Shown one piece after another: positions 1 through 64,000 of a stretch of 64,000 nucleotides of DNA. How positions within the stretch are numbered: the first letter of the stretch is position 1; each line of letters opens with the position of its first letter. This DNA is from Maylandia zebra (lineage: Eukaryota > Chordata > Actinopteri > Cichliformes > Cichlidae), in NCBI RefSeq assembly GCF_041146795.1, contig NC_135185.1:12373529-12437528 (forward strand). Direction: 5' to 3'. Under the pieces are notes generated by a model. The model searched no databases, was not told the origin of the DNA, and saw only the letters and a program-made list of their open reading frames with translations. The translations under genes were made by a program, and so were the position numbers.

Positions 1-1103
1 AAGCTATTATGGCTTAATTTGAAAGCGTACTCTGCACCTGAGACTGACGAGCCAGAGCGACAGACGATGCAGAGGATTCGCACATCAAGATGACCTTCTG
101 CGTGTGCACGTTTTCCCCATGGTCTGCACAGAGTCCAGGCGAATTCTTGTAATTTATTAAAGTAACTTTAGCCTATTTCACAAAGCTATGCAAAATTTTA
201 CCAGCATACAGTGAAATTAAAGCTCCTCCAGTTACATTAAGGCAGGGTGAAATTTTTGCTCTAGTTTTTCCAGCATTTCTGATTTATTTATTTATTTTTG
301 CTGTAAGATCTTTTACACTCTTAATAATTTTTGGAGGGGAACATGCTGCTGCAGTTTCTTGAGCTCCTGGCTTGTACTTCTGTGATTGAGGCTCATCTGT
401 GAGCTCAGAGTTTTAGGATTCTTGAACCTTCAGTTTTAGCTCAGGGGTGATATGTTAGGTCCAAACTATGTTAGAGAAATTATTAGCATGACGGCTCTTT
501 GTCAAAAGAAAATTAGAAAGTTATTTGAACACAGAAGGAATCATGGCTCCAAAAGTGCCCCGGGTAAAAAAAGAGAGGTTTTAAGATTGATGGCTGCTCC
601 TTCAATCACACGGTGATATGAGACTTGAAAGTTTTCTCTGGTGAATGATCAGAAATCCCATCAAACATACAGGGTACCAGCAGGGTTAAATGACACCTGT
701 TTGAACAAAGTTGAGTTTTTGATTTTAGATTGTGATGCTTGCAGCGGGAGTTAAATTCATCCGATTCAGCCCTATAAAAATCCATGTAGATATCTCCTGT
801 ATTTATGAAGTTAGGATGGCTCAAAAGTGCTGAAATTAAACGGCATAAATTTCAACACGGATGGCTTACAAGATCGGAAAATATTCATGGTAAATTTTGC
901 GTGGCATCATTAAACATACTGGAGTTATTAGCAGCTGATTGTTTTCCAGATTAAACTGTTTTTTATATGGAATGTCCCCACTGTGATTTATGGGTTGACA
1001 CTGTGGGTGTGTGTAGTAACAGAAACCAAACAGCCCAGATGTCCACTGCACACGTTCCTTTTCAGATTTATGACTTTGTCCAGCTGTGTACCTGCACACA
1101 GCT

Positions 1104-1104
<1 letters not shown>

Positions 1105-1177
<73 letters not shown>
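1105..1177. repeat. (TG)n microsatellite
   Basis: Uninterrupted TG dinucleotide run of about 36 units in the ldlrap1 intron upstream of the first visible exon. Open frames across it (poly Cys-Val) are artefacts. I see no gene in 1-1302. Confidence 0.95.
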
Positions 1178-1179
<2 letters not shown>

Positions 1180-1302
1180 ATCACGTGTGCAGTTTTAAGT
1201 CAGATTTCTGGAATAGCTTAAGGGCTTAGAGCAGATAAAGTTTCATTTAATCCCAGATGAGTCTTAAATTAAAGGCTTTCTGAATGTGTGTGTTTGTTTC
1301 AG

Positions 1303-4300
1303 AATATCATATTGCACTGCGGACAAAATGCACGACAAAGTGTTTGCCTACATCGTCCAGAGTCAGCACAACGAGACCCTCGAGTGTCACGCCTTCCTCT
1401 GCGCTAAGAGGAAAATGGTGAGTAAGTTGATATTTTTCAAACGCCTCCTGCTGTGTGAAGAGTCGACGTGGTCGCTGACGTTAGCTTGTCGACTGTCGCT
1501 GGGCGACAGGACGTCTGAGTCCTGTTCTTCTTTGAGCCCCAAAACAGTCCAGATTCAGCTTCAATAAAATGTCTGTTTGCTCAGGTATTGCCCACAGGGT
1601 TTAACAGCACTGCAATAAATAAATGCCAGCAACTGAGCTACAGTTAGGCTAATATACACACATTAGCATAATGAAGATGTCGTTCATGTTGATGGCACCA
1701 TCGTACGGCAGGAAGAAGATGCAAAAAATAAACCAAACCTCAGAAAAGACAGGATTGGAGATGATCCACAGGTTAGTCATCAATATGTTACTGTGTGGTT
1801 TGGATCGCTCGCCCAGGAAAAAAGCCTGATCCATAACTTAATGTTCACACTATAATTAAAACAACTTTTGGGGTGGATAAAGGAAGGACAAAGCTCCCCA
1901 TCACTGTAAAAAAGGCGAAAACCTTATTCAGCGGGGTCATTGTGCTAATCTGCTCGACAAGTAATGACATAAGAGAAGGTTTAATAAAAGGTTAATCTGT
2001 CATAGCAATTAGTTTTTATAATGAAGGTTTCTTTCTTTTCCCCGGCACACACAAAAAATAACAGAATCAGCCTCCAGTTTACACAAGTGTAGGTGACTTA
2101 TATGCACTTACTTTCTGTATGAAACACTTCCTGTCTTTCCCTTTATTTTAAAGGTAAATTGAACATTTTGGCAAATCTGTTTTTTGGTCTGTTAAAAAAA
2201 CAAGCACTGTTGTAACCAGCAGTACCACTGCTGATCAGACTAAAGCTTACCCAGCTGGGATACAGGAAATGACATGATAGGGTTATAAATGTAATAATGT
2301 AACAAATATAATGTAATCCCTGAGTGAAGGAACTGAAATTAAAGAGGCAGATTTCTCATAATGCAAAGAAATCTACTGCGAAATGTTTTCTATGAATAAA
2401 TGCAATGTGAGCTATGACACACATTGCAGCTTCAGAGCCTTAATACAATTTTGGATTCAGGTAAAACATGCAGCTTCTGCACCTGGCCACACATGAAGAA
2501 CAGTTTATTCAGAGACCTGAGAGTCGCCGCGCTGACACTTTACTTGTATTTATGCAAATGTGTAAATATTAAATCGGGAAAAGAAAGGAGCGGGAGCATG
2601 AAAGGCGAGCAGGTTGTCATCCCTCTCTCGGCTTTCTCACCATCCCTGGAGTTCTGCCGAAAGAGCCGCTCCCTCCTCTTCCTTCCCTTCACTAATTTCA
2701 TTGTGGTCAAAAGGCCACGTATCCTCCCAGTTGCATAAACAACTCGTCGTGTTGTCCGCGAGTTTCTCTTCCCTCTCTCCGAGTATCTGTGAAGAAAATC
2801 CTTCTTATGTCGATGGTCGTTTCCTGTTTGTGTCACAGCCATACCTTCCCTTCCTTCCTGTAATGCATGAGATGCGTATCGTGTATTATTCATCCCTCAT
2901 TCCTGTCTCTGTCTCTTCCTCCGTCCCAACAGGCCCAGGCGGTAACTCTAACGGTGGCTCAGGCGTTCAAAGTGGCGTTTGAATTCTGGCAGGCTGCCAA
3001 AGAAGGTACGCATGGTCGCTCTTCATCACCACAGAAAATTTCCTCTCTTTCTTCTGCTCTTGGCTTTTACACCCTCCAGAGAGGTCACGTGAAATACTGG
3101 AGATCTGCTTGGCTTTCCCTGTGATCTCTCTCACTCACAGAGTGATGTCCTCGTCGATTCCCTGCACAGCGGTGAAATCACCAGCCAAAGGCACCTGGTT
3201 CAGTTTATTAAAGGCAACTTAGTCATGGTTAGAGAGTCTCACAGTTAAAGGTATCAGTGTGAGGAGGGGTGGACAGGAGGATTAGCCTGGGGCAGAGGTG
3301 GGGTGACTAGAATAGATCTTCTCTGTTCCCTTTACAACAAAATAAAGACTCAGATGTGCGGGAAGTGGGATTTTTCTCATGTAGTTTATTATATGGAAGA
3401 ACAAAAGTGCCAAACTGAGACATAACTCAAATGTGGAAGCTGTTAAATGCACCAATGTTTTTTTTTTTTTTTTTTTACTTTGGATTAACATTACATTGCA
3501 GTCAATTTTCCATATTTTCCTCTGTAAATGCAATTTATTTTGCATTTACTTCACTTCCATGTGCATTTCTGCTTTACTATGCAAAAAGGCTAGTTGCTGG
3601 ATTAACTGTTGGGCTCTTTTTTTCATGCAAAGTTGACCCCATGACACACTTTGCATAGCAAAGCATGAAGTCATACAGTTAGGTCAGTGAGTGTTCGGAC
3701 AGAGATGCAAATCTTGCATCTGCATACAACCACAGTGGAGTTTAAATCAAAAATCCAGACTTTCAGCTTTAATTCAAGAGGTTTAATAAAAGCATTGCAC
3801 TGTTTAAAAATTACAACCATTTTTATTCACAGAGGTTAAAAGTTAATTGGACAGGTGACAGATGTTACATGACAAAGTAGAGAAAAGCTGAGTTGATTCC
3901 AAGCACTCATTTTTAGTAGTTGTAATCAGGTAGTTTTGAAAAAATAGTAAATGCACCGAACAGCTCAAGGAAGACAAGTGCATGAAAACAGAGTTGCACA
4001 ACAACTGCACAGCATCTAACCAAGTCAAGAACACCCTCGAAGAGGAAAGCACATCATTGTCAAAGTCTACATTCAGGAAATGCCTTCATGAATGTAAATG
4101 CAGAGGGGCTCAAGGGAGGAAACACAGCATTTGGTGATGAATACGAGTTCTAGATTTCAGTAAGTCATTGAGTTCAAACGTGTTTCTTTTTAAAAACTTT
4201 GTCCAGTTAAAATCCCTAATTCTAAACGGTTCATTGCATGTTTTTATTAAACCTCTTGAATCAAAGCTGAAAGTCTGCACTTCAACCACATCTGGACCGT

Positions 4301-5129
4301 CTGATTTAAAATCCACTGTGGTGGAGAACACAGGCAATATTACCAAAGTTAAATATTTATGGACCTGACTCTGAATGTAAAAAATAAAAACACAGAAAGA
4401 TTGAGCTTGGGAAGATGGCAGTGGGGAAAATACACAAACAGTACACATTTAATACAGAAAAAAATGTATAAACCTTTAGGTATTAATAAAACCATCCATC
4501 AATTTTCTAAGCTGCCTGCGACTCTCCATCAACAAACCTGCCATCAAAGCTGAGAAATTCCACCAAAACTAATTAAGAAAATAGAAATTTAGCTGGAAGC
4601 TAACAAAGTATATTTATATTTTTGTTGAGTTGTGTTGAGCCTCTCTAAAACCCAGTTGAACAGTTGGTGTGAGTGTCAAAGGAACCGTGGAGGCGGCAGC
4701 CAATCAGAGAGCTGTGTGAGGCCGGTGTTTCTGCAGCTCAGCAGAAACATGCATGTAATTTTCTGCACGTATGACTCCAGCGTAAATGAGCAATTCTTGC
4801 TACATAATATCAGTTTCTGCATCGGCACCCCCTCAACCATTTTCTCTAATCTTTACGTTTGTATCGCCCTGTGAGTGCTCTTTGAATTTTGTGATTATCC
4901 TTTGTCGTCTTGTCTTACACCTGCCTTCCCCGTGCATGCACAGTTTAGTTGTTTTCTATTCCCTCTCCATCCAAATCCATCGCTTCTTCTGTTTTTGGTT
5001 CTTTTCCGAAGGAGTGGAGAAGAGCGACTGAGGGGGATGGGGATGAGGAGAAGAGAGGGGCAAGAAAGCATGAAAGGCAGGGTAGGGAGGGGTGTTTGGA
5101 TGGCGAGTGTGTGAGAGAGAAAGGAAAAT

Positions 5130-5176
<47 letters not shown>

Positions 5177-8100
5177 GGCGGGAGCTCAGCCTCCTGACAG
5201 ATTCAGTGTCAGTGTCATTGATCCCGTCTCAAGCGACGGCGTGCTTATTTATTCAGTCCTTTCGAGACGCACGCTTGCTCTATTTGAAAATCCAGCCGCC
5301 TCTTTCTTTCCTGCAACATTTCCACAGCTTCCTCTGCTCTTACTGTGGAGATTCCACTGTGGCCACATTTCCATTTTGACGAGGGATTATTTTATTTTCC
5401 CCCCATCAAAATCAAGGCCACGGACTCCTCGCCTCACGCCTCTTCGTTTGTCTTTTTTTGTATTTCTGAGTCGAATATTAAAGAGTACAATTTAGTACAG
5501 CCTCACTCGCCCCATCCTTCTCCTTCCCTCGCTCTATACTTTTCACCTCGAATTTTTAATGTGGGCGAAGTCGCTTAATTGAACGAGTTGTTATCTGTTC
5601 TGTGGGGTTATGGAGGGGAATATATATATATATTTTTTTATAAAGAAGCCGTGGTGCTCTCTTGTGACAGGGAAGAAGAAAGAGAGATGGGGAGAAGGAA
5701 AAAAAAAAATCCTTTGGAGTCTGTTTTCATTAAAGTTGCAAGACCCCGGGGATGAGGGCAGGAAGGGAGATATCCACCGCATGTCTGTGTGGTTTGCTTG
5801 TTTCTTACAAGCTCTCCACCACCACCACCACCCACCGTGGTTCTGCACATTCCTGACCCACATTCCTCTGTATATTACAGATCCCATCTCTGCTCATAAA
5901 TCTGCCTTCATAGAATATTCACTGCAAACACTACAGCAAGCTTTGAACTGCCGTATCTGTGAGTTGGCTCCATGTTTAGCAGCCGACTGAAAAGTGCACA
6001 CGTGAGGATCTGCAGGAGAGAAAAAAACGGGTGCCCTGGGAAATTTTTCTAAGGCTGCCATTACCAAGCGACCCGGGCTCATGGGAAATGTTATTTTCAC
6101 TGCACCAAGAATGACGGTGCGTATAAGAAAGTTGTGGTTAGAAAAGCAGAAAGCGACATTTCATCTCAAGCAGTGAGGCGGGAATAAAGCTCTATAATCT
6201 ATTTTTAAGACGAGCTGTAGAACTTTATTCATGCTGAAAGTTTGATTTATAACAACCAAAACATTAAACACAGCCTATAAACAAAGTGGAATAACTCAAT
6301 AAAATAAAACATACAGATATAAAATGGCTCAATAAGTTTAAAAGGGCAGAAAAATTATTAAAAAATAAACAAGCTTGTATATAGAAATGTAAAAATGCTG
6401 TATAACAACATGAAAAAGACCAAGTAAATCCTCTTATTAATGAACTTTATTCTCTTTTTTTGCATTTTTAAAACTTCAAAGCTGCAGTTGTTTTTGGTAA
6501 ATTTCACAACGTGATAATTTTATTAGTTTTTTTCTGACCAATTTAATCAAATTGGACTGAACTAAAAATTTTATCGAGCCTTATGGATGTTTTGCCGACC
6601 CACAAAAACGGTGGAATCGATAAACCTCGAGGATTCTCCTTCAGCTTCCTTTTTTTCTTTTCTTTTTTTTGGGAAACTGTAGAAAATGCACAAATCACAG
6701 ATATGACTCACAAATATTTCTTAACAAACGGCTGTTTTTATGAAACACATCAAAGCTGCAAGACTGAAAACTCAACGCAGTCTGCCCCGAAAACAGAAAA
6801 TCCACGAAATAAATGAAAGCGGGCATCAGTGTTTTTGGCAGAGAAACTCCAAACAAAAACCAGGACGGACACTTAAATGGAAGAAAACCAGATTACAGTG
6901 GGCTGAAGAGAAGTGGTCATGGGCTGCGCGGTCAATCACGAATCTGTGAATAGAAAATGCACACCTTTCCTCATGTATGACATGAATACACATGTAAGGT
7001 AAAAGAGCAGGAGAGACTGTGAACTGAAACTTTGGACAGAATTGCTTAACAAGTGGCAAAAAAAATATTTTGGCTTTCTTAACTTAATCAATCGCTGTGA
7101 TTGGCCCCAAATAAACGGAGGTGTGAAAATCAGGGAGTGATGCTAGCGCTCGTGTGACGACACTGGGCTCATTGAAAGATTTCTCAAACTGCACACGAGT
7201 ACTTTCCGTCTCTGCACAGACGGATTTCCGTGCAGTGTTTCACATGTAGTTGTGTAATTCTGATGATTCATGCTTAAACAGCAAGTTTTAAAATATTTTA
7301 ACACAATTCAAAAACACTTGTGAAACTCAAAGCGTGTGAGATCAGTTTGAGCTTGTAGCTGCGTGTACGGTTCTGTAATGTGATGTTGTGGGAAAGAGAT
7401 TTCTGTGAGCCGCTGTGCTTTGCTCGGGTTGGTGGATCCTCTCTTGTTCCTCCACATATAGGCCATAGGAGTGAACAAAGGATGCAGCTCAAAGGCGTAT
7501 CAGTGGAAGCGAGAGATTTCATGTTGCTCATTAAATGGCATGCCAGAGAGGAGTTGCAACATGCGCTTGTGCAAGCTGCAGCAGCGCCCTCAAAGAACTG
7601 GTGAAATATGTGGTCGTATGTGACACAGCTCAGGCAGATTACTGACTAATTACCGTCTGATGTCTGTAAATATTTATATGGCTGTTGTTGTTGTTGTTAT
7701 GTGTAAAACCACAGTTTGCCACAAAGTGTGATATCTGTACCACTACTATTGCACAGCACTACCTTCAGAGTCCCTCTAGAAGCGAGCTTTGCCACTCTGC
7801 AGCCATGTTTCCGTTTGCAAATGCAGAAACGTGCCAGTCAAACAGCTACTAACATGTTTCCTGCTTTGACCGTTGATTGGCTCTTCTGGGGCTGCAGGAC
7901 AACCATCATCTCCAGTCCCCCCGCATAGATCATCGACCAGGATTTATTTAGTCGCGTCTCTGTTCCTTTTGTTTCAGGTCAAACTCTGTGTCCAGTACAG
8001 CTCTGTAAGCCTAATAAATTACTTGAAAGTCCTTGATTCTATTCAGGAGCTATCCTGGAGCCGATCAGATCTACTCGGGTCCACATTAAAAGCCCCACAG

Positions 8101-11100
8101 AAGTTTTCTGCTTCGAGCTGCACAGAGCACTTGAGGAGGGCAGAAAATGAAACACTAAAAGATCCTGTACTGCTAAAATGCTTCTGGTGTGACTTAAAGC
8201 CGTGCAAAGAGTGGGACAAAGATGTGTCTGAGACATGGCGTCACAGACATGCACCCAGTGCACCCAGGGTTTGCCTAAAGGAAGTGTTTTCTGTCCTCAG
8301 TTAACTCTGCATGCAGTTTGAAGTTGTGGCTCTGACGTGTGAATAATACAGGGCCTGAAACTGCTCTGCTGGACTGAGATTAACAGAAATGTTGTGCAGG
8401 AAGTCGCAGGGAGCTGTTGCTCTGCATGGAGAAACTTTTCAGCGGAACGCCCGGGCCAAACACAGACCCAGGCGCTCCCTGTTTAAAGGCTACGGTTACA
8501 CACCCTGCTGTAGCTGGCAGATGATTTCAGTAATAGTCTTAACATGTTCAAAGATTTCTCTCCTTTTTTTGGGGGGGGGGATTGTATAACGTACAGCAGC
8601 AGAAGTTTTGAAAATATTCATTAATTAAGCTTTGAATGAAATCTTTCAAGCTTTTTTTTGCTGATCATTGCTTATAGCCAATGAAAATCACAAATCTAGT
8701 GTCTCTGATTCTGAGAAGATCAACCAAACATGATTTTCAACACTGAAATATCAAATGTCTGAAAAATATGCTCATTTATACGCTCTGTTGAAAGTTGTTG
8801 CTCCTCGAGGTTTCTCATAGATTCTCTGTGGGGCTCAGGTCAGACAAGTTGGTAGGCCGGACACATTTGGTACTACTGCAAATTTCCTCTACTGATGGGA
8901 AAAGAAATCTGCATCTCCAGAGAGCTTGTCTGCAGACGGAAGCGTGACACTTTCTAAAACCTCCCGGGTCACGCTGTGTTGACTTTGGCTTCTGAGCCTC
9001 ATCCTCCAGACTGCAGGACCTCAGTTTCCAAACTGCATCTTTTATCTGAAAAGAGGATTTAGAGCCACAGAGAAACCATCATGTTTATTTTTTTTAAACC
9101 AAACACTTCTGATGTAATGTCTGGTTTAGGATTGGTGATGTTGGGAATGATGTGGTTGTAGCTTCCTGAAAACAACTGTGCGTTGTTGCTCTTGATGCTG
9201 TGATGCCAGCCTGAGTCTGCTTGTGTGATGCTCTCAAAATTTCTTCAGCTGTTCTTTACAACCATTTAAAGTCTGCGGTCGTCTCTGTTGTTTTTGCACC
9301 TTTTCCTGTTGCGCTTGCTGCTTAATATTCTTCAATACAGCTTTCAGGCTCTTCAGCAGTGACCTTCTGTGTCTTACTGTCCTCATGGAGCATGTTGATA
9401 ATCATCAAAATTGAAGCAAAAGACGCCCTGGGATATTTCACTTTGCACATAATGAATATAGAATTTGTGAACATTTAACACTGAATGTATGCTTGTTGAG
9501 TGAAACTTTTAACCACATCTGAGCTGCATGAAGGCAAACTGTTCTTTGCAGCACAACCACTCTGGCCCTGTGGTTAGAACTTCCTGAATCACAGATTGTC
9601 CTCACTGACTGCACTGTTTTCATTTTCTTTCTTTTCCTTTTTGTTGTCCTGCTCTGTGTTTCTGTTCAGAGAAAGAGAAACGAGTAAAGTCGAGCTCAGA
9701 TGGGGAAGGAGCCAGCAGCTCTCAGTCGGACAGCTCGGCCAGCCAGGGCAGCCTGAAGGGAGGAGGTGAGTCACGTCGCCCATCATCACATCTTTTTCTC
9801 TCTTCCTCTTTCTCTCGGTCTCTCTCTCTCCGTGTCGCAGCGATCGTAGCCTCAAGGGACGGAAGAGTGTTCAGCCACTTGTCAAAGGTTGGCCTACATG
9901 GAGGCTGCAGGTCAGCTGATGACAGTCTACCATTTCTCACTAACATCACAAAAGTTAACAGTAGGTGACTGTTTAAGGCAGTTACATGCGGTGATAATGG
10001 TGCTGCTGATGATCTGGTTAATTTGAACACATAAAAGCCACACTGCAGTCATTGTGGATGCATTAAACTGAATCTTGGTTCAGCGATTCCCCTGACATTT
10101 TTATGAAAACAAAGGACTGCTATCATGCAGTTATTCCGCCTGACTCTGGAAGCACAATTACAGCCCTGTTTGTTTAGAAAGCATGAAAGAATTTCACATT
10201 TCTATTGCCCCCATTGTTCGATCAGACCCTAAACATCCGCTGAGCCAGACGACCTGAAGGCATTATTAATCCCATACATGTCCACATCCAGGGAATAAAT
10301 TACACGAAAAGCATCATGTTGTTATACGATGCTTTATTTTTGTGCATGTTGTGTTTGCGCATGCCTTTCCCTGTCCCGACCCGATCCTTTCGATATTTGT
10401 TTGGAGTGGCCATTTTTTTTACAGGAAAGTCTTAAAAACATCAGCTTTGTGCTCCTCTGCTCAGCCAGCAGGCCTCCCGTCAGAGAAGCGCAGCTCCCTA
10501 AATGTGTTCTGATGCTTTATTTGGCTCTGCAGTGCTACACGTGCAGCGCTTCATGGTCAACACGGGCTTTAAAGATGATCCTCTGTGAGAAGACTCAACA
10601 AAGCAGAGATTTTGCAAGCAGAGAGGCTTTTTTTTGGACTAACATTATCCTACTGACCCCCTGGTGGGTCATTTAGCTGCCAGTGGACTGCGTTTCTGTG
10701 AGGCAAATTAGCATAATTTCACAGCAGAGTAAAGCTCGGTGCTCTGGAGTTTTCGCTGCCAGCCCTGAAGCAGTGATCAGGGACAGCAGAGCTCTTACAT
10801 TTATCTGCTCTTCACTGTGTGGCTGATGCACTAGCAGCGTGTCAGAGACTCTCGGGATCAGTGGCGTTGTCGGAGGTGAGTCAGCTTTATTCGTGACACA
10901 CGATACCCTCGACTTTCTCCCAGCGCCAGGCCTGTAAATGCCACGTCCTGCCATAACCTGATTGTTGGGGGATTTTGCCTGCAGGAGATGAATCAGCCTC
11001 TCAGTCTCTTCCTCTTCACAAGGTTAAAAGTAGAGCTTAGTTTCCTTATAATTTAATCTGATGGAGGAGATGATGATCATTTTCTTGGTTAAAAGTTTCA

Positions 11101-14082
11101 GCACTCAAGTGTTTATGCATAGTTCTGTGACACGATATGAAGCAGCAAATTAAAAACTTTAGTCTTTATTTCAACAGGAAGTAAAACAGCTGTGATTAAG
11201 AGATAGGCAGCATTAAACAAGCATGTGCAGTCAGTACATGCTTATTCCAGGGCTTGACGTATCAAGGTGTAATACAAATTAATCTGGTCCTAAAAGTATG
11301 GAACTGAACAATAAAACATGTATTTTAATCAAACTAAGTTAAAATGCAAGAAGCAGTGTGGAAAAAGTCAACTCTCACTGCTTCTGTAGGAATTAAGAGG
11401 GTAAGCAGCAGCCAGGTGCTGCTTGTCAAATGTACTCGATTAATTGATCATCAGCAAGTGTGAGCACATCTATAAAAGGCTGATTGGAAGCTTTCAGGTG
11501 TGGGAACGTAATGCCAAGGAGGAAAAGGAGGAAAAACATCAACAGTGGTCTTAAATAAGCAGGTTTTGCTGCGAAGTGTTGCACTTTCAAACAATTTCAA
11601 GTCCATCATTCTGCAGTGACAACGATTATTCACAAGCGGCGAACATTCAGGAAGCTGCCAATCTTCCCAGGAGTGGATACCACAGCAAAGTCACCCCAAG
11701 GTCAAACAATGCAAAAAGACTAAGAGCCAACAAAACCCCCAGATCACTCCATCTTAGACTCTGCAGGCCTCAGTTAGCGCTTAAGGTTTAAAGTTCATGA
11801 CAGCACAGTTACAAAGTATAGCTTGTTTGGAAGGATTACTGGGAGAAAGCTTCTTCTCTCTCGTGAACTTTAAAGTATTCCAGAGTTAGATGTGCTTGAT
11901 CCAAATTGTGTTATGCAACAGGACAGTGATCCCAAACACAGCAGCAAATCTGCAGATTAGCTGAAAAAGAAAAGAATGGAGGTGCTGCAGTGGCCCAGAC
12001 GAAATCCAGACCTCAGCCTGACTGCGACGCTGTTGTTCATCGAAGAATAGATGATTTTTTTGTTGTTGTATCCTGATCTATAAAACCTTAGACGTCAAAA
12101 AGACGACTGTCAGTTTAAAATCAAAAGAAACAAAAAACTTTTGGTATCATCTTAAATATTTATCCACTTTAAAAAAAGTTTGCTTGTTAATCACCTTTCA
12201 GGTAATTGATTGATGAATTAGTTCTACCTTGTTTGTTCACAGACCCTGTCTTTCACTATAGTAATAAATAAGCTTTTAAGTGAGCAGCATTAATCATCAG
12301 ATGAGTCCTTCCCCTCCCCGTGAAGGTCTGTCTCACAGTATTGCCTTTTTCATAACAGCAGAAGGTCTGAATGCCTTCTGTTGACACACAGGACAGACTG
12401 CATGAAAATCTTATTGCATGCTGACTCAGTTATACGGGACCATTTTCCCTTAAGGAGCATAAAATCTAGTAAAAAGGTCAGCTAAGGACTGAAGAGTATT
12501 TATATCCCACCATTAGAAGAGTTACTGTAGTTTTACTGTTCTCAGAGGGTGACATTAGCCTAAAGACTCGACTGAAATTAGTGTTGACACACATTATTGA
12601 CACGCATTAATCATCAGGCAGGGCCATTACGAGCCAATCCCATTACAGTTCAGCAGTGCCGCTGTAGTCAGGCGTGGGGTTACTGCGTGCTCACTTATCA
12701 CTAAGTGACGTGCCACATATGGCTGAATTGATGAGATGCATTAGAAGCTTGATAAAGAGAAGTGTGGGGCTGTTCTGCCTGTTCCCAGCTCCATATTTTC
12801 ATTCTTTGCATTATTCACATTTTAAACCAGCTTTTATTTCATACTGAGCTGCTACACAGGCCCCCGACAAACAAGCTGTTATGGCCTTTACTTTAAATCA
12901 ACTGTCTTCTGATTGGTTGCCCCTCAGAAACAGAAAGGGGTGGGGCTTCTGTGCTCACAGAGACTGAGATGACCATGTCTCTATGGCCCAAGAAGCTACT
13001 GAGGGTCCCTTTGTGTCGCCTGGGACCAGTTTGGCATGGGAGACCCTAACAGGAGCTCTTGCTGCCAGGATCACACCAGGAACCAGGAATGCACAAACAC
13101 CGCCATTATGATAAGGTGGCGATTCGTCAGGTTGTCATGGTTCTGTACGAAAAAGGTGCAATTCTCACTCTGGATTAGCAGGGAGAGAGTTCAATGATCC
13201 TGAGATCTTTGTAACATCTTCGGATAAGTGGGAGATGGACAGATGGAACGCTCTATGACATCATAACAAACTATTTTTAAGGCTGAGCACGTTGATTTGA
13301 AACTTTGACCGCATGTAATCTGTTCAGCATCAGCTGTGTTTGAGTTCCAACCGCCTCCTGTGTTGGACGAGAGTCTCATCTTTTAATTTGCTTCTGTGCT
13401 TTTTAGTTTATTTGGATATGATTGTGTTCGTCGCTGCCCATTGTCGACCTTCAGCACAAACTTTTACAGAGATCAATCCAGCCCTCGGCCTCGAACATGA
13501 GGAGAACCTCATGTGCCCACTTTAGCCACTTGACTTCCTGCTTCTTCGTGTTTGTTGACCATCACAGGTGCCCGTGTGGTTTTTAGGAGTAAATTAATGT
13601 TACGAACTTTGTTTTGATTTTCAGAGGTCGCCACGGGGAAACTTTTGGATTTGGCTGAGGGAGCGAACGCGGCGCTGACCCACTCAGGAACAAAGCAGAC
13701 CCAGTCGGATCCCTTTACGGTGCATAATCACGCAACAGAGAACAACAATACTGTATGGGTAAGACGAGAGAAGGGCTGGTCAGTACGTTTCAGCTGTTTC
13801 AGCTTGATAAGAAGACTGCCGTGCTGGAAATGGTGATTAAGCGTCCGAGTGATGTACTGTACCTGTTGTATTCAAAGGAGTGTATTCTACAGCCGAGCCG
13901 CTGCCGTGATGAAGCACACAATAGCCTATTGAACAGAACGGGCCTTATCACATAACTGGCGAGGGTGTGGGGCTGCAAACAGCATAACTCAACCTCCTGA
14001 GAGCATAGAGGAGACTTTGTGCATGTTAATGTATAATAAGTAAGGACTGTTATCACCTCATAAGACAAGAACTCTGAATTTA

Positions 14083-14145
<63 letters not shown>

Positions 14146-17100
14146 TTCTGTCTGGCAGGAGTTGGAGGACGGTCTGGACGAGGCTTTCTCAAGGTGAGGA
14201 GATGAGTTAATTTGGGTTTTCCCTGAAGCTCAGGCTCTAATGAGCTGCTGTTTTGGGATCAGGAGTCTGTAGTTTGGGCTGCACTTGTAGTAAACACTGC
14301 CTCTCCCTCCGCTTGACTCACCCCGGCTCAGTTTACAGGCCCTGACTCAGCTGACACCCTCCCTGAGTCATGCTGCCTTTCTAGGCTTTGATTGCCACAC
14401 ACTGATTTCCTACGAGGGGGGAAAAGAAGACTGATTGCTTGGTATTTATATCCCAAGCTCAATGAAGATGTTGTTATTTGCAGTATAGGAAAGTCTTTTT
14501 GCCCTCACAGCTGATAATCTAACTCTGATATCTTACTAGGTTGGACCACAGGAACATTTACACATGACACTTTCAACAGAGCAGACGTCTGAGTGCATAC
14601 CGAGCGAGGCTTTTATAGTTCAAATAAACCAAAAACGAAATTTAAAAAAGTGGATGCAGGACAAAAATAGTTAACTGCTATAAAAAACAAAAGCTCTTTG
14701 GAAGGAATGAAAATGAAAGGATAATTTGTACTTGGAAAACTGCCTCGAAACACAAATGTGGAGAAAGTTTGTTTAGTTTGAGGCTGTTTGTTGAAACTGA
14801 ATGTTTTCATGACTGTACATCAAACTAGGAACTTGAATATGAAGCACAGGAAACACGAGGTCTTCAGGTTCAAGGTTGACTGGGAAGTCGGTTGTCTCTG
14901 CTTAACTTCTGTCTGTACCATCAACAAACTGGTCAGAGTGGAGCTGGAGGCCGCTGTGACCGATGCTTCAATTTGGGTTCCATCGGCAGGCCTCTCTGAT
15001 AAGCGGCGGTGGTCTGCTGTCAAGTTTGCACTCTGCAAATGTTTACAGCTTTTCATTTTACTGCCATAAAGACTCGTTCAGCTTTTTACGACTGCGTTTA
15101 TTTCCTTTGGCTCCGCTTTTCATTCCCTCTTAATTCTGCAGTGGGCCTCACATCCTCTCACTTTTCATTTAGTGGCGGGCGAATGGGCGGCTCAGTCTCT
15201 GTAATCAAGCACTAAGAGGCCATTTTAGCCCCGTTATCAGATGATTATTTGTCTGCACACACTGTAATTACACCCTAGCACCATTAGCTGCCCTCTCTGT
15301 GATTAACGAGGATGCTCCCAGCATCAGCAGAGATGCATCCGCTAACTGGAAGTTCGGATTCCCCGAGGGAAAGGTCGACTTCTTTGTCTGTCAGGAGGAG
15401 CTGATTGTGCTGGTTGATGAGGGGTCAGAGCGAGAGAGTGAAAAAATTAGAGGCAATTTATGAGTCTGTGAATGAGGATGTCACTGAGTAATGAAGTTAT
15501 TTACAGTTTACAGTTTAGCACGAGGAGTGAAATAAGCTCCAGATTAATGGATTGTTTACAGCACAGTAAATGTGACTTTTTAATCACTGTTCTGTCTGAT
15601 TAAGAAACAGCTCGGTATTATTTCAGATTAAAGAAACAGCAGCAGCAGAGATTAGTGGTCAGAGGGTCTGTAACTCATTATTAGGGGCGAGCAGCACACG
15701 CACCATATGTAGCTGCTTTGCACACAGGCACAAATTAAGAGTTTCTTAATGCGTTAAATAAACTTGTTGTTTGTGATCCAGGACATTTGAACTGTTTCAG
15801 GAAAGTGTTATCAATAAACTTTGTTAGACAGTAGTTAAAAATATTAGTCTCCCTGATGTCGATTAGTCAAAGTATTTTCTGGTAAACATTTTTAATTTAA
15901 AAAAAAAAAAAGCACCTTTGAGTTGTTCCCCTATCTTCACTGTCAGTGAGGTTCATCTCAGAGGATAAGTCAAGGTTTTCTGCATTTTAAAGACATTTTG
16001 CTGTCTTAAATAAAAGAAACGCATCCGTATGACTCTTTTGGAACCTTCCTGTTATTTAATAGTTTATCTTTTAGATGGCCATAGGTGATGTCAGTAAGAA
16101 GGGTGTAAAGCTGACAGAAGTACTGCTATAAGTGCTAAATTTATGCCCTATGGTTTGCTGGATTGTTCCCTTAAAGGCCCGATTTTGATCCCCAGAATGA
16201 GCCAAAGTATACAGTGTTGTGAAACTGCAGGATGTTTCACAGTTCATAAAGTAACAAGCAATGCTTGAACTTTTTGTTTCATTTCTTTTTTCTCATGCTC
16301 CTAAATAATCGTGCTTTTTACTGAGCTCAGAAACACGCTCACTCTTAAAGTGAGAGCATGCATTCAGACTCGGTAACATTTCCCACAGTGATGGTTTTTA
16401 AAAGCGCGTCTGAAAGAGTCTCAGAGTTCTACTGAAGGGATGCAGCACCCCTCGTCGGTGCTCGAGGGCAGTGATGGACGTGTCGTTCCAAAATCTGTTG
16501 AACCGATCGAGGCCGTCATGTGGCTTTCACTTGCATTTCATGTCGCTGTGTTGTCAGCCTCCCATCAGCACAGCAGTGTTTCCTGCTAGGCTGAAGGTGA
16601 GCTCGGTGGTTCTAAACAAAGCTGCCAAGATGCCCTCACACAGAGTAACAGAGCCACAACAAGCTTTCAGAGCTTTCCTTTAATTTGTCACCAGCCTGTC
16701 CACTGTCTCTGTTGTCAGCTCTGACTGTTGTTGGGATTTGAGATTCTGCACTGCCCTCTGCTGGCTGGATCAGTCCAGTTGCTTTATAATTAGGCCTTTC
16801 AGGAGAGTTTGTTGCCTGACTTGTGATGTTTTCTTTGCACCCTCAGCCGCAGTCTGGATAGCTTTGAATCCTACTCAGGTAATAATATCATGTCACTGGA
16901 TGTTGTGACCTCATCGTCCTGTCGTCAACCTCACTGTTTAAGCCTGCTCATCTGTGCGGGTAGCCGTGATCAACCACCCCACGTGTCTCCGCATCATGTT
17001 TCATGACAGGAACCATTAACATAGCACAGAACGGTAGCCAGTCGACTAACTTTAGAGCACAGTGAGGAGGAAGCCTTCACTCTTTTACCATTTCACTGTT

Positions 17101-18033
17101 TAAAAAAAGTATGAGGGACGTTTCTGCCACAGATCCTGATGTTTCCTCTACTTTGTCCACGCCGTCATCACAGATGTTTGAGTGTTTGCCTCACATCCGT
17201 CAGCTTTAACACAGAGACGGAGAGTGGCACGTTCATACGAAGTAAAAAAAAAGCCCTTCTGTTTATGATCAGAGGAGCTCGTGTTAGATTGTTATGGTTG
17301 ATCAAATACGGGATTTGTTTCATTTCCACATCTGGCCACATTGTTATTATTTTCTAATCATTTTCATTAAAAATGTGATGTCCATTTTTATGTTCCTGTT
17401 TTTTGTGCACGCTGTACTGACCATTATCAAAGATCTGTAAACATTGCAAACAGAAAATCAGATTTTATAGACTGTATACAAAAGATGGACATTATCCTTT
17501 GAAGTGTTCCAGATGTCCTTTTCTTCAGCAGTGCTTTCAAGTTCCTTCTGGGAACTTGAAAGCACTGCTTCCTTAGACATTCCCAAACCGGATGCGATCT
17601 CTGCGGGGAACTCCTCCCAGTTGTGTGGAACCTCAAAAATAGTCCAGGAAGCCTAATTAGACCCCGAGCAAGCTCAACTGGGTCCTATCAGCACAGAGGA
17701 TAAACATCTCTCCTTTGAGCTTCCTCCAGACGTTGCCGACTCCATCTCAGCGATTCTGCCCTGCACCCCAGTCATCTTTAGAGCTTCAGATGGAAGCCAT
17801 GTCCATCTTTTATGTACAGTCTATAGTTTTACCAAAGCCGCTAATAAAATGTCTTTTCTTTTTTTTTTCTTCCCCTTTGTCGCTACAGACTCGCTGAGTC
17901 TCGCACTAACCCCCAGGTCCTGGACATTGGGGTGAACCCTCAGGACTTCAGCACTGAAGAGTGCCTGTCCCCCGGCAAATGGGACCAAGAGGAGTCGGAC
18001 TTCACGGCACAAAAAGACACGTGGGGGTTCTAA
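1303..18033 (+). CDS. ldlrap1: ldlrap1 (ARH) 3' half, six coding exons
   Basis: Low-density lipoprotein receptor adaptor 1, a cytosolic adaptor that links FxNPxY receptor tails to clathrin and AP-2. Exons read from splice sites: 1303-1417, 2933-3005, 9670-9765, 13625-13758, 14159-14193, 17889-18033. They join in one frame to give about 198 residues and a TAA. The first two exons encode the end of the PTB domain (ISYCTADKMHDKVFAYIVQS; AQAVTLTVAQAFKVAFEFWQ). The fourth holds the clathrin-box region LLDLAE. The 35-nt fifth exon plus the start of the last encode EDGLDEAFSRLAESRT, which fits the AP-2 beta-appendage helix of the known protein. The C-terminus (ECLSPGKWDQ) also matches the family. 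The N-terminal exons lie upstream of the window. Teleosts have two paralogues (ldlrap1a and ldlrap1b); I cannot say which this is. Confidence in the gene is high; single exon ends are consensus-based. Confidence 0.95.
3676..4372. mobile_element. Mariner/Tc1-like long-TIR MITE
   Basis: The left side (CAGTTAGGTCAGTGAGTG, then a block with CTTTCAGCTTTAATTCAAGA and GGTTTAATAAAA) recurs as an inverted copy near 4232-4372 (TTTTATTAAACCTCTTGAAT, then CAAAGCTGAAAGTCTG, ending near GGACCTGACT). The arms are about 130 bp, diverged, and surround about 430 bp of non-coding sequence. The terminal words resemble the fish Tc1/mariner-derived repeat beginning CAGTTAGGTCCATA. No transposase remains. The outer edges are approximate because the ends are degenerate. 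Confidence 0.6.
5133..5175. repeat. (TG)n microsatellite
   Basis: About 21 TG units in the large ldlrap1 intron. Confidence 0.95.
11450..12030 (+). mobile_element. Degraded Tc1-like transposon fragment
   Basis: Near 11915-12020 the + strand, read across small frameshifts, gives MQQDSDPKHSSK and then a segment ending in WPRRNPDLSL. This matches the second-Asp and PDLNPIE region of Tc1/mariner transposases (the HNDPKHTS type). Upstream, 11600-11780 resembles the middle of such a transposase. Stops and shifts show it is dead. The flanking TIRs could not be fixed. Confidence 0.6.
13018..13132 (-). mobile_element. LINE 5'-end fragment
   Basis: Shares GACCAGTTTGGCATGGGAGA (one mismatch) and a downstream GATAAGGTGGCGATTC-type word with the 5' leader of the LINE at 50035-50140, in the same minus orientation. 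The middle has diverged. Only the 5' end is here, with no 3' end nearby. Confidence 0.6.
14085..14142. repeat. (TG)n tract beside a short exon acceptor
   Basis: About 28 TG units followed by T6 and a short pyrimidine run, ending 16 nt before the acceptor of the 35-nt ldlrap1 exon at 14159. It takes the place of most of the normal polypyrimidine tract. Confidence 0.95.
16847..16878 (+). other. Candidate 32-nt alternative micro-exon of ldlrap1
   Basis: A pyrimidine-rich stretch ending CCCTCAG and a good donor (CAG then GTAATA) bracket 32 nt between the fifth and last ldlrap1 exons. The phase fits the upstream exon, which ends two bases into a codon, and it reads SRSLDSFESYS. Because 32 is not a multiple of three, inclusion shifts the last exon into another frame that stops at 17933-17935. 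The result is a short serine-rich tail in place of the normal one. The stop is in the last exon, so nonsense-mediated decay is not expected. This is splice-signal inference only; a decoy exon is possible. Confidence 0.45.
17527..17569. repeat. Perfect 19-bp inverted repeat, 5-nt loop
   Basis: Left arm 17527-17545 (AGCAGTGCTTTCAAGTTCC), loop 17546-17550, right arm 17551-17569, fully complementary. It lies in the last ldlrap1 intron. Confidence 0.9.
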
Positions 18034-19035
18034 CGTGAAGCCTCGGGCCAAGAAGGGAAAACCAGGAAAACGAGGATCCCGGTGGTAAACGTGTCCGAAC
18101 ACTGCAGTGACGAAACGGACACTGTGACATCCGCCATGTTCCCCACCGCCTCCCTGCTGTCGTCTTCTCTCTGATGCATGCGTAGTTGCGTGACCGGAGG
18201 AGGAAGGCGACACGAGCAGGCTGCTCACAGAACAGGCCAAAGCAATACAAACCATTTATTCCTTTTTTTAAAAAGAAAAACATGCAGTCAGTTAATGTGC
18301 GTTGCAGTCTGTGTGTCACTCCTGTGTCTGTTTACTGTTGTGTTTGTGCTTGTGTACACCACGTGTTTGTGTGAATGTGCAGTGTATATGTGTGCAAAGT
18401 GAGCCGAGTGCTGTTTGTGTCATAGTGAGGTCACAGAGGGTGCTGGTGAGTGTTTTATATACCTGAACATGGAGCACTGTAACTGGATTTGAGGGAAACT
18501 CACTGGTGAGGTTAGAATCCTGCGTGCTTCGGCCTTTTGTTGGGCACCAAAAGCTTTAAAAAAAACAGTGTGTATGTGTTGGTCAGAGAGTGTTTGTGTA
18601 ATAAGAACAAAGTGACAATCTTTTTCTTTTTTTTTTTTTTTTGTATTGCAAAATCTATTTTTGCACTCTGCATTCATCCGTGTTCGAAAGCACACATTTC
18701 ATGTAAGGGAATTTAATGTCCACACGTGTCAGCCTCATCATTTAGGACTATATGCAGTGCCTCTGTTCGCCTTTCCTCCTCATCCTTAAATATTTGACCC
18801 TCGGTGAGACTTCACCATCGGTGAAGATGACCTGAAAAGAGTTATAAAAAACAAGCAGTGTGAGAGGATGCAGGTGTTACGCGGCGCTCCATCACCATAT
18901 GTTAAATTATGTTCACTCCACCAGTTTACTATATTTTTCCCAGGGATGGATCCCAGTGTTATTTTAGCATTTGTTAATATATTCATTTAATTTAATTCAT
19001 TGGTTTTCAATAAAAATCCAATTATCAGTGTGTGT
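18034..19035 (+). other. ldlrap1: ldlrap1 3' UTR with polyadenylation signal
   Basis: Non-coding stretch after the ldlrap1 stop codon. A canonical AATAAA lies at 19009-19014 in AT-rich sequence, about 1 kb after the stop, followed by a TG-rich stretch (TCAGTGTGTGTC) typical of a downstream element. The cleavage position is estimated. Confidence 0.6.
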
Positions 19036-20124
19036 CACGTTTTATTCTGAAATCTAAATGTTGAATATTATTTTTATGTCATGTCTTCTCCACTGTGGGG
19101 ATTTGCTGCCTGTTTTCTTTTCTCTTTCTTTTTTTTTGGACTGATTTGTCTAATTCAGAGCTCATAAAACTCTGCTTGCTTTTGCATGTATATTTTTTTA
19201 TTTATAGATAAAAGAAATAATAAAATAATCACAAATTGTTTGTAGACATCGTAATAGAAATACCTTTGTTCGCACAGTGGCGTGAGGCAAATCTGCACAA
19301 ATCTAAAATTTTAATTAAAAAATTGAATGACTAAAAATAAAGTTTATGATCATGACCGCTCAGGAGAGTTTGATGCTGTTGCTTGTCGGAGTCCTGAGAC
19401 GACATCTGTCAGCGTCCAAGAAGGAGGGGGTGGTGAGCCTCACAGGTAACATTTGTTGTTTCTGAGACTGCGCGCTCACAGATCGGCTTATTTCAATGAG
19501 TCAACCCTCTTATTTAAAAATATTTAAATACTTGTAGCTTGTAATTGTAAGTTTCTTTTTCCTTAAGATAAATGTGTACATTTAACTAGCAAAACTCAGA
19601 AGGTGGCGCCAAATCCTCATGTTTTTTCTGCATTTGGAGACGCATGCGCACAGGATTACAGACGGATCTCGGTTATTTCACTGCTTCGTCGAGCCAAAGG
19701 TCGAAATATGGGTCGTGTATTTACGTCTTTTATTCGTTTACTTATTGTGTGGTCCACTTCTCAAAGAGCTCCAGCCGTCGCCTGGGTAAAAGAAGCTGTC
19801 TCAGTGCGCCATCGTGTGGAACATACAAGAACATACAGCCGATTTTTTATTTTCTTCTTTTAAATACATTTTGAAAGCTGTTTAACTATAAGTTACGTCA
19901 TGCATCAAATATCCCATATTTTGGAAATTGTTTTGTTAAAGTGGGTGTAATACTGCTTTTTCTACTGTGATGATAATAATTATAACAGTAATTATTATTA
20001 ACAATGGACGGCCTGAGAGATGAGGCCAGGTATGAGTCACCGTGGGCTCTCATGTTCACAGAAAACATTGATCTCTGCTGAGAGTTGACGGCAGGCAGAA
20101 AGGAGAAGACACATTGAGCTGAAG
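19036..20124. other. Intergenic, no supported gene
   Basis: AT-rich sequence downstream of ldlrap1. One weak first-exon-like frame (19352-19445) is discussed under findings. No domain, tRNA or clear mobile element was seen. Confidence 0.5.
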
Positions 20125-20484
20125 TAGGGCTGGGTGATATTACCCAAAATTCATATCTCGATATTTTTTAGCTGGATGGCGATATAAGATATATATCTCG
20201 ATTTTTTTTTTTTAAAGCCATAAGTTAAGAACAAAAAGAGTTCTTAGTCACACTGTGTCCCAGATGTCACACGGGCACTTTTCTTTACATACAGCGTAGA
20301 TGTACATGAAGAAATTACTCAAAAATAAATTATCAGCATTTATTAAATAATCATGGTCCATAAATAAAAGAAAACAATGTTGTTTTTGTGCATAACGAAA
20401 AGCTCACAATTGTGCAGTCAAAATCAAGGCTGGACTGGGACAAAAAATCGGCCCGGGCATTTTGACTAGAGACCGGCCCACCAG

Positions 20485-21395
20485 GATAAAGATTGAAAAT
20501 GTGACATCATTCAGGGGTAAAACCGCAAAGGATTCTGGGAACTTGTGGCAAGAGGTACTAGCGCGTGCAGGCTTTCAATTGAACTCAGTTACACAGTGAT
20601 AAAAAGAAACACAAAAAATGGCAAGAAGCTGTTGTATTATTAACTGCAACAGCCGGTCGCATGACAGCCACGGGAAGCCGATCGTTTTTTTTTCCAATCG
20701 GATTACGTCGTTGAAGAGAAATGTTTTAAGCCATGTTTCCGAAGTAAGAGCCGACGGATGGTCTGGATATACCAAATATAACGTCCCAGAACACTCCAGC
20801 TCACATGTTAGTCTGCTCCAAGCATTCCCACAAAGGTCAGAATTTTGTAGTAGTTAATACGTCATTTTTCTTAACATAACTGGTGATATAGGTTACAAGC
20901 AAGTCTGGCGCTGAACAGAAATTGTCGCGCTATGCTCCTTTGTTTATTGTGCATAAATAGTGAATTGTCCTGACACAATATTGCGTTTCACTTCTGTTAT
21001 TACCATGGTACATTGACAAAAACATATACTTTTATTCACAGGATAAAACAGTTGTTTTGTATCACTAATTGTCCAGTGCGATTACAGCATACAATATTAT
21101 TGTCACTGCTACATTTCTGTAATGAACCAGAAATTATTTCCACTACTAATTAATTACCGTTGAGCTCAAAGGTCCTATTAATAAACGGTTAACGAATGTG
21201 TATTTATGACGACGATTTGTGAGACTGGTAAACTTACCTTTGTTCGTACGATGGTCTTTCGTTCTACACGGTGCATTTCAAGGTCCTGTACTCATCCGTC
21301 GGTAAACTGTACCTGGGCTTGTTGCAGTGACCTGAAGTTACTAAACTTCATGAGTGTATGCACTCACTCCAAGAACCGTGTAATTATAAATCTGA
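20485..21395 (+). pseudogene. THAP-domain fragment, copy 1 (broken)
   Basis: About 0.9 kb closely matching 55147-56065. The frame from 20618 starts MARSCCIINCNSRSHDSHGK, carrying the first two cysteines of a C2CH THAP zinc finger. It then loses the central segment with the conserved tryptophan helix and the C-x2-H end through small indels, compared with copy 2. It probably derives from the first exon and intron of a THAP-bearing transposase (P-element, Kolobok or PHIS type). It sits inside a hAT-like element, so it is secondary cargo or a nested insertion. Confidence 0.6.
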
Positions 21396-22228
21396 GCGTG
21401 GTGAAAGTTGGGCAGCATGCTAACGTCCTTTGTCCACTCTGTGTGCTCGTAAGGGTCTGACCCTTTCACACCTTTGATTTTTTCCTCGTATCTTTTCTTT
21501 GTCTTTTCGTCGAGTCTGTCTTTGTACGGACCGGCATTGTTCTCCTTTTGTTTTGTACATTCCTTTTTTGTGCGGCAAAGAAAAAACAAGAAGGCAATGT
21601 AACCGGAGAATGAACGTTTTGCGGTGCTGCAAATGCTTGCATTTGATGCGGTACTTGGATTGTTTTGCCACGAGTTCCCGGCATGCAATGCGCGAAAATC
21701 ACGTGATTGCTAAACAAGGGGGCGGGTGCATTCGGCCTCCTCGGCTGTAATTGGTCCAGGCCAGAGTCGATCATGACCAATTGGCCAATCCAACACCTGT
21801 CATTATATACACTCTTCCTAAAAAAAAAAAAAAAAAAAAATCCTTAGGCCCATAAAAACAAAAAATCGTCCAGCTATGGTCAAAATGTAAACTAATAGAC
21901 GCTGAGCGTAATAACAAAGAGACAGATTTCACAGCTGCACCACGTCTCTGAACAGGTGCCATTTGTGGTCCTTATACACACACAGTACGGTAATATTATG
22001 TTGAAGCACAGTACGTATCACTCCGCGAGGCGGCTCCATCAAGCGGTGCAGCTCCGTAGCTTAGCAAAGTCATATTAAAACATTTTTTGACAGATTGCTG
22101 AGCGCTGTGTACCACATAAAATCGGTTCGCGGTCAGTAAGCACAACCAGAATTCATACATAAGGCGCACTGTCGATTTTTGAGAAAATGAAAGGATTTTA
22201 GGCCGTGCAGCCCTCCTGGCTGCATGTC

Positions 22229-22279
22229 GTTAGCGCGGTTAGCTCGTTAGCGCGGTTAGCTCGTTAGCGCGGTTAGCTC
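22229..22279. repeat. Three perfect tandem 17-mers
   Basis: GTTAGCGCGGTTAGCTC is repeated three times without mismatch at 22229-22245, 22246-22262 and 22263-22279, inside the hAT-like element. CpG-containing and locally GC-rich. Confidence 0.9.
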
Positions 22280-22633
22280 GCTAACACGTTGACACCGTCC
22301 AGCCCCACGCACGGGGCGATCCGAGGTAACTCGCTAACGGAGATTTTCCTCTTTCATCTTGTCATTGCCTGCAGGTAAAGCTATGGGGGAGGGGAGGCCG
22401 AGTAAAGTTGCGTAGACAAAAGTGGACGAAAGAGAGGCAAACCTGCGGCTCCACAAGTATAATTATAACGTAACAAAGACTATATCGATATAAACGATAT
22501 TGTCACATCTTATATCTCGTATGAAAATATATCGATATTTTTAAAAAACTCAATATATCGCCCAGCCCTAAGCTGAAGTATTGAAAGTAGAATAGTTTCA
22601 GTATCTGGTGTCAACCATCCAAAGCAACAGACA

Positions 22634-22820
22634 GTGCAGGATGGGTGGAGCAGGTGGAGACGATTGTCAGAGGTAATGCGTGACAGAAGGATAGCAGCAG
22701 GTGTGAAAAGGAGAGTTTACAAGATGGCAGTGAGACCTGCTGTGGTGTTTGGTTTGGAGACAGGAGGCCGAGCTGAAGATGATTTTCTTTGGGAGAAACC
22801 GGGATGGACGAGATTAGAAA
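22634..22820 (+). mobile_element. LINE reverse-transcriptase C-terminal fragment
   Basis: The frame from 22634 reads RRLSEVMRDRRIAAGVKRRV, then YKMAVRPAVVFGLET. This matches the C-terminal part of reverse transcriptases in RTE-like non-LTR elements (the conserved VYKTVVRPA...YGLET segment). It frays after 22770. No 5' or 3' end is recognisable. It lies just outside the right end of the hAT-like element. Confidence 0.65.
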
Positions 22821-24912
22821 TGAGCACAACAGCAGCCTGGCTGTGGATCCAGCAGCTCTCCTGTAGACAGGAGTCTCTCCTGGCATTTCTGAACAGTCCA
22901 ATTAGACCTGCACTGTATAATCCAACATCCTTTAAACATCTCTGCTCAGGTGCTCTCCACAGCCCGACTCACCAATGTGCTTCGGTCATGCGTTCAGCCT
23001 AGTACTGTGGGGTGAGCTGTGGCCATCTGGGAGACGTCCAGTTGACCTTTTTCCAAATTTCAACCTCACACTTTAAAAAAAAAAAAATCCAATGTAGACA
23101 TTTTTAAGGACACAGGTCTCACAGTATGTTTAAGGCCTGTTTATGACCTTAAAAAGGTCGTTCATGCTGGAAACCCCTCCAGTGGACCTGAGTTAAAACA
23201 ATCCTGCAAAGAACAGTGAACCAAATTTCCTCCACAGTGGTGTGAAAGACTCACTGACAGTTATCAGTAAATATTTGATTGCAGTTATTACTCCCAAGGT
23301 GCGCACAACCAGTTAGTCTTGTTTTGCTCTATTATGTTGACTCCTTTTATACTTGACACACATATTTCTCACGGAAGACCCTTCTTCTGTACCAAACAGT
23401 TCACAAACACTTCACTGTTCCCTTCCTGCTTCACCAGCTTCCTCCCTGAAAACTTGACTTGACTTTATTCAGGAATGATTTAAGTGAACATGGCTGAAAA
23501 GGCTGAAAATGGGTCAGTGTGTTCACATTACATCACCCTATTCATGAATTAAAAAAGATGACTTTGAATGCTTTATATATTGTAATGACATTTATTTTAT
23601 TTGAACATACAGTGTTAAAAATAAACAAACAAACAAAACTATCCTCACCTACTCCCTATCAGCACTGTGCACCTGTGTGGTTAATGTAGAAAGATTACTG
23701 GAGATTAAACATAACTAAACATAATTTATTGCCATGCAGTGAAACTGATGGTTACACAGGGTCTGTAAATATCAGCTGCTGATAAAACTTGTTTAATGGT
23801 GCTTTCATTTGTTTACATACTTTCAAAATAAAGCAGTCTGGGTGAAGTCGTCACGTTTCGTCATCACGAGCGAATGATTTCGCCACCCTACGCAGCGGTT
23901 GCATCAGGTCATTAATATGACTTTTTTTTTTCAGAATCCTTCCTGTTTTGTTTTTTTCAAAATAAAATCACACATTAAAGACATTAACTGTAAAATATGT
24001 TATTAAAAGGCTACTGGGGGGAATGATAAAGCAGGCACTTTTTGCTGGCTCAGTATGAGTGGTTGCTCAACAGGTTTAGCAGCAACATCAATAGTCAAAC
24101 TCCCACTTCAAAGTTTTGACTGTTTACAAACCTTAAAGCTCATCTTTAACTCAGTCCAGCACATCTGAATCAAGTCACATATATTTTTGAATAATTAGAA
24201 ATATACTAAGATTTAAAGACTTTACTGATGACAGGTGACATCAGAAAAAACTGTGGCTGAGTGCACGGTCAGTGTGCCATCTCCAAAGGAAAAATCCTTG
24301 ATCGGGTGTTTTGGTGATGGTAATGGAGACGGTCAAGAGTTTACATTCAGCATGGATGTAATGTCAATGAATGTCATGATAATTTGTGAGTTTTAATAAT
24401 TTCTTTGAACTGATTGGTGAAATGATTGTACAGCCTTTAACAACATTAGGTTTCAATAGACTCAAGTGTAGACATACACACCTTTAATATATGGTTAAAT
24501 GTAACTTAACAAGTTGTATCTTGACCAGATGCTTTTTAGTATCCATCAACATGCTTCTGGCAAAGTGCTTTTTTTTTGGGGGGGGGGGGGGGGGGGCTTT
24601 TTTCTCATTTATTAGATAGTAACAGTGAAGTCTGACAGGAAAGTGGAGGGAGGGTGAGGGGAAGACATGCAACAAAGGCCTGCTCATCCCGGTGAGCTAA
24701 ACTGGTGCTTCTGGCATAATTCTGGTTGGATATTTAACCACTAGTCTCCGCAGAAAAGGTGGAGTCTAAATTAAAATTGGTTAGTTTCCTGGCACGGACC
24801 CGACTTCAGATTTTAAATAAGGTCGTGGCTTTAGCGTTAGCCTTTTTTATTTATTCCAAAACCAGGTTTAATGTGTCCTGTTGGAAAACCCCATCTGTCT
24901 CAGACAATTTGA
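22821..24912. other. Intergenic, no gene seen
   Basis: AT-rich unique-looking sequence, with a G-run of about 20 at 24579-24598 and a short (AAAC)n. No coding frame of note. Confidence 0.5.
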
Positions 24913-25240
24913 AGGTAAATGGCCTGTATTTATATAACGCTTTACTAGTCCCTAAGGACCCCAAAGCGCTTTACATATCCAGTCATCCACCCATTCACAC
25001 ACACATTCACACACTGGTGATGGCAAGCTACATTGTAGCCACAGCCACCCTGGGGCGCACTGACAGAGGCGAGGCTGCCGGACACTGGCGCCACCGGGCC
25101 CTCTGACCACCACCAGTAGGCAACGGGTGAAGTGTCTTGCCCAAGGACACAACGACCGAGACTGTCCAAGCCGGGGCTCGAACCGGCAACCTTGCGATTA
25201 CAAGGCGAACTCCCAACTCTTGAGCCACGATCGCCCCTCG
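24913..25240 (-). mobile_element. tRNA-derived SINE, near full length
   Basis: Read on the minus strand it starts GGGGCGATCGTGGCTCAAGA. It has an A-box-like GTGGCTCAAGAGTTGGGA and a B-box GGTTCGAGCCC, and a body ending in AAAGCGCTTTGGGGTCC and ATATAAATACAGGCCATT. The AAAGCGCT tail is a common fish SINE/LINE 3' end. It is a retroposon, not a functional tRNA gene. Antisense open frames through it are not genes. Confidence 0.8.
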
Positions 25241-26012
25241 AAGGTAGTCCTGCTCCTCTTTCTTTATTGCGTCCACTTTGTGTAGTGTGCCAGCACCACT
25301 GCAGAAGAACAGCTTCTGATGCTCGACAGCTGGTTCAGTGTTCTTAGCTTTGAAAACCGAATCTTAACTCGTCCAAACATACCACGCGTCATTGATGCCA
25401 AAGAGCTCAATCTTTAAAACTCTTCCTGAGACTGCATTTGGCTCGTCCATGTGGGCTGCTGCACATTTTTGAAGCAGGTGCTTTTTATGGTCGCGACCCT
25501 CGCAATCCATGATCATGTGAAACTCTCCAGTGTGGAAGACCGATGACTCCACACATTGACCAATACTCATTGGTCTGAGTATCAGTGGTTCCAGTGAGAG
25601 CTGCCAAACAATCCTTATTATGCTGGCAAAGATCTAATCAATCATGATCACTAAAGGTAACAGGCCTTGGGCTCGTTGAGTCGACCTTCAGCAGAACTTA
25701 TTAAAAGATTTAAGTGAATGTGTTTCCATGTGATTCACATCATTTTTATGCTCGTCTAACCTTTCAGTGACTCCCTTTGAGCTGTGAATGAGTGCATCCC
25801 CATCTGAGTAGAGGATGAAGCTGATCAGAGATCAGTATGTGTTAGTTTGCAGTGAGTCTTCCCTTTCATGTGTTTTAAATCATATAACTCTCAGCACATT
25901 TTATTTTGAAGGCGTGGCATTGAGCGTTTTTTTGAGGGGGAGTTTTGGTAGAGAAGACCGTGTGAGAACAAAGACAGGAGCTCAGGAAGTTGAGCATTTA
26001 GTCACCAGAGCG

Positions 26013-28778
26013 ATGGCTGGAGGGTGGAGGCTGAGCGCTGTGCTGCTGCTGAGTGAGTTTTGTTAAAGAACTTTTAAAAAAGCTTCCTGGAAGCAGAGCG
26101 TGTGTGCTCTTTATGACGAAGGGGAAAGTATTTTTATGTGGTGAATGTCCGTGTGATTGTGAGAGGAGCACGCCGAGGGTGAGATTGCGTCACTCGGTAT
26201 CCAGTCAGCCTTCGACAGCTTTCACTGTCTTTACTTAAATTTACTCGAGCAGTGATCCGATCTTGTTTTACTAACAACCTCGGGAAGGTAACACTAACAT
26301 GTTTCCTGTTGTGTAATCTGCACTGCAGTTATTTCCACGTGTCTGTGGCTGGATTCATCGCCGCGTCCTAAACTGACGATTATCTGTTTTTCTTTAGAGG
26401 AAGTTTAGTTTAGTGTAGCAGAGGAGGTTTCGTTCAGATTTTTACAGTTTGGTTCAGGTTGGTCTAAAGGTCTACACACACACACACACACACTCACTCA
26501 CTCACTCACTCACGTGTGTATGTGTGTGTGTGTGCTTGTTTGACAACAGAAAACCAACACGAGTCACGAGCCAGACGAGTCACAAGATCAGGCCATATTA
26601 CATCATTTCCTAGACATGACACTTCCCTGCGGGCCCACCTTTCTGTTCCAAAACTTGAACATCCGGATATTTGACTTTGTCAGTGATTTAAAAAAAAGAT
26701 TTTAAAGAAATTGAGCTTTGTACAGAGTGCAGGTTTCCCCAAACACTCTGAGTTATTACTGCTATAGTGACCAAGTGACCTTTTTTTATGCGACTGCGTA
26801 GCATTTTTATCAGCTGCCCCTCCTCCCACATGAGACAATGTTTACAAATGTTAACACGCCTGACAAATACACAAAGAAGGGACTCACAAGGATCAGAATG
26901 ACTAACACACTGTAAGCTGACCAAAGCTAAAAGTAAACTAAAACTGATTCACTCAGGTTTAAAAATGGGTCATTCATCTCCACAGGATGTAGTTAATCTG
27001 TTAATTGTTGTTATTTAAGCTCAGCAGAGAGCTCGTCTTTGGCATCAGCTAAAAAAAACAGCTTCATAACAATAACTCTGGCCTCAGACCACAAATATAA
27101 ACTTCCAAACTTTATGCAAACTGCACTCAGTACACTGTTGTATGGATTATGCAAAAACATGCGCCCTGCATAGTGTTTCTTTATTTGATATAAATCAGTT
27201 GCATGTAACTGTCTCACCTGAGCACACTCTTTGCCTCGACGGTTATATTTAAATGTACAACATGCTTAATAACGTTTGCATTTATTTATAAAGCTCACTG
27301 TAATTGGTCAGAATAAAGAAACCTCATCTTTCTGTTCCTAGGTGTGTTCGTGCAGGCTTTGAGCGGGCAGCCAGTGAAGTGCACCGTCTCCCATGATGGT
27401 GGCACGACCACGTACGCCCTCCAGACCGAGTTTTCTGACAAGGATGTGCAGAAGCCCGAGTTCTCGTGGTTTAACATCTCCGTGAGTGACCTCTCACATA
27501 TATGTTCTCTTATATATATCATAAACTTTAAAGGGTTCCATGTAATTTGTATTTATTCGGGATTTTGTCGCATGACAGGCTGATCATTTTTATTTGTTTT
27601 CATTTGCTGACTTTAGAAATACGTCCTCGCCAACCACCTCGATCAAATTGCTGTGGTGATAAGTCGCAGCTTCAACGCTCTCACTATCAGAGCTTGCATC
27701 GAAAACCTTTTCTGTGAAGGACACGTCAACTCCAAGGTACAACCCTCCAAATATGAGAAAAAACTTTATTCCACACTGGAGGGAAAAAACTTGCCTGTGT
27801 TATCGGACGTGTTGTAGTGTGAATAGTGCTGTTTGCTCAAGAGAGGTTGAGTTTACTCTGCAAATCTGCTAATCACAAAATAAATATGCAGGGAAAACAA
27901 TCCTGTCAGCAGTACTTCATCCTAATAACTGTCTCTTTTTGTTTTCCGTAGGGGAAACCTCTCGACTACACGGCCAACTGCACCAGTGAGTATCGCTGCC
28001 CCGTCCTCACATTGTGTCTGGTTTTTGTTTTCATCAATTTTGAAGTAAAATATGAATTTCTCGTGTTCTTTTGCAGCCGTCTGCCCTCCCGTAGCTTTGC
28101 CCGGAGACCAAGGTGAAAAAAACAGTCAGTATTTATGTCACTGTGTCTGTGTGTCACTAAAAGAGACGAAACTGAAATGAAACGTGATTAAATCACAGGA
28201 ATGTTTGGCAGCGTCTGCATGTTTTCACACGTGATGAACAAATACAGGAAAGGGCCTCATTATTAGATAACACATATCTGTAACACCAGTTACAGTGGAG
28301 AGATCAAACTTTGTTACACTAGTACTTTTTACCCGCTCTATTTATTTATGACATCATCTTTAAATAACAGTGTTGCATGCTGTGTGACGTCCCATTCAGG
28401 CTATTTAAGAGAGGTAATAAACTCTGAGAACGTGACTGTTTTTATTAGCTGTGAATAATTTATTTGGCCTTTAATGCAATATTAAATATTATTAAATCTG
28501 TTTTCCTTCTCAGGGAACTCTCATCACTGGATCATCCCTGTCATTGTCATTGTCATAGTGATAGTGATAGCGCTTGCATGCATCATCCTGTGCTGCAGAA
28601 ATGAAAATCTCAGGTAATCTTCTCCCCGTATATAAATCATACAATGACATGCTGTGTCCTCATCTGGCGTGTTCATAACTGCTGCTCTGTTTTCATTGGC
28701 AGGAGATGCCGCTGTGGGCAAACCAGAGGACTTTACATCGTCGGGAAGAAAGAAGCAGCAAAGCCAGAAATTGTGTAG
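26013..28778 (+). CDS. TM-A: unrecognised type I membrane protein, 181 aa
   Basis: Seven exons: 26013-26052, 27342-27481, 27617-27736, 27952-27985, 28077-28112, 28514-28613, 28703-28778. All have GT-AG junctions and sum to 546 nt in one frame. The product has a signal peptide (MAGGWRLSAVLLLSVFVQA), an ectodomain of about 100 residues with five cysteines and N-glycosylation sites NIS and NCT, one transmembrane helix near 129-150, and a tail of about 31 residues with a CC pair and CGQTRGLY. Exon 4 gives DYTANCT, the most conserved motif of the cluster. The start is the only ATG giving a signal peptide in phase with exon 2. I do not recognise the family; a distant immunoglobulin-like fold is conceivable but not shown. 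First of four tandem paralogues. Confidence 0.75.
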
Positions 28779-28881
28779 AAAGAACAGATCTGAAACGATG
28801 ATCTTTCCCCTTTTTTCACTTTGAAGTAGAGTGTGCATGAAAAGGTTAATCTCCACCTGTGAGTGGATGCTTTCTGTAGTT

Positions 28882-28920
28882 TCCCACTGCATCTACACAG
28901 TAAGTGTAGATGCAGTGGGA
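28882..28920. repeat. Perfect 17-bp inverted repeat, 5-nt loop
   Basis: Left arm 28882-28898 (TCCCACTGCATCTACAC), loop AGTAA, right arm 28904-28920, fully complementary. It lies about 100 nt after the TM-A stop, so it would fold in the mRNA 3' UTR. Confidence 0.9.
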
Positions 28921-29097
28921 GTGTGGACACTTCCTCTGGACTCATCTTCAGTTTCTCTTTGTTCGTACTTTGGCACAGTTAATGACAGCACAGTGGTGGT
29001 AATGAGTGACAGAATGACACTTATGTGACTGGATGCTGGAGACTTGAGGTGCTAAACTCTAAGTCATGTGTGACCTTTTATTTTAAGCATTACTTAA

Positions 29098-29245
29098 TGA
29101 TGATAATAATAATAATAATAATAATAATTCGTCTCTGAAGCAGTGGGCAGCCACTGGGCACCCGGGGAGCAGCGTGTAGGGACGGTACCTTGCTCAGGGG
29201 TACCTCAGGGTAGCTGTTTAGTGGATTCGAACCCTCCTGTTTTGC
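29098..29245 (-). mobile_element. tRNA-derived SINE fragment
   Basis: Reverse-oriented. The minus strand has GGGTTCGAATCCAC (B-box), then CTGAGCAAGGTACCGTCCCT, TGCTCCCCGGG and a (TTA)n tail. It matches the SINE at 56085-56317 and is missing the 5' A-box part. Confidence 0.7.
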
Positions 29246-29334
29246 ATTATACTTGCCAAAGCTGAACCCCAGCTCACTGATTAGTGTTACTGTAACTGTA
29301 TCTGGCTACGGCCTCGATCCCGTTGTTGATTTTA

Positions 29335-29560
29335 TTCCACTTGCCGGTTAGCTGTGAGGGATTGGTGCACAGGTGAAAAGTTCTCTGGGCTGTGGAAGCT
29401 CTCAGACTCTTTGCTGCACCAGCGAGTGCACTTTGAGGAGCCAAAAAGCATTAATACATTAATACAACCCCCCCCCCCCCCCCCCCCCCCCCCCCGTGTA
29501 AACCAGCTGTGGAAGCTCAGAGACTCATAATGCAGCACCAGGGCGTGCACTTTCAGTGTC
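29335..29560. repeat. Flank repeat shared by three family members, copy 1
   Basis: Carries TTAGCTGTGAGGGATTGGTG and CAGGTGAAAAGTTCTCTGGG, then AGCACCAGGGCGTGCACTTT. The same words follow TM-C (about 40070-40340) and, interrupted, TM-D (about 58110-58480). This marks the extent of the tandem duplication unit. Confidence 0.75.
29467..29495. repeat. Long C homopolymer
   Basis: About 29 consecutive C within the shared flank repeat downstream of TM-A. The TM-C and TM-D flanks carry only short C-runs at the matching place. Confidence 0.9.
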
Positions 29561-29860
29561 CTATAGCATTACAGCACATAGTATATATAACATATAGTAA
29601 TATAAAGATGAATATAGATGACTTACTATCTATATGCTACTGATATTTTATAATATGAAACTATATTATTTATATATAAATATATTATTTTTATTATTAT
29701 ATAACTTATAAAGATGAACATTGCGATCTTAAACTACTCGTCATGTGTCCTCTTTACGCTGTCCTTATGAAGTGTATATTTTAAGCTGTCAATCAAACAT
29801 TTGTTTCTCTATCTGCTGTATTACTGTTTCTTTTTCACTCATTAAAAGCTTCTGCTCAGA

Positions 29861-31571
29861 CTCATGAGCTCATTGTATTTTTTGCAGCTCATGCTTGGTT
29901 TTAGTTTGTTTTTTCTTTCTTCCTGTTTTTCCTACAGGGGCTTTTTTTGGGTCTTCTATCTGGTGATATGTTCTGAGCCAATTGAAGCTGAGCAGGTGGG
30001 TTGACACATGCACAAGGAAATGATTGGTCATGTTTGTGCTGCTGCCACTTCAGAACACAATGCCTCTGCACATTTAAGCAATGACAGTCACGAGTCTTGT
30101 TCTGGGGTGGGGGCTTTTTGATGAAGCTACAGAGGAGTCCTTAAACGTTCTTCATTTTTTTTGCTGATGTAAAATTTAAAAATGTAGTTATAAAATCCAG
30201 AATGCATGCTGGTGCTGCGGGTGGCCGTGTAACTCCAACAGCATTTACTGTGTGTGTACATAACAGGAAGGAAGAGGGCAGAGGGGCTTTTCTAATTCAC
30301 TGCAAGAAAAATCACTGGTGGGAGTTTCCCTGCACATGAACCTGCAGCGACACTCCAAACTCGTTGCTTGTTTATATACAGTATGTATCTTTAGCTTATA
30401 TTCAGCCACAGACACAAACTGTTTGACCCAAAACATTGACTTTCACACATGCTACTCCATAACATGGTGATGTCACCGTGTTTCCCTTTCTGTGAGGTTA
30501 CTGCAGGTCAGACAGCAGCTTATGTAACATTACAAGTATACAGAACACGCATGGATGTGGTGTGAGTAGTGTCAGCCAATAGGGAGGAAGCCGTCTGGCA
30601 GAGCATGCCATAGTATACAGTCATCCTCACGTTGAGGTAACTAGGCCACAACCGTGTGACCTTACGTGACTGGTGTGCATTGCGGTGGAAGAAGAATTTA
30701 GAGATTTCCTGGAGCGTTCAAAGAATTTGCAGTCTCAGAACAAACCAAACCAAAACAGTCTGTCAGCTGCTGTAATCAAAGTGGTTTTAATCCTCATAGC
30801 CATATAATGAAACAGCTCGAGGTGGATAGATGTTAAAAAAATGTTATAAATATAAGTAGTGGTTAATAAAAACAAAGAAAATAAAGAAGAAGAATGAGGT
30901 CAAGTTAAGTAACCGTGTTGCAATAAACACTTCTGTTTTTTATTATTTGCAGAATGACATTGCAAAATGTTTATATTTAAAATCTGAAACCATAATTTTG
31001 GCTCTGAGTCTGTTTCTTTGGTTTCCTCTTTCCTTGTGTTTGGGTCAAAGGTCAACCAAATCACAACAGTGTGTGTATAGCATAAACCATGTAGTTTATG
31101 ATTATTTTTCTCCAAAGGACTTCTTGATTCTCTCTGCGTGGCTGATGTGAGATGACTTTAAAGTCATTTTTGGTCTTTGAGGTGTGCTTTGGTTCATTAT
31201 GAACTTCTCCACAAACCAGAGGTTGGAGCGTGACTTTGAAGAAAGGAGCACTGCTCATCCTTCATTTTTTAAGCTACCCAAAAACTTTCTTCCTATTTTT
31301 TTCTCATTTCTTTTTATTGTTTTGGCGGCTGAATTTTGCTACGTGACTCCCTGCAAAATCCTTTTTCTGATGTGTTATGATTTGTAACCTGTGGCTGAGA
31401 AACACCTCGGTCTTCCCCCAAAGAGTTGGAGGAAGTAGGTGGAGGAGTGAAGGGCAAGATGCGGGGCCCTGCGATGAATTAAAGGTGTGGTCTCTGTGTG
31501 GAGCTTTCAAAAGAAATCTGCAGTTCGTTTCAAGACAGAAGGACTGTGAAGACTGTGAGACACCGGCAGCG
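29861..31571. other. Intergenic between TM-A and TM-B
   Basis: No gene or clear transposon. AT-rich with short non-coding frames. The TM-B promoter presumably lies within the last few hundred bases; no TATA box stands out. Confidence 0.5.
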
Positions 31572-33897
31572 ATGCTTTCAAGTGAGTAAAGAACAAAAGA
31601 CTTTCAGTGTGAATAACCTGAGTGAGTCTGCTGCATTGCGTTGTTTCTGCACTCATTTAAAATGTGTTTCCTGAGTATTTTGCATTCATCGTTTTATTTG
31701 TTTTTCATGTTAGAATGAGTTCAGTTTTCCTTCAAGCACTTAAAGCTCACCTTCACTCCCAGCTTCACTGTTGCTTTGTTTTTGGGTCTTTGCTTCACTT
31801 TTTTTTGTTGAAAAAGAAGAAAGCAAAGTGGCACATTTATGCTATAAATGTGACGTTGCAGCTCATTTAAAGCTGACCAAGCATGTGTCATGACAGAAGT
31901 CAGGCACAAAGATAAGCATCGCTCTCACTGTTTGAACTTGAGCGGTGTGAGCGTTAGTGGTGTTCCTTCCTGTTTACCTGATCGATAATCAAGTCAGAGG
32001 CCGAGGAGACGTCTGCTACAGTGTGTAATGAAGTCAGTGGAGTTGATTGCTGTGACTAATTACTGTAGGCTCCACTCAGATCTGAGCGAGTGATTATTGG
32101 TCTAGAATCACCAGCTGTCAGACCTAATATGAAACCTGTCCAGACAATCCCGTATTTCTTCAAGGGAAGTGAGAATGTATCAAAAATGCCCCGACTGAAA
32201 CTTTAACAGTTATTGGAGAAGAAAAAAGAAGGCGGCACAAAGACTGTCACATGAGAGCTTTTCCTATACTTAAAGAACCCAAAACACCGCTTTTAAGCTT
32301 TATCTTACCTCTAATCTGCAGAGTGTGTTTATTTTTCAAGTTTGGTATATCAGTATACCTGAGCTCGTCACTCCAGTACAGCTGTATGCACGGATTAGGA
32401 CAATGTCTGTTTTTCATACAAGCATAAAGACATTAATGGCGGTTTTGAGTCTTATTAGCTTGTTTGTGTTTACCATAAATATAAAGATTAAATACCAATA
32501 AAAGCACATTTTTGTCCACAGGTAGACTTCAGCTCTCCAGCATACAGGACTTGATGTGCAATGTGTCCCACGGTGGTGGCACAGCCAAATACAACATCCA
32601 GAAGTTTGTTGATTTCATGGATGCAAACAGATCCAAGCTCGAGTTCTCCTGGATCACTGCAGACGTGAGTAGGACGACTCAGAGCAGCTTCCCATTTTAA
32701 GATGTGGTTAACACTATTATCATACATTTAAGGTCAAGCTTTATTCAAATATATCTGTAAGAACATGTGATTTTGTTGTGTGATGAACTGTTTTTTAAAA
32801 TTTCTTTTTATTTTCTGACTTCAGAAAAGTGTCCTCGCAAACCACCTGGACCACGCGAAGCAGGTGATAAGTAGCAGCTGCGACACTCTCGTCACCTCAA
32901 GCTGCTACCCAAACGTTGTCTATGAAGGACATGTCGTCTTAGAGGTATATTAGAGCATAAAAGACAATCTAAGATGTGAGGGTGAAGTTTCTGTGCTTGC
33001 ATGGTTTGTGGGCAAAGTGTTTTCGAAGAACAGTAAGGGCGCAGAGGCTTAGTTTAGGAGTGGGTTCGCTCGCTGTGGAAATCTGATAAACATGCTCAGA
33101 AGTATCGCAACCACATAGTAAACTGATAAACTCTCAGTTAAATTCTCAGATAAACTGAGACATCTAATTGTCTGTTTATTTTCCACAGGGGACGGTTCGA
33201 GATTACACAGCCAATTGCACAAGTTAGTCACCGTCCTCCCACATGAGCAATGTTCTGAATATTTTCTTCTCCTTTTCATATCATTTGAGCTTTTTATGAC
33301 TTTTCTCTCTTTCTTTCACAGCTACCTGCCCTGCAAAAGGTCTGTTTGATGGAAAAGGTGGGACAAAAGTCTTAATCTGCATAACGTATGATTTTTAGAT
33401 CAAAGTTAAAAGGAATTGGTGATTAAGATGCTGGAAATTTTCAACCGCACGCATCTTCTGTTACTTGGAGTAAAATTGCTGCAGCTGCAAAACCACAGAC
33501 AGCTGTCTTTCACTTTCATTCTTACAGCACAACAAAAGTCATGCATCATAGAACTAGAATGCCTAAAAAGGAAAAAGTGTTTTGAGGAAACTGTTTTTGT
33601 GATTTGGTACTAGGGGAGTCCTGCTTGACTGTAATCCCTCCTTTCATGATTGCTGTCATGGTTATCCTGACAGTCCTACTGCTGGCAGGCCTCATGGTGT
33701 GCCTCGTGCGCTCTAGAAGGTATTCTTTTAATTGTGTCAGCATATAAATGCATCACAGTTACCTGACGTGTTTTAAATAGTTATTCTCTTGTCACTGAAG
33801 AAACAATGGTGCACCCGTGATGCAAGACTCCGCACTGCAGAGGAAAGTCCGAATACCAGCTGATGTGGAGACGGGAAATCCGGAGAGCAACGTGTAA
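31572..33897 (+). CDS. TM-B: unrecognised membrane protein, 181 aa, no clear signal peptide
   Basis: Exons 31572-31581 (MLS), 32522-32664, 32825-32944, 33189-33222, 33322-33357, 33614-33719, 33801-33897; 546 nt in one frame with the same intron phases as its paralogues. The ectodomain has five cysteines, glycosylation sites NVS and NCT, and the shared ANHLDH and DYTANCT motifs. Transmembrane helix near 122-144. The tail ends PADVETGNPESNV, sharing ADVETG with TM-C and TM-D. Exon 1 is the weak point. The only in-phase ATG before a good donor gives MLSSRLQLSSIQ, which is not a convincing signal peptide. The true first exon may be further upstream, may be shared with TM-A by splicing, or the copy may be decaying. 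Polyadenylation signals AATAAA at 34051 and 34068. Confidence 0.65.
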
Positions 33898-34966
33898 AAG
33901 TTTCTCTGCACATGCTGGATTCAAACTTTGTGTTGATGCCTCTGCAGTATTTTATTAATGATATTCGTCCGTTATATATCTTTGTTTTTCTGTGTTTTTG
34001 TCAGGCAGTTACAGAAACACAGCAGAGTTTCCACTCAGGACCCCCAGTATAATAAATACGCTTGAATAATAAAGTCATTGTTTTAGTGCATTAATGTGTA
34101 AAATGTGTCCACCGGGTCAGTAGATCAGAGCTGTAATGGCCCTGACAAAGGCCACTTTCATGACTTCATGGGCTATTCTGCTACTACAGGGTTACCAAGT
34201 AAGAGTATGTCATAATTTATTAGAAGATTTAAATTTTTATGAGAAAAAAATCAGCAACTTAAGCTTTAAAATCAGTGGATTGAGTGAATGCTGTGTGCCT
34301 CTTTAGACTGACCTCCGCCTGCTGCAGGTACTAGAAAGAAGGAGCCTGCAGCAGTTTACAAGAAAACCCTGACAAATTTAAAGTTGCAGCACTTTATCTG
34401 TAGATGCACTTGGATCCCAATGGGAGCAGCTGAAGACATGGCTTTTCTTCACTTTTAAACTATGCATGCAGACGGTTTGATGAAGGGCTTTTATTCGGGT
34501 TTTAATGTGAAATTTACGATGGCCCAGAGAGATCAAATCCACTGGAACTTGGAGAAACATCCACAAGTAGAAACACAATCATCACATAATTGATGTGAGA
34601 TTGTAGATACATGTGTGCTATTAGCTGTTTGCTCTCCGTTTGTCACTTCCACAGCTGCTCCGTCACATTATTGTCTCACTTCCTTGTTTTCCAAAGTTGC
34701 AGTGCGTTTGACCTCTCAGGGCCTCCGTGGAAAAGTTTGTAAGAAGAGACTCCTCACTAGTGAGGGTCAATTTTAAGCTGGTTTGCTTTGTAGATGAAAT
34801 CTATATTTAACCCAGCTGTATCGCAGTGTGATTTCCTTTTGTTTAAAATCAATAAAATCTTCTGTTTGTGATCATGATTTTGTCTTTATCGTGTGTTGTG
34901 GGTGCAACTTCTTTCTTTTTTTCACATCTTTCAGGGACAGAAGCTTTTCAGATGAGAGGGAAAATT

Positions 34967-35240
34967 TGGTTCAATTTTATTTTATTTATTTAGTGAAAAT
35001 CACAACAACAGTCATCTCCAGGCCCTTAATATTGGAAGGTAAAGATCATACAGCGTATTGTACAGTAATTCAGGGAAACCCCCAACAATCTGACCACTCC
35101 CTATGCGCAAGCACTGCTTTGGGAAGATTTTCCTTCCCACTGCCAATCTAACAGGAAGAATCCTCCTGCAGAAGGGAGGGAGACAGGACAAAAGACATGC
35201 TGTGGAAGAGAGCCAGATAACTGATGATTAAATGCAGAGT
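34967..35240. mobile_element. Fish interspersed repeat (SINE/LINE tail type)
   Basis: TTCAATTTTATTTTATTTAT, then ATCACAACAACAGTCATCTC, GGGAAACCCCCAACAATC, TAACAGGAAGAATCCTCCTG and GACAGGACAAAAGACATGCT. This order of words is that of a very common teleost dispersed repeat that I recognise by pattern, not by search. Diverged and internally shortened. A short piece of the same type lies at 39892-39942. Confidence 0.55.
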
Positions 35241-36617
35241 GTTATATAAACACATGGTCAGAGAAAGTGAAACGCTCGGTGCATCATGGAAGTCCCCCAG
35301 CAGCGTACGTGTGTCTGCAGAAATGTACGCAGGACCTTAAACGTCAGCCCACTTCCCTTAAGCTGCAGCATGTAGGAGCGTGCACACGGATATATTTTAT
35401 CTTTGGAGCCATTTGGAGCTCAATTCGGCTCTGCTACAAATTCCACCACAGTTGCCAGGAGGATGCATGCAATGATGGCTACACGTGTTTCCTTGTAGGT
35501 AACCATGTTTAATTGGAAGAACAACGATTTCAAGCATCACCCTCCTTTTAATGCATCCAGTCTGCTATTCTAACTCAGTGAGCATAACATAATGATCTCC
35601 AGCCTTGTGCTCGTCAACATTTTCACCTGAGTTGATGAGGACATTATTGAAATGATCTCAGCAGGTCCTTTTATGGCATGAAATGCTGAATGATGAAATG
35701 CAGTGGAAATTGAAATTTTGAGATTAAGTTCATTTTCATGGCAAAGAAGGATTTTGCAATTCATCTGATCACTCTTCATAACATTCTAGAGTACATGGAA
35801 ATTGCTATCATAAAAACTGAAGCAGCAAAATTTGTGGAAACCAGTATTTGTGACTGTACCACAAGCTGCTGTGTGCCTTCTCTTTACTCTTTTCTTGCAT
35901 TCAGAGTGAGTCCTTATGTCTCTTTCTAGAAAAGCTACCTGAACTGTAGTAACCCTCACGTCAGTTCCAAGGAGCTAGTCTGACAATACAGTGAAACAAT
36001 GAAGGGGATTTTTTGCTTTCTCTGTTTTCTCTGTATTTCTGCTGATGAGCTTCTTGGAAGCTTGAAACAATGTGGGCAAGGCAGCGCTCTATTTGAGGTC
36101 TACTTTAACGTGAAAGCACCTTCTTTATTGCACATTACTCACAGAGTTTCTGATCCTCAACCTTGGTGCGGTCTTAACTTTTTTTTTCAGCTACATCAGG
36201 TCACGAATGCTTTTAATTTTCTTTCACTCTGATTTTTTAGGGAATTTTATGTCAGCATCTGTTGAAACTGACTACATTTAGGATTAGAGATTAGTTTCTG
36301 AGGGACAGGAGTACATGCTTGTACTCGCAGAAGCGCGTGTATCACATTCAATTAGGTTTAATCCCAGCAGCCCAGTGCATAGCCATTCCTCTTGGATCAC
36401 ATCATCAGGACGAAACCCGCTCCCGTCCTGCTGCACCGACTCCCTCATTTTCATGGTATTGTTACTTTACATTTACATTACTCCCGCTTGCATCATCAAA
36501 AGTACGAAGTTCCGCTTAGGATTTTTAACAATAAAAGCACAAGCCTAACTTCAATGCAGCAATCTGAAACCATAAAGCACAATATTCAAATATGAGAAAT
36601 AATAAACTAGCCTGAAG

Positions 36618-36694
<77 letters not shown>

Positions 36695-37147
36695 CGCACA
36701 GTAGTTGAGACTACTCTTAATCGGTGCCAAACAAGCTTGCAGGAGCTGCTCCATTTGGATTGAATGCATCACTCATTGCTTTTTCAGCAGCGGTTTTAAT
36801 AACTGGTCGTGTTTATTGCATTATTATAGATAAATAACATATTACTTTATGGTTTGTTATTTTTGGTTCATCTCAAACACACTCACACACTAACAGGAAA
36901 TCCCCTACACTGGATTAAAAACTACACCTGGAATAAAGTGAAACTTCAATTGAAAAAAATAATTTGATTTAAAGACCAATATTAATCTTCACCCACGTCT
37001 GGGAAATAGTGAAATCTAAGCTTCTTCTTTCTAACTTTATTTTGAAAGCCTCACTTCCTGCAACGATGTGAAAAAATGAGCAAGACAGAAGTCTCCAGGA
37101 GCTGGCTGCAGGCTCATGAAAGAAGTGGAGATCACGCGCGAGGAAAG
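35241..37147. other. Intergenic between TM-B and TM-C
   Basis: No supported gene. Contains a long (TG)n/(CG)n tract at 36619-36698. A frame at 35999-36232 starts with a signal-like MKGIFCFLCFLCISA but lacks any other coding support. Confidence 0.5.
36619..36698. repeat. (TG)n followed by (CG)n tract
   Basis: About 34 TG units running into CGCGCGCGCG. An alternating purine-pyrimidine tract of about 80 bp, a strong Z-DNA candidate. Confidence 0.95.
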
Positions 37148-39662
37148 ATGTTTCCTGCTGTCGCGCTCTTATGTGAGTGACCTGTTAATTAATAACAATA
37201 ATTAATATGATTACTATTATTATTTTGTTGCTTGGAAACAAAGCGTGAAAGCTGCATGACAGAGAGGCAAAGATTTGGAGCGAATACATGTTCTGACTGT
37301 TGCGTCACTCTGTGAAGTAGCACTATCGGCTTTCTTTAAGGACATTTGAATATGTTATAATATAATTATTCTTCGCTGTGATTTTTACCGCTTTATTTTA
37401 AAGCTGCTGCACCGGTAGTATTTGTACTCCTACACTATTAGATTTTGTTATATATGCAGTTCGGGGCGGTACTAGTATTCGTAGTAATTTCTGTAGTATT
37501 CTGCATGTATTCTGTATTTATTGCAGAATTAATAGTTCTGTGTTCGCCACAGATGGTTTGGTTTCATCGATTTTGTTTTGCGTGTAAACACGGTTTACAT
37601 CTGCGGCGTAACTCACATATCACACTCACACATGGGGTCACCAGTCACGAGTATTAAAATTTCAGCATTACTGAGGGAATTCCCGGGAGGCGGGACGGGG
37701 CGGGCCAGGGGGTGTGGAGTAGGTTTCCTTGCTGTCACTCGTGTCGGTGCTGTTTGTGTATGTGTGTGAGTAGTGCCACTGACCACGTGACCCAGTATTT
37801 ATGGGACGACACAGCATACTGAAAGTAGTTTGAGTTTCTAACGGGCAGCTTGTAGTAAGCTCACACATCCTGATCTATTCATCTCTTCCTACTGAACCAA
37901 AACATGACTGTTAAACTCAACTTTAACATCTGACACAGAAAATGAAACCGTGACCTACTTTGACCTACGTAGTCCTTGACCTCACAGCATGAGCTTTACC
38001 TTCATTGTCTCGTGCACTAAGTGCTGATAAAATATTCATGTGCATAACTGTAACATGACTTAACTTCAAACTGCATTTTGTTCCCAGGGGTGTTTGTTCA
38101 GCTTTGCAGTGCGCGTGACATGATGTGCACCGTCACTCACGCTGGCAAAAAGACTACATACAACATCTCAGACCTGTCCCCTGATATACGAAACGAGGCT
38201 TCCCGCTGCATGTTTATGTGGTCCAATGCAACCGTAAGTGTGATTAAACCAGAGCAGTTTGATCTGTCCAACATAAGCAGCTATGACATATCAACATGTG
38301 TGCAGTGAGAAGGCATTCGGATCTATTATGACTTACTTACAGTGTGATAGTCTGGCTTGTTTTAATATAATGTGGTTGAATTGTTTTCTTAATTATTTAT
38401 TTAAATTCGATGACTTTAGGATTTTGTGATCGCACACCACGGGGGCCTGTTCCTGCAGCCCGTGATGAGCAGCAGCTTTGGCACACTAATCACCTCCAAA
38501 TGCATCGGCAACGTTAGCTTCACAGCCACTTGCGTGATAAAGGTATGACTCTTTAAAAAATACCTTGTTATGAACTAATTAAGTCATAAAAAAAAACGTT
38601 TAAAAATGCAAACATGTGAGGGAGGAGATTTTCTGAGTTATGTTAAGCATTGTGGGGTGAACAGTGTGTTCATAGGAGGGGTTTAATCTGGAAATGATGA
38701 GATGAATATACTGTGAAAATGTCTGTGTGGGTTCTCAGTCATCCAGGTCATGGTTGTCTGTGGAGCTCAGAAAGAAAGCGAGTGGACGTCTTTAAGTTTA
38801 AAGAACTTAAAGACGTCCACTCGCTTTCTATGCTGTGAAAACAACCTTTAATCACAATCACTGTGTCTTTGTTCTTCATAGCAAAGAGCATATGATTACA
38901 CAGCCAGCTGCACCCGTGAGTATCACCGTGCTAAATTTAATTAAATAAAATTTTTGTCTTTATTTGTTCAGCCCGTGTTAGAGTTTCTGTGTTCATTTAT
39001 AAGTCTAATGTGATTTTCTGATGTTGTTTTACAGCCGTCTGCCCTCCACAAGCTCTGATTGATGACACAGGTAGGCATTTGATACACAGGTAGCGTGCTC
39101 AGGCCTCAGGTGCCTCGCTGTGGCTCATGTTAGCAGAGAACTGATCTTCAGCACCAGTTAGTGAGGAGATCAAACTTTGATAAACTAGTGCTAAACCCAC
39201 TCTGTTTATTTATGACTTCACAGATAAATTAGAGCATTTATTTGTGGCGTTATTATGACTGTAGTGCAACTGCATGCAGATTTCTCAAGACTGGTATTAA
39301 GCTCTGAGAAAATGCCTGTTTTTGTACCTTTGAACAAACTACTTGACCTTTGAGATGATGTTAGATGTTGTTGGCTGTTTGTCTTTTCAGGAATGCCTCC
39401 TTCCCAGATCGGTGTCATTGTAGTAGCTTTCATTGTCCTGCTGGTGCTCGGCCTCGTGTGCTTCCTGTGCTACAAATATAGACTTTGGAGGTATTTATCT
39501 GACTGTAACAGCTGTATTTAATGACATGCTCATCCAATATGGTCTAACTAATGCTCTGTCTTTGATAGTAAATGCTGTGGCCAGACTGGAGGCATCTACC
39601 CTCGTGTGATGTTTAAGAAGGCTCCGCAAGCAAAAGCTGATGTGGAGACAGGAGGAAGATAG
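37148..39662 (+). CDS. TM-C: unrecognised type I membrane protein, 185 aa
   Basis: Exons 37148-37172, 38088-38233, 38420-38542, 38882-38915, 39035-39070, 39391-39490, 39569-39662; 558 nt in one frame, all GT-AG. Signal peptide MFPAVALLWVFVQLCSA. The ectodomain has six cysteines and three glycosylation sites (NIS, NAT, NVS). It includes TTYNISDLS, FMWSNAT, the segment TSKCIGN, and DYTASCT. Transmembrane helix near 127-149. The tail has CCGQTGGIYPRVMFKK, whose YPRV fits the general Yxx-hydrophobic sorting motif, and ends ADVETGGR. Exons 6-7 and the 3' flank are almost identical to TM-D, while exons 2-3 differ strongly. A usable AATAAA is about 1 kb downstream at 40715. Function unknown. Confidence 0.75.
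38773..38829. repeat. Perfect 26-bp inverted repeat, 5-nt loop
   Basis: Left arm 38773-38798 (starts AGAAAGCGAGTGGACGTC), loop 38799-38803, right arm 38804-38829, fully complementary. Located in TM-C intron 3. TM-D has no counterpart at the matching intron. Confidence 0.9.
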
Positions 39663-40340
39663 AGCAGCTTCTCGGTGCACGATAAATCTATAGCCATGCT
39701 TTCTCCGTCCTTTCCCCTGCATTACTTAAGTAGCAGTATGCTTGCATTAATATTTCATCTCTGCGGGTTTGCTTTTCTATATTTTGCCGGGCGGCTTTTT
39801 GGGACAAGACAGTTACAGAATGAAATCCATGTTACAGGATATTAGAGGCTTGATGTGCCAAACTCTAATGTAAGAGTTCTTCCTTCCACACTGTTCAATT
39901 CAATTTTATTTGTATGAAAGCAAAATGACAACAACGGTTTGAGGCTCTTCTGTGGCCTCATCAATGCTAAAAAACGCTGTGACTGATGAAAGGTCATTGA
40001 TTTCTTCCCACACAGACAAACCTCAGCTCAGTGTTAGAAACTGTATCCTGTTACAGCGCTGTTTCATTAATTCCACTTGCCGGTTAGCTGTGAGGGATTG
40101 GTGCACAGGTGAAAAGTTCTCTGGGCTGTGGAAGCTCTCAGACTCTTTGCTGCACCAGTGAGTGCACTTTGAGGACCCAGTAGCATGAATAAATTAACAA
40201 TGACCCCCCTACTTCCAGCCAGGACCCCCATGTTAGTGTTAATGATGTAAACCAGCTGTGGAAGCTCGGAGACTCGTAATGCAGCACCAGGGCGTGCACT
40301 TTCAGTGTCCTATAGCATTACAGCACATAGTATATATGCA
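39239..40340. repeat. Near-identical paralogous segment, TM-C copy
   Basis: From the end of intron 5 (ATTTATTTGTGGCGTTATTA) through exons 6-7 and into the 3' flank, this matches about 57307-58480 with few changes. The main differences are a 50-bp insert here (39892-39942) and an (ATAAT)n expansion in the other copy. Sequence upstream of 39239 diverges abruptly. Confidence 0.85.
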
Positions 40341-40720
40341 TACAACACTATAAAGAATATTATAAATAACTTATTATCCAAATGTTGCTAATATTTTTAT
40401 AATATGTTTATTATTATTTCTATTATATAAGATATATATGTTTATAATAATTATAAATACACTACCTGGGGTTGAGATGCAATAATAAAGTACAGTGTAC
40501 TTGTATTGTAGTACTGGATTGCTTGTGATTATGACCAGTTATTATGAATGTTTTAGTCCTAAATAATGCATCATGAATCCTGCCTTATCAAACGTGTGTG
40601 TGTGTGTGTGTGTGATCAGGCTCACCAAATCATTTTTCTGTATCACGTTTCTTGTATTTGTTTTTGCTGTTGTCACAGTTTCATGTTAATTTTACAGCTA
40701 ATGCACCTGCAAAGAATAAA

Positions 40721-41035
40721 ATCACTTTGTCTAAAAGCACAAGTCATGCATTATGCAAATTTGTTGTTCCAGGTTTTATATTATAGCTCTTTGTCTGCTG
40801 CAAGTAGTCTACAAGTAACTGTATATAATTTTAACTAGGTAGTACATGAATAAGTACTGCTTAACTTCAGGTATTTTACAGGAAAGGAGTCCCACAAACT
40901 TCTGTAAGTAAATTTAAATAGTCCATAATATCAATGAATTAAGTAATTTTAAGTACCACATAGTCTCTTAGTAATTTCCCCATCTTACACTATAAGTATG
41001 CTGTACTTTTTAGGGGACTTGCCATATTATTGTCA
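40721..41035. other. Intergenic, no gene seen
   Basis: AT-rich sequence between the TM-C polyadenylation region and the gypsy relic. Nothing recognisable. Confidence 0.5.
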
Positions 41036-41456
41036 GGCTTGAGTCAAGTGAGAAGCTCCTTCAAAATAGGGAATTTATTTGCAATGATAGCAAAAACAAT
41101 TCTACAGTAGTGATACATCCCAATCCCAGGTGCCAGTGGTACTTCTTCCACTCCACTTCAGCTCACTCAGTATTTATAATTGCTCACCACACACAGGTGA
41201 GTTTCGTTGCAGGTAACAAAAAGAACCTCAATCACTAGAGCCAGGTTTCACTGAATGCAGTCATTCAACAGTCATTCCAGACAGGCTTGAGCTGGGAAAC
41301 ATGAAAAATGTTATGGATCTTCATATTGTGGGGCAGGATGAGACAGACAGACACAGGGTGGATCATAGATGAAGACAGGAAGTCGAGGGGCGGATTGTTC
41401 CAAATGCTAATCAATCTGTGATCTATTAGCTGCTGGTGACAGTGGTTCTTCTTCTA
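41036..41456 (-). mobile_element. Ty3/gypsy relic: LTR and integrase C-terminal end
   Basis: On the minus strand, 41456 down to about 41300 reads NPPLDFLSSSMIHP, then MKIHNIFHVSQLKP. This is the C-terminal integrase region seen in vertebrate gypsy elements (the IHPVFHVSQLKP motif). It is followed by an LTR-like stretch with AATAAA that ends CCTGACA at 41036. The matching pol start lies across a 5.47-kb insertion at 46925. The reverse transcriptase, RNase H and most of integrase are absent, so this was an internally deleted copy. Confidence 0.65.
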
Positions 41457-42099
41457 CACTCAGAAAAATTATGGTTCTTAAATGGTTCTTCAGATGTCTT
41501 CATGGTTCTTTAAAGAACCATCATACGTCAAAGAACCTTTTTATTTTGTGGATGGTTCTTCAGCTATTACAAATGGTTCTTTAAAGAACAAAAGGTTCTT
41601 TATCCTTAGCAATCTAAGTTTGATGGTGTAAATGGCATAAATATTTATTCACTATAATGAGGCTGTGAATTATACTGTGTGTTTTCTTTGTGTGCATGTG
41701 TGTGCGAAGGGGAAGGGCGGGATACCTGGCAATTACCCTTTAAGAGAAGATGGTAGGAAACTGAATATTCAAATAAAAGTTAGAAATATTTGCAAACAAT
41801 AGACACAATACACACATTCAAATACTGTACTTTAGTTTTAAATTTTAATAAAGCATTACTATTTTCTACTCCAAGGCATTACTTTTGAGATTATTATATA
41901 TTTTTGAAAATATAGCATAATGATAATACTAGTTATTGTAAACTTTACAAACCACCCAGCAGTATGTAAAGTCAAATTATAAAATACAAGTAAATAACAA
42001 TTGCAGAACAGAATGTCAGTGTAATGGACACAGACTTCGTTTTGACAAAGCACACTGCTTAGGTAAATGATCTGAGTAGTTGTTCATCACTGATCAATT

Positions 42100-42207
42100 T
42101 GTTAATATGTGTTTCGAGCCAAATAAATGACAGGGAGAGAGAGAGTGACGTCAGAACAGGTCATACTATAACCTCCCGGGAGCGGACGGAGGGGGTCAGT
42201 CGTTGGG
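42100..42207 (+). promoter_or_regulatory. Promoter-like CpG stretch
   Basis: Just upstream of a candidate first exon: a full CRE-type GTGACGTCA (about 42146) and a palindromic NRF1-type GCGCATGCGCA (about 42209), in CG-rich sequence that stands out from its AT-rich surroundings. The arrangement is that of a TATA-less vertebrate housekeeping promoter. It lies inside the TIR element. Confidence 0.5.
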
Positions 42208-44493
42208 ATGCGCATGCGCAGACAGAGTGTGCGAGCGGCGGGCCTTGACCTTCGGGGAAAAAAACTCACGGACGGTGACAGCGAAACGGATAACAGTCTT
42301 CAGTACCTGCTGGACTTTGAAGCTGTGGATTCTGGGACTGTTAGAAAAGGTAAAACATTTTCATTAAAACCTTATTACGGTTTTGTTTTTGTTACTCGTC
42401 ATTGTAGCTTGCTGTTGATGTTGTGCTAACAGTAGCGATTAGCTAGATACGTTAGCCGTTGAGGTCAACGCAATTTAGTATCCAACGGTTTTCCTAACAA
42501 AACCACTGTTATAATTAAGTGAAGCTGCTCCCAGCTAATTTGAACCTTTGGCTTCTAAAATATGTGGTTCAATTGCGTGCTGCGTACATAACCTAATGTC
42601 AGCTAGACCGAAATTAAAATGTAATATATTGTTAAAGTCACTAAAATGGCGCCTGAAGCCTGTTGTGACGTGAGCTCTGTGTCTGCTCTAGAAACTCTTG
42701 AAATTCTGTAGATCTGAGCCGTACATTAAATACTCACATGAACCTGTACTTTGAATTCTGTATGAGCTGTATAAAATACAGCTATGCATAAGTGTTTTGA
42801 ATGAATAATTAGATTAGATGACTCTTTATTGTCTAATCGAATTATATAGAAATGAATAGAAATGTGACATGAGAAGGTGTGTCTTTGACTGTTCCTGCAT
42901 AACTTAGTTTCGGACTAGTTGACAAGTTATGCTCCGGTCATTTGATGTTTCCAAGGTAGATGTTCTTTTGTAATATAGTTAATTTTTTTGTATATTTCAT
43001 TTATCCACCATCATACATCATACATACAAGCTAAGAAGAGGTCGTTATACTAACAAGAGGTATCAACGCCGGGCCAAAGTTCAGCACATGGTTAAAGTTT
43101 GTAATCCAGCCAGGGTGTAAATATCACTCAGCAGCCAGAGCTGAAGCAGGTAGCATCAACACATAAATCTACTCTACCCGGCTTAAATCACAAGAGCACC
43201 TCTGACCAAAAAGCTGTAGATTTTTCTTGTTTGCACAAATTAATCCAGATTCACATTAATTGTGTTCACAGCTCCAACAAAATGAGGAAGAGGAGGGGGA
43301 GAAACACAATTAGGTTGAATTACAATTGGATGGAAGGCGAGGACAAGGAGAAGGAAGCTTAGGATGAGGAGGAAGAAAAGCAGCAGGAGCATCTTTAGGG
43401 ATCCCTATGATGTCATTGAGGTTGGTTTCATTAATATGGTCCTCTCACAAAGAACGATGACTTGTTTTAGTTCACCTACTTCCTGTATTAAATAGTGATG
43501 TGCAAAATGTTGTGAAAAACCATGGAGCAGGTACGTATAGTGCATCTGCAGGTAAATGAACATCAAATCTCTAAGACAGACTGAAATTTGTATATTTATC
43601 ACCCTTATGATAAAACCCATGTCAGCCATTGGTTTATGGACTTTGTATTTTGAAGCCTCAACATTTGCTTTCTTGCTGTTGCTATGTTGGGACCATATTA
43701 GGATGAGGGATCAGAATCTGGAGTCATGCACACTATTGTTTCATTTAGTGTGTATCCATAAGATTCGTACAGCAGATCCAAGTTGTGCCTTGAAAACAGG
43801 AAAGTCGTCTGCATAGAGGAGAACTGTAATAGCAGGCTTGTAAAAAGTGAGGCTTTGTGCTCTCGTTTTACTTCTGTCACCCTGTTTTGATGCAGATTTC
43901 ACTTGAAATCAGGCAAGAACTGGACTTATTTTTTTATGTGTTCTTGTGAATTGATTGTGTATCGCATATGTTTGATTTGACTTTCTGCAAGACAACAGTT
44001 GTCCGCTGGCCAAAAAAGTTTTCCAAATACCTCCACGTGATCTAGCCTGGATTTAGAAAAGAATAGCAAAAAAATCTGCACCTCCTGCTTCAGATGCAAT
44101 TTGTGTTTCTGTGTTCAGAGGCAGCGGCGAGAGGGGAGACCTCGGCTCATCCAGCTGGAGAGCCTGACCAGGAGGAGTCGAACATTAACTGAGCTCTTCC
44201 AGGGCACCCTGCAGACTCGGCTGCTGGCATCGGCGAGGGATGACGTGAACGCCAAACTGGAGTCCATCACAGGTCAACTGCAGGTATGCGAGTCAGACCT
44301 TCTGAGGAGGGTTTCACTTTTCTCTTCTTTATAATTGACTCTTTTCTCGATCTCTTTCAGCTCCTTGTCTCAGAGTGGGAGGGATTTGAAGCACAAAGGG
44401 AGGAACTTGTCATTTGGTTGGCTGATATGGATGTCTGCCTGAGTGAGGTTGACCAGCTGACAGGAAACACCAGTGAAAAACTGAAACAACTGC
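42208..44493 (+). pseudogene. Nesprin-like (SYNE) spectrin-repeat gene fragment
   Basis: Candidate first exon 42208-42352 (starts MRMRRQSVRAAGLDLRGKK). Then 44120-44283 reads LTELFQGTLQTRLLASARDD and VNAKLESITGQLQ, and 44361-44493 reads LLVSEWEGFEAQREELVIWL and ADMDVCLSEVDQLTGN. Exons two and three join in phase 0 across a 77-nt GT-AG intron. Trp-Leu spacing and the helix pattern are those of a spectrin repeat, closest by memory to nesprins. The first exon donor does not join exon two in the spectrin frame, so an intermediate exon is missing or the pieces do not form one transcript. No downstream exons exist before the element ends. It is probably a captured genomic fragment. Nesprin identity is recalled, not searched. 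Confidence 0.55.
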
Positions 44494-44523
44494 AGGTGTG
44501 GGCTTGTTTTGATATGACATATA

Positions 44524-46083
44524 CAGGGAGTGCAGAATTATTAGGCAAGTTGTATTTTTGAGGAATATTATTATTGAACAACAACCGTGTTCTCAATGAA
44601 CCCAAAAAACTCATTAATATCAAAGCTGAATGTTTTTGGAAGTAGTTTTTAGTTTGATTTTAGTTTTAGCTATTTTAGGGGGATATCTGTGTGTGCAGGT
44701 GACTATTACTGTGCATAATTATTAGGCAACTTAACAAAAAACAAATATATACCCATTTCAATTATTTATTTTTACCAGTGAAACCAATATAACATCTCCA
44801 CATTCACAAATATACATTTCTGACATTCAAAAACAAAACAAAAACAAATCAGCGACCAATATAGCCACCTTTCTTTGCAAGGACACTCAAAAGCCTGCCA
44901 TCCATGGATTCTGTCAGTGTTTTGATCTGTTCACCATCAACATTGCGTGCAGCAGCAACCACAGCCTCCCAGACACTGTTCAGAGAGGAGTACTGTTTTC
45001 CCTCCTTGTAAATCTCACATTTGATGATGGACCACAGGTTCTCAATGGGGTTCAGATCAGGTGAACAAGGAGGCCATGTCATTAGTTTTTCTTCTTTTAT
45101 ACCCTTTCTTGCCAGCCACGCTGTGGAGTACTTGGACGCGTGTGATGGAGCATTGTCCTGCATGGAAATCATGTTTTTCTTGAAGGATGCAGACTTCTTC
45201 CTGTACCACTGCTTGAAGAAGGTGTCTTCCAGAAACCGGCAGTAGGACTGGGAGTTGAGCTTGACTCCATCCTCAACCCGAAAAGGCCCCACAAGCTCAT
45301 CTTTGATGATACCAGCCCAAACCAGTACTCCACCTCCACCTTGCTGGCGTCTGAGTCGGACTGGAGCTCTCTGGCCTTTACCAATCCAGCCACGGGCCCA
45401 TCCATCTGGCCCATCAAGACTCACTCTCATTTCATCAGTCCATAAAACCTTAGAAAAATCAGTCTTGAGATATTTCTTGGCCCAGTCTTGACGTTTCAGC
45501 TTGTGTGTCTTGTTCAGTGGTGGTCGTCTTTCAGCCTTTCTTACCTTGGCCATGTCTCTGAGTATTGCACACCTTGTGCTTTTGGGCACTCCAGTGATGT
45601 TGCAGCTCTGAAATATGGCCAAACTGGTGGCAAGTGGCATCTTGGCAGCTGCACGCTTGACTTTTCTCAGTTCATGGGCAGTTATTTTGCGCCTTGGTTT
45701 TTCCACACGCTTCTTGCGACCCTGTTGACTATTTTGAATAAAACGCTTGATTGTTCGATAATCACGCTTCAGAAGCTTTGCAATTTTGAGACTGCTGCAT
45801 CCCTCTGCAAGATATCTCACTATTTTTGACTTTTCTGAGCCTGTCAAGTCCTTCTTTTGACCCATTTTGCCAAAGGAAAGGAAGTTGCCTAATAATTATG
45901 CACACCTGATATAGGGTGTTGATGTCATTAGACCACACCCCTTCTCATTACAGAGATGCACATCACCTAATATGCTTAATTGGTAGTAGGCTCTCGAGCC
46001 TATACAGCTTAGAGTAAGACAACATGCATGAAGAGGATGATGTGGACAAAATACTCATTTGCCTAATAATTCTGCACTCCCTG
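44524..46083 (-). mobile_element. Intact Tc1-like DD37E transposon (TRT-like)
   Basis: Both ends begin CAGGGAGTGCAGAATTATTA and are flanked by TA (44522-44523 and 46084-46085). Each arm is about 200 bp with a second, inner copy of the repeat core: 44711-44732 and 45882-45903 are perfect complements of each other and share AATTATTAGGCAA with the outer ends. This is the IR/DR layout of Sleeping Beauty-type elements. The ends and transposase show no visible decay, suggesting a young copy. Inserted in the captured nesprin-like segment. Confidence 0.9.
44849..45865 (-). CDS. Tc1-like transposase, DD37E, 338 aa
   Basis: Uninterrupted frame of full family length. Residues 1-50 form a first paired-type helix-turn-helix (KSKIVRYLAEG, then YRTIKRFI), followed by a basic linker (GRKKRVEKPRRK) with nuclear-localisation character. 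Catalytic residues are visible: D144 in LWTDEMRVSLD, D237 in SMQDNAPSHAS and E275 in SPDLNPIENLW. There are 37 residues between D237 and E275. The glycine-rich box RQQGGGGVLVWAGI is at about 173-186. DD37E Tc1 relatives in vertebrates have been described as TRT; assignment rests on the catalytic spacing. It binds the IR/DR ends and catalyses cut-and-paste at TA. The start is the ATG in a plausible position 18 nt inside the inner right repeat. Confidence 0.93.
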   Translation of the reverse strand: MGQKKDLTGSEKSKIVRYLAEGCSSLKIAKLLKRDYRTIKRFIQNSQQGRKKRVEKPRRKITAHELRKVKRAAAKMPLATSLAIFQSCNITGVPKSTRCAILRDMAKVRKAERRPPLNKTHKLKRQDWAKKYLKTDFSKVLWTDEMRVSLDGPDGWARGWIGKGQRAPVRLRRQQGGGGVLVWAGIIKDELVGPFRVEDGVKLNSQSYCRFLEDTFFKQWYRKKSASFKKNMISMQDNAPSHASKYSTAWLARKGIKEEKLMTWPPCSPDLNPIENLWSIIKCEIYKEGKQYSSLNSVWEAVVAAARNVDGEQIKTLTESMDGRLLSVLAKKGGYIGR

Positions 46084-46600
46084 TATTTGATATGAAACAT
46101 ACGTCAGAGACATTATCCTAAACTGGACTAACAAAGGACCATGAGTACAACATGAAACGTACATTACATAGCGTAATGCTAAAGTTCATTGATCATTTTA
46201 ATCATAAACTTGTTGTTGAAATATTTTTACTGAACATGCAAACATCTGCTGATGAAAATGTGTTGATTTATTGGTCTGTTATGAAGCTATTGCTATTTCT
46301 AATGTGTTTTATCACTTTCTGATGTTTTATTAATTAAACAATACATGTACTGTTGTGTTATCTGTAGCTATAGTATTTATATATATATTAGTATAGCAAA
46401 TATATTTAATTATTACTGTTTAAAACACTAATATGTGACATGTATTAGTAGTGATGTTGTGCTGAGGGTTAAAATGCCTTTTTGTCTTTTGGTAACTACA
46501 AAATGACAATAAACCATTAATATATGTCTATGCTGTGCTCGTATTTATTTTTACCCTACTCAAATTCAATTTATGATGCATTTTATTTTGAAAGATTTAA

Positions 46601-46924
46601 AATGTTTTTTTAAAGAACCACTCAAAAAAGGTTGTTTAAAATGGTTATTTTAAAGAACCATTTGAAGGACCTTTTTAAAAATGGTTCTTTAAAGAACCAT
46701 TTTTAAAAAGGTTCTTTGAAAAACCATTAAAGGTGCCCCAAAGAACCATTTCTTGATGGTTCTTTGGGGCACCTTTAAAGGTTCTTCAATGAACCACTGA
46801 AAGAAATGGTTCTTCAAAGAACCATTGTTTGAAAGGTTCTTTGTGGCACCAAAAAAGGTTCTTCTATGGCATCAGTCTAAAGAACCACTTTTGGTTCCAG
46901 TTGGCACCTTTATTTTTCTGAGTG
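46601..46924. repeat. Palindrome-rich right end of the TIR element
   Basis: Many inverted and direct copies of GGTTCTTTAAAGAACC. Includes a perfect 22-bp stem with an 8-nt loop: arms 46727-46748 and 46757-46778, loop TTTCTTGA. The left end of the element (41463-41620) carries the same word family. Confidence 0.85.
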
Positions 46925-48170
46925 TACGGTCCTTCTCCCTTACAAAAGCTCCGTCAGGGTCAAAAATATTTTTCCATTGCCTCCCTTTCATGTTTGGAAA
47001 GGCCGTAAAGGCGACTCTTAGGTGATGGAACACCAAGGAGCAGGTCTATTCCCCAATCGTCAGGGCGATGAGGAGGGAGAGAAAGAGCGAACTCTAAACA
47101 CTTCTGCAAGTTCGTGATACAGAAAAGGGACTGAGGACAGATCAGGTAACTCGACCAGAAATGACCGGGTTAAACTGGAACAGAGAGATCTGTGGTTCTT
47201 ACACAGTTTTGCCCAGTCTATATTTGGATTGTGTGTGCTCAACCAGGGTGCTTCGTGCATCAAACATGAACTAACTAATCTTTCCACATTTTCACCAGAC
47301 AGGGACAATGACATGGACTGAGTGTGATGTGTGATATCCAGGAAATGGGGACCATTCAAAGCAGAAACTTGTCCCTGTTCAGGAAGGGTGACAAGTGGGA
47401 TGTTAAGCTCTTTTGCTAGCACTTGATCAATAAAGCTCTGTTCAGCCTAGGAGTCTCTTAAGGTTTTCAAACAGTGAGTGAGAGCATTAATGATGAATTT
47501 GGCTGAAACCATGAGTCTTGGTGGGGAGGAGTTATCATTCATCTTGCCTGCCAGTCTCCCCACACTTACACCCGATCTTTTGTTCGCACAGGGCAGGTGC
47601 CAACAAAACGTCCCTTCTTCAGAAGGTGAGAGGTGCACAGGCTGTTTCTCGTTGTATTCAGACCCACCTCTCCCCCGGCTAGGCTCCTCACCACATGGAG
47701 GAGAGCCCTCCAAAGGGGTGAGGGAGTTGTAGTTGTTCACTGGGAGAAACCTTTCGTCACTCAGCCAGGATACTTTGTTTCTCTGAACAAATTTCTTCCA
47801 CTGAAAACACAACCTCAAGAAGAAGATTTCCATCTTGCATCAGCATGCATCAAGACACTTCTTATATGCATATTCACCCACATGGTTATCCGACCAGATA
47901 CACATGGAAACAAGAGCATAAAGTGAATTACGGAGATCCTTGGCAGCCAGCTCCTATCTTAAGTTTTCTTCTTCTTTGGTCTGGCTTTGTCAAACAAAAT
48001 CCCAAAGTCTATAGAAAAACTGGCCACACTCCTCCTACCTTGCTTCAGGTGAAACATCTTATACACCGCCACGTCACAGTTGGATCCTTTGTCAAAAAGA
48101 TTCTTGAATTTGCGGATAAACCCCTCAAAACAGATTCAGGTTAGTTTTGAAACCACCTGTGCCCACTTTA
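46925..48170 (-). mobile_element. Ty3/gypsy relic: gag end, protease region, pol start
   Basis: On the minus strand, gag-like sequence near 48100-47990 (SNCDVAVYKMFHLKQGRRS) leads to a decayed zinc-knuckle-like region (HLPCANKRSGVSVGR, about 47600). Next comes a retropepsin region (AEQSFIDQVLAKELNIPL) and then the pre-RT block ([20 protein letters not shown] and [15 protein letters not shown], about 47060-46965). A stop splits the protease region and a frameshift lies near 47085. Open frames 47060-47422 and 47447-47833 are pieces of this relic, not genes. Confidence 0.75.
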
Positions 48171-48212
48171 TTTTATTTTATTTTATCCATCCATCCATCC
48201 ATCTTCATCCGC

Positions 48213-48932
48213 TTATCCGAGGTCGGGTCGCGGGGGTAGCAGCCTAAGCAAAGAGGTCCAGACCTCCCTCTCCCCAGCCACCTCCTCCAGCTTGTCCGGG
48301 GGAATACCAAGGCGTTCCCAGGCCAGCCGAGAGATATAATCTCTCCAGCGTGTCCTGGGTCTGCCCCGGGGCCTCCTCCCGGTGGGACATGCCTGGAACA
48401 CCTCGCCCAGGAGGCGCCCAGGGGGCATCCTTGCCAGATGCCCGAACCACCTCAGCTGGCTCCTTTCGATGTGGAGCAGCAGCTGCTCTACTCTAAGCCC
48501 CTCCCGGATGGCCGAACTTCTCACCCTATCTCTAAGGGAGAGGCCAGCCACCCTTCGGAGGAAGCTCATTTCCGCCGCTTGTATCCGCGATCTCGTTCTT
48601 TCGGTCACTACCCACAGCTCGTGGCCATAGGTGAGGGTAGGGACGTAGATCGACCGGTAAATTGAGAGCTTCGCTTTTACACTCAGCTCCCTCTTCACCA
48701 CGACTGACCGGTGCAGCGTCCGCATTACTGCAGCCGCAGCCCCAATCCGTCTGTCGATCTCCAGCTCCCTTCTCCCATCACTCGCGAACAAGACCCCGAG
48801 ATACTTGAACTCCTCCACTTGGGGCAGGAACTCATCCCCGACCCGGAGTGGGCACTCCACCCTTTTCCGGCCTGCCGGAGGTGTGCGTTGAAGATCTCGC
48901 GGACTGGGGCCTCTGCTAGACGTTCCCAGCAC
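48213..48932 (-). pseudogene. LINE reverse-transcriptase C-terminal remnant
   Basis: 239-codon frame: [20 protein letters not shown], then YRSIYVPTLTYGHELWV, LRWFGHLARMPPGRLLGEVF, CPTGRRPRGRPRTRWRDYIS and the end LLRLLPPRPDLG. This is the thumb/C-terminal part of the RT in fish LINEs. The catalytic FADD-type region is missing, so this copy cannot reverse transcribe. It overlaps the endonuclease frame because the deletion joined different frames. Confidence 0.85.
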
Positions 48933-49990
48933 ACCCTCACTACGCGTTTAGGTGCACCAGGTCTGTCCAGCGTCCTCCCCCGCCACCTGATCCAACTCAC
49001 CACCAGGTGGTGATCAGTTGACAGCTCAGCCCCTCTCTTTACCCGAGTGTCCAGAACATATGGTCGCAGGTCTGGTGATACGATTACAAAATCGATCATC
49101 GACCTACGGCCTAGAGCATCCTGGTGCCACGTGCACTTATGGACACTCTTATGTTCGAACAGGGTGTTCGTTATGGCCAAACTGTGATTAGCACAGAAGT
49201 CCAATAACAAAGCACCGCTCGGGTTCAGATCAGGGAGGCCGTTCCTCCCAATCACGCCCCTCCAGGTCTCGCTGTCGTTACCCACGTGAGCATTGAAGTC
49301 TCCCAGCAGGACAACAGAGTCTCCAGGTGGAGCACCTTCCAGCACCCCCCCCAGGGACTCTAAGAAGGCTGGGTACTCCGAACTGCCACTCGGCGCATAA
49401 GCGCAGATGACAGTCAGGACCCGTTCCCCGACCCTAAGGCGCAGGGAACAAACCCTCTCGTCCACCGGGAAAAACCCCAACGTACCGGCAGCAAGCCGAG
49501 GGGATATAAGAATACCCACCCCAGCCCGCCGCCTCTCACCAGGGGCAACTCCAGACTGAGACAGAGTCCAGCCCCTCTCCAGGAGACTGGTTCCAGAGCC
49601 CAGACAATGCGTAGAGGTGAGCCCAACTATATCTAGCCGGTACCTCTCAACCTCACGCACCAACTCAGGCTCCTTCCCCACCAGAGAGGTGACATTCCAT
49701 GTCCCTATTGCCAGTCTTGGCAGCCGGGGGTCGGTCCGCCAGGGCCTCCGCTCCTGGCCGCCACCCGGCTCACAATGCACCCGACCCCTATGGCGCCTCC
49801 TGCGGGTGGTGGGCCTGCGGGAGGATGGGCCCATGTCTCCTCTTCGGGCTGTGCCCGGCCGGGCCCCATGGACTAAGGCCCGGCCACCAGACGCTCGCCC
49901 TCGGGCACCCTCCCCGGGCCTGGCTCCAGGGCGGGGCCCCGGTAACCCTATCCCGGGCAGGGTAAACTGTTCCCTCGATATTCTTTTCAT
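48725..49990 (-). pseudogene. LINE apurinic endonuclease ORF, truncated by deletion
   Basis: 421-codon frame. After a Pro/Arg-rich leader it carries an exonuclease-endonuclease-phosphatase domain: [47 protein letters not shown] (metal-binding NDF-type motif), [19 protein letters not shown] and [11 protein letters not shown] (catalytic SDH-type end). At about 48880 the sequence jumps to reverse-transcriptase C-terminal sequence in another frame, so the last 50 codons are out-of-frame shadow. It would nick target DNA in an intact element. Confidence 0.85.
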
Positions 49991-50150
49991 GGGGGTCTTC
50001 TGAATCGCTCTTTGTCTGGTCCCTCACCCAGGACCAGTTTGCCATGGGAGACCCTACCAGGGGGCAAAAGCCCCCAGACAACATAGCCCCTGGGATCCCT
50101 GGGACACACAAACCCCTCCACCACGATAAGGTAGCGATTCAAGGAGGAGT

Positions 50151-50201
50151 ATTTTATTTTATTTTATTTTATTTTATTTTATTTTATTTTATTTTATTTT
50201 T
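50151..50201. repeat. (ATTTT)n tail
   Basis: About ten ATTTT units between the LINE leader and the GC-rich retroposon. With the shorter ATTTT run at 48168-48185 it forms one tail split by the LINE insertion. Confidence 0.9.
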
Positions 50202-52107
50202 TGTGTGTCCCGTTTGGATCTTTAGCCATCAGAATTGTTGTCTTAAGGCCAAGAAAGATGCCAGGCGGATTTATTTTACCAAGTGGATCATCATGGCCTT
50301 GCCATATTGGTCCATTTGATTGACCTTTATTATAATTATGAATTTATTTTATTTTCAGTTGCTACAAACGGGACAGACATGACTGGGGGATAGGACAGGG
50401 AGAGAGAATGAAAGAAAGAGAGGGAGAGAAAGAAAACCAAAGGGGAGAAGAGACGGTGAGAAGGGGGAGAAGAAAGAAAGAAAAACAAACAAAAAAAACC
50501 AAAACACCTGGGTCACCTGTATGGAGAAAAAAAAAACAGAAGAGAAAGCAAACAACAAAGAGCAACATAATAAAAAAAAACGGCACCATCACAATAAACT
50601 AGCTAGCAGTAGATATCAGTAGATACTAAATAATAAACGATATTGTGCAGCACGCAAGATAGACAGCGCACAATGTGTTTTGAGGCAGCAGCCAAGAAAG
50701 CTGTAGTCCGTGTCTGTGAATACCCGTGTGTACACCTGTGTGGATCAGCGCGCTTGCATTCCAAAGGTTTCTCCATGTAACGATCTGCTAGGGAGTGTGG
50801 GGGGGCCACAGCCCCGTCCTCCAGGGTATGAAGCAGGTATGGAGGAGATCAAAACTCCAGACATCCAGAGGCCCCCAGAACACAAGAGACCAAGGAAGAC
50901 CAACAGAGGGGCAGCCGCGCCACTGTCCCAGTAAGAGCTGAGGAGAGTCCCAGATGAGGGCTCACTCAGCAGCCGCGGAGCAGAAGCCAGGGGGAGTTGC
51001 AGTGACGCGCCCATGAGCTCCGCCGGCAGCCAGCTGTGCCTGAGTGACCGAGCCCCCGGCCGAGAGGCCGGGGGCACCCCACCTCCGAAGTGGCCCGAGC
51101 GAGCCCCAGGCCCCGATAAGTGGCCGCCAAGGAGTGAGCCGGTGTGTACCCGGACGCCCACCCCCAGACACAAAGAACCACCAACGCACCGACACCTGAG
51201 GGAGTCCGCCACTGGCAGGGGAAGTGGTGGGTGGAGATAGGCCTCCAAACCTTGGAGGGCCTGAGATGTCCCCAGAGAGGTGGCGTCTGATACCCAACCT
51301 GACATATAGACACAGATACAAACATCCATTCCCACCCTCATGCTCTCATATGCGCTTACTCCACATTCAACCAACGTGGAGACAGACATAAAGAGACGCT
51401 GTACACACGATCACACTCCCCAAGCGTACTCTACGAACCGGGTCTAGGTACCCTTGCCCCTGGAGGGGGGAACTGCACCCAGACCCAGGTGGTGTTACCC
51501 TTTTCCCTGCGGTGGGGAGAGGCAGACCGCCCCGACTCCGTAGCAGCAGGGAGGCCCCACACTCCAGACCGCAGTTGGACGGCCAACTCCTCCTAGCCCC
51601 CCCGCTCCAGCAGGCCGCAGAGAATGGGGGTGAGAGAAGACTCCAAACCTCCCTCCACCCGCTCATTGTAGTGTTGATGCATATGTGTTCTAAGGTGCAA
51701 TTAAAACCCAGGAGGGCATGGAGCTACCTGCCAGAGAGCAGCAGGTAAGCGCATAGTCCCTCCTGTTAGCCCTCAATGTCTACGTGTATTCAAAATTGAG
51801 AGGTGGGCAACGACGCCAGGGGTGAAGTGTACACCCTGATGGTAATTTGGACTCTGTGTATTGTGCCCACCCCCAAGATCCTATATGTATGCATAATGAG
51901 AGTGTGAGTAATGTGAATGTCTAAGTTGTGGGATAAAATTGAGGCAGAGGCAGCCAGAAGGGGACAGAGGGGGGAGGGGGGGGGGGGGGTAGCCTCCTCT
52001 GCACCCTGGTGACATACCCCTACTCCAAGGCCCTGCATGTGTGGGTGGTTGTGGTGGAGCGGGAAGAGGGAGGCAGCTGGAGATGGGGAGGGAAGGAAGG
52101 GACAGAA
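50202..52107 (-). mobile_element. GC-rich retroposon with (TAAAA)n tail
   Basis: About 1.9 kb of GC-rich sequence. Together with the LINE in its tail it is flanked by a 13-bp duplication TGTGCCCACTTTA (48158-48170 and 52108-52120) that splits gypsy gag. The orientation is minus because the A-rich tail lies at the low-coordinate side. It includes a GC hairpin (51052-51075, arm GCCCCCGGCC, loop GAGA). It resembles a LINE untranslated region common in fish, but I cannot assign it. Several long open frames in it (for example 50745-51389) follow from GC content, not coding. Confidence 0.6.
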
Positions 52108-52515
52108 TGTGCCCACTTTAAAGCTCTCCTCCGTGAGAGCAGAACCATGAAAGCAGTCTTAGCATTGTCTGTCTAATAAGTTATACTTTGTTGGTGGAAA
52201 ATCAAGGCACATCTGATTTACCCGTAAACGTTTTGGGCGAAGGAAGCGGGCGCTCCGGATACTCGGGAGGTGGAGGAGGTGCGTGGACAGCACAGATCAA
52301 AGAAGCACTTGTAGATAAAGAGGGAAAAGATGGCTGATTAGAGACTTCTCATTTCTGCGGGATCCAACATATCTTTTAATGCACAAATTTGTTGCACAGT
52401 GGAGGCCTGTTCTCTGGAAACATGAGGCAGAATTTGCTCATCACGGTTTAACTGGGCCTCCTGCAAAGTTCACATAGACAGAACGCGTTTAATGGGATCC
52501 GAGCCCACTGAGTCC
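52108..52515 (-). mobile_element. Ty3/gypsy relic: gag N-terminal end
   Basis: On the minus strand from about 52512: MDSVGSDPIKRVL, a stop, then TLQEAQLNRDEQILPHVSRE and QASTVQQICALKDML. This is gypsy gag-like sequence. It continues across the retroposon insertion at 48157 downward. The 5' LTR further right is not recognisable; an A/T-rich SINE-like tail (AACTTTATTAATCCCTCAGG) follows at 52540. Confidence 0.6.
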
Positions 52516-53832
52516 ATCTTCTTCCAGAAGATTAGATTAGGTTAGATAAAACTTTATTAATCCCTCAGGTGGGTTCCTCTGGGAAATTCAGTTTCCAGTA
52601 GCACAGCACAAACAGAAGTTGCATGTTACAGAGTTGGAACACCAAATAAAGGGGAATGACGGAGTTCAAATATAAGAATAAATATAGCATATATACACAC
52701 ATACACATATATAAATGTCACACAGTGGAAATTTCTATTTATCTTTTATATTGGTTTTATTCTGATTTTTAATGCTTATTTATAAGTGTAGTTTTTATTT
52801 GCATGATTTTATTCTGTTTGTATTGCATGTTTTTAGTGTGTTATTTGACATTGTTTTAATCCACTGTGGAATGGCTGGGCATGGGACAATTAGCTGACAG
52901 TGATCACCTGCTGAGGCATGGGTGTGTCCACAGGTGGCCTATCAGCTGTCTAAAGACCTCTTAAAAGGAAGCTAGCTAAGCACTGGAAGACAGAGGCCCC
53001 AGATGGAAACAGGAATGCATGAAGGCCATGTGAAAAAAAAAAAGAAAAAAAGTGCCGCATAACAAAAAGGACCACGTACTTAAGAAAGATAAGATACTTT
53101 ATCATCATTATACAAGAATGTACAACGAAATAATAGTACACTGTCATGCACTGGATATGGACTTATTAAGTAAGATGGGGGAATAGGTACCATATAATAT
53201 AATATATTACCATATAATACTTACCAAAGTTACCATGACATTGTACTTACACAGTATAATTATGTCTTTGTTTCCTTTAAAAATCTGACTTGTTACCCCC
53301 CTTAGTGTGCCTATACCTTTAAGGATGTGTAAGTAAATATAATTACATTGTAATTTCAAATTCCATTTAATTACAGGTCAATTACGCCCTCAGTCTGACT
53401 CGATTATACCCGGGTCAGTTTTGTAGTAACAACTTTTTTGACATGTGAGACAACAGGTGGTGTCCCCAGGATTGACCTGGAAAGTTATTTTCCATAGACA
53501 GTAGCCTGTTGCTCAGGCTTTACTTTCTTGCTTTGGCTATTCAAAGAAAAGAAAAGGCGCGGTTAGGACGCAACCAAGTGTCACATCTATGGGGGTGGGG
53601 CAGGTGCAGGATATCCTTTGCTTGCCGAGTACATTAAATCGAGAAAGCTAAACAATGTTTCGTGGTTAATGACAGTAAACACTTTTCTTTCATTATTATG
53701 ATATGAGATGTGGGAGGGGTGTACAAGCTGGTTTGGTTATTCTGGAATTACACGCCACCTACCCCTCCTGCTCCCTCACGCATAAACGGGAAATACACCT
53801 GCAGTCAGCTGGCAAAGCAGAACACGTTCAAG
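52516..53832. other. Intergenic before TM-D
   Basis: Contains a fish repeat tail (52535-52610) and AT-rich sequence. No gene. The TM-D promoter should lie just upstream of 53833; no clear core element was found. Confidence 0.5.
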
Positions 53833-56800
53833 ATGGGGATGGTGTCGGCAGCCATGGGGATAAGTGAGTAACTTCATCAGATTATTTGTTAAAGGGTTGA
53901 CTGGAAACAAACAAACACTGTAACCTGTAGGGCAGAGAGGAAATTGTGTTTATGTGTTTATCAGTAATCCGCGCACCTACTCAGCTGTTTTATTCCGGTT
54001 TGTGTCACCGGCACGTCAAAACTTTTAGCCTGTAAACGCGTTCGAGTAATCGGCAGTAAATATTCATGCGAGCCCTTCCTGAAGTTGTAGTTGTTTCTTT
54101 GTGGTTTTCATTTCCATGGCTAAAATCTCACAAAGTCTCCGAGACACGTGAGGAGTTTAAAGTCATGGCACGCGAGGGATCTTTAACACCCAACCACTCA
54201 CCCACACCCGGAAAGGAGCGCAGAGCATAGTGTGTTAATCTGATTAATGTCAATGCTGTAATCTGCAAAGTTATTCTGTTAGTTCTGAAGTTCGTTGTGT
54301 CTAAACTTCAGGTATTGTCTGTAAACATCGAACCTCCAGAGATTCATGAAAAAGAAAATAACCCATTTTCACGTGCACAATTATATTTTTATTTTAACTT
54401 TAAAACACTTTTTGTTGTCAGGTATTTTACTTCATCTTGGTGGTGCACACAAGTGCAACGTCACTCAGCGTGATCATGAGACAACATATAACATCCCAGA
54501 TCTGTCTTATGCTCAGGGTCCAAGTGATTCCAGCTGCACATTCACCTGGTCCAACGCATCTGTAAGTAAACCGTACCAGAGCAGCTTCACGTATTCTGAT
54601 GTGTAACAGTTACTACCAAGTTCATTTACGTGCAGCCTGGCTTGTTGTGATAGAATGTGGAGGGTTTGTGTTTCAGCAAACCGTGGTTGCAACTCACGTT
54701 AATAAAATGGAGCCGGTGACGATGAGCAGATTTGGCAAACTTGTCTCTTCCAAATGCATCGGCAACATGATCTTCAGTGGAACCTGCGTGACTGAGGTAT
54801 CACTGTTTCCATGGCCAACAGTGGTCAGCATAATTAGAAACTCTAGTTTTGATGGGGGAGGTTTAGTTAACAACAGAAATATAAACATGCTGAAATACTT
54901 AGAATACAACAATAAAAGTATTAATTTGCAGAGGTGTGGACTCGAGTCACATGACTTGGACTCGAGTCAGACTCGAGTCATTAATTTTATGACTTTAGAC
55001 TTGACTTGAAAAAATGTTCTAAGACTTGTGACTTGACTTGGACTTTTACACCAATGACTTGGGACTTGAATTGGACTTGAACCGGTTTACTTGAAAAGAC
55101 TTGATATTTTACCCCAAATATAAAATTTAACATGCATATTATATAGAGATTGAAAATGTGACGTCATTCACGGGTAGAACCGCAAAGGATTCTGGGAACT
55201 CGTGGCAAGCGGTACTAGCGCACGCAGGCTTTCAATTAAAATCAGTTACACAGCGATAAAAAGAAACACAAAAAATGGCAAGAAGCCGTTGTATTATTAA
55301 CTGCAATAGCCGGTCGCATGACAGCCACGGGAAGCCGACGGGTAAAGAGATCGGTTGTTATCGGATTACGTCGTTGAAGAGAAATTGTTCGAGCCATGTT
55401 TCCGAAGTAACAAAGAGGCGACGGATGGCCTGGATTGCAGCCATTCAAAGACAAAATATAACGTCCCAGAACCCTCCAGCTCACAGGTTAGTCTGCTCCA
55501 AGCATTTACACAAAGGTCAGTCTGCTGTTGTAGTTAATGCGTCATTTTCATAACATAATTAGTGATATAGGTTACAAGCAAGTCTGGCGCTGAACAGAAA
55601 TGGTCGCGCTATGCTCCTTTATTTATTGTGCATAAATAGTGAATTGTCCTGACACAATATTGCGTTTCGCTTCTGTTATTATGGTACATTGACAAAAACA
55701 TATACTTTTATTCACAGGATAAAACAGGTTTTTTGTATCACTAATTGCCCAGTACGATTACAGCATACAGTATTATTGTCACTGCTACATTTCTGTGATG
55801 CTACCAGAAATTATTTCCACTACTAATTAATTACCGTTGAGCTCAAAGGTCCTATTAATAAACGGTTAAGGAATGTGTATTTATGGCGACAATTTGTGAG
55901 GCTGGTAAACTTATGATACGTACGATGGTCTTTACTTTCTACTCGGTGCATTTCAAGGTCCTGCACCCATCCGTCGGTAAACTGTACCTGGACTTGTTGC
56001 AGTGACCTGAAGTTACTAAACTTCACGAGTGTGTGCACTCACTCCAAGAACCGTATGATTATAAATATGCATATAAATATGCTACGGGCAGGGATAGCTC
56101 AGTAGGTAAAGTGGTCGCCCCATGATCGGAAGGTCGGCGGTTCGAATCCACTTAACGGCTACCCTGAGCAAGGTACCGTCCCTACACACTGCTCCCCGGG
56201 CGCCTGCTTAGTGGGCTGCCCACCGCTTCACTGAGTGAATGGGTCAAATGCAGAGAAAAACAAGTAATTTCCCCATGGGGATCAATAAAGTATCCATTAT
56301 TATTATTATTATTATTACGATGAGATAGCTGACTTCATCTAACTAGCAAATGTTGTCCAGGCTACGTTGGTGATACAGTTTTTTTTAATGTGTATGATAT
56401 TTTTGTCATGCGATTTTAAAGCCGGTCCTACAACCGCATCCAAGAATAACATGCAGCTTATCTCAGAACAGTCGGTGAAAATTATTCTAGGAGCTAGGTT
56501 TAATTGAGCTGCATTTTAAAGAGGTGCAATTTCACAATTTGTGTATATTTTCTAAGTTCACTATTTTGTCATGTGTTGAGAAAAACACAGATTTTAAAAT
56601 TACATGGTCTAATATTTACATTTAGCATATAACTGCAACATTATTTTTTCGTTGTTTTTTTTTTTTAAAGACTCGAAAGGACTTGAAATTCAAAGTTTCA
56701 GACTTGTGACTTGACTCGGACTTTTACACCAGTGACTTGAGACTCGACTCTGACTTGCCTGACATTACTTGAGACTTGACTTGAGACTTGAGGATAAAGA

Positions 56801-57734
56801 CTTGAGACTTACTTGAGACTTGCAAAACAATGACTTGGTCCCACCTCTGTTAATTTGAACACGCTGTTCTGCCAACCCCCAGAAAACATTTAATCATTAT
56901 CCCGGTGTCTTTATTTTTTTCTTCATAGGGGACACCAAAGGACTATATGGCCAGCTGCACTGGTGAGTATCACTAACAGACTGAACACGTTTGACGAGCA
57001 TTATTCTGAATATCTTCTTCTCTTATTTGCATTCTGTCATGTTTTTCCTCCATCTTTTAAGTCTAATGTGAACATCTAATATTCTTTTACAGTCACCTGC
57101 CTGCCAGAAAAAGAAGAAACAATAGGAGACAAAGGTGAAATAAAAATATCATTTTTTTTATATAGTCCAAAGTCTCTGGATCTCTATTAGAGACAATACA
57201 GCGGGGTTACGTTAGAAGAATCTTTGGTAATTTTGATACTTGATGTTTACATGGAAATCCTAGCATCATGGATATTTACAAGAAATGGCCTCGCTGTGGA
57301 GCGTTACAGCATTTATTTGTGGCGTTATTATGACTGTAGTGCAACTGCATGCAGATTTCTCAAGACTGGTATTAAGCTCTGAGAAAATGCCTGTTTTTGT
57401 ACCTTTGAACAAACTACTTGACCTTTGAGATGATGTTAGATGTTGTTGGCTGTTTGTCTTTTCAGGAGTGCCTCCTTCCCAGATCGGTGTCATTGCAGCA
57501 GCTTTCATTGTCCTGCTGATCGGCCTTGTGTGCTTCCTGTGCTACCAATTTAGACTTTGGAGGTATCTATCTGACTGTAACAGCTGTATTTAATGACATG
57601 CTCATCCAACATGGTCTAACTAATGCTCTGTCTTTGATAGTAAATGCTGTGGCCAGACTGGAGGCATCTACCCTCGTGTGATGTTTAAGAAGGCTCCGCA
57701 AGCAAAAGCTGATGTGGAGACAGGAGGAGGATAG
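53833..57734 (+). CDS. TM-D: unrecognised type I membrane protein, 185 aa
   Basis: Exons 53833-53863, 54422-54561, 54677-54796, 56929-56962, 57093-57134, 57466-57562, 57641-57734; 558 nt in one frame, same phases as its paralogues. Signal peptide MGMVSAAMGISILLHLGG. The ectodomain has six cysteines and glycosylation sites NVT and NAS, with TTYNIPDLS, FTWSNAS, the segment SSKCIGN, and DYMASCT. Exon 5 is longer than in the others and acidic (PEKEETIGDK). Transmembrane helix near 128-149. The tail is CCGQTGGIYPRVMFKK to ADVETGGG, nearly the same as TM-C. Intron 3 carries a 1.9-kb hAT-like insertion that leaves the exons intact. ATTAAA near 58725. Function unknown. Confidence 0.75.
55147..56065 (+). 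mobile_element. THAP-domain transposase fragment, copy 2
   Basis: The frame from 55275 starts MARSRCIINCNSRSHDSHGK and continues with KRRRMAWIAAIQRQN and HRLVCSKHLHKG. All THAP C2CH landmarks are present: C-x3-C, the conserved tryptophan and C-x2-H. A donor-like site follows at 55516 (AAAG then GTCAGT), so this looks like a first exon plus intron. THAP domains of P-element-type transposases bind DNA. The rest of the gene is missing. About 0.9 kb matches 20485-21395. Confidence 0.65.
56085..56317 (+). mobile_element. tRNA-derived SINE
   Basis: A-box region GATAGCTCAGTAGGTAAAGT, B-box GGTTCGAATCC (56139-56149), tRNA-unrelated body with CTGAGCAAGGTACCGTCCCT, and tail ATCAATAAAGTATCC with (ATT)n. 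Same family as the fragment at 29098-29245. Not a functional tRNA gene. Confidence 0.85.
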
Positions 57735-58480
57735 AGCAGCTTCTCGGTGCACGATAAATCTATAGCCATGCTTTCTCCGTCCTTTCCCCTGCATTACTTA
57801 AGTAGCAGTATGCTTGCATTAATATATCATCTCTGCGGGTTTGCTTTTCTATATTTTGCCGGGCGGCTTTTTGGGACAAGACAGTTACAGCATGAAATCC
57901 ATGTTACAGGATATTAGAGGCTTGATGTGCCAAACTCTAATGTAAGAGTTCCTCCTTTTGAGGAGTTTGAGGCTCTTCTGTGGCCTCATCAATGCTAAAA
58001 AACGCTGTGACTGATGAAAGGTCATTGATTTCTTCCCACACAGACAAACCTCAGCTCAGTGTTAGAAACTGTATCCTGTTACAGCGTTGATCCCAGTGTT
58101 GATTGTAATTCCACTAGCTGTGAGCGATTGGTGCACAGGTGAAAATTTCTCTGGGAAATTGTTAATGGACTGATTCTTATATAGCGCCTTTCTACTCTCC
58201 TGGAGTACTCAAAGCGCTATGGGCTGTGGAAGCTCTCAGACTCTTTGCTGCAATAATGCTAATAATATAATATAATATAATATAATATAATATAATATAA
58301 TATAATATAATATAATATAATATAATATAATAACAATGATCCCCCCTACTTCCAGCCAGATCCCCCATGTTAGGGTTAATGATGTAAACCAGCTGTGGAA
58401 GCTCGGAGACTCGTAATGCAGCACCAGGGCGTGCACTTTCAGTGTCCTATAGCATTACAGCACATAGTACATATGCATAC
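57307..58480. repeat. Near-identical paralogous segment, TM-D copy
   Basis: Counterpart of 39239-40340, covering the end of intron 5, exons 6-7, 3' UTR and flank. Differs by lacking the 50-bp insert, by a SINE-tail fragment (about 58160-58222) and by an (ATAAT)n run. Confidence 0.85.
58256..58333. repeat. (ATAAT)n minisatellite
   Basis: About 15 units of the pentamer ATAAT in the 3' flank of TM-D. The matching TM-C flank has only a short AT-rich stretch. Confidence 0.9.
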
Positions 58481-58730
58481 AACACTATAAATAGCTTATT
58501 ATCTAAATGCTGCAAATATTTTTCTAATGTGGATGTTTCTTTATTTTTGCTTACTTATTTGTACTGTTTTCTTATTATATAACGTATATGTCATTAATTT
58601 AAAGGATTCCTCCTGTAATGTGTACTCTGTACCTGCATGGCCAGTCACTGTGAGTGTTTTTGTCCCAGATTATCCTTCTTGCTCTGTTTTTCTGCTTTAT
58701 GTTCCCCTATTATGCTGAAAATGGATTAAA

Positions 58731-61700
58731 AACTGCTGATTAAAAACCTGAGTTGATTTTGTTTCTTTGCTTTGTTTCTTTTCTTTTTTTTTTTTTTTTT
58801 TTACATCATATCTGGTGACACCTTAGCATCCAGTGAAGGCTGGCGGAGGTGGGCAGCTGAGGTGGCGTGTGCAGCAGGTCCTTTGTGTTATAGCAGTCTG
58901 GAGGAGCTCAGGCACTAACTCCACTGTAACCCGACACTGCTCTTGTGCCTCTGCAGACATTCAAATACAAAGGTTGAGTCTTGTTCTCTGACTTTATTTG
59001 TTACTGACTGGGTGTAAAAAAGGTAAATAAACTGTACTTAGGTAATCCATACTGCATGCTTTACAGATTTACAAATTATCCCGGGGCTCAAGCATTATTT
59101 AAACTAGTCAGTCACAACATTAAAATCAATATAGTTACCAGATTATTACCTCTGGAAGTGTCATGTGAAGTCTGCCATCAGCACTGACAGGATAAAGGAC
59201 AAACTCTGGATTCACATTGTGTGAAACATCAAAGGGGTTGTGCTTCTTTTTATCTGCCCCAGAGGCTCAAAAATCATCATGACTTTCACAGTGTTTTTAT
59301 TTTTCCACTTCTTTTCCACTTCCCCATGTGTTCACTTCCTTTACATTTTCCAGCTAACATCTCTTTGGGAAGCAACCTGTTGGTGCAAAAATGTAATTTT
59401 ACACCAGTCCAAGTTTAAATTGGGTTCTTTGCTCAAATGTTTGTTATGTATAGACGCATCGCTAGGTCAGTGTCAAGATGCTTAATAAGCAGAAAAACAT
59501 TCCTTCACAGACTGAAAATGGGTGAAAAAGCAGCCCACAGCCAAAGATAAGCTTCAGATATCCTGGAGAACTGTCGCTAAAGAGCACCTGAGCAGTGTCT
59601 GGTTTAAAACTTTTGCCATGTTGACATATTAATATTCACCACAACATGAAAATGGTTTCTGAAACCAGACATGACTATTCTGTGTTTATGCTCTTCCTGG
59701 AAACTGTATCTATGGTTGGTATCACAACAAGGGTCATGTGATTTATCAAAATATACATGAGTTCTGAGAAGTCCAGTCTGAGGTTTATGATTTCATAATA
59801 AGTGCACTTTCTTGTGTCCGTGTGTGATAAAGCAAATAATGCATGTGGGGAAATCCCAGTGAGATATGTTATTGTGATAACTAGACTGGAAAATGTACTT
59901 GTTTGCAGACTCCTTTATGTATTTAGACCAACAGTTTCTCCTCATTAATTTCCCCACTGAATTCCACTGTTATGGATCCTCTAGGACACCTCTGAAGTAA
60001 TGTGACGTATGATTATTTGGTGATCTGCAAGAAGTGAAACTGTTAATCTTTTAAGGCTGTTTGGGGAGCTGTGCTCATACTGTGCAGACTGATTGGGCAT
60101 GGGGGTTGTAGCAGTGCACCTTTGAGGTGTGGCTGATTGAAAGGTGGAGGCCTCTGGGGAAATTCTCTTAGTGTCTCGGGCTCTAGGAAACACTGCTACA
60201 ATTAAGGCGTATCAACTACCCACAACAAGCCCTGCTGTTGTTATTGTAGCTGTTCTGAATCTGAGCCAGCAGGTTATATCTAAGAATACAAGTGAAACAT
60301 GTGGTGTAATCTGTTTCACACAATGAAAAGCAAATAGCCCGGCGCAATCTGAGTAATCTGAGTAATATGGTGATTTAACTGTGAAGCTTTGCAGCGCAGT
60401 ATAAACTATGCTGCCAAGATGTCAGCATGGATCCTATTCTTAATAAGAGTCTGGGTGGTTGCAAACGTCAAAGTATTGGCTCAAAACTTTCAGATGGTGC
60501 ACCAGCAAAGTCATGTTTTATGGCTTCTTGCCAGATATTACATTAGCTGGGAATTTCCCGTAAATGGCAGCAGAGCTACACCCCTGTACACCAACTCAAA
60601 AACAGAAATTGCTTTTCAGTAAGACGACTCTATTCTTTCAGACTCTTTAAACTCTCTGTTCCCTCTTATTGCAGTTGCCCTCCTGTTTTGCGGTTTTACA
60701 CGTTGGACCCACTGCCTGGCTCGTTCTCACCCAGGGTGATTTACAGTGTTGTGTTTTTGTGTTTGTGTCGCAGCCAGCTCTCGTGTGCTACTCACACACT
60801 CTTTTTTTTTTCCTGACAGAACAATAGAAACGCCAGAGCCAATCTTAAGCCATATATGGTTTCATGAGCTGAGCTGAGTCTAGGTGGTGATTGGGTGACT
60901 ATGTATCGACTGTTGTTGCACAGGGTACCGCAAATGAACTCTTTTAACCTTTTAAAGCTTATTACGGGAATTGGTGACGCTTCTAAAAATAGAAAGATCC
61001 CAGTAACTGTGAAATGACAGCAGGGGTCTGTCCAAATCACAATTGCTGACAAAAGAATCTGAACTAAACATCTGTCAGCAAGTACATTCAGTTTTCTGAT
61101 AACATCTTGTTTTTGTGATGCACTTGAAAGCTTTCTTTCTAGTTGTTATTATTATTATTGAGGATGATGATGCCAATAATAACAACAATAATACTCTTAT
61201 TTGATCATTTTTGTTGTCATTGCTTTACATTTACTGCCATGAATGTTTATAAACTTGTGATGATATAGGATCCTTGTCTGATAATCATCTACATGTTTGT
61301 AAACTATGTGTTTCTGCCAATGGGTCATGTACAGGAAGTAAAGCCCTGTGACATCACATCATTGCTTTTTTGCTGATACATCACTGGGTGTATATACACA
61401 TTTATAGTGTGTATATAAACTCACTGGCCACTTTAATAGGTATAGATATATACAGGTTGTGTTGACCATGTCTACACACATTAGCATGTTTATTTGCATT
61501 AATAAGCAGTTGAACACATGCTGGCCGTGTTTGGTTTTTTTGTATAGCATCCAAAGCCGTGTTTGTTAGGTTAACACAGGGGTCTCCAACCTCCAGGCCC
61601 AGAGTCACCTCAGATCAGCTCCATCAAAATGGAGGAAAAAACAGAGCCTTGTGTTTTCTTTGTATGTAAGCCTTACATGGGGTATGAGGTTTCCTGTGGA

Positions 61701-64000
61701 TTTGTTCTATAAACAAAAAACATAGCAGGTGAAATTTCCTCTGAAATTTCCAGAACTTCCTTCTTTCCCTTTCACATTGTTTCCAGCATCGTTGATCTCA
61801 CCATCTCACTTTCACCACGTCAACTGTTGTCAGTATTGTTTAGCTTTTGCTCTGTTTAGGAAACGGCAGCTGTGCTGTCTGGAAGTTCTGCTCTTCATGC
61901 ATCACTGTACAAAAAAGTGTTTTAGTGAGGGGAAATGTGGGTGCTGCCTCGGGCTCGGTGGTGCTACGGGGCGTTGTCAGTGGGGGGAAGTGGGCCTCCT
62001 TCCTTCTCCTTCTGGGATATGCAGCTAATGCAGAGATGTTTGGGATCTCAGCCTATCAGAGTTCATGCACAAGCCATACCTGACAATACAATATGATGCC
62101 TCCAGACATCCAGACAAGATAAAAGTTATGAGTCTAAAGGGTGGAGGACTTTTCTTCTGAGTCCTTAAATGTTTATTTCTTACAGAAAGACAAAAGCCAG
62201 TGTTTTTATTAACCATTCATCCATATTTTATGCATGTTTGTTGAGACACTGACTGACTTTTCTTAAGAAGTCTGTTTTATCTGTTTGATAAAAGGTTTAT
62301 TAAATGGAAGATTTTTTTTAATCCACTTTAATATACACTAAAAAAGGGGAATAATCTTTCTTCAGTATATGTCATTACCGTATGTAGTGGTTTTACTGGC
62401 CCATTTGGGAATATAAAAGGAAGCAAATTAAGTTTGACACCCCAATTTGAGGGCCTATCGCTGGAATAAGCTGCAGCTTACCCTGCAAACCTGAGCTGGA
62501 CAAGCAGTTAAGTGGATAGATGGATGGATGTTTTAGGTGTAGTTTGTGGAAGAATAGGTTCCAGTGGGGGGGATTTTGGAGAGCTGGCACTTTAGGTGCT
62601 TTGCGCTTCTTCTCCAGCGCTCCTGGACTCTTTCTGTCCTGCATGGCGTCCACTCTCACTGGTTTGCACTGTGGCAATTCAGGGATGGAAGGAGGGTCTA
62701 GATGTGTAGCATCCACCTGAACACAAGAGCTGAGATTTCTCAGAAGAACATTACGGCGTGATTATTTGCTTACTTGACTTGATTTGATTGACTTGATTAT
62801 TTTGCTCTTCCTGTCCTTTCTCCCAGAGCTCTGGTTTCTTCCGCCACCACAAGAATTAATTAGCTCATCAACCAGCTCTCTCTCACACACGGGATCTGAA
62901 TTTTAGTATTTAGCCCTATTTAATCCTTCCAAGTTGAATTAACCTCATCTGCATCATCTTCAGTCACCACAGCGTGATTTACCACCAAAGGGTTTCTCAG
63001 AAGTCGAGCCTTGTGAGTTGATGTGTCCATGTATGGCAAACAATGCATGTGTAAAATTTCCAGTAAGATTCAGTAGGTTTACTGTAGGTCAGACCACAAA
63101 ACCATTCAGACCACAAGCTGGTTGAAAGGTAAGGCTTCTGGGAACCGTTCTTAGCACCTTCACCTCTTTGTTGTTTTCTTTGAACCCTCCTGAGTTGCTT
63201 TCATTTCAGTTTAAGAATCATTTGGACTTTTGAAATTCAAGGGGTCGAGGGCTTGATGAACAGCTTAAAATAACATCCATAACATCCACCCAGCAGAAAG
63301 TTGCACTGCTATGAAATTATTCACTCACATTTTTCACTAAGTCAGGAGGAGTTTAAGTCATGAGATTAAGCTGCACAAAAAGTTACTAATACTATGAATA
63401 ACAGAGAGAGTGTATAAACATTTGTGGCGTGACTGGTTTCCCAGAAAACAAAGAGGAAGTAATGACAAACAGAAGGAGCCTTGGTGATGCAATTACATTA
63501 CATTAGAGCACTCTCAGCCTGATAGTAAACAATGGCTCCGAGCACACTGCTCATCACACATAATCAAACACAACAGCTCAGAGGTGAAGCTCTCTGTGTA
63601 GGGCACACCATAGATTTGTGCATTAGCATAGATCCTGTCAGGCATCATATGCACAGCAGTTGTGTGCTGCACAGTAGCAGCTTGTATCACATGAAACAGT
63701 CTGATTTCCCAGATGGGGCACCACTTACATCAAAGTCAGTCATGTGAGTTTTTGCTCACATTTTGCTGCCACACTTACACCCTAATCAAAAACAAAAGCC
63801 AAAGGAGAACTCTTTGTACTTGCACTGTACCACATGTATGACTCTCTTGGCTTAAACTTTAATGTATAGATTCATAAAATTACAGAAAACTCACTGGCAA
63901 TTTGATCCTGTAATTTTAAAACAGTAAATAGTGACCAAATGTTTTCTGTTACTAACAATTAAAAAACTAATTCTGCCATTTAATGTTTTGTTTTTTGTTT
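58731..64000. other. No supported gene
   Basis: AT-rich sequence without recognised domains. A small frame at 60422-60622 begins with a signal-like segment but has no further support. One hAT-like terminus word (AGGGGTCTCCAACCTCCAGG, 61578) has no partner. The promoter or exons of a next gene were not found. Confidence 0.45.

Follow-up and report, generated by a model that had tools for sequence, protein, structure and literature searches.

The window analyzed here is a 64,000-nucleotide stretch of the Maylandia zebra genome. It carries a tandem array of small genes, represented by four related exon copies near 27.3, 32.5, 38.1, and 54.4 kb that share 34 to 44% identity (tblastn). Two downstream stretches of the array, 39229 to 40406 and 57304 to 58531, are 89 to 91% identical. 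Near 28.5 kb, copy 1 includes a stretch that is hydrophobic and membrane-like, and Pfam gave no match for the array genes in the plus-strand frames of 22.0 to 28.9 kb and 37.5 to 39.4 kb. Copies of this array flank a repeat-rich gap, and within it lies the element that is our subject, at 41457 to 46924 (Table 1). A preliminary description of this DNA had read the interval as a TIR element that captured a nesprin-like spectrin-repeat gene fragment together with its intron. That description overlooked the flanking gene array, a nested Tc1-like element, a CpG-rich stretch, and clusters of subterminal repeats.

Table 1. Features of the element at 41457 to 46924 and of its surroundings (window coordinates)
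Feature	Position	Strand	Basis
Tandem gene array, four related exon copies	27317-27580, 32485-32697, 38054-38305, 54394-54579	+	tblastn
Gypsy-type integrase C-terminal domain (SH3_Tf2-1), left flank	41280..41366	-	Pfam
TA, left target site	41455..41456	.	sequence
Left TIR, CACTCAGAAAAAT	41457..41469	+	inverted-repeat count
Left arm, AAGAACC/GGTTCTT subterminal repeats (2 and 6 copies)	41457..41640	+	motif count
CpG-rich promoter-like stretch, TGACGTCA at 42146, TGCGCATGCGCA at 42209	42101..42500	+	composition, motif scan
Possible first exon, ATG to GT donor	42208..42349	+	sequence, splice signals
Spectrin-like exon 2, 165 nt, 55 codons, predicted one long helix	44119..44283	+	open frame, structure prediction
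77-nt GT-AG intron	44284..44360	+	sequence
Spectrin-like exon 3, 135 nt, 45 codons, predicted one long helix, GT donor after	44361..44495	+	open frame, structure prediction
Nested Tc1-like transposon flanked by TA, repeats doubled at both ends	44524..46083	-	repeat comparison
Open Tc1-like transposase frame, 338 aa from first methionine, DDE_3	44849..45895	-	Pfam
Right arm, AAGAACC/GGTTCTT subterminal repeats (6 and 7 copies)	46591..46924	-	motif count
Right TIR	46912..46924	-	inverted-repeat count
TA, right target site	46925..46926	.	sequence

The interval is bounded by an exact 13-bp inverted repeat, CACTCAGAAAAAT, with TA directly outside each end, just as the preliminary description had stated. 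With TA included, the two 21-nt arms are 90% complementary. In a count of exact inverted 13-mers that have TA on the outer side of each arm and a spacing of 0.5 to 8 kb, the window gave three, compared with none from 30 first-order Markov sequences matched to it in length and dinucleotide makeup. The three pairs were the ends of the 41457 to 46924 element and two pairs belonging to the nested Tc1-like element. This null is a lenient one: when the TA condition was dropped, there were 258 inverted pairs in the window against a Markov mean of 12.7. No further copy of the 13-mer end was present within the window, and there were 0 copies of the end sequence in viral contigs, a search from which records of the window's own genome may have been excluded. 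An exact-text search of the literature did not find the end sequence in any paper.

Inside the ends, the motif AAGAACC/GGTTCTT is concentrated in the left 184 bp and the right 334 bp. It is absent in both orientations (0/0) from the 4,950 bp between the arms (41641 to 46590) and occurs 9 times in the other 58.5 kb of the window. The perfect TIR is only 13 bp long, the arms are of unequal length, and the alignment between them is patchy, so that the element has short TIRs, with arms rich in repeats, and not long ones. As for the family of the carrier, a TA target is present, as in Tc1/mariner elements, and the sole transposase found is that of the nested element: a six-frame Pfam scan of the whole interval found no other. 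We also considered CACTA/EnSpm elements, which make a 3-bp target duplication and have CACT(A/G) ends. Here the flanks are CTA and TAC, with no 3-bp direct repeat, and the end reads CACTC; this family was rejected. Of the four papers retrieved for the subterminal motif together with terms for fish and transposons, none dealt with such a family by title and abstract start, and two broader searches had nothing on the element among the matches listed, again judged by titles and abstract starts.

The nested Tc1-like element begins 28 bp past exon 3 and makes up 1.56 of the 5.47 kb of the interval. It has the TA ends, the DDE_3 transposase (E = 2.6e-15), and the doubled repeats at each end of a Tc1/mariner element; it is an ordinary secondary insertion and not the carrier. 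Because its transposase frame is uninterrupted over 338 amino acids, the insertion is probably young. With the Tc1-like element subtracted, the unit is about 3.9 kb long and the carried part about 3.4 kb (4.95 kb with it).

The exons described earlier, with their 77-nt GT-AG intron, were borne out by our analysis. Exons 2 and 3 are both open and have good consensus splice signals. Each was predicted, with no alignment used, to form a single long helix, with mean pLDDT values of 87.7 for exon 2 and 96.1 for exon 3. Long helices are what would be expected of spectrin-repeat segments, without being specific to them. That the intron was kept indicates uptake at the DNA level, provided that the intron is that of the parent gene. 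No RNA families or tRNAs were found.

The identity of the exons was approached through the translated peptide. Joined, exons 2 and 3 matched a single Pfam family, Spectrin_SYNE1 (PF25034), at an E value of 0.017 to 0.02 and 15 bits against a cutoff of 35; neither exon matched anything by itself. Spectrin families appeared in 0 of 10 controls (nine shuffles and one reversal of the joined exons), while 4 of the 10 matched unrelated families at E values of 0.066 to 0.14 (best, 0.066). A hand-rearranged peptide matched Prefoldin_2 at an E value of 0.0097, and thus an E value of 0.02 is by itself not strong. Among PDB sequences there was no spectrin match for the exon peptide, at cutoffs up to E = 1 or up to E = 10. 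In viral contigs, 15 stretches fit the pattern of the spectrin peptide and 0 were confirmed as relatives, again with records of the window's own genome possibly excluded. On sequence grounds, the exons are likely of the spectrin family, and a nesprin origin is plausible. Support for the nesprin identity proposed earlier is weak: it consists of the one Pfam match, which is far below the cutoff, and the PDB search did not add a spectrin to it.

Upstream of the exons, the stretch at 42101 to 42500 has a CpG observed/expected ratio of 1.11 at 47% GC. It contains TGACGTCA and TGCGCATGCGCA, which we take to be CRE- and NRF1-type sites, respectively. TGCGCATGCGCA occurs only once in the window, and TGACGTCA recurs at 55159. 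This is not the richest CpG stretch of the window: by count, several other 400-bp stretches equal or exceed it, with those near 22.0, 48.5, 49.6, 50.9, and 55.1 kb ranking in the top 25. The highest CpG observed/expected ratio (about 1.2 to 1.4 in 400-bp windows) is at 21901 to 22650, a segment that also holds a 17-bp perfect tandem repeat at 22227 to 22280. An ATG frame opens at 42208 within the promoter-like stretch and runs to a GT donor after 42349. It ends in phase 1 and exon 2 begins in phase 0, so that the two cannot be joined in frame; this segment may therefore be a 5' untranslated exon, or it may be unrelated.

The element was said to have gypsy sequence on both flanks. On the left, we found a minus-strand match to SH3_Tf2-1 (E = 1.1e-5; in a second scan, 2.3e-6 and 28.1 bits against a cutoff of 30), which we take to be the end of a gypsy-type integrase. 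On the right, by contrast, the resemblance is by eye: in several frames, the sequence looks like the beginning of a reverse transcriptase of the gypsy type, but the right flank from 46.9 to 47.8 kb gave no Pfam match to a retroelement protein and no credible PDB match. If the right flank is indeed the start of a reverse transcriptase, the gypsy copy would also be without its middle. No paralogous empty site from the tandem duplicates was found in the window, because the duplicate of the left side stops at about 40406/58531, before the gypsy sequence begins.

Among the outcomes that would refute capture, the preliminary description named the continuation of the true SYNE gene through this locus. 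Since the element sits in a gap between copies of another gene array, a SYNE gene running through is disfavored, although this is not proof. No spectrin was found when the plus strand was scanned with Pfam from 32.5 kb up to position 64,000. That negative is uninformative, since exons 2 and 3 of the element itself, being in different frames, also escaped a scan of this kind.

MULEs usually have long TIRs and a 9- to 10-bp target. Plant Pack-MULEs and Pack-TYPE elements resemble the present element in being non-autonomous TIR elements that took up pieces of host genes as DNA; the element here differs in its TA target, its short TIR, and its animal host. Turmoil-1 of Caenorhabditis elegans is likewise a DNA transposon with pieces of protein-coding host genes, but there those pieces lie within the inverted terminal repeats and their parents are known (rsp-2 and cpg-3) (PMC2572040). 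The closest comparison is with animal Pack-TIRs, which, in the survey by Tan et al. (2021; PMC8277862), are defined by TIR ends and a target duplication around a host-derived segment, with retrocopies excluded. The element at 41457 to 46924 has two TIRs of one element and a target-site duplication (13 bp, TA/TA), a 2-bp TA duplication being by itself a weak criterion that arises by chance about 1 time in 16. Its 77-nt GT-AG intron, kept between two open exons, sets it apart from a retrocopy. The survey lists 370 Pack-TIRs, 13.4% exonic, which come from 55 out of 100 animal genomes; zebrafish has 8, frog 25, and alligator 38. Thus, the earlier statement that such capture is rarely described in vertebrates does not hold; gene capture by a TIR element is already known there, and the phenomenon is not new. 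What differs is the size and the content. The captured segments in the same source have a median length of 224 bp, the largest human case being 3,585 bp, whereas the segment here is about 3.4 kb without the Tc1-like element (4.95 kb with it) and holds a promoter-like stretch and two spliced exons as candidate host cargo. When nesprin was searched together with Pack-TIR terms, only this survey was retrieved, and it does not mention nesprin.

The best reading of the sequence is a single TIR insertion around non-transposon DNA with spliced exons. In this the preliminary description stands; the capture of a host gene fragment by the transposon, which it also proposed, is likely rather than proven. 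We think that the unit is probably a single TIR DNA transposon from a family with a TA target, loaded with about 3.4 kb of what is most likely host DNA. It sits within retrotransposon (gypsy-type) debris. We infer that the enclosed non-transposon DNA came from the host and was taken up as DNA with its intron, as a cargo that would comprise a CpG-rich promoter-like stretch and, from a gene of the spectrin family, nesprin-like or other, two exons coding for spectrin repeats. The Tc1-like element jumped into the carried segment afterwards. Any present-day role would be that of a promoter-and-exon donor for chimeric transcripts.

As to how the cargo was taken up, we infer that the likeliest route was gap filling, in which a break within the element is repaired with a switch of template. 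Our preference for gap filling over uptake before transposition comes only from the published base rate, in that single-copy animal Pack-TIRs are mostly ascribed to gap filling in PMC8277862; nothing in the window tells the two apart. Alternatively, an ancestral element could have captured the cargo and then moved, already loaded, into the gypsy debris. More loaded copies would then exist, as a multicopy Pack-TIR and a mobile promoter-exon cassette. The intact TIRs of the loaded unit and the TA on both sides agree with this order of events. However, gap filling would equally leave intact ends and TA, and multicopy cases make up 1.4% of the animal Pack-TIRs in that survey; we consider this history unlikely. 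We regard it as quite unlikely that a complete CpG promoter and splice-ready spectrin exons travel, in several genomic copies, on a transposing element of fish, as a mobile promoter-and-exon cassette seeding chimeric nesprin-domain transcripts.

It is distinctly improbable that the interior belongs to the transposon itself or consists of chance frames, with the helical exons representing an accessory gene or a coincidence and not host nesprin. The weak Pfam score, the lack of a PDB match, and the start exon that is not in frame would all suit such an origin. Against it, exons 2 and 3 follow one another as open frames, have consensus splice sites, and are both predicted to be helical; the CpG-rich stretch with its NRF1- and CRE-type sites resembles a host promoter; and the only family matched by the joined exons is the one that had been predicted beforehand. 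We give very little credence to the idea that two independent insertions of one short TIR family flank a piece of a real SYNE gene or of a segmental duplicate of such a gene, since, even if that family could be short and common, the outermost ends are oppositely oriented with TA outside both, gypsy debris lies on at least one side, and the adjoining genes belong to another tandem array (the plus-strand Pfam scan without spectrin counts for little here, having missed the element's own exons too).

Capture of host DNA by a single TIR transposon would have wider interest if the parent gene were found. For a TIR element of a vertebrate, the gene capture would then be unusually long, multiexon, and promoter bearing, and it would provide a clear test case for gap filling versus transposition-coupled capture, and another for the spread of working promoters by such elements.

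Several other repeats were observed elsewhere in the window. A dispersed repeat is present at 20486 to 21394 and 55143 to 56069, with 89% identity over 0.93 kb; its second copy overlaps a weak THAP-domain match at about 55290 to 55514 (E = 0.0079, below the Pfam cutoff). A MITE-like inverted repeat at 3751 to 4282 has 45-nt arms that are 91% complementary and 442 nt apart. On the minus strand, 48213 to 50023 is likely the remnant of a non-LTR retrotransposon, with an endonuclease domain at an E value of 7.1e-9.
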